From positions 27,640,485 to 27,704,484 of the forward strand of contig NC_134027.1 of the NCBI RefSeq assembly GCF_964204645.1: a DNA stretch of 64,000 nucleotides, given 5' to 3'. Below, piece by piece: positions 1 through 64,000 of the stretch (position 1 is the stretch's first letter; each line of letters begins with the position of its first letter). Both the position numbers and the translations under genes were made by a program. The DNA comes from Tubulanus polymorphus (Eukaryota > Nemertea > Palaeonemertea > Tubulaniformes > Tubulanidae). The notes below the pieces were generated by a model. That model did no database searches, was not told the origin of the DNA, and saw nothing but the letters and a program-made list of their open reading frames with translations.

Positions 1-336
1 ACCAGTGGATGTGGATAGTTGACATAGTGATAATTAAAATGTCATTGTTATTAAGGTATTTATCCACCGGTTATCTTGAACCAACTTTTCAGCAACTATG
101 GGGCTGCAGTTGCTCAAAAGTTGTTTACAGTTCACCAGTGGATAGTTGATATAGCGACAATTAAAAGTTCATTGTTACTATGGTGTTTATCCGCTGGTTA
201 TCTGTAACCAACTTTTGAGCAACCCGCCCCTGGTGCTTTCTTGTCAAAAGCTGATTATAGAGATAAGAAAAAAATTCCAGACTAGTTCCTCGATCTGAGC
301 CCTCTACTCATTCCTGGTAAAATCGGAGAATTTCAG
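1..336. repeat. Two-copy ~95 bp direct repeat with small inverted repeat, probably intronic
   Basis: Bases 1-112 and about 132-222 are diverged copies of the same sequence: both begin near CCAGTGGAT and run through a TTTATCC..GGTTATCT stretch to CAACTTTT. GTTGCTCAAAAGTTG near 109-123 is the reverse complement of CAACTTTTGAGCAAC near 208-222, so the right part can fold back. No coding exon was recognised before 337. The segment is probably the intron before the first visible exon of the coiled-coil gene. Confidence 0.5.
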
Positions 337-3300
337 GATTTTATTCTTTTCGTTAATAGCCATAGAATAGATCGTTATAAACATGAAGTTTTAGCGAGAG
401 AAAGATTAACAGAGCGGACCGGTAGAAAATACAACGCGGATCAGTTCGAGGAAGTTCCGGCTCCGATACTGAATAAATCTGATGACAACTTTCTAGAATT
501 ACAAATTGATATCGTTCATCAGATGATTAAACTTCATCAATTGGAACGAGAGGTAAAATACCATAAATAAAACAAGAATTCATCAAAGATTTAGTTAATG
601 TTTTGGTGATTTATCAGTTCGATATGCTTTCTCTATTCCCTACTGTTAGTGTTACAACTTCGTTCTTATAGTTTTATTAGTTATAAACATCTACAATATT
701 GAAACATCAACTCGCTATATGCAATAGGTGTGTTCGATTAGACTGACTGAGCTGATAAGTTTGTTAAATAAATTCAACTCACCTGTCACTAAAGGCTGGA
801 CCAGTCGGTCGGACTGAACCCTTCATTTTATTTATCCAACCAAACCTTAAATTCATCATAGTTTTGTCTTTAAGTTGTATTTTTTTCATCTATTAAGTTA
901 AATAGTGATTTGTCTATCAACAACTTGTGATAACATCTGTTTAATATAGCGTTGTATGTATTTCAGTATATGGTTGATTTGTTACAAGGTAGAGAAAGTT
1001 TAAACGCTCATGAATTCGCTCGTAAATCAACCTCCGAACAGCGTCTGACTGAACTGAATATATTACGTAATCAGCGAACTGCTTGGCGCGAGAGTTCATC
1101 AGAAAAACGGGAATCTGAAAAACAACTTAACATTCACATGTTACGCAGAGGTTTGTTGTGTCTATTGTCATTTATTCATGTTGTTTGTTTATCTATTTAA
1201 GACATAGAACTGACCATCTGGGGTTGATTTCATGAAAAAGTTTAAGCTTAAAGCGGTTAAGTTTGAATTGTTGTCGACATTGATAGAAATCATTGAAAAA
1301 TGCAGTAATTAATTTGAAAATATGAGTTTAACTTATTCAAGAAACTGGATCCTGATTACCACCACTATAACGAGCTAAATCTCTCCTAAAAAAATTAAAA
1401 TCAAGAACCAGTGTTGCTCGATATATGTAGTTGGTTAGAGTTTGACGTCAAATTGTTGTGAAACTACTTCAAAATTAGACGCAAAGATAGTGAAGTCTGT
1501 TAAGATTAATTTCATTATTTCATTGTTCTATAGCCGTGGCTTTGTTCTGCGCCGATAAACAAGAGAAGTTAACACTAAATGAAGAAGCATCCAATGAACT
1601 AGACGTCTATTCCGCTGTGTTAGCTGATTTACAACAAAAACAAGATGAACATTTTACTAATACAATTAATGACATCAGAAATATGGTTAGTTTGCATATC
1701 TTGTTATCAATTGAAACCAAGAATCATTCACCAGTAATCAATCTGATTTAGATTTAGTCAGTAACCGGACTGTGGTTTAGTCAGTAACCGGACTGTGGTT
1801 TAGTCAGTAACCGGACTGTGGTTTAGTCAGTAACCGGACTGTGGTTTAGTCAGTAACCGGACTGTGGTTTAGTCAGTAGCCGGACTGTGGTTTAGTCAGT
1901 AACCGGACTGTGGTTTAGTCAGTAACCGGACTGTGGTTTAGTCAGTAACCGGACTGTGGTTTAGTCAGTAACCGGACTGTGGTTTAGTCAGTAACCGGAC
2001 TGTGGTTTAGTCAGTAACCGGACTGTGGTTTAGTCAGTAACCGGACTGTGGTTTAGTCAGTAACCGGACTGTGGTTTAGTCAGTAACCGGACTGTGGTTT
2101 AGTCAGTAACCGGACTGTGGTTTAGTCAGTAACCGGACTGTGGTTTAAGTCAGTAACAAGATTGTGGTATAATTGGTAACAGGACTGTAGTTTTAGTCAG
2201 TAACCTGACTATGGTTTAGTGAGTAACCTGACTATGGTTTAGTTGGTAACCAGACTGCGGATCAGAGGAATCTGATTAACTTTTGCTGATATTAAGAATG
2301 AAAATGAAAATGTTGCTGTATTTTTAGAGTATGAAAGAATTATCGAATCTGCGTCGACATCAACACAAATCGTTCACCGGCACGTATTTAGATAACGTCA
2401 CGGCAGTCGTTTTACAAACTCATGTTTTCACCGATGAAGAGAAAATGTATCTGATGGCTTTAAACAATAAATATGACGCTTTACGCGAGAAATTGATCAC
2501 ATCCGTTTTACAACATGAACATCTTAATTGGAAAAGGTAAATTATTAGTGAGTGTGATGATTGTTATCACTGAGTGTGGAATAAATGATGAACGACCCCA
2601 CAATTGATGATGGCTGAAGTTTGATTATCTTAAGAAATGATATAATGAATTTAACATACCATTAATTGTTCATGATGATCATTATATTGAAATCTTATCG
2701 AAATGATGACTTACACTTAGTAAAATGAATTAGAAATACAGATAGATAGAGACTGCTGCATTCATTATGTGACAACTTGTATCTAATTCATCTGTTGACA
2801 ATTGTTAATCTCGTAGTTTCATTGATTCCAGTTTATCAATCTCTGAACAACAGAAACTTGTAATTCGTAAGAAACTGGAAGAAAGACAATTATATCAAGA
2901 GGGAAAATATGTGGAAATGGAATCTATAGCTGGAAACGTTAAAGATGTATGTACCATTGACAGTACCTGTCTCCGTCTCTGTCTCCGTCTCCGTCTCCGT
3001 CTCCGTCTCTGTCTCCTACCCCATCCCCCATCCCCCATCCCCCATCCCCCGTCTCTGCCTCTGCCTCTGCCTCTGTCCCGGTCCCGGTCCCTGTCTCTGC
3101 CTCTGCCTCTACCTCTGCCTCTGTCTCTGCCTCTGCCTCTGTCCCGGTCTCTGTCTCTGTCTATGTCCCTGTCTCTGCCTCTGTCTCTGCCTCTGCCTCT
3201 GCCTCTGCCTCTGCCTCTGCCTCCGCCTCCGCCTCCGCCTCCGCCTCCGCCTCCGCCTCCGCCTCTGCCTCTGCCTCTGTCCCGGCCTCTGTCCCGGCCT

Positions 3301-6300
3301 CTGCCTCTGTCTCTGTCCCTGTCCCTGCCTCTGTCTCTGTCCCTGTCCCTGCTGTCTCTGTCTTTGTGTCGCTGTTTGAAGATTTGTTTTCAAACGAATG
3401 TTTTATTTCAGTTATTGCCGAATATCAGAAAATTGATGGGTGAAAATCGATTAGAATTTACAAACAGATTAAAATCAAGCACTGAACGTGAAGAACAAGA
3501 AGCCTTGAAAGGAAATTATGTAGAACTTCAATCAGAAGGTATATTTTCAACTAATTAGATTGTGGATATAGTCGATGTTTGTAACCTGTGTTCATTTTGA
3601 AGACTTCTTAGAATGGATTTGAATGAAGAAAACTTACTCTGTATTCAAACCAAAATTATGATGATTTTGAATGGAAAAAAGTATTGTTAAACTTAATTAG
3701 TTTTAGAAAAATGATGCCCCTTTTCTTGCCCCGGGTAAAAAAGGGATGTGTAAACAAATGTACAATTTCATCGGTTATTTCATCGCCCATTTGAGGTGTC
3801 AAGAATTCAGTCAAATTTGAAATTAACAGGTTGCAGATAATAAATTATAAGTATCGGTTGCTCGGTTATAACTGGATATTGTAAATTGTTAGTACTTATT
3901 TCAGAACCGTCCTGGGAGAATTTCAAGTCAGTGAACGCATTCGCCGATCTACAATATCGATACGACATGGAACAAAACGCTTTAATTTCGTGGCTTCGTT
4001 CTCCAGAAATTCGACAACTGGAAACTCGTTCTATGGAAGTAATGTTACTGCGTTTACAGATGGAATGGAAAGCTGCAGAAACAAGCGGTGAATTTTATGA
4101 ATCAGCTGCGATTAGAGTCGGGTTGTTAGAACGTATCAATCAAATCAATAATAACAGGTAACGATGAGTCGGGTTGTTAGAACGTATCAATCAAATCAAT
4201 AATAACAGGTAACGATGAGTCGGGTTGTTAGAATGTATCAATCAAATCAATAATAACAGGTAACAATGAGTCGGGTTGTTAGAACGTATCAATCAAATCA
4301 ATGATAACAGGTAACGATGAGTCGGGTTGTTAGAACGTATCAATCAAATCAATAATAACAGGTAACGATGAGTCGGGTTGTTAAAACGTATCAATCAAAT
4401 CAATAATAACAGGTAACGATGAGTCGGGTTGTTAGAACGTATCAATCAAATCAATAATAACAGGTAACGATGAGTCGGGTTGTTAAAACGTATCAATCAA
4501 ATCAATAATAACAGGTAACGATGAGTCGGGTTGTTAAAACGTATCAATCAAATCAATAATAACAGGTAACGATGAGTCGGGTTGTTAGAACGTATCAATC
4601 AAATCAATGATAACAGGTAACGATGAGTCGGGTTGTTAGAACGTATCAATCAAATCAATAATAACAGGTAACGATGAGTCGGGTTGTTAGAACGTATCAA
4701 TCAAATCAATAATAACAGGTAACGATGAGTCGGGTTGTTAGAACGTATCAATCAAATCAATAATAACAGGTAACGATGAGTCGGGTTGTTAAAACGTATC
4801 AATCAAATCAATAATAACAGGTAACGATGAGTCGGGTTGTTAGAACGTATCAATCAAATCAATAATAACAGGTAACAATGAATCGGGTTGTTAGAACGTA
4901 TCAATCAAATCAATAATAACAGGTAACGATGAGTCAGGTTGTTAGAACGTATCAATCAAATCAATAATAACAGGTAACGATGAGTCGGGTTGTTAGAACG
5001 TATCAATCAAATCAATAATAACAGGTAACGATGAGTCGGGTTGTTAGAACGTATCAATCAAATCAATAATAACAGGTAACGATGAGTCGGGTTGTTAGAA
5101 CGTATCAATCAAATCAATAATAACAGGTAACAATAATTCGTTAAACCCTGATTATAGTTAGTACTGTGTAGGCTAATTGATCACTTGCTTTCTTTACTAG
5201 TGCAATAATATCTCCAGGAGTAGTTTACCTGATGAAGCTACTTTGTGCACTAGTAAAGTAAGCTGAAACCTCAGGTAGTTTACTGATGTCACTAGTAGGA
5301 GGGAAAGCTTGTGATCAGTTAACCTACACAACTGCACCTAAATCCTGTCATCATGATCACTGAGTTGATATCAGGTTTACACAACTCCTCTATAACTAAA
5401 ACTAGAATAAAATATTAACAATAAAACCTATCTATACATCAAAACTGATTAAACAGAAATGTATTTAAATCAAAGAATATTCTAAAAAATGTTCATCCAG
5501 GGGAACTCTATCTTAGTCAGTAACCTGTCTGTGGTTTAGTTTCATGATCCGATATTTTCACAGCCCATCCTAATATAAAAGCTTACCACCAACAATTAGG
5601 TGACTAACTTTCTCTTTCTATGATATTATCTTTCTAGGAAGCAAAAAAGACAAATTGATCTGGCAGCATTACGTAATAAAACCTGGTTACAACGGTTTCA
5701 AGAAGGAACGCAATATGAGAAACAAACAGAGGAAGGATCATATCCACAGGAAGGTACAATATCCGATATCCACTCCTGGCTCTCCCTCTCCCTCTCCCTT
5801 TCCTGACTCTCCCTCTCCTGGCTCTCCTTCTCCCTCTCCTGGCTCTCCCTCTCCCTCTCCCTTTCCTGGCTCTCCCTCTCCCCCTCCTGACTCTCCCTCT
5901 CCCACTCCTGGCTCTCCCTCTCCCTCTCCTGGCTCTCCTTCTCCCTCTCCTGGCTCTCCCTCTCCCTCTCCCTCTCCTGGCTCTCCCTCTCCCTCTCCTG
6001 GCTCTCCCTCTCCCTCTCCTGGCTCTCCCTCTCCCTCTCCTGGCTCTCCCTGTCCCTATCCCTGTCCCTCTCCCTCTCCCTGTCCCTCTCCCTCTCTATA
6101 TCTAGTATAATGTGTTGTATAATCTGTAGGAGATATCCTCGGTTGGAATGAAGCAGTCATATTAGAAATGTGTAAAAAACATTTGGACGAAAGAGAATTC
6201 TTACTACGGTTGCTTCACGATGAAGGATTGTTGGAAGTTGTCGAAGCTGCGAAGGGGATGTCGATCGAAGAGCAACAAAAACGTTTAGTCGTCATTCAAG

Positions 6301-9300
6301 CCAAACACAGACAACTGAATCTAGAAAATACAGGTTAGTTTGATTCGAACTGAATCAGCCACTGTTCTCTTATCAATCCATGGTTCAAATCCATCAGTTC
6401 AAGCCCTCGTGGCTCCCAGGTTTTCTTGTTCAATACTTTTTCTCAGGCCTCAGCTCTTCGTAATCAGGAATATACCTTGAGTCTGCTATTAATAGTTGAG
6501 CTCAGTGGGTTGAGGGGAATCTGCTAATGATGCCCTGAGTGAAGCTCTGAAGGTTGAGGGGAATTTACAAATGATACTGTGAGTGGAGGTTGAGGTGAGC
6601 AGGTTTAGGGATGCAATAAAGTCACAGTTTGATTTCAGTTGCTAGGGAAGAGAACGTGACTCTAGTTGAAGAAGCTGCCGCTATTCAAATAGTTCTGAAA
6701 ACTCAACAATTAATCGTTGAAAATAAATCAGTTCCATCTCACGATGACGTCATCGTAGCGATTTTAACCGATTTACAAGACGAACAAGATATCGAAATAT
6801 CTGATATTATTCAACAAATAGCCAGCATGGTACGTCGTGAATTTTGATATTCTATTCAGTTATTGATGAGATATTCGCTATACACGTTTTTTCCACGTGA
6901 TTTTATTTTAGGGCGAAGAGAAATTAATTGAAAAACGTCGAGAACAGATTAATTTACGTAAGTGGGAAGCTTGCGATAACATCCTGTCCGCCCTCACTTT
7001 ATACATTGGACTCGCCGATGATAACACTCTTATGAAGGTATGTCGTTAATGATAAGGATAAATAGGTGCTGAGAAAAAATTTGATCCTTAAAACGTGGAG
7101 TTGATTTCTGTTATAGAAACTGGATGAGAAATATACGGCTTTAAGAGAACTATTGATGCAGACTTTACTGAGTAAAACAACTGATTGGAAAAATCTGAAA
7201 GATTCAGAAAAACAAAAGAATTTGGCTTTTCTGAAACACAGGGATAGAAAACTACGTTCATGTGGTAAATATAGACTTGTTCATCAGTTCTGAACCCAGT
7301 TCCACAGTTCTGAGCCCAGTTCCACAGTTCTGAACCCAGTTCTGAACCCAGTTCCACAGTTCTGAACCCAGTTCCACAGTTCTGAACCCAGTTCTAGTCC
7401 TGTTTCCACAGTTCTGGACTCAGTGGTACAGTTCTGGACCCAGTTCCACTGTTGCGTTTTTGTGGATCTTGGGGAACTGTGTAACTGGGTTCTGAGGAAC
7501 TGGGTTCATAGATGTGCTGAAATAAGATGTGATTTGATTTTATCAGGTAAGATATCTGAATTGAAGAATCTATTGAACGATGATGTGGAATTGGATGAAC
7601 CTTTATTAGTTCTACTCGGTTACAATAAAGCCGTCTGCAAACAGAAACGACAAGATAAACTGAAACAAATGAAAAAAGAGGGCGCTATCGTCGATGAGAA
7701 TGCTTTAATCGTAATTGATGAAGATGAATTGAAAGATGTTTCATCTTTAGTTGAATTAGCCGTAAGATTTCAACAAGAACAAAATCTACTCTTGGCACAG
7801 ATGAAAGGTATGGTATACCTTTACAGATCCACTCCCTCCACTCCCCTTTTAACACTCCCCTCCTTACGCTCCCTAAAACTCCCTCCACTCCTCTCCTAAC
7901 ATTCCCTCCACTCCCTCCATTCCCCTCCTAACACTCCCTCCACTCCCTCCTAACACTCCCTCCACTCCTCTCCTAACATTCCCTCCACTCCCTCCATTCC
8001 CCTTCTAACACTCCTCTCCTAACACTCCCCTCCTAACACTCCCTCCACCTTCCTCTATTCCCCTTCTAACCCCTACCCCTCCACTCCCTCCACTCCCCTC
8101 CTAACCCCTACCCCTCCACTCCCGCTACTTACACCTTACATGAATACGTACGTACTTTATGAATGACCCCTCTATTTGACTGGAACTGAATTTTTCATGT
8201 ATTTCAGGTTTTGATGGATGTGTTTTTGGTGAATTTGAACGTTGTAGATGTTTGTTAGAATTGACTTCAGAATCGAACAAAGCTTCGATCCACAGTAACA
8301 TATACAATACTTCATTAGACCTCGGTTTAGCTGAACGCAAGTTTACCAAAGACAAAATTGCGTAAGTTTCTTCAATCGAAAACATTCCAAATTCATGAAA
8401 TTAGTAACTGACTATAGATTCTGTTCATTGCAGGCTGAAAAATGACGAAAGACGACAGTTGAATTTGGCTAAAAACGTTATAGACTTCGGTTTTCAGCGT
8501 CGAGCTTTAAAATCTGATGATTTCAAAGATAAAGTCGTCACATCTTCAAATATTACTGAGTTACAAGTAAATAATCAAGCAAAATATCAATAAATCAGAG
8601 AATCAGATTCTAGAGATTTTAATGAGATCATTATTGAATACTGTATAATTGTAGGAAGCTTGTTTGAAGTTGTTTGAGAAATGTCAATCACGTGAGGTGG
8701 ATTATTTGTGTTTATTCATGGCCACCGATGATAATGAACGGTTATCACTGTGGGCGAGTTCAAGCACTGATTTACAGTTAGAGGATAAACTGAATGAATT
8801 AAAGAGAAAACGAAATAGTATCATCAATAATGGTTTGTAGGAATCTCTCATTCTCTCTCTCCCTCTCACCTCTCTCTTCTCTCTCTCATCCTCTCCCTTC
8901 TCTTTCTCAATCTCTCTTTCCCTTCTCTCTTTCATTCTCTTCTTCTTTCTCTCCCTCTCACCTCTCTCTCATTCTCTCTCTCCCTCTCACCTCTCTCTCA
9001 TTCTCTCTCTCATCATCTCCCTCCCCCTTCTCTCACCTCTCTCACTCTCTCCTCTTCTGTCTCTTCCTCTCACCTCTCTCTCATCTTCTTTCTCCTCTTA
9101 ATCTCTCTCACCTCTCTCCTGTCTCCTTTCTTAATCTCTCACTGGTCATTCTTTCACTCCTCTCTCTCCCGCTGTCTCCTCCATCTCAACTCTCTCTCTC
9201 TCTTACTCTCTTCTCTCCTCTCATTCCAGTCAGCGTTATAAGAACTGATTTATAATTATGTGAGGTTTCTTTCAGGAAACAACATGAAACAGAATCATGA

Positions 9301-11156
9301 AGTAATTCAGGAAGCCATTTCAATCAGTTCACAGATGAAATTACGTGATTTAAACCGACGTTCAACTGATAACAATCTGACGAAACGCGATAGTTTTGAC
9401 GCATTGATGATCGCTGTTTTAGAACTACACAGAAACAAAATCATTGAATTCATTGATTCACTGCTGTCAACTGTAAGTAGAATAGAAAGAGCATTTGATT
9501 TTTCATGTGAATATGTGATACATGACTTTATTTCGTTTTTCAGAGCAAAGAGAATCTAATTGAGTTACAAAAGTCTCTGATTCAAGAACGTAAGTCTCCT
9601 AAACTGGACGGTATCGCTACTGTAGTATTCCATACAATCATTGATGATAATTTGACTGAGGAAGAAGCGATCGCTCGAGCTGTAACTGGAAAATACGACG
9701 CGCTTAAAGAGAAACTTCTCATCGAAGCTTTAATGAAACAGGTGAATTTATAGTTTCATAAACATCATCTTCGGAATGATATCACGTGAATGAATACTAG
9801 CGTAGAAACAATTGGTGAGTGAATTGAATACTAGCGTGGAAACAATTGATTTGTTTTGAATCTAGCACGGAGAGGCGGAATGGAAGAGAATGTCTGATTT
9901 AGAACGACAGAAGAAAATCATGGAAATGAAACTCAAAGAAAAACAGTTAAGAAAGGAAGGAAAACTGGATGAATTGAACGCATTGATGGGTGAGTTTGAG
10001 CCGGGTTGGTTTAAACGGTGTTCGAGCCGGGTCGGTTTAAACGGTGTTCGAACCGGGTCGGTTTAAACGGTGTTTGAGCCGGGTCGGTTTAAACGGTGTT
10101 TGAGCCGGGTCGGTTTAAACGGTGTTTGAGCCGGGGTTGGTTTAAACGGTGTTCGAGCCGGGTCGGTTTAAATGGTGTTTGAGCCGGGGTTGGTTTAAAC
10201 GGTGTTCGAGCCGGGTCGGTTTAAACGGTGTTTGAGACGTTTTAGAATTTTGTTTATCTATTTTTAGATGAAGCGATGAAAGATCAAACCGTATTGAATG
10301 AATTAATGAAACTGAACAAACAAGAACAAGAAAGAAAACTGAAGGAGAGGCTTGAGAAGAGGAAGCTACGTCTGGCTAGTGGTACGTATTCAACAGACGA
10401 CCTTCAATAAACATCATAGTTCAATGAATTGAATACCTAGAGATTTATTCGTTTTTCAGGAATGACTGAAGATGAATGCGATAAACTAGAAATAGAGGAA
10501 ACTGAAGAGGAAGAAAAACAGAGAAGAAGGAATATTCTGGATGATCTGGATAAACGTTGCGATGAGGTTTGTGTGTTTCACAGTTTAGTCGAACCTGAGT
10601 TTAGATTCTATTAATAGAATGTTGAGGATAATGATCCAACATAAACGAGTTTGAATGTTTTCCTTCAGCTAGTAGTTTATTTCAATATTGGGACTAATAT
10701 CCTAGGGCCGGTTTTATAGACCGGTATTACCTTTAACCCGCGGGCTAACTCAATTTTTTTTCAATTAACTTAGCCCCCGGGTTAAAGGTAATACCAGTCT
10801 ATAAAACCGGGCCCTAATGTATATTCCTGAAGATAACTATCAGGATAAAGTTGAAAGATATCGAATAAACTCCTCGCTCACGGGAATATTTCAGATTGTT
10901 TTTAATCACGTTGTGGGATTTTATATTGAAACGTATCGAATTGAATTCAGGAAAGAGATGAATTGTTGCGTCAACTGCTCGATCAGGACGGTAAATATTC
11001 CTCGGAGAAACAACGACAAGCCGCGTTGGCATGGTTACGTATGGAACAAAGGAAACTGTTACAAGAGGATCAGCTTGATACGGCTGTGTTACTGATGGCT
11101 AACATGCGTGATACAGATAACTCGTGAGTGAAACAGCTGCTGCTGCTGCTGCGCTG

Positions 11157-11187
<31 letters not shown>

Positions 11188-14100
11188 CGCCGCCGCCGCT
11201 GCTGATTATTCTAATGAGTTTCTATTTTGTATTTCAGACGTGAAGCCGATCGTCTCAGACAGGAACAGTTGGCACGGCAACGTCTCGCAGCGCGTCAGAA
11301 ACAGCAACGAGAAAAACGTACAACAATGGAAACTGTATCGATATCGGACGTGGATGATAGCGACATTGTCGGGTTACAAGAGGCACTTCTCGCTGAGATT
11401 GAACAGAAACATTTGGAAGAACGAGATTTCTTTTTAAAGGTCTGCATCTCATTCCACAATTACGTTCAGTTCAGGTCGAAATTTGTTGATTTCCAATATT
11501 TCAATCCAAGAGTTTTACAACCTCAAAATTCAGAAAAGTTTGTAACTAAATCATTTCGAAATGAATGTAATATTCGAACTCTGAAATAAAACTGTAAAAC
11601 TGTCTCGTTTTACAGCTGTTTGTTTCTGCTGTGTCTTTCACATTCAGTCGTGTTTATATTTTAGCTGTTAACCGATGTGACAAACGATAAAGAGAAGTTC
11701 GGTAAAGGAATGAACGAAGATCTCAGACAAGATCGTTTATTCGAGTTGGAACAATATCATAAACTCTGGTTACAAGACGTTTCTCAAGATCCTAAAGAGC
11801 AACTCTTACTGTTCAAGGTACTGACGATTGTAACATTGAATCAGAGTTTAATTGTGAATATATTTGAATAAACGGTTTGTATTGTTGTCTCACGCAGGAA
11901 GCTGCCACTCTACAAATACAGAGTAAACAAGAAAAACAGATATCATCAGACAGTAAAGGGTTAACGGATGAACAGTTACAAGTAGAATTTTTAGTTCGTC
12001 TTCAAGAGCAACAAGATCTTGAAATCTGTAATGTTATGGATAATTTAAGTTCTCAGGTATGAGTTGAATTCCTTATGGTTTAGAAATACTGATATTTAGT
12101 TTATTACAGTCAGAGCCCAGTTTCACAGAAATGTTGTTGAACTCAAATTTTTAGCGGTTACTTCATGATTTCAATGGCGGCAACAATTCAAACTGAACTG
12201 TTTTAGGCAGAAACTTTTCCATGAAACCCCGAGCCAGCTAAAAAAAACTCTATATATATCCACCACATTTACGACTAATGTTTTTTAGAAGAATTATCAA
12301 GCGTTTTGGATCTGAATATTATTTTAAGTAACAATGAACTAAATTCTCACAATTGGAATTAAAAATTTGGGTGGAAAATCGAGGATAGTTGTGGATATTT
12401 GAGGGTAAACTGTATTTATGTTTTTAGACTCCTAATTTGCTGAGAGAATTAGCATCGGCTCAAACGATATCGAGACAAAACCAGTGGAATACAAATATCG
12501 CGGCTGTTATTGTAAAATCTGAGGGAAGAAAAGTTAATGAGAGTGAAGAGAGTTTAACCGATGAACAACAACATGTCGTTAAAGCTCTTGAAGAGAAATA
12601 CGACGCCATGAAAGATAAAATACTGATGGAGGTGATTTAGATGTTCATTCTCTGTCTCGATCATTTTACATGTAATATCCGTCTTGGAATTTTTGACCTC
12701 TGCCGGCAAAAGTTTAAACCTGATTCTTTTATGGATTGATAATTACACTAATTCTTGACGCTCTGTTCATTATATAGTTTCTATATTCATCAGAATTATG
12801 TCTTGATATGCTTTGACCTCTGCCGGCTTAAAACTGCAACTTTGGTCCATGCATACTTTTATAAATTCGCTATTACACAAATTCTTGACGCTCTGCCCGT
12901 TATATAGAATTATAAGCGGTGATTTATGAATGTTTCTCTCAATGTTTCAGGCTCTGATGCAGCAAGCCGGCGACACGGAATGGAATCGATTGTCGGAGAA
13001 AGAACGTCAGGCGAGATTGATCAAATTAAAACTTGAAGAGAAAAAACTACGTCACGAAGGTCGAGAAGATGAAGCTGTTTCTCTGATTTCAAACATGCTT
13101 CAAAATGAACGAGGTATTGAAGATATTTCATACTGATCTGTAACGCGTCGGGTTCTGAGTTAAATTTCTGATTGATATATCGATATTTTCATGAATAGCT
13201 ATGAATGATTTACTTGGTTCGACGAAATCCGACCAGAAAATGAATTTGGAGGAAAGATTAAATAGATTGAAAGAACTGAAGGCTGAAAGAGAAACTGCAG
13301 GATTGAGCATCGATGAAGAAATATTGAATGAACTGATTGAAACTGAGGAGAATGAAAAACTTAAACCAAAGGTAGAAATAACTGCTATCAAAAATACAGT
13401 AACCTACTCGATAGTGTCGGGTCTATAAACATTTCACCCAGTTCAGAATCAGGGAATTAGGAAATTTGTAAAATCACTGAATTTGCACTGAAGTTTATAC
13501 CGAGTTGATTGGTTCTCAGTAAGGATGAGTGAACTGTTAACCATTGATGAAACGATCTGAGGAGTTCGTGTTGGAACAATTGTTTTAAATCCAACACTAA
13601 GAAATGAAAAAAAAGTTTTCTTGAGCTAGTAGTTTATTTAATAATCAAGGGGAGGAACGTTTTAATCTTGATGAACTACTTACTCACAATCCGTGTTGTA
13701 ACGATGATATGAAATCCAACATTAAATATGAAAGTACGTAATGTATCCTTGGGCTAAAAGTTCATAGAAAATATTCATTCAAATGATTCTATTATCTTCT
13801 GAAATACTGTATCCCAATAAACTAACTCATATTGTACTTCATTTCGGAATCATTTTAAACTTTATTGTTCATTCTAATTCAAGGATTCTATAATAAGGGT
13901 CTCAACTGTTTTTCAAAAGTTGACACGAAATATTCATTTCACTCTCGTAGAATATCTTAGAAAATCTGCAGTTTCACTTCGAAGATGAGAAAGCTGCGTT
14001 GTTAGCGTCGTTGAACGCGCAGACGGACAAACTAGCAGCAGATCGCGAGCGTCAATTAGCAATGGCTAAATTACGCCGCGATCAAAAACGAATTCAACTG

Positions 14101-17100
14101 GAAGATCGCGTTGAGAGTGCGGCCGTTTTGATCGCTGAATATCATAACATCGAAGAAAACCGTGAGAAAGGGTACAAAAAATACTGTTTATTTCATTAAT
14201 TGACTTGTATTTTATCTACAGTCAAACTGGGATTAGTTATTGTTTGTTATTTATTTATTCATCGTATCAGTTCATACAAAAAAGTTAGAAAGATCGCGTA
14301 AAAGTTTAAAGAACATGAAATACAAATTAATTGAAAGAAGACATAAATATTACAAGTTACAAATGTAACCAAGTTATCATAACTTGAATTATTGTTATTT
14401 TTGAGTCCACTTTGTATTTGCGATATTCAAATTACTCATTGTAAGTTGTCATTCAAGTCATTAACATAATGATTTTGACTGTATTATAGTTTGGTAGCGG
14501 AAAGGGAGAGACAGAGAGCTTTAGCTAAAGAGAGATTAGAGGCTCACAAACTGAGACGTCAACAAATTCAACAACAAGAGGAGGAAAAAATACAGAAAAA
14601 CAACATGACCGAAGAAATGTCTAAATTAGAAGCGGCTCAAAATAAAATGAAAAATCTTCTATTGGCTTCAACATCGTTAATGTTGAACGGATCAAAGGCT
14701 TTGAGTGAAGATATTCTGGATGAAGTCGATAAACGACACAGAAAGGAACGAAATACTTTGATTCGAATTATCGATTCTCTGAATAAAGAAGTGAATTTGC
14801 TCTCAGATGCAGCTCTTCTCGATATCGAGGTAACGATATGTTCCTTCTCTATCGATACGTTACAGATAGTCCATGATATTCATCAGTAATATTCGTTTTT
14901 TTTCAGGATGTAAAAGTGAACCTTGAAAAGTTGCGACAAGAACATTCAAAATGGAGGACAGCTGTTGATGTGATTGATAGCGGCACAGACGAGTCAAGAA
15001 TGAAAAATATAGATGAACAAATTGATATATTAAAACAAGCACTGGTATTCCGTGTGACGGGTTAGTATTCTGGGCCCAGTTCCACAGTTGTGAGTTAGAG
15101 TTAACTCCGAGTTAAAGTTAGTTTATTTTCAATGATTTAACTCAGAGTTAAATCTTAACTCGGAACTGTGGAACTGGACCCGGTATTACTGGTTAGTGCC
15201 CTGTATTACCAGTTAGTTATTACAGATAACCTTTCATGAAACTTGACTCACTATTTTTTACTTGACTTTACTTTATCAATGTGTTAAACATCTATTTTAT
15301 GCTGATTTTAAGCTGAAAGTAAGAGGCAGGGTAAGAGTAGTGATGAACTATATGTAGCGTTGTTGGCTGATTTACAAGGAAAACAAGAAGCTGAATATAT
15401 GGTGATGTCTCGGGTTACTGAAGATCAGGTATAAACCATTCTTCATCCATCAGTAAATCAGTTTATAACTTATCATGAAATATTCTATAATTTTCTGTTT
15501 AGGAGGAAAAAATCCTTGAAAAACTCAAGTTAAATCAACAACAGATGATTAAAGATGGTTTGTTGGATAACGTGGCTAAAACAATATTCACAATGCTTGA
15601 AGATGATGCGTCTCTTCCAGACTTCGACGCTGCCGAAACTGAGTTCGAACTTCAACTGGAGAAAGAGAGAGAAGCCGCTTTAGCAGACGGTTAGTTTCTG
15701 AAAATTCATCGCGATATCGAGAGAATTTCAGATTCTTCGATTTCTAGAATTATCGAATCTTTTTACAGGACAAAATAAAAACCAAAATGTGGATGAAATC
15801 TTGGCGGAGTTGAATTCTCAACAGGAATTAAAACGTCAAGCTTTCCTGCAGTCTAAGATCGACCAGAAATATAAAGCACTCGCTGAATTAGAGAACAAAC
15901 GACTTGCGAGAGATTTACAGGAGTATGAAAATATCGCTTCAATGCAAATATTGAAACTCTGTGAAGAGAATGAACAACAAGTTTTATGTAGTAATACTGA
16001 ACAGCAGTCTAAACAATCGAGTCTTGTGAGTAGTAATTCTTTGCAGTGTCTTTGTTAAGTTAAGAAAAGTTCATAATTCTGATATCAACTTTTAGTGCTG
16101 ATAATTGATCGCCCTAAAGTGCTGGAGATAACTTGTAAATTTTAAAAGATTCCACCCAATTGTGTTGTATTACGAGCATACTGCTATAGTGTGTCTACAC
16201 TGCAGTGCGGTGTATGACAAGCATACCAATATAGTACGTCTACACCACAGTGCGGTGTATCATTAGATACTAATATTTTACCACGTTTGACTGGGCTCTT
16301 TCAATAGAGATAAAAACTAATTACTAATTATTTCAATACACCACAATGCAGTGTACTAGCGAAGTCTATCATCAATTGATACACTACACTGTGATGTAGA
16401 TCATCTACATCATAGTGCGGTGTATCAATTGATGATAGACTGATGCACTGAATGTGTATTTATATTTGTTTAGCTCGAACAACGACTCGCCGCGAGACGA
16501 CAACAGAGAAGGAAACACGATGATGAACGAAAACTGAACGAACAACTTGAAAATGATTCGAGCAGCGCTGGAGGAACTCCTGGAGGAACTCCGAGTTCTC
16601 TCCGAGACATCGATTCACCGGTATGTGTATCAGTCAGAGACCTCTGTAGGTAATAACCGGAACCGAAATGAGAATTTATTTTGAATGTTTATAGATGGGC
16701 CTTCAACGAGAGAAGACAGCTATCACCGGTCTAGATCTGGATGAGGAAAAGAGTAAAGAAGTTTATACTCGTCTAATGGGAGAACAAACTAGACTTCATA
16801 ACAAAAAATACCGTGAACAAGAACGTCAAGAGAAGAAGGTGAGATGAGAATGACGACAGCTTTTAGAGGAGTTAAAGAGATTTTAAAACGTGTTTAATTA
16901 ATGATTATTTCTAGTTGCAAGAAGCGATTGAACGTCGCAAACAGAAACGTGAAACAGATGCTGTAGATGTTATACTGAAGGGTGAACACGCCAAGAATAT
17001 TCTAGAACAAACTCAAAAGGTCAGTTTAACTGAATTGATAATACAGTCAAACTCACTAGTATCGTCATCTAGTATAAATAGCCACATTACTGAAGTCTGT

Positions 17101-17743
17101 TTTGACATTACTGAAGTCGTTTTTTCCAGGGAAGTGTAATGAGATTACACTTCCCTGGTATTTCCAAAATGTAAGTCATCATTTGGATAAGACATCAACA
17201 TAATGAGTATCACAACTATGAAGATTTAAGCGGCAGAAAGTTTCACTTTATCAAATATCAAACAGTGACGCGAAAATCATCTGAAAAATTTTTTTTTTAC
17301 TGATTTCAAGGATGAACGAGAAAGACAAATGACGATGATTAAAAACCGTGTAACTCGTGTTCGTTACGAGCGTACGATGACAATGAAAGCAAAATCAGCA
17401 CAAATCGCTCAACAATTCGATTACATCATCGATACAGATAGCAGTAATATGACTCAGGATGAGAAAATGGCTCGAGCCGCTAAACTTATGGAGAGTAAAT
17501 TTCGTCAAGAGGCTGAAGATGTAAAAGAAGGAAAGAAAGAGGTGAGAGTTGTTTGTAAAAATGAATTATCAACGATCGGTTTATAATCTATTTCATATTT
17601 TGTATTTGTTTGTTTTAAAGATGGTTTTAGCTTCGGACGAAGAGGAAGAAATTCCGTTAATGAGTGAAAAAATACGATCGGATAGAAATATTAAACAGAG
17701 GAGAGAGGAGAGACGTCAAAAACGGGATACAGAAAATAAATAA
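337..17743 (+). CDS. Giant modular coiled-coil protein, 39 exons visible, 3' end of gene (5' end off window)
   Basis: Exons: 337-552, 967-1150, 1534-1685, 2328-2536, 2832-2946, 3412-3538, 3905-4157, 5638-5753, 6130-6333, 6639-6829, 6912-7037, 7117-7264, 7547-7807, 8208-8361, 8434-8566, 8655-8832, 9276-9472, 9544-9741, 9866-9989, 10268-10381, 10460-10566, 10951-11123, 11238-11439, 11665-11817, 11898-12056, 12428-12631, 12951-13113, 13199-13371, 13951-14171, 14490-14829, 14907-15060, 15313-15428, 15503-15689, 15769-16025, 16474-16620, 16695-16838, 16915-17019, 17311-17541, 17621-17743. Every junction has GT..AG and the phases agree throughout (6,759 nt, 2,252 residues, stop TAA). The protein is rich in E, K, Q, L and R heptad-like helices, with no signal peptide or membrane helix seen. 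Blocks such as LADLQ..Q and KYDALREKL recur, marking about five tandem units of roughly seven exons. The tail is strongly charged. No family is recognised with confidence; a cytoskeletal, ciliary or scaffolding role is only a guess. AATAAA overlaps the stop region. Confidence 0.88.
1747..2262. repeat. 23-bp minisatellite, ~22 copies
   Basis: Unit GTTTAGTCAGTAACCGGACTG plus TG. It is almost perfect to 2148, then decays toward 2262. It lies in the intron between exons 3 and 4 of the coiled-coil gene. A stray relic of the unit appears near 5515-5540. Confidence 0.97.
2966..3362. repeat. Pyrimidine-rich hexamer array (CTCTGC/CTCCGT/CTCCGC)
   Basis: Degenerate CTCTGY and CTCCGY hexamers, with a short CCCCATC run near 3020-3050. 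It fills the intron after the exon ending 2946 and before the acceptor at 3411. The open frames through it are low-complexity artefacts. Confidence 0.95.
4120..5134. repeat. 51-bp array of exon end plus 5' splice site, 20 donors
   Basis: Each unit carries the last ~38 nt of the exon ending 4157 followed by GTAACGATGAGTC. Donors recur every 51 bp from 4158 to 5127 with no indels, and a few single-base variants such as AAAACG for AGAACG. Only the first donor keeps the protein open, because reading on gives AGG then TAA. Confidence 0.97.
5165..5330. mobile_element. MITE-like inverted-repeat element, 166 bp
   Basis: The left end TGTGTAGGCTAATTGATCAC pairs with the right end GTGATCAGTTAACCTACACA with few mismatches. 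CTTTC and GAAAG extend the match, and ACTAGT motifs lie inside. No coding capacity. It sits in the intron directly after the 51-bp array. Confidence 0.7.
5776..6100. repeat. CTCCCTCTCCTGG-type pyrimidine minisatellite
   Basis: Mixed TCCCTC hexamers and CTCCTGGCTC units in the intron after the exon ending 5753. The frame through it encodes a Pro/Ser-rich string, which is a repeat artefact. Confidence 0.95.
7283..7465. repeat. ~20-21 bp array of CAGTTCTGAACCCAGTTCCA
   Basis: Tandem units share the CCAGTTCCACAGTTCTG core also found at 30075-30440, and they match the termini of the inverted-repeat element at 15070-15183. It lies in the intron before the exon starting 7547. Confidence 0.93.
7826..8130. 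repeat. CACTCCCTC/CTAACACTCC pyrimidine array
   Basis: Irregular tandem units CACTCCCTC and CCTCCTAACACTC fill the intron between the exons ending 7807 and starting 8208. Confidence 0.93.
8842..9226. repeat. TCTCTC/CCTCTCACC microsatellite tract
   Basis: A long, impure CT-rich tract in the intron before the exon starting 9276. It has no coding signal. Confidence 0.93.
9992..10236. repeat. 26-bp minisatellite, ~9 copies
   Basis: Unit GAGCCGGGTCGGTTTAAACG followed by GTGTTT. It starts within a few bases of the donor of the exon ending 9989. Confidence 0.95.
10704..10815. mobile_element. MITE with ~45 bp terminal inverted repeats and TA duplication
   Basis: GGGCCGGTTTTATAGAC at the left is mirrored by GTCTATAAAACCGGGCCC at the right. 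The arms continue through GGTATTACCTTTAACCC with few mismatches around a short AT-rich loop. TA precedes and follows the element, consistent with a TA target-site duplication (Tc1/mariner or PIF-type). It is intronic. Confidence 0.8.
11131..11202. repeat. CTG/CCG trinucleotide tract
   Basis: CTG units drifting into CCGCCG, starting 8 bases after the donor of the exon ending 11123. Confidence 0.95.
15070..15183. mobile_element. Foldback MITE with GGGCCCAGTTCCACAGTT termini
   Basis: The left arm GGGCCCAGTTCCACAGTT is matched by the right arm AACTGTGGAACTGGACCC. Inner GAGTTAAC/GTTAACTC-like segments also pair. The same terminal sequence recurs in several arrays and foldbacks in the window. It sits 10 bases after the donor at 15061. 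Confidence 0.75.
16150..16441. repeat. Diverged GTGCGGTGTAT repeats ending in a ~38 bp-arm palindrome
   Basis: Motifs CAGTGCGGTGTAT recur at 16204-16260 and again near 16415. At 16363-16441, AGTCTATCATCAATTGATAC and its reverse complement flank a further pairing stretch centred on TGTAGATCATCTACA, so about 79 bp can form one hairpin. Intronic, and probably a nested or decayed foldback element. Confidence 0.7.
17126..17158. repeat. Perfect 33-nt hairpin CCAGGGAAGTGTAAT..
   Basis: CCAGGGAAGTGTAAT, a 3-nt loop, then the exact reverse complement. The arm sequence recurs as a hairpin at 49915-49945 with a longer loop, so it is probably a trimmed inverted-repeat element. Confidence 0.75.
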
Positions 17744-18425
17744 AATATTTCACAGTACCTGAATTAGTTTCACTGTACCTGAATCAGTTTCACAGTAGCT
17801 GAATCAGTTTAACTGTAGCTGAATCAGTTTCACAGTAGCTGAATCAGTTTAACTGTAGCTGAATCAGTTTAACTGTACCTGAATCAGTTTCACAGTAGCT
17901 GAATTAGTTTCACTGTACCTGAATCAGTTTCACAGTAGCTGAATCAGTTTAACTGTAGCTGAATCAGTTTAACTGTAGCTGAATCAGTTTCACTGTAGCT
18001 GAATCAATTTCACTGTAGCTGAATCAATTTCACTGTAGCTGAATCAGTTTCACAGTAGCTGAATCAATTTCACTGCAGCTGAATCAGTTTCACAGTAGCT
18101 GAATCAGTTTCACAGTAGCTGAATCAGTTTCACAGTAGCTGAATCAGTTTCACAGTAGCTGAATCAGTTCCACAGTAGCTGAATCAGTTTCACTGCAGCT
18201 GAATCAATTTCACTGTAGCTGAATCAGTTTAACTGTAGCTGAATCAGTTTCACAGTAGCTGAATCAGTTTAACTGTAGCTGAATCAGTTTCACTGTAGCT
18301 GAATCAATTTCACTGTAGCTGAATCAATTTCACTGTAGCTGAATCAATTTCACTGCAGCTGAATCAGTTTCACAGTAGCTGAATCAGTTTCACAGTAGCT
18401 GAATCAGTTTCACAGTAGCTGAATT
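17744..18425. repeat. 20-bp minisatellite, ~33 copies, directly after the coiled-coil gene stop
   Basis: Unit GAATCAGTTTCACAGTAGCT with sub-variants (AACTGTAGCT, CACTGCAGCT, CAATTTCAC). It begins within 15 bases of the stop codon and probably occupies the 3' UTR or flank. Confidence 0.95.
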
Positions 18426-18510
18426 AGTATCTCTATATTTACTAGAATATCTATTTACTAAATCATTGTAATATGATTTTATGCTAAATTTAGAAAATTA
18501 TTTTCAATCA

Positions 18511-18513
18511 GTG

Positions 18514-18551
<38 letters not shown>
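18511..18551. repeat. (CAAT)n microsatellite
   Basis: About ten uninterrupted CAAT units. Confidence 0.95.
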
Positions 18552-19405
18552 GTTATTCAATCATTTCTACATAGATTACAAAACTATAATTTCTGGAAGC
18601 TTTAATTTACCGGGTATTTACAAATAATTTCTAATGTTTGTTCACTGACACGTATTTTTAATACATTAAGTATTAGATCATGATTCAATGGGAGCTGGTG
18701 AAATCTGCTGATAATCATATATTGATATTTCTGCTGGACAGAAATTTTTGTGAAAAAATTAATTATCATTTTATGTGCAATATGTAAGAAATAGTATTTG
18801 ACGGTTAGAGCACGCTGAGTTCTGCTGAACAGAGTAAAATGTGATTTTTGAATCAAGTATTTGTTCCATCCGTTATTGTTAAAACGTATTAGTAATAAAT
18901 TAGTTTTTTTTCGCACAATAAACAAGTTTCCACTATTAGTAGCATTTAGTTCTATTTTATTGGCGTCAAATTTGTCTGGAACCCCCCGAAATACTGAAGC
19001 CAGTTGCATAGTCACTGCATAGACTTAAGACCAGTCTAAGACTAGCTTAGTTCTATAAACAAATCTTACAACTTCAAGGCCAGTCATAAGATTTAAGACG
19101 ACTTTAGGACTTAAGTCACGACTGTAACTGGCCCCTGGACACGTATTGTGGTATAAAACTCATGTGAAGAACTAGAATTAATTTGGATCAGTGATGGTCG
19201 AGCCAGGGATATAATTCGATTTATGGACAATGATTCGTGTTGGAGTTCTGTGAGAGTTAAGAGGAGCTGCTATAATCCATACGTCTCAACGCTCGTCGCG
19301 TATCGACCTGCTAGTGAAGTATAGTTTCTGTTTGTTTCACTGGTTAAACCATCACAGGATGAAATGTTGCGGAATCTGTAAATTCTAAAGTGATATCAGA
19401 TCTTA
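18552..19405. other. Intergenic spacer, no gene recognised
   Basis: AT-rich sequence. At about 19022-19135 there is a copy of a dispersed repeat (ACTTAAGACCAGTCTAAG type) with relatives near 24968, 44105 and 57195. An open minus-strand frame at 18602-19015 has no recognisable domain and is not called. Confidence 0.5.
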
Positions 19406-19672
19406 CATTTCCTTCTAGGATCACGGTTCTATACATACTTATATCGGCCTGCAGGTACCTTTACCGCTATCAGAGAGTTGCCCCTTACAGGTGGATCGGA
19501 TCTGATCGACTCTTAGAGTGCATGGTTGTTGTACCCATGTTGCACAGGTGTCCAGAAGTGGTTTTTATATTATATTTTGGTCGATTATGAGAAAGATTTG
19601 GCTGCGGTATTTCATCGCGCGCCGGGTTCCACTATAAACTGATTTATCTTCATTGTCCGGATGAATAAGTTT

Positions 19673-20776
19673 TTACTTTGAATCACAGAAATAATTGATC
19701 AGTAAAACTTGTTTAGCTGTTTTTCTAAACGTTTTATTCGTTGCGCAATAAATAAAGAAATTTGCGGATGAGTCAAAAACACTGAGCAGAATTCCTACTT
19801 TACGCAAGACCATTGTTTCATCTTCAGATAAACTATAACTTATTCCAAACTTCATAAGGAAGAAATGTAACACACGATCTAAAGATGCCGGTATTTCAAA
19901 TATAAAATACATCAATACAATCATGAGAACCATTTTTAATATTTTCAATTCAGCGGATGTATTTTGAGTTTTCTCATTGGGCGCCGCTGCGTCCGTGTGA
20001 AATTGTTTCTTTTGATTTCGTTTTCTGTATATCATGACTCCAAACAAAGTCAGATTTAACAATATTAAGACGCTAAAAGGAACAATTACAGTCATGAACA
20101 TGTAGGTCATAAAGGTGAAGGTGTACGCATACTCATAATGATAATGAAACGGAGTTCTTGTTGTTGTGGCTCCAAAAGCTCCCATTGTGAATAATCCCTT
20201 TGCACAAGGATGTGTGGCCCTTCCGGGTAAATAAAGTGGAAAATAATGCGGCCAGAAACAAACTGCAGAAAAAAATGCGTTGAAAACCGATAGAAAGATT
20301 ATTTGTTTTTTGTTCCAGAATCGTCTGAAATACAGCGGACTCGCGACAACCAGAAGTCTTTCAAAATTTACAATCACAACGGTCCAATTTCTGGCAGTTT
20401 GGAATGTAAAGTATAATGGCAGCGCCCATATTATAATTTCGTGTCCAAAATACCAATCATCATAACGCCAGAGGAGTCCATAGTCGTCGGTGTTGCCTAC
20501 ACTGATAACAGTTACACGAAACGGATAAAGAAGAAACACTGAAACAAGAAACAGTAAATCAAACCAGGCAAGAATTATAATAGTTTGATAAGTGGAACGA
20601 CCGATCCTTCTGAATATAACAATAGAAACAGAGTTTAGAATCATTCCTAGAACTGAAGCTGTTGAATATCCGAAAATATAAATGTTGGTACTAAATAAGA
20701 AATCCCATCGAATTGGCGGGGGAACACATCGAGGAGACTCAGTCGTGGTGGATGCGATTTGAGATGTAAGATTCAT
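19673..20776 (-). CDS. Rhodopsin-class GPCR, FMRFamide/peptide-receptor-like, intronless, copy 1
   Basis: One 367-residue exon with seven hydrophobic segments, near residues 28-55, 64-86, 112-140, 158-176, 219-245, 281-305 and 325-345. Two Asn-linked glycosylation-type sites (NLT, and NTS in loop 3) are visible. The TM3 end reads FER at 138-140 in place of DRY, followed by a basic stretch (RRFWNKK). TM6 carries FEIP, and TM7 has SSANFFIY in place of NPxxY. The C-terminal tail is short and basic (TFRKTAKQ). This pattern resembles invertebrate FMRFamide-receptor-like orphan receptors, likely a plasma-membrane, G-protein-coupled peptide receptor. The ligand cannot be told. The start is the first ATG and matches the paralogue's start. 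A GCC/GCT trinucleotide tract lies just upstream. Its duplicate is at 22157-23257. Confidence 0.93.
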   Translation of the reverse strand: MNLTSQIASTTTESPRCVPPPIRWDFLFSTNIYIFGYSTASVLGMILNSVSIVIFRRIGRSTYQTIIILAWFDLLFLVSVFLLYPFRVTVISVGNTDDYGLLWRYDDWYFGHEIIIWALPLYFTFQTARNWTVVIVNFERLLVVASPLYFRRFWNKKQIIFLSVFNAFFSAVCFWPHYFPLYLPGRATHPCAKGLFTMGAFGATTTRTPFHYHYEYAYTFTFMTYMFMTVIVPFSVLILLNLTLFGVMIYRKRNQKKQFHTDAAAPNEKTQNTSAELKILKMVLMIVLMYFIFEIPASLDRVLHFFLMKFGISYSLSEDETMVLRKVGILLSVFDSSANFFIYCATNKTFRKTAKQVLLINYFCDSK

Positions 20777-20862
20777 ATTTTAACAGCGACAGCAGCAGCG
20801 GCAGCAGCAGCGGCAGCGGCAGCAGCAGCGGCAGTAGCAGCAGCGGCAAGGGCAGCAGCAGC
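20777..20862. repeat. CAG/CGG trinucleotide tract upstream of GPCR gene 1
   Basis: AGCAGCAGCGGCAG-type units within 15 bases of the start codon, likely 5' UTR. The paralogue has a shorter CAG tract at the same place. Confidence 0.93.
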
Positions 20863-21580
20863 AAGGGCAGCAATCAGCTCCCAGTGAAATAACAAGAGAT
20901 ACTTCAGATCGCGTTCAACTCTCTTCAATGGTGCAATAATGCTAGTCTGTAATCATCTATCTACACTGTGCAGGAAATTGTCATGCAAGAAACTTTCTGA
21001 AATAGTTTTTATTCACTGTCTCCAATAGAATAGAATGTATTCTACATATCTAAGATTTGTTTGTGAAATAGTAGAATTCTGTATATTTTGAGTCACGCTA
21101 TATCAGCGAGAGTGGTGAGAGTCACGCTATATCAGCGAACTAGCGGTGGTTTCAGGTGACTAGTAGTAAACTTCTATATAATTTGAGTCACGCTATATCA
21201 GTGAATTCACTTGACTTTACATCAGGCGATTATCATTACTTGACTTTAGAAATAAATCATAATTAGGTCTCTCTTTTGGAAACTTAGTCTTTGGTTGAAT
21301 TAAGTATTTGTTCTATCATTTTTTTAACAGTTGAAGTCAAGAAATTTACTTCAAAAGAATGAATCCATATCAACGATGACCAGATGACGTCATTTGGAGT
21401 TCCTGTGACGGGAATTTCTGTGACCGTGTTTTAGTGGTAACGGTTTAGGTACACAATGGATGCTGAGTCGTCACAATAACTCGATTTCTATATTTCAACA
21501 GAATAATATTTTCTTCCAACCCGCGACTTGTTTAGTCTTGTTTTACATGAATAATTATTCACGGATTCTCTAGGATTTCT

Positions 21581-21927
21581 CTACCTCAACCTGCGCAAGC
21601 CCAAGCCCTAGCTGTTAACTCTAACCCTAGCTGGTAACCCTAACCCTAGCAGGACTCGAACCTGCGACCTCCAGCATGCCAGCAGAGCTTGTTAACCACC
21701 AGACCATAGATCTGTACTCTCACGACTGAGTAACTGGAGTAAATTTGGCTAATCAGCGTGGTGACTGGTGACCAGTCAGGTGTGGTGACCGCGGTGGTGA
21801 CTGGTATTGTGACTCTATCATGCCCACTCTCATCAAACCCCAGGAATTTCAATGGCAATTTTAAGAACACAAATTCTAGATGACCACGTGTTCTAAGGTA
21901 TAATTTCATTGTGTAAATCATTTTTTT
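21581..21927 (-). mobile_element. tRNA-derived SINE in the spacer between GPCR duplicates
   Basis: On the minus strand, 21709-21647 reads as a tRNA-like head: TGGTCTGGTGGTTAAC (A-box-like), then GGTTCGAGTCC (B box). It is followed downstream by CTAGGGTTAGGGTTAC, a telomere-like TTAGGG tail. The plus-strand segment GTGACTGGTGACCAGTCAGG at 21760-21779 is shared with the element at 46041-46205, defining a family. It is a degenerate tRNA rather than a functional gene, and the exact ends are uncertain. Confidence 0.72.
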
Positions 21928-23955
21928 CATTTCCTTCTAGGATCACAGTTCTATACATACTTGTATCGGCCTGCAGGTACCTTACTGCCCCTGACAGGTG
22001 GATTGAATCGACTCTAAGAGTGTACCCATGTTGCACAGGTGTCCAGAAGTGTCTTTATAGTTTGGTCGATTATGAGAAAGATTTGGCTGCAGTTTCATTG
22101 CGCGCCGGGTTCCACTATAAACTGATTGATTTTCTTTGTCCCAGCAAATAATAGTTTTACTGTGAATCACACAAATAATTGATAAGTAAAACTTGTTTAG
22201 CTGTTTTTCTAAATGTTTTATTCGTTGCGCAATAAACAAAGAAATTTGCGGATGAGTCAAAAACACTGAGCAGAATTCCTACTTTACGCAAGACCATTTT
22301 TTCATCTTCAGATAAACCACTACTTATTCCAAACCACACACTGAAGAAATGTAACACACGATCTAAAGATGCCGGTATTTCAAATATAAAATACATCAAT
22401 ACAATCATGAGAACCATTCTTAATATTTTCAATTCGGCGGATGTATTTTGAGTTTTCTCACTGGTCGCCGCTGTGTCCGTGTGAAATTGTTTCTTTTGAT
22501 TTCGTTTTCTTAATATCATGACTCCAAACAAAGTTAGATTTAATGCTATCAAGACACTAAAAGGTACAATTACAGTCATGAACAAATATGTCATAAAAGT
22601 GAAGTAGTACGCGTACACTTCATGGTAATGAAAAGGGCTTCTAATTGTTTTGGCTCCAAAAGCTCTCATTGTGAATAATCCCCGAACACAAGGATGTGTT
22701 GCCCTTCCGGGTAAATAAAGTGGAAAATAATGCGGCCAGTTATAAACTGCAGACAAAAATGCGTTGAAAACCGATAGAGAAATAATTTGTTTTTTGTTCC
22801 AGAATCGTCTGAAATACAGCGGACTCGCGACAACCAGAAGTCTTTCAAAATTTACAATCACAACGGCCCAATTTCTGGCAGTTTGAAATGTATAAAATAA
22901 TGGTAGCGCCCATATTATAATTTCGTGTCCAAAATACCAATCATCATAACGCCCGAGAATATCGGTGGGTTTGCTGATATCGATAACAATCATACGAAAC
23001 GGATAAAGTAGAAACACTGAAACAAGAAACAGTAAATCAAACCAGGCAAGAATTATAATAGTTTGATAAGTGGAGCGACCGATCCTTCTGAATATGACAA
23101 TAGAAACACAGTTTAGCGTCATTCCTAGAATTGAAGCTGATGAATATCCGAAAATATAAATGTTCGCACTAAACATGTGATCCCATCGTTCTGGTGGTAA
23201 AACACATTGAGGAGACTCAGTCGTGGTGGTGGATGTGAGTTGAGATGTAAAATTCATACTTCATTCATCTACAGCACCAGCGCAGCAGCAGCAGCAGCAG
23301 CAGCAGTAGCAATCGGCTCCCAGTGAAATAACAAGAGATACTTCAGACCGCGTTCAACTCTCTTCAATGGTGCAATAACGCATGTGTTACTGCTAGCCTG
23401 CTATCATCTATCTACATGTGGTAACACCCATCTACACTGTGCAGGAAATTATCGTCGAGAAACTTTCTGAAATACGTTTTTTTCACTGTCTCCAATAGAA
23501 TAGAATGTATTCTACATATCTAAGATTTGTTTGAGAAATAGTAGAATTCTGTGTAATTTGAGTCACGCAGTGAATTCACTTGACTCTGAGGCGATTATCA
23601 TTACTAGACTTTAGAAATAAATCATAATTAGGTCCGGGAATTAGGTCTCTCTTTTGGAAACTTAGTTTTTGGTTGAATTAAATACTTTTTTTCTATCATT
23701 TTTTAACAGTTGAAGTCAAGAAATTTACTTCAAAAGAATGAATCCATATCAACGATGACCTGATGACGTCATTTGGAGTTCCTGTGACGGGAATTTCTGT
23801 GACCGTGTTTTAGTGGTAACGGTTTAGGTACACAATGGATGCTGAGTCGTCACAATAACTCGATTTCTATATTTCAACAGAATAATATTTTCGTCCTACC
23901 CGCGACTTGTTTAGTCTTGTTTTACATGAATAATTATTCACGGATTCTCTAGGAT
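21928..23955. repeat. Segmental tandem duplication, copy 2 (contains GPCR gene 2)
   Basis: Aligns with 19406-21580 over its 5' flank, GPCR gene and 3' flank. The SINE-bearing spacer 21581-21927 and the sequence after 23955 are not shared. Confidence 0.88.
22157..23257 (-). CDS. Rhodopsin-class GPCR, FMRFamide/peptide-receptor-like, intronless, copy 2
   Basis: A 366-residue, single-exon paralogue of the receptor at 19673-20776, highly similar along its whole length. The same hallmarks are present: FER after TM3, FEIP in TM6, SSANFFVY in TM7 and a basic C-tail. Differences cluster in the N-terminus, the first extracellular loop (ISKPTDILGRY region), the second extracellular loop (a VYAYYF variant) and the sixth-helix loop. 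These are ligand-facing positions, suggesting relaxed or shifted ligand preference (inference). Both frames are intact, so neither copy is a pseudogene. The start codon matches copy 1, and a short CAG repeat lies upstream. Confidence 0.93.
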   Translation of the reverse strand: MNFTSQLTSTTTTESPQCVLPPERWDHMFSANIYIFGYSSASILGMTLNCVSIVIFRRIGRSTYQTIIILAWFDLLFLVSVFLLYPFRMIVIDISKPTDILGRYDDWYFGHEIIIWALPLFYTFQTARNWAVVIVNFERLLVVASPLYFRRFWNKKQIISLSVFNAFLSAVYNWPHYFPLYLPGRATHPCVRGLFTMRAFGAKTIRSPFHYHEVYAYYFTFMTYLFMTVIVPFSVLIALNLTLFGVMILRKRNQKKQFHTDTAATSEKTQNTSAELKILRMVLMIVLMYFIFEIPASLDRVLHFFSVWFGISSGLSEDEKMVLRKVGILLSVFDSSANFFVYCATNKTFRKTAKQVLLINYLCDSQ

Positions 23956-24220
23956 TTTGTTTTCTAGGATTTAAGTTACCGCGTGTATGTTTTAATACAT
24001 TATGTTGTGTAAAGCGCTTTATGGCGCGATACAAATTTCGTATTGATAATAATTTGAAAATGGACAAACATGAACATATATCACGTGGAAAGAGTTATAT
24101 AATAATGAAACTTATATTAACGATGAAGCTATGACGTCATTATATGTCTTCCTGTGCATAACTCCGCTGTATTTCTGAATAGCACAATCGCGTTATTTTT
24201 TGCGCGTCCGCGATTCTATG
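23956..24220. other. Gene-free flank with SINE-tail-like motif
   Basis: The stretch TGTGTAAAGCGCTTTATGGC near 24003-24030, followed by an AT-rich run, resembles the conserved 3' domain of some metazoan SINEs. This is a weak resemblance. No coding exon is visible. Confidence 0.3.
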
Positions 24221-24222
24221 TA

Positions 24223-24348
24223 GACTGGTTACCGGTCTGTATCTTCAATTAGAATGGGACAGGCAACCAGTCAACGATTCTGTGCAGATATTAGACTGGT
24301 TACCGGTCTCTATTTTCAATTAGAATGGGACCAGGCAACCAGTCTATG
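24223..24348. mobile_element. Two adjacent ~62-bp MITEs with TAGACTGGTTACC termini
   Basis: Two side-by-side copies each run from TAGACTGGTTACCGGTCT through CAATTAGAATGGGAC to GGCAACCAGTC(TA). The ends are inverted repeats of each other. Relatives with the same termini occur near 28017-28075 and 35845-35920. Confidence 0.75.
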
Positions 24349-24384
24349 TAGATATATCACCAACAATGCGACACCGGGCCAATA

Positions 24385-24652
24385 CTACGTTTATTCACCA
24401 GGCCAACACTAGGGTTTCTGCGTTTATTAACAGGCCAACACTAGGGTTACTGCGTTTATTCAGCAGGCCAACACTAGGGTTTCTGCGTTTATTCAGCAGG
24501 CAAACACTAGGGTTTCTGCGTTTATTCAGCAGGCCAACACTAGGGTTACTGCGTTTATTCAGCAGGCAAACACTAGGGTTTCTGCGTTTATTCACCAGGC
24601 AAACACTAGGGTTTCTGTGTTTATTCAGCAGGCAAACACTAGGGTAAGGTCT
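24385..24652. repeat. 33-bp minisatellite, ~8 copies
   Basis: Unit CAGGCCAACACTAGGGTTTC plus TGCGTTTATTCAG, with GGCAAACAC variants. Because 33 is a multiple of three, both strands show artefactual open frames. Confidence 0.95.
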
Positions 24653-25159
24653 AACTCTAGAGGTTGTTGGCTAAATTGGCGTTTTGCTCGGATTTTCTTG
24701 ATATTCATAAAGCTTTTTTCGTAATAATTGATAAAATTAGGAATCCGTAGATGTAGTCAGTCTTTAGTCATAGAAATAATTATTTCAATCTGTATTTTTT
24801 CTAGTTAATCTTTTTGTATTTAATTATAGTTTGATTTATTTATTGATTAATAAATGATTTATTATTCATTTGATCATATAGTCTTAAACTGAAGTTGTCC
24901 GTTCTTTACATGAATATCGTTTTGTATTAGAAATTGCATTTTTCCGACATGGCAGTACGGAGCCCCGGAGGTCTTAAGTTGTTAGATTGGCTATAGAACT
25001 TAGATGGTCTTAGACTTAGGCCTCTTTGACTTTGCAACTGAACCCAGTTGTTTTTTCGACCCGACCCGAAAAATATTGAAGAAAAACAATTTTACGGATT
25101 TAGAAATAGGCAAATATGATTTATTTTTAAAGCAATTGAATAAATGATAATTCATGGAT

Positions 25160-25312
25160 GTAATACCGTGAACTCATGAACTCCTCCGTGAACTCATGAA
25201 CTCCTCCGTGAACTCTTAAACTCCTCCGTGAACTCATGAACTCATCCGTGAACTCATGAACTCATCCGTGAACTCATGAGCTCCTCCGTGATCCCATGAG
25301 CTCCTCTGTGAA
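25160..25312. repeat. 20-bp CCGTGAACTCATGAACTCCT array, ~7 copies
   Basis: Abuts the calponin-gene stop codon at 25313. The unit CCGTGAAC also appears within the last coding codons, so the array seems to have grown out of the end of the coding exon. Confidence 0.92.
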
Positions 25313-25522
25313 CTATATACCGTGAACCCTTCCGTGCAATAGTTGTTCCTCGCTAAATTCTCGAGGATTTGCAGATGCTTCTTTAGGTCCTAGTACCGGT
25401 CCTTTAAATCCGTTAACTTGCGCCTGGAATTAAATCATGGAAATCGTGTATTCAATACTGCGATGTAAAATGTATGATTTAAAGAGGATTGTTTAAGAAG
25501 TATATCTTATTTAATCTCTCTA

Positions 25523-25556
<34 letters not shown>

Positions 25557-26812
25557 CTTACCTTTCTACCTAAAGCGTGAATCCCAGCAATAACTGCTGC
25601 CATATTCTGATTATCAGTTAAATAAACAGATTGGAATAGATCTCCTCTGGCACAACCATATCTTTCCGCGGCTGTCAGAAAATTAGAAACATTCTCCATC
25701 AATTTGAAACTATTCGATGAAGTCGGGTGAATGTTTGGAACGGAATCAGGTGACACCACATTCATTACTCTGAAAACAATAGGCGGATTACTTTTAGATA
25801 TTATAGCCGCGATCACACGAAGACGATTAGGCACGGGACAAATTGGCACCGATCACCAGGCCCGGGCTTAATTTGGCCCGTGTCTAATTAGAGAGCGCGT
25901 TCACACGCAAACCATTCACTCGATACTAAACAATGCTCAAACAAAGCGAAGTGGATCATTTCCGGTGCCAGTTGCAATTCAAACGCAATCATTTGTCTGG
26001 TGCTAAAATTTGGCTCGGGCCTGGTCCGACGTTTTTGGTCGGGCCAAATAGGAGGCTCGGGCACATTTGGCACCCATGTGAACAGTTGTTCCGGGCCAAA
26101 TTTGGCCCGGGCCAAAAATGCGCGTGTTATCGCGGCTTATGAAGATATACATTAGTACTTTTAGCCACAGTAGATCGGGCTGGTGAATTGAACCGCTATA
26201 AATAGATTTAAAAAAAAACAGATTTATTTAGGATTTGGAATTGATGAGGCACAACGGGCTGTTTTGAAATCTGGCTGTAGAGTTAATAAAACATTCGAAA
26301 TAAACTAATTTTAACTCTTATATCAAACTTAACTAACATTTGTGGAACTTCTTATAAATTTGCATATATATTGAAGACGTACTTGCAAAGAATGACGCCA
26401 TCGCAAAGAGCTTTTTGTAGATTATCTCGACCTGAAACTTCCTGTAAAATAATTATATATATAGAATGTTTCATCCATGAACAATGACTGAGAAAATTCA
26501 CAAATTGACCTGAAAGACAAACCGGTAATTTATATCCTAGAACAGCTTCAATCCACTCTACGGCTTGTCGTTCTGATTCCACATCGTATTTGGCATCAAT
26601 CTGTAAACAGATAAAGTGGCGAGATTTATAGTAATCCAAGTTGTTCCAGGATCTACAGTTCCATAGTTCAACAACAGGAGTGGATCATTAGTTCATTTTC
26701 TCTGAGAACAGTCTCAATCAGAACTCTGATGGTACTGAGTCTAAGTATGAAATTATCTTACTTTACTTGTGGTTTCAGCAGTATATCCATAACCTACAGG
26801 ACGATTAGCCAT
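25313..26812 (-). CDS. Calponin/transgelin (muscle protein 20-like), single CH domain, short C-terminus
   Basis: Exons in transcript order: 26762-26812, 26523-26600, 26383-26441, 25562-25769, 25313-25423, with consensus junctions and consistent phase, giving 168 residues. It begins MANRPVGYGYTAETTSK. The calponin-homology domain follows: RQAVEWIEAVLGYKLP, then the CDGVILCKVMN core, SVPNIH and FKLMENVSNFL, then the YG..RGDLFQSVYLTDNQN signature. The tail has GFKGPVLGPKEASANPREF and EEQL, both typical of transgelins, but stops at GRVHGI, before the calponin-type Gly-Leu-Gln repeat that normally follows. Transgelins are cytosolic actin-bundling proteins of muscle and other contractile cells. The end at 25313 may be real or may hide one more exon, since GGTATAT there could serve as a donor. 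Confidence 0.9.
25801..26141. mobile_element. ~340-bp MITE with GCCGCGAT-ACACG termini in calponin intron
   Basis: The left end TTATAGCCGCGATCACACG is mirrored by the right end CGTGTTATCGCGGCTTATGA. The interior is rich in GGCCCGGGCCAAATT-type words and itself partly palindromic (near 25860 and 26095). It lies in the intron between exons 4 and 3 of the calponin gene. Confidence 0.72.
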
Positions 26813-28016
26813 TTTTACTGATTCAATCGGCAAAATCTACTCCGGTATAATGTGACTGATTCGTACGTCGTGCGCGCACTCTAGCCGTAACCCGCTACGC
26901 TGTTATAAGCCTTATACAGTTCTGTTATTTTAAGCTTCTCCCAATTAAAACTTTCCGCTTTTATCTATATCGTTATGCTTCATATTCTTTGTACTAAAGC
27001 GTTGTCAGGGTCAATAAGTCGATCCAATCCTGCACTCGTTTTCTCCCAACTAGAGTTTCGCCAGGAATCGTACATGACCGGGTGGCATTAGTGAGATCAA
27101 CCAGACCTTGAACCAGTTCTGCACAGTTTACATTTAAAACATGTCTGACTGTCTTGATTAGAGTCTTGGACTGATTGAGTCCCCTAAATTTACGCTTTCG
27201 AAACTACGTCCGCGAAGACCTAACGCGCCCCGGGGAATCACAAACCAGCGCGTGGAATGACCTCCAGAGAAATTCCATCCCCTCAGACTCAAAAACAAAA
27301 TATCGTTAAGGGTACAACCTAGTAGTCACAGCTGGCGTAACTCAACCGCCGTTTCTAAAGAAATAAGGAATAAGGAACAAGTATCCAACTTCAGGGGTAT
27401 TTCTCAATCGTCATCTCAAATACTTATCTAATTTAGTAAAAGTTTCAGGGTTACTGTTAACCATGTTTGTTTCATTTTTCTCAACTGTATCATCGGACAC
27501 ATTTCACAGTTTTAAAGAAATTCGTCACCTGATCTTATCATTGGCTCGTATTTGTCATGCGCAGGTTCCACAGCAGAATGCGTCTAATCCGTAGTTACCG
27601 GCAGGTACTTGAACATTATGGTAACGGCTGATATTAATGCGGCATCCAATAAACAACTCAGAAAATAGTCATTGTCACCGAGTGCGAAATGATGCGCTAG
27701 ACCCCTAACCCTAACTCCATCGACCCTTCTACGACACTGGATCCTTAACCCTATTATCTGCGGTTCAAAAAGCCGCCATTTTATTTTCCCGGTACTACTT
27801 CCGCCTCGTGGATCATTTCAACACTATATGAAATATCAATCGGAAAGATGATGCTTGATATATCGAAATCTTCGCTTACACGTGTATGCACACATAGACG
27901 TTAGAAATTCACAGTTCTGAGCAGAACGTTTATCAAAACAATCTATCAATAATTTGTATCTATGATTAATCGCTTTCATCGACATTTCGTTTTTAAATTT
28001 TCAATTGCGACAAACC

Positions 28017-28075
28017 TAGACAGGTCGCCTGTCCAATTCTGCGCCACCTGCATTATCGGCAACCAGTCTACTACA
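28017..28075. mobile_element. Short MITE, TAGACAGGTCGCC..GGCAACCAGTCTA
   Basis: Shares GCCTGTCCAATTCTGCGCC, ACCTGCATT and ATCGGCAACCAGTCTA with the element at 35845-35920, and its termini with 24223-24348. Confidence 0.7.
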
Positions 28076-28254
28076 AACCAAGCGCGATTTTCTACTGTTG
28101 TGGAGAACTTCCGGCCACCATTGCTCGGGGAATTTTTGATGAATAAATTAAGAGAATAAATAGCAAGCATTTCTTGTTACACAATACAGCGAACGGTCGT
28201 GCATACAGACTGATTCTTTTGACTCAGCAGTGGTGTATATCAATGATCTCTAAA

Positions 28255-28257
28255 CAA

Positions 28258-28295
<38 letters not shown>
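28255..28295. repeat. CAA/CAG trinucleotide tract before a consensus donor
   Basis: CAACAACAG then about eleven CAG units, ending CAT|GTAAGT at 28296/28297. It is either an upstream (UTR) exon end or chance. Confidence 0.9.
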
Positions 28296-28296
<1 letters not shown>

Positions 28297-29004
28297 GTAA
28301 GTTTAAATTCAATCTTTTATTTGTTTGACATCCACCCCGGCCGCGGTGTGGTACTGCCCTCTCTCATTAACCTGTGTTAACTTAAACTACCCTACCCTAT
28401 AGCGAAGCCCAGAGTTTGATGCTATATGCTTTATTTCAATGAAACTTGAGGTTAAGCACCAGTTCCAGTCCAGGAGAGAGAGAGAGGTTTCGAGTAGCTG
28501 AACTCAATTTTGAACTGCTGAATTTGAATTTGGTCTTTTAAATCTTAGTCAAGGCTCAACGTCAAGAGAGAGGGACCCTGAGTGCAGCCACTCGTTGAGG
28601 CTGGTCCGGCAGTGGACTGGTGGGTGAAACAGGTAGGCCCAGCTGCTGGGTGCAGCAGGTGCGCCCAGCTGGGCCTTGTTCACTTAGATTAGGTCCTAAC
28701 TATAACTATTATTTCAGGCCAATTGTAAGGAAAGTATTAAAATCAAATAAAGCAGAAATAGAGTATTCTCAATCATTTTACTGGCAAGTATTTATTTATA
28801 CAGACACAGTCTCAGCCAGTCAGTCGGTCACAGATGTTGTCAACTTCATTCACAACCTCACCCAAAAAACACCGCTAAAAAACAAAAAAATAAATGTGTC
28901 CATTGTTGATTGTTTCGAAGGATTTTATGGCAATCGCTGCTCAAGCTTATTTTTTTCTAATTCATTCCATTTTAGTTATAAATGTTTTGTAATTTGTGTT
29001 GTAA

Positions 29005-32000
29005 ATGGAGTCAGGGTCTCTTGTGAGGAGGTAAGTTTTAGAATCAAGCAACCCGCCATATTGTCCCCTAACTCTAAAATAGTCCCTCGGTCCCTTAACT
29101 TTTAGATAGCCCCAGAATTTTTGCTTTTATTAATTCTTGAGCTAATAAATTTCATACGCTTTGCTTCCAGCTTTTTCTGAGAACCCTTAAAAACAATACT
29201 TTTAACTCTTTCATCATCGGTTCTGAAACTGTGGAAAGTTGCTTGATTCTTTCTTACGTCTCTCAGTTGAACTATTAATGTACTTTTATGTAAAATACCG
29301 TTTTAATATTGCAGCTTTTTAACCAAATTCTATTTACGGATTATTTACGTATTGTTACGTATTGTTACTGCGCTTCTGTCTTCGCTCTTATATTTTGAAA
29401 GTCACTTGATTTTTATGTTAAATATTATCAATGTTTTTAACGTTTTTTAGTTCTTTGTAATTTCTTACAAATTACATTGTCGTCGTAGTTGTATTGAATG
29501 TAATTTCTTACAAATTACATCGAAACTCGCTGCCGCTGCTGAAGTTGTTGTGTTGTATTGATCAGAAAAACAAATTGTGCCTCACACAATTAGTAGAGAT
29601 GACTTCAGTATTGACTGAATCGCGTTCAACAATTTAGTTATTTATGAATCCTTGAATGTAAAACATTTAATAAAACGGTGTTTATATTTTCAGGCACGAA
29701 GTAAAGATTCCTGATAATGGAGTAACGGTACGGACTTATAATAATCAAAAACCCGATGAAACCGATGATTCTGAATGTTGTTCTTCTTGCGGTCGTTTAT
29801 TAAAGTGTTTTATTCCTGAACGTTGTTTAAGACTACGGTGTATGATGGATATCTGGTTTGTGAAGGATATTTGCGGTATTATCTGCGCCGTTTTAACCTG
29901 GATGTTGGTTCTATTTGCTGAATATGTAGTGAATTTTGTGATGTTAATTCCGATGAATTATACACATCCGATATATGCGACTATAAACGCTCTGATTTTT
30001 AATATGCTTTCATTCCTGGCGGTCGCTTCACATGTTAAAGCTATGATCACTGATCCGGTAAGTGTTAGATCCACAGTTCCACTCTGAATCCAGTTCCACA
30101 CTTCTGCACCCAGTTCCACAGTTCTGAACCCAGTTCCACAGTTCTGAACCCAGTTCCACAGTTCTGGATCCAGTTCCACAGTTCTGCACCCAGTTCCCCA
30201 GTTCTGAACCCAGTTCCACAGTTCTGAACTCAGTTCCAGTTCCACAGTTCTGGATCAAATTCCACAGTTGTGGATCCGGTTCCACAGTTCTGAATCCAGT
30301 TCCACAGTTCTGAACCCAGTTCCACAGTTCTGCACCCAGTTCCACAGTTCTTGATTCAGTTCCAAAGTTCTGAACTCAGTTCTAGTTCCACAGTTCTGGA
30401 TCAAATTCCACAGTTGTGGATCCGGTTCCACAGTTTTGAAGTGTCGAACTAGATCCAGCAGATTTATTCCTGTAATTCACCCTTAGTGTCTCCGCTTTCA
30501 TAATCTGCATTAAAACATATTTTCCCACATGAAAATTATTTGATATAATGTAATTTTTTTTGAATGCTTAACTTGCACATAGTTTAAAACATTAAATATT
30601 TACTGTTTGTATATTTACAGGGAACTGTTCCGAGAGGTAACGCTACTAAAGAAAATATCATGCGTATGGGATTTACTGATGGTCAGGTTATTTATAAATG
30701 TCCTAAATGTTGTAGTATTAAACCAGCTCGAGCCCATCATTGTAGGTAAGTTATACCTCACTCGCCCCGCATCCCCTTCGTACATATATCGAAATAGTCA
30801 TTGTAAAAAACTGTTCAGTAATGTCTAAGAAAGAATGCTCACTCGCCCCTGTATCCTTCATATTTCAGTATCTGTAGAAGATGTGTGAAGAAGATGGACC
30901 ATCATTGTCCGTGGGTTAATAACTGTGTCGGGGAAAATAATCAGAAATTCTTTGTTTTATTCACTGTAAGTAAAATGCAATTACTGAATTATAGATCTAC
31001 AGTAGATTCTACAGTAAACTGCCTCTGATCTACAGTAGATTCTACAGTAAACTGCCTCTGATCTACAGTAGATTCTACAGTAAACTGCCTCTGATCTACA
31101 GTAGATTCTACAGTAAACTGCCTCTGATCTACAGTAGATTCTACAGTAAACTGCCTCTGATCTACAATAGATTCTACAGTAAACTGCCTCTGATCTACAG
31201 TAGATTCTACAGTAAACTGCCTCTGATCTACAGTAGATTCTACAGTAAACTGCCTCTGATCTACAGTAGATTCTACAGTAAACTGCCTCTGATCTACAGT
31301 AGATTCTACAGTAAACTGCCTCTGATCTACAGTAGATTCTACAGTTAACTGCCTCTGATCTACAGTAGATTCTACAGTAAACTGCCTCTGATCTACAGTA
31401 GATTCTACAGTAAACTGCCTCTGATCTACAGTAGATTCTACAGTAAACTGCCTCTGATCTACAGTAGATTCTACAGTAAACTGCCTCTGATCTACAGTAG
31501 ATCTATTTGTGTACAGTGTAATCTATGATATATGATATGATGATTAATTGCAGGTTTATATATGTCTGATATCGTGTCACGCGATGTATATGGCTGTTAC
31601 TCATTTTGTTATGTGCATCGGTAGTGATTGGACAGGTAAGCGTTATCATTAGTTTAGTTCCTCTTCAGTCCGTTAGGTGGCAGCTCATAGCGTTGTTTCG
31701 TAGATTATAATGTTTCCATTGTGTACGTCTGAACAAATGTATTGTTAGAGAGGTGAGAGGGGTGGGGAGGGGGAGGGGTGGGGAGGGGGTGGTGGACTGT
31801 CAATAATGTTTTTGTCTTCATGCCGGTAACTGGGTTCAATCTTCCCCACATTTATTTAAATTTGGTGTCGGGTTTGCCCCCCTCCCCCCCCCCCCCGACT
31901 GTCTCTCGGAGCAGTTTTTGTGATCTAATTAATTGGTTATTGTTTGTTTGTTTGGCTGTTTACAGAGCCCGGAAACTTGGCCAAATTATCACCAGAAAAG

Positions 32001-33420
32001 GGACCTGAAGGTGTGATTACATTTCTTATGGGTGGTGACACGAAAAAAGGTCTGTATCACCTTTCCTTTCTCAAAAAAATTACCCGGTGAAAGAGAGAGA
32101 AGGGAGAGACCCCAGGTGTGATGAAACACGAGAGAAGGGATACCCCAGGTGTTAGCTAGTAATGATACGACAAACTGACTGAGATTCATATTAGTTACTA
32201 ATGATGTATTGATTGAATATAAAATTCCATCACACTCAAAAATATGATACTAGTTTATCCATTATTCCCTATCTGCCCCGCTCATCCCCCCATCTCCCCC
32301 TCTTTTATCTCCCCCTCTCGTCCCCCATCTCCCCCTCTTTTATCTCCCCCTCTCATCCCCCCATCTCCCCCACTTTCGTCTTCATGAGATTCTCTCTGAT
32401 ATATTTACAGATTGTATGAGATTCTCTCTGATATATTTACAGATTGTATGAGATTCTCTCTTATATATTTACAGATTGTATGAGATTCTCTCCGGCTGCT
32501 ACGACTATTCTCCTGATATTCCTTATATTTGAAGCGTTATTGTTTGGAATTTTCACTGCTGTGATGTTTGGAACTCAAATGAGTGCTATTTGTTCAGATG
32601 AAACGGTAAGATACTCCTTATATAGTTTAACTGGATAGTTACTCTGGATAGTTACTGGATAGTTACTGGATAGTTACTCTGGATAGTTACTGGATAGTTA
32701 CTCTGGATAGTTACTCTGGATAGTTATTCTGGATAGTTACTGGATAGTTACTCTGGATAGTTACTCTGGATAGTTACTCTGGATAGTTACTCTAGAATAT
32801 AGATAATGGATAGTTATCATAAACTAGTAAACCTGATTTCCTTTAACTGCAACTTCTAGCATCCACTAGAGTACACTCGCACCTAGTTTAAAACTGGGTT
32901 TCATCGCACTACAGGTAGCTAGTGATAGACAGCTAGTTGTCAGGTAGCTTCCTAGTCTAGATAGCTACCGGGAGGAGGTTATTATACTGGAATCTGTAAT
33001 TGAAATTTCAATGGAACTGCATCAACTCGGTTTAATTAATACATTGATTGATGTTTGAGAAGTTTCTGTTCTGTGAAATTTAATTAAAATCAAACCTGCA
33101 TGAATTTTAAGACTGTTTCGATATAACTGCGACGTTTAGACGTGTAATCTCTTTAATGAGATTCGTGAAACTTCTTAGTCGTAAACCTTATATCAATATA
33201 TTTGAATTGGATTGAATGAACGCACGAACTAATAAATGATTTTATATTCGTATTTTTTCAGGGAATTGAACAGTTGAAACGAGAACAGCCTTCATGGGAA
33301 AAACAAAGTAAATGGTTAAGCATGAAGGGTGTGTTTGGACATCCGTTTTCAATTCAATGGTTCAGTCCGTTTCATTTACCAAAATTCGGTAAAAAAGATG
33401 CTTATCAATATATTGTATGA
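29005..33420 (+). CDS. ZDHHC3/7: DHHC palmitoyltransferase, ZDHHC3/ZDHHC7 type
   Basis: Exons: 29005-29030, 29694-30057, 30621-30745, 30869-30965, 31554-31635, optional 31966-32049, 32475-32605, 33262-33420. Without the optional exon this gives 327 residues; with it, 355. The enzyme S-acylates cysteines of membrane proteins, typically at the Golgi in this subfamily. The Cys-rich domain spans about residues 155-200 ([11 protein letters not shown], then HHC, ICRRC), with DHHC at 182-185 followed by [12 protein letters not shown]. Two hydrophobic helices precede it ([14 protein letters not shown] region and [11 protein letters not shown] region) and two follow. The TDPG motif comes before the Cys-rich domain. 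The C-terminus has FGTQ, HPF and a terminal AYQYIV, matching the subfamily's PDZ-ligand-like end. The start ATG at 29005 gives an eight-codon first exon whose phase fits exon 2 exactly. It is the least certain boundary. Confidence 0.94.
30075..30445. repeat. ~21-bp CAGTTCCACAGTTCTGAACC array
   Basis: About 17 variable units (GAACCC, GGATCC, GCACCC, GAATCC endings), beginning ~17 bases after the donor at 30058. Same family as 7283-7465. Confidence 0.93.
30992..31504. repeat. 33-bp minisatellite, ~15 copies
   Basis: Unit ATCTACAGTAGATTCTACAG plus TAAACTGCCTCTG, nearly identical throughout, in the intron of the DHHC gene. Each unit contains the self-complementary CTACAGTAGATTCTACAG region. Confidence 0.96.
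31966..32049 (+). other. Optional in-frame cassette exon of the DHHC gene (28 codons)
   Basis: Acceptor TTTACAG|AGCCC and donor AAAAAAG|GTCTGT. It is 84 nt and enters and leaves in the same phase, so it can be included or skipped without shifting the frame. It encodes [16 protein letters not shown].. between helix 3 and helix 4. Skipping gives the arrangement typical of the family (..DWT then C.. FSP). Confidence 0.65.
32390..32474. repeat. 32-bp repeat triplicating a 3' splice acceptor
   Basis: TTTACAG|ATTGTATGAGATTC occurs at acceptor ends 32410, 32442 and 32474. Only the last gives an open exon; use of the first or second reaches TGA after 13 codons. Confidence 0.93.
32634..32795. repeat. 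CTGGATAGTTACT array (14/20-bp units)
   Basis: Mixed GGATAGTTACT and GGATAGTTACTCT units about 30 bases after the donor at 32606. Confidence 0.94.
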
Positions 33421-33545
33421 AACACTGTAGCTGTATAGATCAGATGCTGTCTTCAGATGCGCTCGTATATTGTATGATACAATGTAGCTGTATAGATCAG
33501 ATGCTGTCTTCAGATGCACTAGTTTATTGTATGATACAATGTAGT
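33415..33545. repeat. 63-bp direct repeat overlapping the DHHC stop region
   Basis: TATATTGTATGA plus GTAGCTGTATAGATCAGATG and following sequence are repeated about twice from the stop codon into the 3' UTR. Confidence 0.85.
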
Positions 33546-33639
33546 AAGTTTTCCATGTATAGTTCAGACAGGCTGTGGATTTATGGTTTGTACAGTGATT
33601 GAAACCTCCTCGTTAAAATGATGGTTCCCCAGATTAATC

Positions 33640-34645
33640 CATACTGAATATCAACAAACTATCAGTTATAACAAACAGATTTTCTGGTGCCCTGAAGTTT
33701 GTTGTACTGAGGTCCGCTGTATATAGAACTATCAGTTATAACGGACAGATTTTCTGGTGCCCTGAAGTTTGTTGTACTGAGGTCTGCAGTATATAGAACT
33801 ATCAGTTATAACAAACAGATTTTCTGTTCTCCTGAAGTTCGTTGTAACGAGGTTCCGCTGTATATAGAACTATCAGTTATAATGAACAGATTTTCTGGTC
33901 TCGTGAAATTCGCTGTAACGAGGTTCCGCTGTATATAGAACTATCAGTTATAACAAACAGATTTTCTGGTGCCCTGAAGTTTGTTGTACTGAGGTCTGCA
34001 GTATATAGAACTATCAGTTATAACAAACAGATTTTCTGTTCTCCTGAAGTTCGTTGTAACGAGGTTCCGCTGTATATAGAACTATCAGTTATAACAAACA
34101 GATTTTCTGTTCTCCTGAAGTTCGTTGTAACGAGGTTCCGCTGTATATAGAACTATCAGTTATAACAAACAGATTTTCTGTTCTCCTGAAGTTTGTTGTA
34201 CTGAGGTCCGCTGTATATAGAACTATCAGTTATAACGGACAGATTTTCTGGTGCCCTGAAGTTCGTTGTATTGAGGTTCCGCTGTATATAGAACTATCAG
34301 TTATAACGGACAGATTTTCTGTTCTCCTGAAGTTTGTTGTAACGAGGTTCCACTGTATATAGAACTATCAGTTATAACGGACAGATTTTCTGTTCTCCTG
34401 AAGTTCGTTGTATTGAGGTTCCGCTGTATATAGAACTATCAGTTATAACGGACAGATTTTCTGGTGCCCTGAAGTTTGTTGTACTGAGGTCCGCTGTATA
34501 TAGAACTATCAGTTATAACGGACAGATTTTCTGGTGCCCTGAAGTTCGTTGTATTGAGGTTCCGCTGTATATAGAACTATCAGTTATAACGGACAGATTT
34601 TCTGGTCTCCTGAAGTTCGTTCGTTGATCAAAGTTCCACTGTATT
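33640..34645. repeat. ~70-bp array derived from a pogo/Tigger-like inverted-repeat element, ~14 copies
   Basis: Units run ACTATCAGTTATAAC, GGACAGATTTTCTGG, CCTGAAGTTCGTTGTA, then ACGAGGTTCCGCTGTATATAG. The junction word CGAGGTTCCACTGTA is the classical end of pogo-type MITEs (reverse complement CAGTGGAACCTCG). Adjacent units overlap at TATATAGAA. Confidence 0.88.
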
Positions 34646-34754
34646 TTATCATCTATATTCATAAAACATTCCTTTTCATTTTTGATACATGTAATTTGAA
34701 GACTTTGTAAAATGTATAAAATGTTGAATTGTAGAATTTACAGCACACTGCACG

Positions 34755-34962
34755 CCTACTCCTCGCCTACTCCTCGCCTACTCCTCGCCTACTCCTCGCC
34801 TACTCCTCCCTACTCCTCTCCTACTCCTCCCCTACTCCTCTCCTACTCCTCCCCTACTCCTCCCCTACTCCTCCCCTACTCCTCCCCTACTCCTCCCTAC
34901 TCTCCTACTCCTCCCCTACTCCTCTCCTACTCCTCCCCTACTCCTCCCTACTCTCCTACTCT
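34755..34962. repeat. CTACTCCTC(C/G) array
   Basis: 10-12 bp pyrimidine units (CTACTCCTCGC, CTACTCCTCCC), intergenic. Confidence 0.94.
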
Positions 34963-34984
34963 ATTAGCTTATGTTCATTTATGT

Positions 34985-35455
34985 TTGTTTATGATATATC
35001 ATCGACATATATCATTGATTGATATATCATTGACTGATATATCATTGGTGGACTGATATCATCGATTGATATACTATTGACTGATATATCATTGGTTGAC
35101 TGATATATCATTGACCGATGTATCATCGGCTGATATGATATATCATTTACTCACGAACTGATATATCATCAACTGATACATCATTGAATGTATCACTTTT
35201 GAATGACACAGATTTTATATCCATTATATCATCGACTGATATATCATCGACTGATATCATTGATTGCTATATCATTGACTGATATATCATTGGTGGACTG
35301 ATATCATCGATTGATATACTATTGACTGATATATCATTGGTTGACTGATATATCATTGACCGATGTATCATCGGCTGATATGATATATCATTTACTCACG
35401 AACTGATATATCATCAACTGATATATCATTAGCCGATACCATTGACTGATATATT
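34985..35455. repeat. ATATCATTGACTGAT array with 246-bp higher-order duplication
   Basis: Short GACTGATATATCATTG units. A ~145-bp block starting at 35035 is repeated almost unchanged at 35281. Confidence 0.9.
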
Positions 35456-36030
35456 ATTGTAAAACTGGAAATATGAATGGATTTAAAAAGTCATGTGAAT
35501 TATTATTCATTCGACTCCTCCTAGACGTCACATATTTATAGAAATTAAATTGTGAAATTATTTGCAAGAAAAGCAATTTTTAAATTTGAATAAATAGATA
35601 TGAAGTGTATATATTATTATTACTGTGTTTATAGTGTGTTCCCAGTGTATGTAGTACACTACACGTCATAAATAAAACACCATATATTTATTATTATGAA
35701 TTTAAAAAGTTTTTTTGTGAATTTTTTTGTTTGATTTTTACGAATGACAATCTCGACGACTGGAACTTGACCGCGAGAGTACATGACGTCATCAAAGCGA
35801 GTAATATCGAAAGCCTGATAACGCGCTGTGACGTCACGGGTTAGACTGGTCGCCTGTCCAATTCTGCGCCACCTGCATTCGCAGTCAGATAGTAGAGATC
35901 GGCAACCAGTCTAGTCATGGATCAAAGTGGAGGACAACGAGTCAAATACGTGTAAAAGATGATAATCGATTCTACTCATGATTTTTATAATAGAAAATGA
36001 AATTTGTAACACTATTTCTATAATATACTA
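35456..36030. other. Gene-free interval between convergent DHHC and GPR158-like genes
   Basis: AT-rich, with AATAAA-type words near 35589 and 35668. It contains the short MITE at 35845-35920 and nothing else recognisable. Confidence 0.5.
35845..35920. mobile_element. Short MITE, TAGACTGGTCGCC..GGCAACCAGTCTA
   Basis: The termini TAGACTGG and CCAGTCTA are inverted. The interior GCCTGTCCAATTCTGCGCC is shared with 28017-28075, with an extra ~17 bp insert. Confidence 0.75.
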
Positions 36031-36104
36031 TCCTCGCTTGCCAGGGTTTGATTGTCGCCCCGCCGAGCCGGCGAGAGCGGCAATCAAACCCTGGCAAGCG
36101 AGGA
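36031..36104. repeat. Perfect 24-bp-arm hairpin at the 3' side of the GPR158-like gene
   Basis: TCCTCGCTTGCCAGGGTTTG plus ATTG is followed by a 26-nt GC-rich loop (with GCCGAGCCGGC) and the exact reverse complement. It may be a young inverted-repeat element or a structured 3' UTR element, since it lies just past the stop at 36212 on the minus strand. Confidence 0.85.
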
Positions 36105-36211
36105 TGTAATATACAATTCTAAACGCCGAAATAAGGCAGTCGACGCTGTATGTACACAGTATGTACACAGTATGTACATGTACATGTATGATTGTCTTCG
36201 TCTCCCGCATG

Positions 36212-39200
36212 TTATATGTACATTATAAACGTCATTTTATTCGTATCGATAAAAAACTCTTGGTTGGTTGGTGAAGTTGGATTCGAACCCAGGACGTCAG
36301 CTGGCTGTTGAATGTTCTGTTTACTTTTGTTCGAAGGAGGAGACATATTAATAGCCTGCGAACTTTTAGAAGTTGTAACTAAAACGGGGAACTCCGATGT
36401 AGAAGTATCAGTTGGACAAACCGATGGCACGTTAGATATGTCCTTAAGATTTAGATTTGAAGGTCGTGACGCCACCTGACGGGTGGCCGATCCTGACGCC
36501 ACCTGGTGGACTGTTAATCCCGAGACCCCAGCCTCGGTTTGTGGAGTATTGTCTTTATTTACAAATTCCGGCCGCAGATTGACGAGTGGCCACATACTAT
36601 CACAGGCGTCTCCTACATCAGCCGGTACGACACGAGTAGGAGGGCTCCGGTCTGAATCCCCGGGAGGAGCCGGAGAGTTCCTCCTTCGTCTATCCGGTTT
36701 AAATCGATTCATATTTGAACTGTTTTCACTATGTAAACTAAAAGGTTCCGATTTATAAGAGATGTAAGTAGTAACAGTGCTGTTGTAACCAACTTCCGGT
36801 TTATCGCTATCCTCGTAGTCACGTGGTGTCGTTATATCCAATCTGGATGTCATTTGTTTTTGTTCTAAACTAATCGATTCATTGCCTAAAACTCCTCCAG
36901 CTCCTCCAACTCCTCCTGCTCCTCCAGCTCCACGACCTCCAGTCCCTCCACGATTCAAATTCGTATCGTAACCGTTTTCAACGTTATTCATAAATTTAGT
37001 TTTAATTTTTCCGCTCAATTGTAGCTTTAGAACGTTCTGTAACTGTTGAACTTGTAATCTGTACATTTCCTTCTCGGTTCTGAGTTTCGATAACAGCGAC
37101 ACCAATCGGTCGATTTCAGCCTGAAAACATTTTAAAAAGATGATACCGCGGGTTACGAAACTTTTAATAAATTCTTCTCATTTTCTAGACCGCTTCTCGT
37201 TCAACCGGAGATTCAAAAGTTATGGAATTTTAACCTAATGACGTTAACGGGTATTAACGGGTTATTAACGGTTATGGCTTCTGTTTTAAACTTCAAAAAG
37301 AAGGAATATCTGATTATAGAATGTGATTACGGTAGACATGGAATATTAATTCAATTATCAACATCAAAGACACACAGCACCGATTCTCTGCTCCACCGTC
37401 TCACCACCGATCGATAACTAGTGGTCCCGCTCCGTCATTTGACTTATTGGATTAAAACTGGCAACGCGATTGATTTTATACACGAATTTACCATTGAATT
37501 GTTGAGCTGCGTGGAAAGTCTAGAGTACGGTGGGGATAAAGGGGATTGGGGATTCCAGTCTCCGCGGTTGGAACCGCCGCTCAAATGAGATTATGAGGAA
37601 TACTGCGAATCGGCGCATCCCAGTCATAGACAAACACGTATTAGTGTGTCCCCATCCCCGTCCAACACTCCCCCTCCTGACACTACCCCACCCGTCCAAC
37701 ACTATCCCCTAACACCGTGAAAAGTATGTTAGTGTATGAAAATTCCGCTAACGATGAGTATAGTGGCAGCACCTGACGGTGTAGTACCCGTTATATTACC
37801 ACTGCTGAGACCTATGGAGAACACGACGTAATTACGAAATCAGAAGCGTTATAAAAAATGGTATATCCGTTGAATTTGAATTAGAATGGGCAAATTTGTC
37901 TGAATAATGTCTTCTACAAAAATTGTGTTTGTTCTCCCGGTAAACTCCTCGGTGTAGATTAATGGAAGTTTGAATAATTTATGAATTCAATCTCACAGTC
38001 CAAAATTATCCTCGCCTTCCTTTATCAAATATGAATTGAATGTCACGTGATGCGTAACTAGAAACATAGCATCGTTATAACATGAAATCTGTCATCATCA
38101 TCATCATCATCATGCAGCCCTAAAGCCCTGGGCCCGGCCCCATAGTAGCCCTAAAGCCCTGGGCCCAGCCCCATAACAGCCCTTAAGCTCTAGACCCAGC
38201 CCCATAGTAGCCCTAAAGCCCTGGGCCAAGTCCCATAACAGCCCTAAAGCCCTGGGCCCAGCCCCATAACAGCCCTAAAGCTCTAGACCCAGCCACATAG
38301 CAACCCTAAAGCCCTGGGCCCAGCCACATAGCAGCTCTAGATTTCTCGACACAGTCCACAGAGCAACTCTCTGGTCCCAGCCCTTCAGCCTTGCACCCCT
38401 ACTGACCTGGACCTTAAGTGTCGCTCCGGTCCACTGCCCTGAGCCACCAGTCCCTAGATAGCCCTGTACCCCAGTTCCGCAGTTCTATAGTGACCCAGAT
38501 CTGGAACTGGGTTCTCAGAATTCAGGATCCAGATAAGATGAGATTTTAATTACCTCAGTGTAACCAGTATCTTTATTGAGATTATTATCAGTAGTTGTTG
38601 AATCTATCGATGACTCGGTATAGTTTAACGGACCGCACGGATGGCAATAGATATTTTTGATGTCACCGTATTTATTGACGATCAGTGCGAGACGATGCGT
38701 GCGCCGCTCTCCGTAAACATCCGTCAATGTACCGTGTAACTCCCGATACGACGTAGACACTCGATAAAACTGAAAATAAACAGATTTACCCGAAATAATT
38801 AACCTCAGAAAATAAAACACATTAACCGCAATTTCGTGGGTAATTACTTCCATCGAGCACCTGTCAAGCACCTGTCGGCCGCTACCAGATAACGCTGGCG
38901 GTATGAAGGTGCGGTTTATCACGGGGTCTTTGATTGTATTAATTATGTTATCCTACCTTTGAGCCGAACACGATTGCTATAGTTAAAGTGACGGTCAGTT
39001 GAATCCGTATCAGACACAAATAGTAAAACAGATTTTCACTTGCATACAACTTTAGCATGTAACTGTAAATATAAAAAGCAAATGATTAAACACCCAGTCC
39101 AAACACTGCGAGTCCAAACACTACGAGTCCGTGATGAAACACGAAATGTTTCCTTGAGCTAGCTGTAGTTTATTCAACGTTTCGACTATATCCTAATAGT

Positions 39201-39869
39201 TATCTTCAGGGATACTGAGTTGAATATATATATATACATAATCCAGAACATAGAGAGAATACTGTTCAGCAATCATTTAATTATGTTCGGGACTTACATA
39301 TATATACAGTCACGCCCCGATATACCACGGGCCCACATCGGTGCAGAACGATTTTGACGGTATAGAAAGTATGGCGGTATATCGGGAGTGTTTTACTATG
39401 TATTTTTTGTATTGAGTACATTGAGAAATCCTGGTGGCAGGTGGGGGTTGGTATGGGAGGGCGGTATATTCGGGGGCTGACTGTATATATCTGTTATAAC
39501 ACTGGGAATCCCTGAAAATGACTAAGGATAAAGTCGAAACGTTGAATGAATATTAAGATCATTGAAATTTCGGGCTCTTTTTACTCTGTGTGAATCTGGA
39601 ATTGTATATAATAATAAAGTAGACCTAATTCACAGCCGTTTCTTGTCTCTCGGTATTTAAACGAATGTGAAATTGAATCCGTGCTGAAGGTGTTTACCGC
39701 AGATCACGTCGTCTCCAGTTCGAGTTTTCCCCCCGGCGAGTGTCTGTCGAGCTCTTGTTTTGTTAATGAAGCAGCCACCACTTGTATGAGATGATTCGTA
39801 ATTTGTCGCCTGGTTTACTGGTCAGAAAGTGTCCGTTAGTAATTACTGTATATATATTGGATCAGTAGG

Positions 39870-39901
<32 letters not shown>

Positions 39902-42900
39902 GGGGGAGAGAGAGAGGGGAGAGAGAGGGAGAGAGAGGGGAGAGAGCCGATGGAAAATGAGAGTGGTTATTGACGGAAAGGGCTGTAGCTAAGATGCTCG
40001 TTCTCTATTGATGTTGTGTCATTATCAACCTACAGAAAAAAGGCTCAAGTACCAATAATCAGAGGACACGATCTCACACCAGACGGTGACTATCAGAGAA
40101 GCTCTACCAGATCTCTATTAATCCGACTTATGACATATTTTTTGCTATCGTCAAGACACATGGGTTGTATGACGACTAGTCTGATTATTAGATATTGGCC
40201 TTAAGTCGATGTTCGTTAGAGACAGATCCCGGCGTGTGGTTGATACAGAGTCGTGTCATAACACGTCTCCTACTTCATTACTGATAGAATCAGCATCAGC
40301 TGCAGCAGCAGCACCAGCAGTACCACCACCAGCACCAGTATCAGCACCACCGCCAGCAGCACCAGCAACCACAGCACCACCGCCAGCAGCACCAGCAGCG
40401 GCACCAGCAGCCACAGCACCGCCACCAGCACCAGTACCAGCACCATCACTAGCACCACCACCAGCAGCACCAGCAGCCACAGCACCACCGCCAGCAGCAC
40501 CAGTAGCGGCACCAGCAGCCACAGCACCAGCAGCCACAGCACCAGTAGCGGCACCAGTAGCGGCTCGAGCAATACGTGTTCAATACTCATTTGAAAACTT
40601 CCACCTTACAATAAACACCATGGTTACAATAGAAACCATAGAATTACTGAGATCGACGACAAGTTGAAAGAAATTAGTTGCACCAGAACCGTAAACATAC
40701 AGTGTCAGTTAGGGGGGAGCACCAGAACCGTAAACATACAGTGTCAGTTAGGGGAGCACCAGATCCGTAAACATACAGTGTCAGTTAGGGGAGCACCAGA
40801 ACCGTAAACATACAGTGTCAGTTAGGGGGGAGCACCAGATCCGTAAACATACAGTGTCAGTTAGGGGGGAGCACCAGAACCGTAAACATACAGTGTCAGT
40901 TAGGGGGGGGGGCACCAGAACCGTAAACATACAGTGTCAGTTAGGGGGGAGCACCAGAACCGTAAACATACAGTGTCAGTTAGGGGGGGAGCACCAGATC
41001 CGTAAACATACAGTGTCAGTTAGGGGGGAGCACCAGAACCGTAAACATACAGTGTCAGTTAGGGGGGAGCACCAGAACCGTAAACATACAGTGTCAGTTA
41101 GGGGGGGGGGCACCAGAACCGTAAACATACAGTGTCAGTTAGGGGGGAGCACCAGAACCGTAAACATACAGTGTCAGTTAGGGGGGGAGCACCAGATCCG
41201 TAAACATACAGTGTCAGTTAGGGGGGAGCACCAGAACCGTAAACATACAGTGTCAGTTAGGGGGGGGAGCACCAGAACCGTAAACATACAGTGTCAGTTA
41301 GGGGGAGCACCAGAACCGTAAACATACAGTGTCAGTTAGGGGGGGGGGCACCAGAACCGTAAACATACAGTGTCAGTTAGGGGGGAGCACCAGAACCGTA
41401 AACATACAGTGTCAGTTAGGGGGGAGCACCAGATCCGTAAACATACAGTGTCAGTTAGGGGGGAGCACCAGAACCGTAAACATACAGTGTCAGTTAGGGG
41501 GGAGCACCAGAACCGTAAACATACAGTGTCAGTTAGGGGGGAGCACCAGATCCGTAAACATACAGTGTCAGTTAGGGGGGGAGCACCAGAACCGTAAACA
41601 TACAGTGTCAGTTAGGGGGGGGGGCACCAGAACCGTAAACATACAGTGTCAGTTAGGGGGAGCACCAGAACCGTAAACATACAGTGTCAGTTAGGGGGGA
41701 GCACCAGATCCGTAAACATACAGTGTCAGTTAGGGGGGAGCACCAGATCCGTAAACATACAGTGTCAGTTAAGGGGGGGAGCACCAGAACCGTAAACATA
41801 CAGTGTCAGTTAGGGGGGAGCACCAGATCCGTAAACATACAGTGTCAGTTAGGGGGGAGCACCAGAACCGTAAACATACAGTGTCAGTTAGGGGGGGAGC
41901 ACCAGAACCGTAAACATACAGTGTCAGTTAGGGGGGAGCACCAGAACCGTAAACATACAGTGTCAGTTAGGGGCGAGCACCAGAACCGTAAACATACAGT
42001 GTCAGTTAGGGGGGAGCACCAGAACCGTAAACATACAGTGTCAGTTAGGGGGGAGCACCAGAACCGTAAACATACAGTGTCAGTTAGGGGGGGAGCACCA
42101 GAACCGTAAACATACAGTGTCAGTTAGGGGGGAGCACCAGAACCGTAAACATACAGTGTCAGTTAGGGGGGGAGCACCAGAACCGTAAACATACAGTGTC
42201 AGTTAGGGGGGAGCACCAGAACCGTAAACATACAGTGTCAGTTAGGGGGGAGCACCAGAACCGTAAACATACAGTGTCAGTTAGGGGGGAGGCACCAGAA
42301 CCGTAACTATACAGTGTCAGTTAGGGGGGAGCACCAGATCCGTAAACATACAGTGTCAGTTAGGGGGGAGCACCAGAACCGTAAACATACAGTGTCAGTT
42401 AGGGGGGGAGCACCAGAACCGTAAACATACAGTGTCAGTTAGGGGGGGAGCACCAGAACCGTAAACATACAGTGTCAGTTAGGGGGGAGCACCAGAACCG
42501 TAAACATACAGTGTCAGTTAAGGGGGGGAGCACCAGAACCGTAAACATACAGTGTCAGTTAGGGGGGGAGCACCAGAACCGTAAACATACAGTGTCAGTT
42601 AGGGGGGAGCACCAGAACCGTAAACATACAGTGTCAGTTAGAGGGGAGCACCAGAACCGTAAACATACAGTGTCAGTTAGGGGGGAGCACCAGAACCGTA
42701 AACATACAGTGTCAGTTAGGGGAGCACCAGAACCGTAAACATACAATGTCAGTTAGGGGGGAGCACCAGAACCGTAAACATACAGTGTCAGTTAGGGGGG
42801 GGCACCAGAACCGTAAACATACAGTGTCAGTTAGGGGGGGGGCACCAGAACCGTAAACATACAGTGTCAGTTAGGGGGGAGCACCAGAACCGTAAACATA

Positions 42901-44923
42901 CAGTGTCAGTTAGGGGGGGGCACCAGAACCGTAAACATACAGTGTCAGTTAGGGGGGAGCACCAGAACCGTAACTATACAGTGTCAGTTAGGGGGGAGCA
43001 CCAGAACCGTAAACATACAGTGTCAGTTAGGGGGGGGGCACCAGAACCGTAAACATACAGTGTCAGTTAGGGGGGAGCACCAGAACCGTAAACATACAGT
43101 GTCAGTTAGGGGGGAGCACCAGAACCGTAAACATACAGTGTCAGTTAGGGGGGGGGGCACCAGAACCGTAAACATACAGTGTCAGTTAGGGGGGAGCACC
43201 AGATCCGTAAACATACAGTGTCAGTTAGGGGGGAGCACCAGAACCGTAAACATACAGTGTCAGTTAGGGGGAGCACCAGAACCGTAAACATACAGTGTCA
43301 GTTAGGGGGGAGCACCAGAACCGTAAACATTACAGTGTCAGTTAGGGGGGAGCACAAGAACCGTAAACATACAGTGTCAGTTAGGGGGAGCACCAGAACC
43401 GTAAACATACAGTGTCAGTTAGGGGGGGAGCACCAGAACCGTAAACATTACAGTGTCAGTTAGGGGGGAGCACAAGAACCGTAAACATACAGTGTCAGTT
43501 AGGGGGGAGCACCAGAACCGTAAACATACAGTGTCAGTTAGGGGGGAGCACCAGAACCGTAAACATACAGTGTCAGTTAGGGGGGGAGCACCAGAACCGT
43601 AAACATACAGTGTCAGTTAGGGGGGAGCACCAGAACCGTAAACATACAGTGTCAGTTAGGGGGGAGCACCAGAACCGTAAACATACAGTGTCAGTTAGGG
43701 GGAGCACCAGAACCGTAAACATACAGTGTCAGTTAGGGGGGAGCACCAGAACCGTAAACATACAGTGTCAGTTAGGGGGGAGCACCAGAACCGTAAACAT
43801 ACAGTGTCAGTTAGGGGGAGCACCAGAACCGTAAACATACAGTGTCAGTTAGGGGGGGAGCACCAGATCCGTAAACATACAGTGTCAGTTAGGGGCGAGC
43901 ACCAGAACCGTAAACATACAGTGTCAGTTAGGGGGGAGCACCAGAACCGTAAACATACAGTGTCAGTTAGGGGGAGCACCAGAACCGTAAACATACAGTG
44001 TCAGTTAGGGGGAGCACCACAAGGATGTACAGTTTATCCATTTTACAACCTGGACGGAACAGTTGTTTGTACAGTGGCTTATATTCAAAACCTGTCCAAG
44101 CTACCATTGGGTTCTTACAACTTTAGACCAGTCTAAGATCATTTTACTTCTATAACCAATCTAACTACTTAAGACCAGGCTGAGCTCATCTAGCCTCTAT
44201 AACCAGTTATAACCTGTTATTAAACATTAAGTGTGATGACGGTGCAACTGGGCTCAGAACGAGATCGTTAAACATGATCTCATCAACTCGTTCAATGTAA
44301 CGGCGAGTGTGAGGGTGGATGAGTAACTGGGTCGCGTGGTGGATGAAGAGGGTGGATGAGTAACTGGGTCGCGTGGTGGATGAAGAGGGTGGATGAGTAA
44401 CTGGGTCGCGTGATGGATGAAGAGGGTGGATGAGTAACTGGGTCGGTGGATGAAGAGGGTGGATGAGTAACTGGGTCGGTGGATGAAGAGGGTGGATGAG
44501 TAACTGGGTCGCGCGGTGGATGAAGAGGGTGGATGAGTAACTGGGTCGCGTGGTGGATGAAGAGGGTGGATGAGTAACTGGGTCGGTGGATGAAGAGGGT
44601 GGATGAGTAACTGGGTCGCGCGGTGGATGAAGAGGGTGGATGAGTCGGTGGATGAACTCGGTTAAAGGTTCTCTCATCATACGCGTGTCTGGTGAATGTT
44701 ATATCAATTCTCCGCCAATCAACACCAGCAGAAAATCATCTTCAATATCTTCATAAAAAACACTTGTTCATATTCACTGCGCGGTAGCTTGAACGAGTCA
44801 CGTGGCTAAACACACGAGAACAGAAACGACAAATTACTGTTTTACTAAAAACACTTGGTGTTTTCCGATGTCGAGAGACTCTGGCTGTTCGTTTTTCTGC
44901 TGTTTAGTTGTCATGGGAGTATT

Positions 44924-44954
<31 letters not shown>

Positions 44955-47900
44955 GGGAGAGGTGAGAGAAGAGAAAAAAGAGAGGAGAGGGTTATTGACT
45001 AAGTCTTGTCTATTCCGCTCTAGACAAATTGTCTACACCTAATTTGCTCGACACTGATTCGTTCTATTCGTGTCACCGGCGCGTGTTTTCTGTTGTTAAT
45101 CTCTACAGGAAATGACAGTCACGAATTCCTTGTTTATCACCATCAGAAACAGAAATAAAAACCTCAACTTTATTTCTATCCACAATTAAAAAAAAAACAA
45201 CAGAAGAATAATTTACAAATCGCTTGATAGAATCAAACCCCATATTCAAATATAAACAGATTGAATTCATAACCAAGTTATATAGATATAATCTAAATAC
45301 ATTATTTATATTTCGAACATATATTTAAAAGCATAAAAACAAAATATGAAAAAAAGGAGATGCATTTATCAAAAATTAAAACCATACATTAGGACACACG
45401 CCGTATTGGTTGCATCATTTCATGTTGTTAGATTGGTTCTAATCTATAAAGGTTATTTAAGATAAAATTTGAAATTTGAAATGTAAGCTTATCATCACTG
45501 GGTCTCGACTTGTCTTTATCTATGCTATATCCACGGACGCTGAACTTATCATCTCAACGAATGTCCCGGTACAAAAAGAGAGAGCGCGCTGTACAGAGAG
45601 AAAACCAGTAGATGTGAAATCAGATCAGTGAAGCATCAGTAATGGTTTTGATGAGAGTACGGATGAGTGGACTGTACACAGGAACTGCCTCTCTTTTCAT
45701 CGATAGAAAACAGACCGTTAAATAGTGTCTACCCAGTTCATTGTTGATCAACTACAAGTAAAAAGCTCGCCACAATATTCCCAACAGTTCTTAGAACTCG
45801 ACTGAAAAAATAATAATCGAGCGGAAAGGCATCTTCATACCAAATATTAAAAATAACACTAATGCCAGCCTCGAACACCCAGGATATCCAGCATCACTAG
45901 ACCACTGAGCTGGAGTTTGTCTGGTCAGTAGACTGCTGAACAGTTCTTGTTTCAGATCTTTTCAATAGGAAAAGGATCTTCAGGGCAAAACTAGAAGTAA
46001 CTCTACCTATAGGAAAAATTTGGTGCTCGCCTGACATTTGAGCTAACCCTAACCCTAGCTCGTAACCCTAACCCTAATAGGACTCGAACCTGTCACCTCG
46101 AGCATGCCAGTCGAGCATGCTAACCACTAGACCATAGACCAGTAGTGATCTACAGAGTTTGTAAGTTTGTCTGGTTAGTGTGGTGACTGGTGACCAGTCA
46201 GGTCAGTTGACTACCCGTACCGGCTTCTCTGATTTCAACATCAATCTCCTCAGGGTTATTTTCAGAGGCAGTTTTTAATTCGAACATTTTTTCCATCATT
46301 AAAGGCATTTTTCAAACATGAATATTTAAGAGGCTCGGGTGAATTTATAGCGACTTTATCAGATATTTTGTCTCTGATTTTAATGAATAAAATGCAAACT
46401 ATGAAGATTCACGACGGAATTAATGAATGTTTGAACACGTGACTGTAAAACACTCTGAAACACAGTTTGTTTATTTTGAACACAGTATAAAAATTGCTTG
46501 CTTTCCTGATAGATTGTGAGACTATAAGCCAAGCTTATTGGTTGCTTACCTGATAGATTGTGAGACTATAAGCCAAGCTGATTGGTTGTAGAATATGAAT
46601 CCGGTAATCTTACTGTCGTTGTATAGATTGGGTGATTGACGCGCGCGCACACATTGTATCATACCCCAAATCAGAAAACATAATTCACCTGAAACAAATA
46701 TCATACGTATAGTACTGGGTCTGTAACATTTAGCACACTCCCTGAGAGTCCGCACACTCCCCGAGGGTTCACACACTCCCCGAGGGCTCGCACACTCCCC
46801 AAGGGTTCGCACACTCCCTAAGCGTTCGCACACTCCCCGAGGGTTCACACACTCCCCGAGGGCTCGCACACTCCCCAAGGGTTCGCACACTCCCTAAGCG
46901 TTCGCACACTCCCTGAGGGCTCGCACACTCCCTGAGGGCTCGCACGCTCTCCAAGGGTTCGCACACTCCCTAAGGGTTCGCACACTCCCTGAGGGCTCGC
47001 ACGCTCTCCAAGGGTTCGCACACTCCCTAAGGGTTCGCACACTCCCTGAGGGCTCGCACACTCCCTGAGGGCTCGCACGCTCTCCACTAAGTTCCGTGGA
47101 CCTCCCTTTACACGTATTAATGATTACAATTTCTCTCAATTGCTTCAAGTGTCAAATCTCATCTGCATTTAATCGCTATTTCTCCATATCTGATTATCTC
47201 TTTGATTATAAATCAATAACCTAGCATCGGTAACGGAGGAGGCGGCTGCGGGAAGCGAGTATGTCATCAGTACCATACTGGCTGTTGTATATACTGTACA
47301 TACAGCGCAGGAGGGAGGGAGAGGGAGAGGGAGAGGGAGAGGGAGGGGGAGGAGGGGGAGGGGAGGGGGAGGGAGAGTATCACCTCATGCACCACACGTA
47401 TATGTAATACGATTATATGATATTTTTTCACTGATGAATGATCGAATGAATAAAAGCTGCTGCTGCTGATGATGATAATGATGATGATGATGAAGATGAT
47501 GATGATGATGAAATAAATTTCGTGACCGTCGCTTCTTTCAGTAACGTGGATAAAAACATTCGATTCTGTACCGCAAATAACCGCTGTTGAGCTGTTGAGC
47601 TGGTGATCACCGGCTCACCAGTTATAGATGAATTTTATATGTGCAAAAAATCAGCGCGGAATGGAAAATAAATCACCACACGTTTATCCCGGCTGAATTA
47701 ATCCGTCACGGAAATTGAGAAGCAGGGGTCACATTTACAAAATTATCACAAAAAACTGACATCAGAAAAAACCGTTTTTTCATCATCGAATTTTTTCCAT
47801 TGAACGGAATAGAAAGAGTGCGCGCGCAATATGAACTGCATTAGCGGCTGCTACTTAAATTAATGGTATACCTCTACGGGGGGGGGGGAGGGCGCAGGGG

Positions 47901-48244
47901 GCGTTAGTGTCGCATCTCTATTCAGTTTAGCTGCACTAACATTTTCGAGTTTTTATTTTGTAAAGATAACGTTCGACATAAATTGTCAACTCGTGCAGAT
48001 CATAAATGCGAGTGATTAGTCTTGAACTGAGGGAGTTGTGTGAGATCTGTGGGAGGTCGGGGAGTGGAGGGAGTGAGGGAGGGGAAGGGGCGGGAGGGAG
48101 GGGGAGGGGGCGGGGTTTTGTTTCACCGAATGATCGCTATTATTACTGTATTTCACACATTCTAAAGACCGCACGATTTTACGATTTTTACTTTGTGAAT
48201 CGTGACCGATCGCGACATATACACCCGTTACAAACATGTTCTTC

Positions 48245-48285
<41 letters not shown>

Positions 48286-50618
48286 CTTTCCTCTCCCTCT
48301 CCTGACTCTCACTCTCCCAATCCCTCTCCCTCTCCCGCTCCTGGCTCCCCCTCTCCCACTCCCTCTCCCTCTTCCTCTCCCACTCCCTCTCCCTCTCTCT
48401 CTCCCTGTCCCTGGCCCTCTCCCTCTTTCCTCTCCCCCTCCCTCTCCCTCTCCCTCTCTCTCTCCCTCTCCCTCTCCCTCTCCTGGCTCTCCCTCTCCCT
48501 CTCCTGGCTCTCCCTCTCCTGGCTCTCCCTCTCCTGGCTCTCCCTCTCCTAGCTCTCCCTCTCCTGGCTCTCCCTCTCCCTCTCCCCTCTCTCTCTCTCC
48601 CTCTCCCTCTCCCTCTCCCTCTTTCCGCTCCCTCTCCTTCTCAAACTCTCGGAAACCAAATTACCATACTTTTTTCTACCGTACGTCAATAATGCGACAC
48701 ACGTTACCGGGGTAACAGGGGAACCGTCAGTAAAAACGTAATTACATTGGAGAATGGAGAGAAGGAGGGCGAGAGAAGGGGTGAGAGAAGGGGGAGAGGG
48801 GAGGCCTGAATTAAAGTGTGAACTGTCTATAAGCTGCAGTAAACTAACTTCAATTCTACAAATTCCACTCAAGATTGCCAATCACCGGCCGCTGCTACTG
48901 CTGCTGCTACTGCTGCTGCTACTGCTGGTGCTCAGATCAGTGCGAGTGACGCCGCGATTATTAATTGCTCTAATTAAAGTTTCACTCACTAATTGCGTTC
49001 CATTTCTCGAGTCGCTGTGGTATGTGGCTACTCTCCACTCGCTGTGGTATGTGGCGACTCTCCACTCGCTGTGGTATGTGGCTACTCTCCACTCGCTGTG
49101 GTATGTGGCGACTCTCCACTCGCTGTGGTATGTGGCGACTCTCCACTCGCTGTGGTATGTGGCGACTCTCCACTCGCTGTGGTATGTGGCGACTCTCCAC
49201 TCGCTGTGGTATGTGGCGACTCTCCACTCGCTGTGGTATGTGAATTGATATTGATTTGAATCGAAGTGACCACTCTAAATCTACGTAACTCACTCGTACG
49301 ATACTGGGTTCACGGGTTCGAATCCTCCCGGTAATTCATCGGAATATAAAACAGGCGTGGATCCAGGGGGCAGCACCCACCCCCTTGAAGAACTTCCTTC
49401 CGTACGATTTTCAGTTTTTCATTGCTACACGTTGGTTAAAGTTACAACATCTAACGAACAATGAAAGCAGCTCGAGTCTTTAACTAATTTATGAGGGGCA
49501 ATTAAATGAATTAGACAATCATTGCTTACCGATAGCTCCTGCGAACTGCCACCAGGTGTCGCTACACATTGACGTCATCATTCCTCGATTGTTTTTACGC
49601 TGTATGACTGGTACCGATTTAGTCACTGCCCACACGAGTAAATACACGAATACAACTGCTAGTAATACTGCTTGTATTTTGTAAAGGGCGGAATTTTTCA
49701 TACGGTAAACTCGAGCTTTCACGACCTGCATGATCACCGCAACTCTACAAATATAGAAAATACAAATCATGTAGAAAACGTTGCACCAGCTTAACAGTTC
49801 TGGGTCCAGCTTAACAGTTCTGGATCCAGCTTAACAGTTCTGGATCCAGCTTAACAGTTCTGGATCCAGCTGAACAGTTCTGGATCCAGCTGAACAGTTC
49901 TGGATCCAGCCGATGAAGTGTAATAGGTGTCTCATTACACTTCCCTGATCCAGCTAATCAGTTCTGCATCCAGTTTCACAGTTGCGCTCCTCGCTCTCAG
50001 ACGGTTGGTGGCTTCTATATTGTGTCTGTCCCCCAAGGGGGAGTAGGGCGGGGGACGATTGACCGATGGTTTTTTCTTGATCTTTCTTATAGCTTTTTGC
50101 AAAGATAAAAGCTTTTCGTTCACGGATATTTGGATCTTCAAAGAGAAGAAAAGCAATATTCTATACCGGCGGCGGCGGTGGCGGCGGTGGCGGCGGTGGC
50201 GGCGGTGGCGGCGGTGGCGGCGGTGGCGCTGTTACATGTATACGACATGTAGTATAACGACTGATCATAGTTTCACATCCGCTAATATTAGTTACACCTG
50301 TAATAATAACAATCCGGTTTTTGTTGTCATAGTCCCAAACAGCTGCTGCTGCTGCTTCTGCTGCTGCTGCTGCGACGTCTTCAAGAGAATATCGATTACT
50401 ACTGATATCAATTCGAACAGCATTTAGAAATGGAAATTATCATTTACATCAATCCCGACAATAATCAAATATATCTACGTCTAGACTTTGTTATTAATAG
50501 ATCCTTAACCGAGAAACCGAACAATTCCCTCAGGGGAAATTAATAATTTCTGACAAAACCCAAACAGCTTGGAGAGAGAGTAAGAGAAGGGAGGACGGAG
50601 AGAGGAGAGGGAGAGGAG

Positions 50619-50685
<67 letters not shown>

Positions 50686-53600
50686 CTTTTTTCTGAACCT
50701 ACCTCCAAATTTTTAGAGCCAGTGGTCCATAAGTGAGAGTAAATCCGAGTAAATGGAAGCTCGGTCTCATCATGCACGTGACATTATTAGCGGTCAAAAA
50801 CGATACAATTCCCTACAAAATATAAACAATGCAACTATATCTAATACTAGTAGTATTGGGTGAGGAGGGAGAGACGGTATAGCCCCCAGTGGCGATATGG
50901 AGCGAGGTGCGAGGCATTCTCCCGACGAGAGACCTGAAGGAATCATCACGCACTGCCCCCCCCTCATGGTATGAATGATTCTGAATCGCGTGACGAATGA
51001 ACTAAAAACAAGTCGAAACGAAATAGAAATAATTGAGAGAAATTTAGCGTGAAAATTGCCGGTAAATTGCTCTGTAGTTTCATAGCGCGTTATAAACCGC
51101 AGTCTACAGATTTCGGAGCAATTTTCAAAGCGAGAAAAACCATTTTCTTCCATTAAAATTGCGTATCAGAAAATAATGCGGTTTTTCTATCAATCGTCAC
51201 GGTCTGCACGCGTCATCATAGAAACAGTGGTCGGTATCTGGGAGAGGGCTGTGAGTCCGGTAGGTCAGTGGAGGTAAGCCGAGCGGGCTCTGTGGACCAC
51301 AACAGTGATGGACTAGGTGGTCCGGAGGGTATAGGCTATAGAGGACGGGACTAGGTGGTCCGAAGAGTGGGCTAGGACGTGGTCCACTGAACACGCAGTG
51401 ATGGGCTAGGTGGTCAGAAGAGTGGGCTATGACGTGGTCCACTAAACACACTCATTTGGCTTCACAAATCTCCAATAACTCAATGTATATTTACATTACG
51501 TGTCACGCTGACTACAACACGTTCACACAGTTCATTACCGGAGACTTTATCGGTAAATATAATCCGAGAAACACGTCTTTTATTTGAATAAGAGTCGTTT
51601 ATAGTATCAATCTACATCAGGGTGGCTCCGGGGAGGAGGAGGGGAGGAGGGGGCAGCGGAATAAAGCAACGAATCATTCAGAAATATCTCATTAAACCGA
51701 GACATGTCTACAGGGAAATAAAACCAGTCCATTTCTATTGATTAAAACATGAATTTTACATATGTCATAAATTCCCAGTGTGATTGTGAAATATTCAACC
51801 CGCTTATTTTCCCAACGCGCAATAAGTTAAATACAATACGAGCCTCTTTCTGTCGTCTTCTGATTGTAAAAACAGGAATGTTTGCGGCACTTAATGAATT
51901 ACTAGAACGAACCGTACCTCGGAATACAATATCAAACATCCGAACAATGTGACGTACAGTAGACCTGGACTTGATGCGCGAAAAATCTATAAAGAAAAAT
52001 CCATTCAATTTTATACATTTTCAAGCAATAAAACGTTTCATCTTAAAGCGATGCATTATAAATTCTAATCGTATCAAAATTAGGTTGACTGATATTCGGG
52101 TCAAGAAAAAGGTTCCTCAAAAAGAAAAAACGTGAAGAAGAAAAAATAGATTTATAAAAATCTTTTTATTTTAGATGAATTTCTTCACGTAAAGAATTTC
52201 AATCGATTTAAGAAAAAGATTTTCAGTGAAAACATTTAGAGATATCGCGTGGCCTCCTCTGGTAATTCTGAACCTTGCTGATAAACAAATATCGCACATA
52301 GTGTCATCAATCAATAACATCATCAGTTACACCAGTTTCAATTTATATTCTAACTCTCTGAATCGGAGGATATTGAGTCGAATTTAAACTCTCTCAATCT
52401 GCGGAATTTGAGCTGAGTTTAAACTCCCTGAATCGGAGGAGATTGAACTGAGTTTAAACTCACTGAATCAGAGGAAATTGAACTGAGTTTAAACTCACTG
52501 AATCAGAGGAGATTGAACTGAGTTTAAACTCACTGAATCAGAGGAGATTGAACTGAGTTTAAACTCCCTGAATCAGAGGAGATCGAACTGAGTTTAAACT
52601 CCCTGAATCAGAGGAGATTGAACTGAGTTTAAACTCCCTGAATCAGAGGAGATTGAACTGAGTTTAAACTCCCTGAATCGGAGGAAATTGAGCTGAGTTT
52701 AAACTCTCTCAATCTGCAGAATCTGAGCTGAGTTTAAACTCTTTCAATCTGCAGAATCTGAGCAGGGTTTTCTTTTATTCGTTTTAATTTTTTCTTTTTG
52801 AAGAATGGACGGAATTTTCAATTTTTTCTCGAACGAGTAACAAACAGCAGACGGTGCATCATTAATCAAACAAAGCATTTTTACTACAACATTCACTTAC
52901 AACTTGTAGAAAATTCCTACACTACTATTAGACTCACAGCTGTATAAAATAGAGTGAATATTAGACAGCTATATACCGGTAGCCTGTCTATAGTCTATAG
53001 AGTGAATATTAGACAGCTATATACCGGTAGCCTGTCTATAGTCTATAGAGTGAATATTAGACAGCTATATACCGGTAGCCTGTCTATAGTCTATAGAGTG
53101 AATATTAGACAGCTATATACCGGTAGCCTGTCTATAGTCTATAGAGTGAATATTAGACAGCTATATACCGGTAGCCTGTCTATAGTCTATAGAGTGAATA
53201 TTAGACAGCTATATACCGGTAGCCTGTCTATAGTCTATAGAGTGAATATTAGACAGCTATATACCGGTAGCCTGTCTATAGTCTATAGAGTGAATATTAG
53301 ACAGCTATATACCGGTAGCCTGTCTATAGTCTATAGAGTGAATATTAGACAGCTATATACCGGTAGCCTGTCTATAGTCTATAGAGTGAAGATTTTAGAA
53401 TTTCATTGAGATATTGAACTGATTTATTTGTGACGATATTTTGTTTCCCGTTTATCACGGATCCACAGTCAAATGTTGTTTAGTATTTCCCGATATTTTA
53501 TCAGAATTAAATTCTAAATTGCAGCTATCAACTCGAGCATCGTTCGATAGATAGATAGATGAGAATTGAAAATTTAAATCATTTCAAACATGAGGAGATG

Positions 53601-54150
53601 CTTTTTTAAATATGTTACAGTTCGCAGTTTAAACTCATATGTGTTAAATGGTAATCAATGATAAACTCATCTCATTTCCGCTCATCCGTTAGAAATCAAT
53701 TCCCTATCATCGCGGTCTCAGCTGATAAACCAACCGACAATCAGCAGCCTGCTCGACCGACAATCAGCAGCCTGCTCGACCGACAATCAGCAGCCTGCTC
53801 GACCGACAATCAGCAGCCTGCTCGACCGACAATCAGCAGCCTGCTCGACCGACAATCAGCAGCCTGCTCGACCGACAATCAGCAGCCTGCTAGACCGACA
53901 ATCAGCAGCCTGCTCGACCGACAATCAGCAGCCTGCTTATTCTGAATCAGATATTATACCGGTTCTATTCACTGCGTCTTCAACAACAAAAATGATCTCA
54001 ACAAGAAAATTAATGAATAAATCAATTTATTACCTTATTTTTTCTGAATCGTAAAGTAAATATGCAGACTATGAATACAGCTATCATACAGCATCCAGTA
54101 ATCGACAACAGCACCACCTGGAGGGTACTCAAATCTGATGACGTCATAGG
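36212..54150 (-). CDS. GPR158/GPR179-like class C orphan receptor (7TM and cytoplasmic part; 5' exons not found)
   Basis: Exons in transcript order: about 54150-54034, 50812-50703, 49744-49530, 46688-46550, 39062-38957, 38769-38554, 37120-36212. All junctions from the second exon on are phase-consistent. The first holds a probable TM1 ending LRFRKNK. The second has [15 protein letters not shown] (TM3). The third has a basic loop, TM4 ([14 protein letters not shown]) and the conserved MCSDTWWQF before TM5. The fourth is TM5/TM6 ([17 protein letters not shown] and later). The fifth is TM7 ([16 protein letters not shown]). Then come a 72-residue cytoplasmic exon and a 302-residue last exon starting with a coiled coil ([12 protein letters not shown]) and continuing into Gly- and Ser/Pro-rich sequence. 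In vertebrates this family couples to RGS7-Gbeta5, and GPR158 senses glycine. A short exon for the start of TM2 and the whole ectodomain were not located. Confidence 0.84.
38118..38345. repeat. ~30-bp AGCCCTAAAGCCCTGGGCCC array
   Basis: About seven variable units, preceded by a short ATC tract (38096-38112), in the intron before the last exon of the GPR158-like gene. The stretch 38460-38515 carries CAGTTCCGCAGTTCTATAG.., another relic of the CAGTTCCACAGTT family. Confidence 0.92.
39305..39485. mobile_element. Tc1/mariner- or pogo-type MITE, 177 bp, TA duplication
   Basis: CAGTCACGCCCCGATATACC at the left is mirrored by GGTATATTCGGGGGCTGACTG at the right, with TA on each side. No coding capacity. 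It is intronic in the GPR158-like gene. Confidence 0.85.
39867..39948. repeat. GAGAGA/GGGGAGAG tract
   Basis: Impure GA-rich microsatellite. Confidence 0.94.
40297..40572. repeat. CAGCAGCACCAGCAGCCACAG-type array
   Basis: Variable CACCAGCAG/CACCACCGC units open in several frames on both strands (Ala/Pro-rich on plus, Gly/Ala-rich on minus). The openness in both directions is a property of the repeat, not coding evidence. Confidence 0.9.
40674..44018. repeat. 3.3-kb minisatellite, 39-41 bp unit, ~84 copies, variable G-tract
   Basis: Unit CACCAGAACCGTAAACATAC plus AGTGTCAGTTA followed by a G-run of 4-9 and AG. The main variants are GATCCG for GAACCG, G-run length, and rare point changes (ACTATACAG, ACAAGAAC). 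Length differences come almost only from the G-run. It lies in the intron between the TM6 and TM7 exons of the GPR158-like gene. Confidence 0.98.
44305..44660. repeat. GGGTGGATGAGTAACTGGGTC array, 27-38 bp units, ~10 copies
   Basis: Units differ by presence of the GCGTGGT segment before GGATGAAGA. Confidence 0.94.
44661..46040. other. Intronic gene-free stretch with degenerate tRNA-like segment
   Basis: Contains a GA tract (44925-44995) and AT-rich sequence. On the minus strand, about 45918-45868 reads AGCTCAGTGGTCTAGTGATG then GTGTTCGAGGC, resembling a decayed tRNA or SINE head. No exon is recognised. Confidence 0.4.
46041..46205 (-). mobile_element. tRNA-derived SINE, second copy
   Basis: The minus strand from about 46140 down to 46076 carries GGTCTAGTGGTTAGCATG (A-box-like) and GGTTCGAGTCC (B box), followed by TAGGGTTAGGGTTACGAGC. 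The outer GTGACTGGTGACCAGTCAGG is shared with the copy at 21581-21927. Confidence 0.75.
46497..46586. repeat. ~45-bp tandem duplication of a GPR158-like exon end and donor
   Basis: On the minus strand the exon ends CTATCAG|GTAAGC at 46550. The copied segment downstream ends CTATCAG|GAAAGC, so its donor GT is lost. Confidence 0.9.
46735..47090. repeat. 21-bp CGCACACTCCCTGAGGGCT array, ~17 copies
   Basis: Variants are CCGAGGGTT, CTAAGCGTT and CACGCTCTCCAAGGGTT. It lies ~45 bases upstream (transcript sense) of the acceptor at 46689. Confidence 0.95.
47310..47375. repeat. GGGAGA/GGGGGA tract
   Basis: Purine-rich microsatellite. A GAT trinucleotide tract follows at 47458-47516. Confidence 0.92.
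48240..48632. repeat. CCCTGT/CCCTCT hexamer array with CTCCTGGCTC units
   Basis: Same composition as the array at 5776-6100. It is pyrimidine-rich on the plus strand and purine-rich in the sense of the surrounding minus-strand gene. Confidence 0.95.
49013..49242. repeat. 27-bp TCGCTGTGGTATGTGGCGAC array, ~8.5 copies
   Basis: Nearly perfect except for GCTAC/GCGAC alternation in the first copies. Open frames in all directions are artefacts. Confidence 0.96.
49795..49945. repeat. 21-bp CAGCTTAACAGTTCTGGATC array plus GAAGTGTAAT hairpin
   Basis: Six units of the CAGTTCTGGATCCAG family are followed at about 49915-49945 by GAAGTGTAAT..ATTACACTTC, the same hairpin arm as at 17126-17158. Confidence 0.9.
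50168..50230. repeat. CGGCGGTGG tract
   Basis: GGCGGT units in an intron of the GPR158-like gene. A CTG tract follows near 50342-50373. Confidence 0.94.
50620..50683. repeat. (GA)n microsatellite
   Basis: About 28 pure GA units ending ~20 bases from the donor of exon 50703-50812. Confidence 0.96.
51230..51450. repeat. GTGGTCCGAAGAGTGGGCTA irregular repeats
   Basis: About four diverged copies of GACTAGGTGGTCCG and GACGTGGTCCACT blocks. No coding signal. Confidence 0.75.
51451..52354. other. Intronic gene-free stretch
   Basis: AT-rich with short purine runs. It was read on the minus strand for the missing TM2 exon of the GPR158-like gene and none was recognised. Confidence 0.4.
52355..52762. 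repeat. 35-bp GAGTTTAAACTCCCTGAATC array, ~11 copies
   Basis: Each unit contains the palindrome GAGTTTAAACTC followed by CCTGAATCAGAGGAGATTGAACT. Confidence 0.95.
52952..53392. repeat. 48-bp minisatellite, 9 nearly identical copies
   Basis: Unit GTGAATATTAGACAGCTATA then TACCGGTAGCCTGTCTATAG then TCTATAGA. Copies are identical to the eye, implying very recent expansion or homogenisation. Confidence 0.97.
53735..53940. repeat. 23-bp ACCGACAATCAGCAGCCTGC array, ~9 copies
   Basis: Near-identical units with a single CTAGACC variant. Confidence 0.96.
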
Positions 54151-55190
54151 TGGTCATTTCTTATATACATACGACTGACGACTGAAATTCGGGTCACGTG
54201 AGAAGCTGCCGCCCTGATAAAAACATCGCCGATATTTAACGACACTGTAACAGAAATGGAAAAAATTCATTCAAATAATTAGAATTTGACGACAGCGTAT
54301 GAACAGTAGGTTCTACAGGGTGTTCGTGCAGGTGTCTGCACAATTTTTCTCATGGATCTGGACAATTGCCAAATACACGGCACTGGTAGTTAAAACTAGA
54401 ACCAGGACTAAACTCGAACCTCTGTGAGTTTGAAGTGTTTGATGACACCCACACACAGTCCGCTGTTTGGCCCCTCAGTCGCCACAGTGTATCAATCACA
54501 TCACTAACTCGTCTTAAGACAATCGGTCATTTTCTAGAAATTGTCACGAATTGACTACTAAATCAACAGATGCTGCGCATGCGCGTACACCACGTGATGA
54601 TGATAATCAGATGACCCTAGAGCCGCAATAGACGATTAGACAATAAACACGGCGGTAACGTCTGTGATTGATTTGTATGAGGTTTGTCAGATACGTTTAC
54701 TAAGGGTATTTACTAGTTAATCACTGAGCTGTCAACATCGCCACCAAATCCGCTGCAAATAGTTGATGAATTACTGAATTATTTGCACTGTTTAAGAAAA
54801 CTCATCGACAATTAAAAGATATATCGAGATAAAACAGTAGTACTCCTGAAGATCACTATTATAAGGATACAGTTTTTTTAACACCCTCAAACCGCTAAGC
54901 GCCACGCAGGGCATTATAAGTGGGTTCGATGTTTCTTTTTCCCAATAGGGGAGAGACCAGAGAAGAACCTCCGACCAAGAAACTCTGTCGCCACCAGGGT
55001 TTGAAATATAAGGATACAGTCATAACGATGTATGAAGTTCAGGAATATTTCTGCACTCTATTTTTCATTGTTTGTGTGCGGAGCATCGCGCTATCAAAAA
55101 TATCACCGTTAGAACTCAGTGTTTCATTAACAGTTCACTGTGATATCTCGAGAATTTATTTGCTATAATTAAATGAATTCCATTCTAGTA
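54151..55190. other. Gene-free stretch upstream of the TM1 exon of the GPR158-like gene
   Basis: No recognisable ectodomain exon on the minus strand. A plus-strand frame at 54920-55168 has no domain and is not called. Confidence 0.4.
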
Positions 55191-55192
55191 GC

Positions 55193-55257
<65 letters not shown>
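55191..55257. repeat. (CTG)n tract, ~22 units
   Basis: One TTG interruption near 55210. Confidence 0.97.
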
Positions 55258-55258
<1 letters not shown>

Positions 55259-55930
55259 GTATGAATGATTTACGAGGTGAACTGAAATTCACCCGGAATT
55301 TTAATATCAGTTCAATTCCATCAATTTGAATCTATTTATTGTAGATGTTGTTGTGTAGAGGAGGAGACTGTGGCAATAGAGTAACTGAAACAGCAGACAT
55401 CCAGATCATCTAACCACAAACTACAGCAGGTTCTGATTCAATCCTATCGTTCACATGGCCCTTTGTCATTCAATTATAAAATAGTTCAAATAAAGAAACG
55501 CGAATCAAATTATTTTCTCTTAGAAAAAAAAAATCATTACAAAAACCATTTCAATCGGTCGTTTTAACAAACGTCGGAATCTTGTAGGGGGCGCCACAGA
55601 AAAGCCATCGAGCTGCAATCTATGGACCTCTTAAGGTCCCGTAAACAAATTATGAAATCTATATTGAAGTGAAGATCGTCTGCGAAACCGATGCCGTGTA
55701 AACTGCAGTGACCTTGACCTATATACACACACGCGGTGACAGGCAGGAAGGTCGTTAATAAACGGAACGGAGAGTCTCACGAGATTCTCACGAGATTAAG
55801 GAAGGAGTCTATAAATAAATAACTGTCATCTACATATCAGAATAAATTCATATCGTATTCATCAGGAATATTTGTGACACACGTCGCCATTGTGTTTAGA
55901 TTGTTCCGTATAACACTGTGGTATGTTGAA
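55258..55930. other. Gene-free stretch
   Basis: No exon, repeat array or element recognised. Confidence 0.4.
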
Positions 55931-55933
55931 TAA

Positions 55934-55957
55934 TGATAATGATGATGATGATGTTGG

Positions 55958-56031
<74 letters not shown>

Positions 56032-56042
56032 TTGGTGATGAT
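55934..56042. repeat. (GAT)n tract
   Basis: More than 25 GAT units with two GTTGGT interruptions. The poly-Asp and poly-Ile frames are artefacts. Confidence 0.97.
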
Positions 56043-56136
56043 GATTACTCTCCTCCTCTCCCCTCCCCTAGGACTAGAGTCTATTTGCAATTATTGGCCA
56101 TGAATTTAATAAGGAACATTTTATATGGTATACGTG

Positions 56137-56510
56137 TCTCCTGTACCCGCGGAGACCACGTGGTATCTCGGGAAGTGGATAACCTGTACCCCCCGCGGAG
56201 ACCACGTGGTATCTCGGGCAGCGGATAACCTGTACCCCCCGCGGAGACCACGTGGTATCTCGGGAAGTGGATAACCTGTACCCGCGGAGACCACGTGGTA
56301 TCTCGGGAAGTGGATAACCTGTACCCCCGCGGAGACCACGTGGTATCTCGGGAAGTGGATAACCTGTACCCCCCGAGGAGACCACGTGGTATCTCGGGAA
56401 GTGGATAACCTGTACCCGAGGAGACCACGTGGTATCTCGGGAAGTGAATAACCTGTGCCCCCTGCGGAGACCACGTGGTATCTCGGGAAGTGAATAACCT
56501 GTACCTGGCG
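56137..56510. repeat. 44-48 bp GGAGACCACGTGGTATCTCG array, 8 copies
   Basis: Each unit carries the palindromic core ACCACGTGGT (an E-box CACGTG). Length variation is in the C-run before CGCGGAG. Confidence 0.96.
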
Positions 56511-58205
56511 AAGACTTATGGCTCCTTCGCCTATTGACAATATCCCGAGTCTGTCGTAACAGAACTATGTATGAGGTATGTGTGAGGTTTGTGTGAGGTA
56601 TGTGAGAGGTATGTGAGAGGTAATGAGGCATTTGTGAAATATGTGATTGATACGGTGACGCATTAGTGACATTCTTTCGATAGGAATCCAAGGAAACGAT
56701 TGCATTAGTGGCAATAATGTGAACAGATTCGGTTACCCGCGATACTAATCCCTGACTTTACACAGGAATGGACTTATTCTCTAATCCTGAATGAGGGTAT
56801 TAAGCCAGGGTTAACTATCAATCAATGTCTGTAAATGTGAGATAGGTGATAAAAACAGTTACATTGTGAGCAGCATCAGCACCAGCTGCAGCGGCAGCAG
56901 CGGCAGCGGCAGCAAATATGAAACTGATTTAAATTTCAGTATGTGACTCGGAGACAAGTTCCCACACGCTGCTCTACGCGTTTCTAACTGTACGCGCATT
57001 CAATTGAAAAATAAAATGGTTCGCAGGAAATTCCTTTGTTCGCTGACTTCTTATTTTTTTCAATCAGAGTTAATTTTTGGGCTATCATTAACTCTCCATA
57101 ACGGACACCAATCACTGAAACATACTAAACCGGTACCAGAAATATCTGGACAGTTACTGATACAGTACCAAACACCAAGACCCAGTTACACAGGCATAGC
57201 TTGGATTTAAACTCTTTTTGGTTCTATATAAACCTCTAACTAACAATTTAAGACTTAAACTCATTTTCGATCTACAGCCAATCTAATAACTTAAGACCAA
57301 TCTAAGCTCATTTTGGTTGTATCAATGAGACCACTTTTGGACGACTGGTCCCTTTGGCCTTAAACAATTTTTTTCAGTAACTGCTCGAAATACATGTGAA
57401 ATACAAATAAACGGTTTGATATTTTCTCCACAATAAGATGAATTCGCACTTTTTGAATAAGGATGTTGGGATCTATTCCGACGTTTTAATATAACGTGAC
57501 TGAATGATTATAGATTGTACTGTTATGAGGTGAGAGAGAGAATCCATGGAATCTGTCACTGTCGATTTGTAACACAATAACGCCGAACGTAGTTAGTGGT
57601 GTTTAACCGTGGGGCGAGGGGAGGCGAGAGTAGGGGGGGGGCGATGTAGAGACATTCGGTGGATTTTCCTAGAAAAAGACAAGACTCATAATTTAATATT
57701 GACAATATTGTAACTGTACTGTCCATTTATATTAGGTTAAATCATGCCGTGTGTACTTCCAGCCATCAGCTCCATCCTCCCCTTCCCCTCCTCTCTCCTC
57801 CCCTCGAGACACACGAGAATACCTCTAATTATACTCCCTCCCTTTACCTCACCTAGCCTCCAGTCACCTGAGTTAACTCAATTCTGTCATCAATTCTTAT
57901 CCAATTTGATTCTTTAAAAACTGACATTGTAAGCAGGGTGCAGTAACCTGCCGGGTCTATAGCATGGATGCAGGCTGCAGGGATGCTGGGAAACTGAGTC
58001 CTGATGTGGGACCCTTATCCACTGTGGTGATTTATTGCTACACAATATTGATGATTTTACAGGTAACTGATGTTTATCTGTGTTTGTACAATGTAAACCT
58101 CCCACACCTCGAGTAACAGAGAATTACCTCGTGCGCGCCCGCTTTGAGAGTTTATCACGAATAATGTGCAAATATGTCATTCATTCACAATATGAAATAA
58201 TAAGA
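56511..58205. other. Gene-free stretch with one exon-like open segment
   Basis: Includes GTGAGGTATGT repeats (56570-56640) and a dispersed-repeat copy (57195-57330). The plus-strand segment 57934-58062 is open, reads TCRVYSMDAGCRDAG.. and ends in CAG|GTAACT, but has no recognisable family or partner exon. Confidence 0.35.
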
Positions 58206-58458
58206 AGGTAAGCTGGTTGGTTAGCTGTTTAGTTGGTTGGTTAGCTGTTTAGTTGGCTGGTTAGCTGTTTAGTTGGTTGGTTAGCTGTTTAGTTGGCTGG
58301 TTAGCTGTTTAGTTGGTTGGTTAGCTGTTTAGTTGGCTGGTTAGCTGTTTAGTTGGCTGGTTGGCTGTTTAGTTGGTTGGTTAGCTGTTTAGTTGGCTGG
58401 TTAGCTGTTTAGTTGGTTGGTTAGCTGTTTAGTTGGCTGGTTAGCTGTTTGGCTGGTT
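58206..58458. repeat. 20-bp GGTTAGCTGTTTAGTTGGCT array, ~12 copies
   Basis: GGTTGG and GGCTGG variants alternate nearly regularly, suggesting a 40-bp dimer unit. Confidence 0.96.
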
Positions 58459-58879
58459 TACCTGTTTAATAGGGTGGTTGGTTGGTGAGTTGACTGGTTG
58501 ACTTGTTGTGATGTTGAGATGTTGTGCACTAACTGGTAACCCCTATGAATCGAGGACGATAAGGTTTCTATGGTTCCGGTATTTCACTAGATTTATGTTG
58601 TTAAATTGTCAATGATCACGTGTTATCAACAGCAGCCAACTCTATAAACCATTCGCTATGATTACATCTTAATGACGTATCTTATCTTTAATCTCCCAAT
58701 TCAAACGAATCAAATCATGTTTGATTTAAGCATTTTTGGTGCTTCAATCGTCATTACAGATAGAATGCATTAACAAAACATTTAGAGACGAATCGAACTA
58801 GAAATAAAATTCTATTCATGTTTGTAGGAAAAATCATAATGAGATGTCGATCAGAAAAAACACGATATTTCAATTAAAC

Positions 58880-59140
58880 GGTTCCACAGTAATTCACGGA
58901 CCCGGACCCGGTTCCATCCACAGTAATTCACGGACCCGGACCCGGTTCCATCCACAGTTATTCACAGGACCCGGTTCCACCCACAGTTATTCACTAGCTA
59001 GCCCAGAGAGTTGATTCCCAGTGCTTCACTGCTCCGAGTTTCAATTTGACTTTATAAAGTTCAAACAATGTTAATGAAATATAGTTTGAACTCAGCAGTT
59101 AGACTCTCACTCACAACTGCGGAACTGGATCGCACGTTTT
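58880..59140. repeat. CACAGTAATTCACGGACCCG units and an adjoining diverged foldback
   Basis: Three to four units at 58880-58992 carry CCGGTTCCATCCACAG. They are followed to ~59140 by a CAGTG..GAGTT / AACTC..CACAACTGCGGAACTGG inverted segment of the CAGTTCCACAGTT family. Confidence 0.65.
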
Positions 59141-61370
59141 AGTTAAACATAGGGAACGTGAGCTAGTCGGACTCTTCAAGCGGTAACTCAAAGTTTACTA
59201 AGTTTGAATTTAATTTCTAACTTTGTGAAAAATGTGAATAAAAGTATAATCGTAAACACAGAAAATATGGCAGAAAACTCGAATAGAAAATAAACCAACA
59301 ATAATCTGGATATATGTTTAACAGAAACATACCTCGAGTGAATGACAACTGGTGTATCCGGATGAGACTGTTTGCGTGCTCTCTCTCCTCTCTCCTCTCT
59401 CCTCTCTCCTCTCTCTCGCCGATACTCGCGAGGATGATCGGGCAGAGAAACAAAATCGATGCATCAGCGACACAAATCGTCGTAGCGTAGAAGATTGGAA
59501 CTGACCAATCAGAGCCATGGGAAATCACGCAAGTATTCACTCATTTGTTAAATCAATATTCCCAGCGTCTGGTATTAGTTCAACAGTTCGATTGTGTATA
59601 TGTAATTACAGATCTATCTTTGAAGGTTCAGATACAAATTCGAAATAAGAAACATAATTTGGAGCAAGCATTTCTCAAGTGGTTGCTGAATGCTTACAAT
59701 TCGATCGCGAAACAACAAATCAAGTTGATATGAAGCTTCTTTGTAAAGGAATTTGCGCACAATTCGGGAGGGAATCTTATGAGATTTCTGATTTTTTATT
59801 AGTTAACGCTACTGGTCCTACAACTCATCGGTGAGATACTCTGGTGGCATTTTATATGTGTCTTTTTTCATGGAGCCAAAATCAATAAGAAATTGCATTG
59901 ATCGAACCAGACCTTCAAGTCATACTACCGCGTCCTCGGCATGTGGTGAAATAGCTCTCTTTTGCCAGTTGTATTGATTTTACGTGTATATGTACAAAAT
60001 CAGCAGGGACCGTAAATAAACTAGAAATATCACAAAAATAATACCACAAAAATAAGTTATTACCACTGATTAAGTTCTTATGAAATCTAACCCCTAAATT
60101 TCATCAATACTCTGTTTTAGTGTATACCCAGCCTGAGCGAGTCGACCTAGCGAGGCCCGACCTCAGATATCTCCAGTTGTGGCCAGTCACTCAACGAGGC
60201 TCGACCTCAGATCTTGTAGTCCCCTTTGAGAGACTGAAACAGTTTAATATCTGCCATATTGGAAAATAATGTTTAGGGATCGAGTGTCATTAGATCTCCG
60301 CTGATCACCTGATTTCAACATTCTCGCCCGAATATTCATTGAAACAACAAGAAAAATACTTACGAAGAAAATATTGTCGCCTGGTGGAAACATGGAGAAT
60401 ATAGTGATATATGCGTATAGGTGAAATGGGACATGGAGGTTTGTGTGTTTGGGGATTTTTCATGTAACTAGGGGTCCAGGGACATCGTGGTCACTTTGGA
60501 CATGATTATAAGACTGGTGTACATCGCCCACAATACTTCAGCTGTCATTAAGTAAATGTTATAACCTTTCACTTGGTGTCAATCGATGGGTTATATTATT
60601 TGCAATAATATTGCATTATCAAATTTGCCGCCTTTAGGAATTAGAGGAAAGAAGCAGCTTTTTCTGTTTCGATGACGTTTTGTGTGACTGTTAAACATCT
60701 CTCATTCGTAGTGGCTTATGAACAGTTTTTTATGGTTCTCATTGATGTGCGGTTACGGGCGCCAAAAATCTAGAACGCGACTATAAATCTAGAACGCGAC
60801 TGCTGTTCAACACAATACAGTACCGTACTGTTCAACTGAATACACTCAATACGTGTACGTTCGAAAGGATCACTTAAAACGTGTAACTTATTCGAACTAT
60901 ATTCAAGTTTCTAAGGAGAAATTAATTATATTTACTGGACTGTCAGAGCGACAGTTTTCACTGGATTCTCACATCTCTCCGACCGGTAAAACCTCTCTAT
61001 CGTAAAGTAAGTATGACTACGTTTTTGTGAATCTGTGCAACAGGTTTCATATGTGAAGTTCATCTATAGGAACAAGTGAAATATTCTGCGGGATTATTCA
61101 CGGGATTTACAGGATCCACGTTTTCTGGGGCGGCTCCAGGATTTTGCGAGGTGGGTTTCCAATAGAAATAGGATACATCGTCTAAAAGGAGTGCTCCGAG
61201 GAGGGTAAGAATGCATTAGATGGGATCAGACAAATTTCAAAATTTCATCTCTAAGTGAAGGTATCCTACAACTTCTGACCAGAATCCCCCCCCCCCCCCC
61301 CAAATGAAAATTAAACGTGTCGCGTTGAAGAAATGACCCCCGACCTACAGCTTTTTCAGTTTTGTATTTT
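59141..61370. other. Gene-free stretch between the GPR158-like and creatinase genes
   Basis: Presumed 5' region of one or both genes. A minus-strand open segment 59333-59540 ends in a consensus donor (CTCGAG|GTATGT) and could be a leader exon, but has no recognisable domain. Two copies of a CGAGGC(C)CGACCTCAGAT word lie at 60150-60230, and there is a C homopolymer near 61287-61300. Confidence 0.4.
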
Positions 61371-61374
61371 CAAT

Positions 61375-61497
61375 TTTTGTACTGTGTATTTGTATTTTGA
61401 GTTATTGTACTGTGCATTTGTATTTCCAGCTATTGTACTGTGTATTTGTATTTTGAGTTATTGTACTGTGTATTTAAATGTGTATTTGTATTTTCAG
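61375..61497. repeat. ~27-bp TGTATTTGTATTTTGAGTTA array reaching the creatinase acceptor
   Basis: Four to five diverged units of GTATTTGTATTTT(G/C)AG(T/C).ATTGTACT. The last ends ATTTTCAG and serves as the acceptor of the first coding exon. An internal unit also ends ATTTCCAG|C. Confidence 0.88.
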
Positions 61498-61499
61498 CG

Positions 61500-63835
61500 A
61501 TGGCTCTGCAATTATTTCTGAGGAATATCAGAAACCTGAAGCCGAAGACCGGCGTTAGTTTCAGTGCTTTAAACCGTTATACGACTTCGTCACAAACTGC
61601 AGACGATAGTAGACCTCGTTTGATAGCAACCATGAAACAGGGTGAAAAGGTATCTATATTCCAGTTTGTTCCTGTCCCATTTTGCGAGTGTCATTTGGCT
61701 TTTTACCAAGTTACATAACACATAGTGAATAATTGTCTCAATACCCGACAGTCTGATAAATGAGCTCGCATGATTTGAATAGACCAATCTCTAACAGTCG
61801 TGGTCATGGGATTGTCTATAGAATTCAGAATTTATTATCTTGTTTAGAATATATTCTTATCTACTGATCCGTATATAAGTAATCCATGCGTATTGCAGAC
61901 CTAAACCATACAATATATTTTTAATATTTGATGCCCAGTTATTTTCATTATTATTTATAACTTCATGCCTCACAATGAGGTAGAGTCGTCTGTTTATTGT
62001 CTGTGAGTTTTAGCCAGTATTTTATAGCTCTTAGCTGAAAATGTAAATAAAGAGGGAATCTCCCCAAATCATCCTATCTCAAAATACATTCTTGAAAAAG
62101 GGTTTGTTTCGTTGTTTAATAGGTTTGTTTCGTTGTTTAATAGGTTTGTTTCGTTGTTTAATAGGTTTGTTCCGTTGTTTAATAGGTTTGTTTCGTTGTT
62201 TAATAGGTTTGTTTCGTTGTTTAAAAGGTTTGTTTCGTTGTTTAATAGGTTTGTTTCGTTGTTTAATAGGTTTGTTCCGTTGTTTAATAGGTTTGTTTCG
62301 TTGTTTAATAGGTTTGTTTCGTTGTTTAAAAGGTTTGTTTCGTTGTTTAATAGGTTTGTTTCGTTGTTTAAAAGGTTTGTTTCGTTGTATAAAAGGTTTG
62401 TTTCGTTGTTTAATAGGTTTGTTCCGTTGTTTAATAGGTTTGTTTCGTTGTTTAATAGGTTTGTTTCGTTGTTTAAAAGGTTTGTTTCGTTGTTTAATAG
62501 GTTTGTTTCGTTGTTTAAAAGGTTTGTTTCGTTGTATAAAAAGGTTTGTTTTGTTGTATAAAAAGGTTTGTTTCGTTGTTTAAAAGGTTTGTTTCGTTGT
62601 TTAAAAGGTTTGTTTCGTTGTTTAAAAGGTTTGTTTCGTTGTTTAAAAGGTTTGTTTCGTTGTTTAATAGGTTTGTTTCGTTGTTTAATTTGTTTGTTTC
62701 GTTGTTTAATAGGTTTGTTTCGTTGTTTAATAGGTTTGTTTCGTTGCTTAATAGGTTTGTTTCGTTGTTTAAAAGGTTTGTTTCGTTGTTTAATAGGTTT
62801 GTTTCGTTGTTTAATAGGTTTGTTTCGTTGTTTAATAGGTTTGTTTCGTTGTTTAATAGGTTTGTTTCGTTGTTTAATAGGTTTGTTTCGTTGTTTAATA
62901 GGTTTGTTTCGTTGTTTAATAAGTTTGTTTCGTTGTTTAATAGGCGAGCGTGTTCTCAACAACTGAAATCGAAAATAGAATATCGAAATTACGATCCAAC
63001 ATGAGTCAGAATGATATCGGCGGAATTGTGTTAACGTCATACCACAATATAAACTACTACACTGGGGGCTTCCTTTACTGTTATTTCGGGAGAAACTATG
63101 GTTTACTGGTTACACAGGACCAATGTTTACCCATATGCCCCAGTATTGATGCGGGTCAGCCCTGGAGGAGGTCACTCATAGCCGATAATGTCGTCACTTA
63201 TACAGATTGGCAGCGTGATAATTATTTCCATGCAGTACAGAATTGTCTGAAAGACACAAAAGGTAAAATAGGTCTCGAATTCGACCATGTCAGTTTGGAT
63301 AATTTCAAGAAGTTCGATAAAGCTTTACCGAACGGCTCAGAGAAGGTCGATATCGGTGAGCCGACTATGAGAATGAGGATGGTGAAATCCGCTGAAGAAA
63401 TCGACGTCATTAAATCTGGAACTGCTATAGCTGAAATAGGTGGCGCTGCACAGATCGATGCGTTACACGAAGGCGTACCCGAGCACGAGGTGGCGCTGGC
63501 GTCGACTCAAGCTATGATTCGTGAAATTGCTCACAGATATCCGCAATGTGAAATTATGGACAGTAAGTCTATAAACTACAGGACTCCAGTTTAACAGTTG
63601 TGAGTTCAAATTCACTCATTGATTTTGAGGAACTGTGAAACCGGCTCCATTTGTTGCTGTCTTTATCCCAGTTTAAAATGTTAAATTGTTTCTAATTGTT
63701 TTAATGATATTATTCTGAAGCTTGGAGTTGGTTCATGTCTGGAGTAAACACAGATGGCGCTCATAATCCAGTAACTACTCGTAAAGTGGAGAAAGGTGAT
63801 ATACTCAGTCTGAACTGCTTCCCGAATATTGCTGG
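61500..63835 (+). CDS. Creatinase (creatine amidinohydrolase), first three coding exons, continues past window
   Basis: Exons 61500-61649, 62944-63562 and 63721-63835 join in frame. Acceptor CAG|CG before the ATG implies an upstream noncoding exon. Residues 1-50 are Arg/Ser/Leu-rich without acidic residues near the start (MALQLFLRNIRNLKP), typical of a mitochondrial leader. The body then follows the pita-bread creatinase pattern: TSYHNINYY at 81-89, GQPWRR at 121-126, YTDWQRDNY at 136-144, MRMRMVKSAEE and IGGAA, then TWSWF and TDGAHNPVTTRKV, where H271 corresponds to the catalytic histidine of bacterial creatinase. The enzyme hydrolyses creatine to sarcosine and urea (EC 3.5.3.3). The next exons lie beyond 64000. 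Similarity to bacterial creatinase is high, yet the gene has typical animal introns. Confidence 0.94.
62100..62943. repeat. 21-bp GGTTTGTTTCGTTGTTTAATA array, ~40 copies, ending at the exon 2 acceptor
   Basis: Units vary at TTTAATAG/TTTAAAAG and TTCG/TCCG, with rare one-base insertions. The last unit's TTTAATAG is immediately followed by creatinase exon 2 at 62944. Confidence 0.97.
63585..63652. repeat. Short foldback of the CAGTTCCACAGTT family
   Basis: GGACTCCAGTTTAACAGTTG at the left is opposed by GAACTGTGAAACCGGCTCC at the right. It lies in the intron between creatinase exons 2 and 3. Confidence 0.6.
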
Positions 63836-64000
63836 GTAGGTATGACGTCACGATTATTTCTTCGTAAAACCGCTAGGGGGCAGCACTATTACTAGTTTGT
63901 TTATTTGAACAAGTTTATTGTGTTTCACAGTTTGTAATGTTTCTATTGAGTCATCTAATTTGTAATTTAGAGTCTCTGATCGAGTCGAGAAGAAACACAT

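Follow-up and report, generated by a model that had tools for sequence, protein, structure and literature searches.

A splice donor repeated twenty times in a minisatellite that crosses an exon-intron boundary

Which donor does a transcript use when the end of a coding exon, splice site included, has been repeated 20 times into the intron that follows, and does the length of such an array matter to the gene? These questions are raised by a minisatellite in a long gene that occupies part of the 64-kb stretch of DNA analysed here, referred to below as the window. The features on which the argument depends are as follows.

360 to 17743, plus strand: portion of the host gene that lies in the window, modelled with 39 exons; the start of the first exon is uncertain (337 or 360)
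3905 to 4157, plus strand: coding exon, its last 43 bases being array copy 1; TATTTCAG stands before 3905, and the frame is open with 25 and with 38 joined exons
4115 to 5134, plus strand: minisatellite with a 51-bp unit (43 exonic bases plus GTAACGAT of intron) present 20 times
4158 to 4163, plus strand: first splice donor, CAG/GTAACG, PWM score 3.43, rank 22 among the 25 donors of the gene
4158 to 5637, plus strand: host intron, 1480 bases, the longest among the 38 introns of the gene model
4206 to 5132, plus strand: 19 further donor copies (CAGGTAA at 4206 + 51k)
5638 to 5753, plus strand: next coding exon, preceded by the acceptor TTTCTAG (score 6.13)

Tandem Repeats Finder reported the array at 4115-5131 (period 51, 19.9 copies, 97% matches, 0% indels), and counting in register gave 20 head-to-tail 51-bp units from 4115 to 5134, with no indels and a mean pairwise identity of 0.979. 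CAGGTAA is present in 20/20 units, starting at 4155 + 51k, which bears out the claim of an earlier note on this DNA that a donor had been copied 20 times in perfect 51-bp register. That note had placed the array start at 4120 with about 38 exonic bases; the actual start is 4115, and each unit is composed of 43 coding bases (4115-4157 in copy 1) followed by the first 8 bases of the intron. Over its nine bases, -3 to +6, the donor reads CAGGTAACG in 17 units; units 3, 15 and 20 have CAGGTAACA. There are 12 substitutions among the units, every one a transition, confined to 6 of the 51 unit positions, and three of these six variants are common to more than one copy (position 15 in four copies, 49 in three, 36 in two), as expected if blocks of units get copied. 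The 7-base donor core holds 0/12 of the substitutions, for which P = 0.17 without constraint, a weak test with only 12 substitutions. Folding of about four units as RNA gave nothing unusual (z = 0.11), and a search of the own genome with the array found, among the best candidates scored, matches at the window locus only. A reading of the array as a coding repeat was rejected, since stops occur in all three plus-strand frames of the unit.

The reading frame separates the first donor from the later ones. With 25 exons joined by hand (967-12631), one frame contains no stops, and the others contain 111 and 149. When 38 exons (967-17743) are joined, with donor 1 spliced to the acceptor before 5638, the result is 2188 codons in which the single stop is the last codon (2187 residues). 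Splicing in silico from copy 2 or copy 20 led in both cases to a stop after model residue 347, after ...INNNR, and translating the array in frame places a TAA behind the donor in every copy (AG/G TAA). The predictions that later donors would add AGG-TAA and end the protein, and that the first donor alone keeps the frame, both held, the second among the donors tried (1, 2 and 20), where the frame stayed open with donor 1 only.

The gene model was obtained with our own gene finder, trained on the 25 hand-joined exons, all of which it recovered while adding more; since the training set includes the exon ending at 4157, the finder's preference for donor 1 carries no independent weight. A last exon that it placed at 20787-20887 was considered doubtful, and a subsequent run put the gene end at 17743. 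Four bases past the stop codon (17741-17743) begins another array, with a 20-bp unit in 34 copies (17748-18428). Of the host protein, 1394 residues were searched against Pfam without a match and 525 against PDB sequences, where the only match was at chance level; Rfam had no match in the window at gathering scores. A weak match to an EF-hand (E 1.6e-6, 28.8 bits vs a cut-off of 30) came from an upstream part of the gene, outside the window and predicted by our gene finder only. Elsewhere in the window, exons at 61501-61650 and about 63000-63560 have translations that we take to resemble mitochondrial Xaa-Pro aminopeptidase.

Arrays of at least 60 bases occupy 10 of the 38 introns of the host gene, in which array growth is therefore nothing out of the ordinary. 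Nine of these introns, the one with 4115-5134 included, have the array nearer the donor than the acceptor (9/10; sign test, P = 0.02). The array at 4115-5134 crosses its donor; three others start 67, 106 and 140 bases past theirs, and the remaining six start much closer:

9994-10236, 5773-6096, 7285-7453, 7828-8123, 8844-9222 and 11136-11204: six arrays starting 4 to 20 bases past the donor, with 31 to 93 bases between their ends and the acceptor

To score splice-site strength, we left out the exon ending at 4157 and built the matrix on the remaining 24 donors of the gene. The array donors score 3.43, or 2.99 in units 3, 15 and 20. Donor 1 is weak, as judged by its rank in the gene (22/25) and by the 609 of 4118 GT sites on the plus strand of the window that score at least as high. 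The acceptor before 5638, which sits 506 bases past the array end, is the best in the host intron (6.13), followed by one at 5375 (6.01). As acceptors, the unit AGs reach 2.0-2.8, and the 25 acceptors of the gene span -1.2 to 13.9. The same intron contains an inverted repeat (5187-5263; 18-base arms, 94% complementary), perhaps a small mobile element.

How unusual is a repeated donor? The window contributed 43 arrays to a sample of 79; another 29 came from contig C3, which carries the window at 27640485-27704484 and from which 20 stretches of 10 kb were taken, and stretch L028 supplied the rest. A donor-like site in register that scores at least as high as the array donor, on either strand, was found in 13/79, so a repeated donor-like site is in itself no rarity. 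The strong form MAGGTRA occurred in 1/79, namely 4115-5134. What sets this array apart is that its copy 1 is the end of an exon. The window contains, for example, a 27-bp array (49005-49242) with a donor-like GTG/GTATGT in register in nine copies, beside which we saw no convincing exon. It also contains a 39-bp unit repeated about 85 times at 40680-44019 (95% matches), and arrays are dense in it: 43 in 64 kb near a contig end vs 29 in the 200 kb sampled along C3.

The whole assembly (267.8 Mb, 77 contigs, C3 being 27.81 Mb) was scanned for three strong donors in close order. This gave 359 matches vs 576 for the reversed pattern, that is, no excess of strong-donor arrays genome-wide; both figures are numbers of matches rather than of arrays and are strongly influenced by long arrays. 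Counts from the strong pattern are lower bounds, since the window array itself fails it. Among the matches listed (contigs C1 to C8) we counted 18 arrays and judged by eye the bases upstream of each, mostly 300 to 400 and about 200 for one. A convincing coding exon stood at the array start in two and an uncertain one in one (L038/L055); none was seen in 15. A broader scan, for any array that overlaps a predicted exon, mostly called repeats as exons and was set aside. On C1 to C7, 9 of the 17 strong-donor arrays among the matches listed lie within 2 Mb of a contig end, vs 2.5 expected (P = 0.0003), a test from which the 18th array, on C8, was left out. Two of the arrays found in this way concern us here.

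L030:1490-1762, C1:92235 (near 92.2 kb): second clear exon-boundary array, 31-bp unit, in a biotin-protein-ligase gene
L056:866-3000, C8:1261851 (near 1.26 Mb): third array, on a proline-rich stretch after a good acceptor, units of about 39 bp

In the biotin-protein-ligase gene the 31-bp unit comprises the last exon bases plus CAG/GTAAGA, giving nine donors (eight with CAG, one with GAG), and the next exon is open with donor 1 only (1/9). A protein stitched together by eye matches Pfam PF09825 (E 1e-9) and PF03099 (E 6e-9), both over the cut-off; the exon alone has no Pfam match and a chance-level PDB match, and the downstream piece has no PDB match. The array on C8 has at least 55 CAG/GTGAG donors and runs to the end of the stretch analysed. 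In its proline-rich frame donors 1 to 4 precede the first stop, and in a second open frame donors 1 to 3 do so. The proline-rich exon has one weak Pfam match, below the cut-off; with no Pfam match over it, we grade this locus only as a likely third exon-boundary array.

We think it probable that donor 1 of the window gene is the one in use and that the array is a tolerated structure of the kind called a mirage. A segment straddling the exon-intron boundary would have been duplicated in tandem and then expanded into the intron, probably via slippage or unequal exchange, which fits the variants common to non-adjacent copies. Donor 1 would be chosen in most transcripts, as it is made first and closes an exon of normal size (3905-4157, 253 bases), and the 19 later donors would then lie inside the intron and be removed along with it. 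A later donor used occasionally would produce a message with a premature stop, which would probably be degraded. On this model the array would be mostly tolerated, not selected; a tolerated by-product fits better than an expression tuner with two negative results, namely the lack of a strong-donor excess genome-wide and of any constraint that we could detect in the donor core. Competition between donors could matter nonetheless, given the low rank of donor 1. In human IFI6, according to the cited part of PMC4526556, downstream units serve as donors, which indicates that later copies can be active.

The tuner, which the earlier note had put forward, would have the 19 later donors divert transcripts to premature stops, so that copy number sets protein level, perhaps under selection. 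It keeps a small chance, given that donor 1 ranks low within its gene and that the 20 scores are nearly equal; in addition, a stop follows every later donor and minisatellites vary in length. Against it, the test above, a weak one, detects no constraint on the donor core, the genome-wide count (359 vs 576) shows no excess, and comparable amphioxus arrays are said, in the cited parts of PMC3087553 and PMC3902484, to leave splicing undisturbed. On these grounds we consider the tuner unlikely. If the later donors, chiefly the one nearest the acceptor, were instead the main sites, the protein would end in ...RINQINNNR and the downstream gene would go unexpressed from this transcript. Introns shorter than 130 bases make up 16/38 in the host gene model, which suggests intron definition, under which a donor nearer the acceptor might win. 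However, the downstream frame is open through to the stop at 17743 and would decay if unused, and the exon would lengthen from 253 bases to 1222 at most, so we regard use of the later donors as the main sites as quite improbable.

Recursive splicing, in which each AG/GT of the array would act as acceptor and then as donor and the intron be removed in 51-base steps, draws on the CAG that directly precedes GT in each unit. The unit AGs fall within the acceptor range of the gene, where 3 of 25 acceptors (-1.2, 1.9 and 2.5) are about as low or lower, yet they lack a pyrimidine tract and compare poorly with the 6.13 of the acceptor before 5638; we find this extremely improbable. That the true array is shorter or absent, the assembly being in error, is very improbable in our view: tandem repeats are prone to such errors, but the 12 scattered substitutions among the units and the arrays in other introns of the gene speak against an error here. 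Our preferred account of the locus remains a tolerated array with donor 1 in use.

Two competing donors are a standard laboratory design. The arrays described here form a natural series of 9 and 20 near-identical donors, evenly stepped, with at least 55 in the likely third, and per-donor read counts in such arrays would directly test how strongly order in the transcript decides the choice of donor. The phrase "natural donor-competition experiment", used of the window array in the earlier note, is a fair description, and the biotin-protein-ligase gene has a matching layout. We speculate, giving the idea a small chance, that throughout this recurring series (9, 20 and at least 55 donors) the first of the identical donors is always chosen, with a slight, heritable loss into unproductive message whose size depends on array length. 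The array at 4115-5134 itself illustrates how growth of a minisatellite over a donor can be tolerated.

Precedents for repeats at exon boundaries were found, in the open-access papers searched, in amphioxus, human and potato; the comparisons that follow rest on the cited parts of each paper. Mikl and colleagues (PMC6783452) found the first donor favoured when both members of a tandem pair were equally strong, in a library with donor spacings of 2-77 nt assayed in human K562 cells. The 51-base spacing of our array is comparable, as it falls inside that range, and the same paper describes prior evidence on donor order as conflicting. Human IFI6 (6-16) likewise has a minisatellite that provides several donors at an exon end (title of Turri 1995; PMC4526556), and two of its downstream repeat units act as donors, giving further mRNAs. 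In contrast, the later donors at 4115-5134 run straight into a stop and, judged by frame, are not donors of coding isoforms. Internal tandem repeats at exon-intron boundaries of human segmental duplications are also boundary repeats and can alter splicing, but they are short (mean 30-bp units x 4) and lie in young paralogues (PMC2812944). The case in PMC4974935 likewise involves a duplication across an intron-exon boundary, whereas here the acceptor is 506 bases past the array and the locus shows no new intron position. In intron gain by tandem duplication, donor and acceptor both come from the duplicated segment; we rejected this reading for our locus, as the acceptor before 5638 is outside the array in the model.

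The closest likeness is to the mirages of amphioxus, tandem arrays over exon-intron boundaries (PMC3087553) whose reported host group is the cephalochordates. Their hosts include Adh3, the globins BflGb6 and BflGb9 and troponin C, with imperfect examples in PGBD5 (PMC3087553, PMC3902484). Data on Adh3 and RT-PCR of the globins "suggest" regular splicing without interference from the mirages (PMC3087553), and those of Adh and troponin C are said to yield no aberrant mRNAs (PMC3902484). The array described here differs in its gene, probably in its host animal and in its 20 copies, vs 6 and 3 units in two BflGb6 haplotypes (PMC3087553). It shares with the amphioxus arrays minisatellite-like copies across an exon-intron boundary, many of whose units carry AG/GT (PMC3087553, PMC3902484). 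Each unit at 4115-5134 consists of an exon end and an intron start and contains the AG/GT splice signals, and the array is a further case of this already described class, the mirage.
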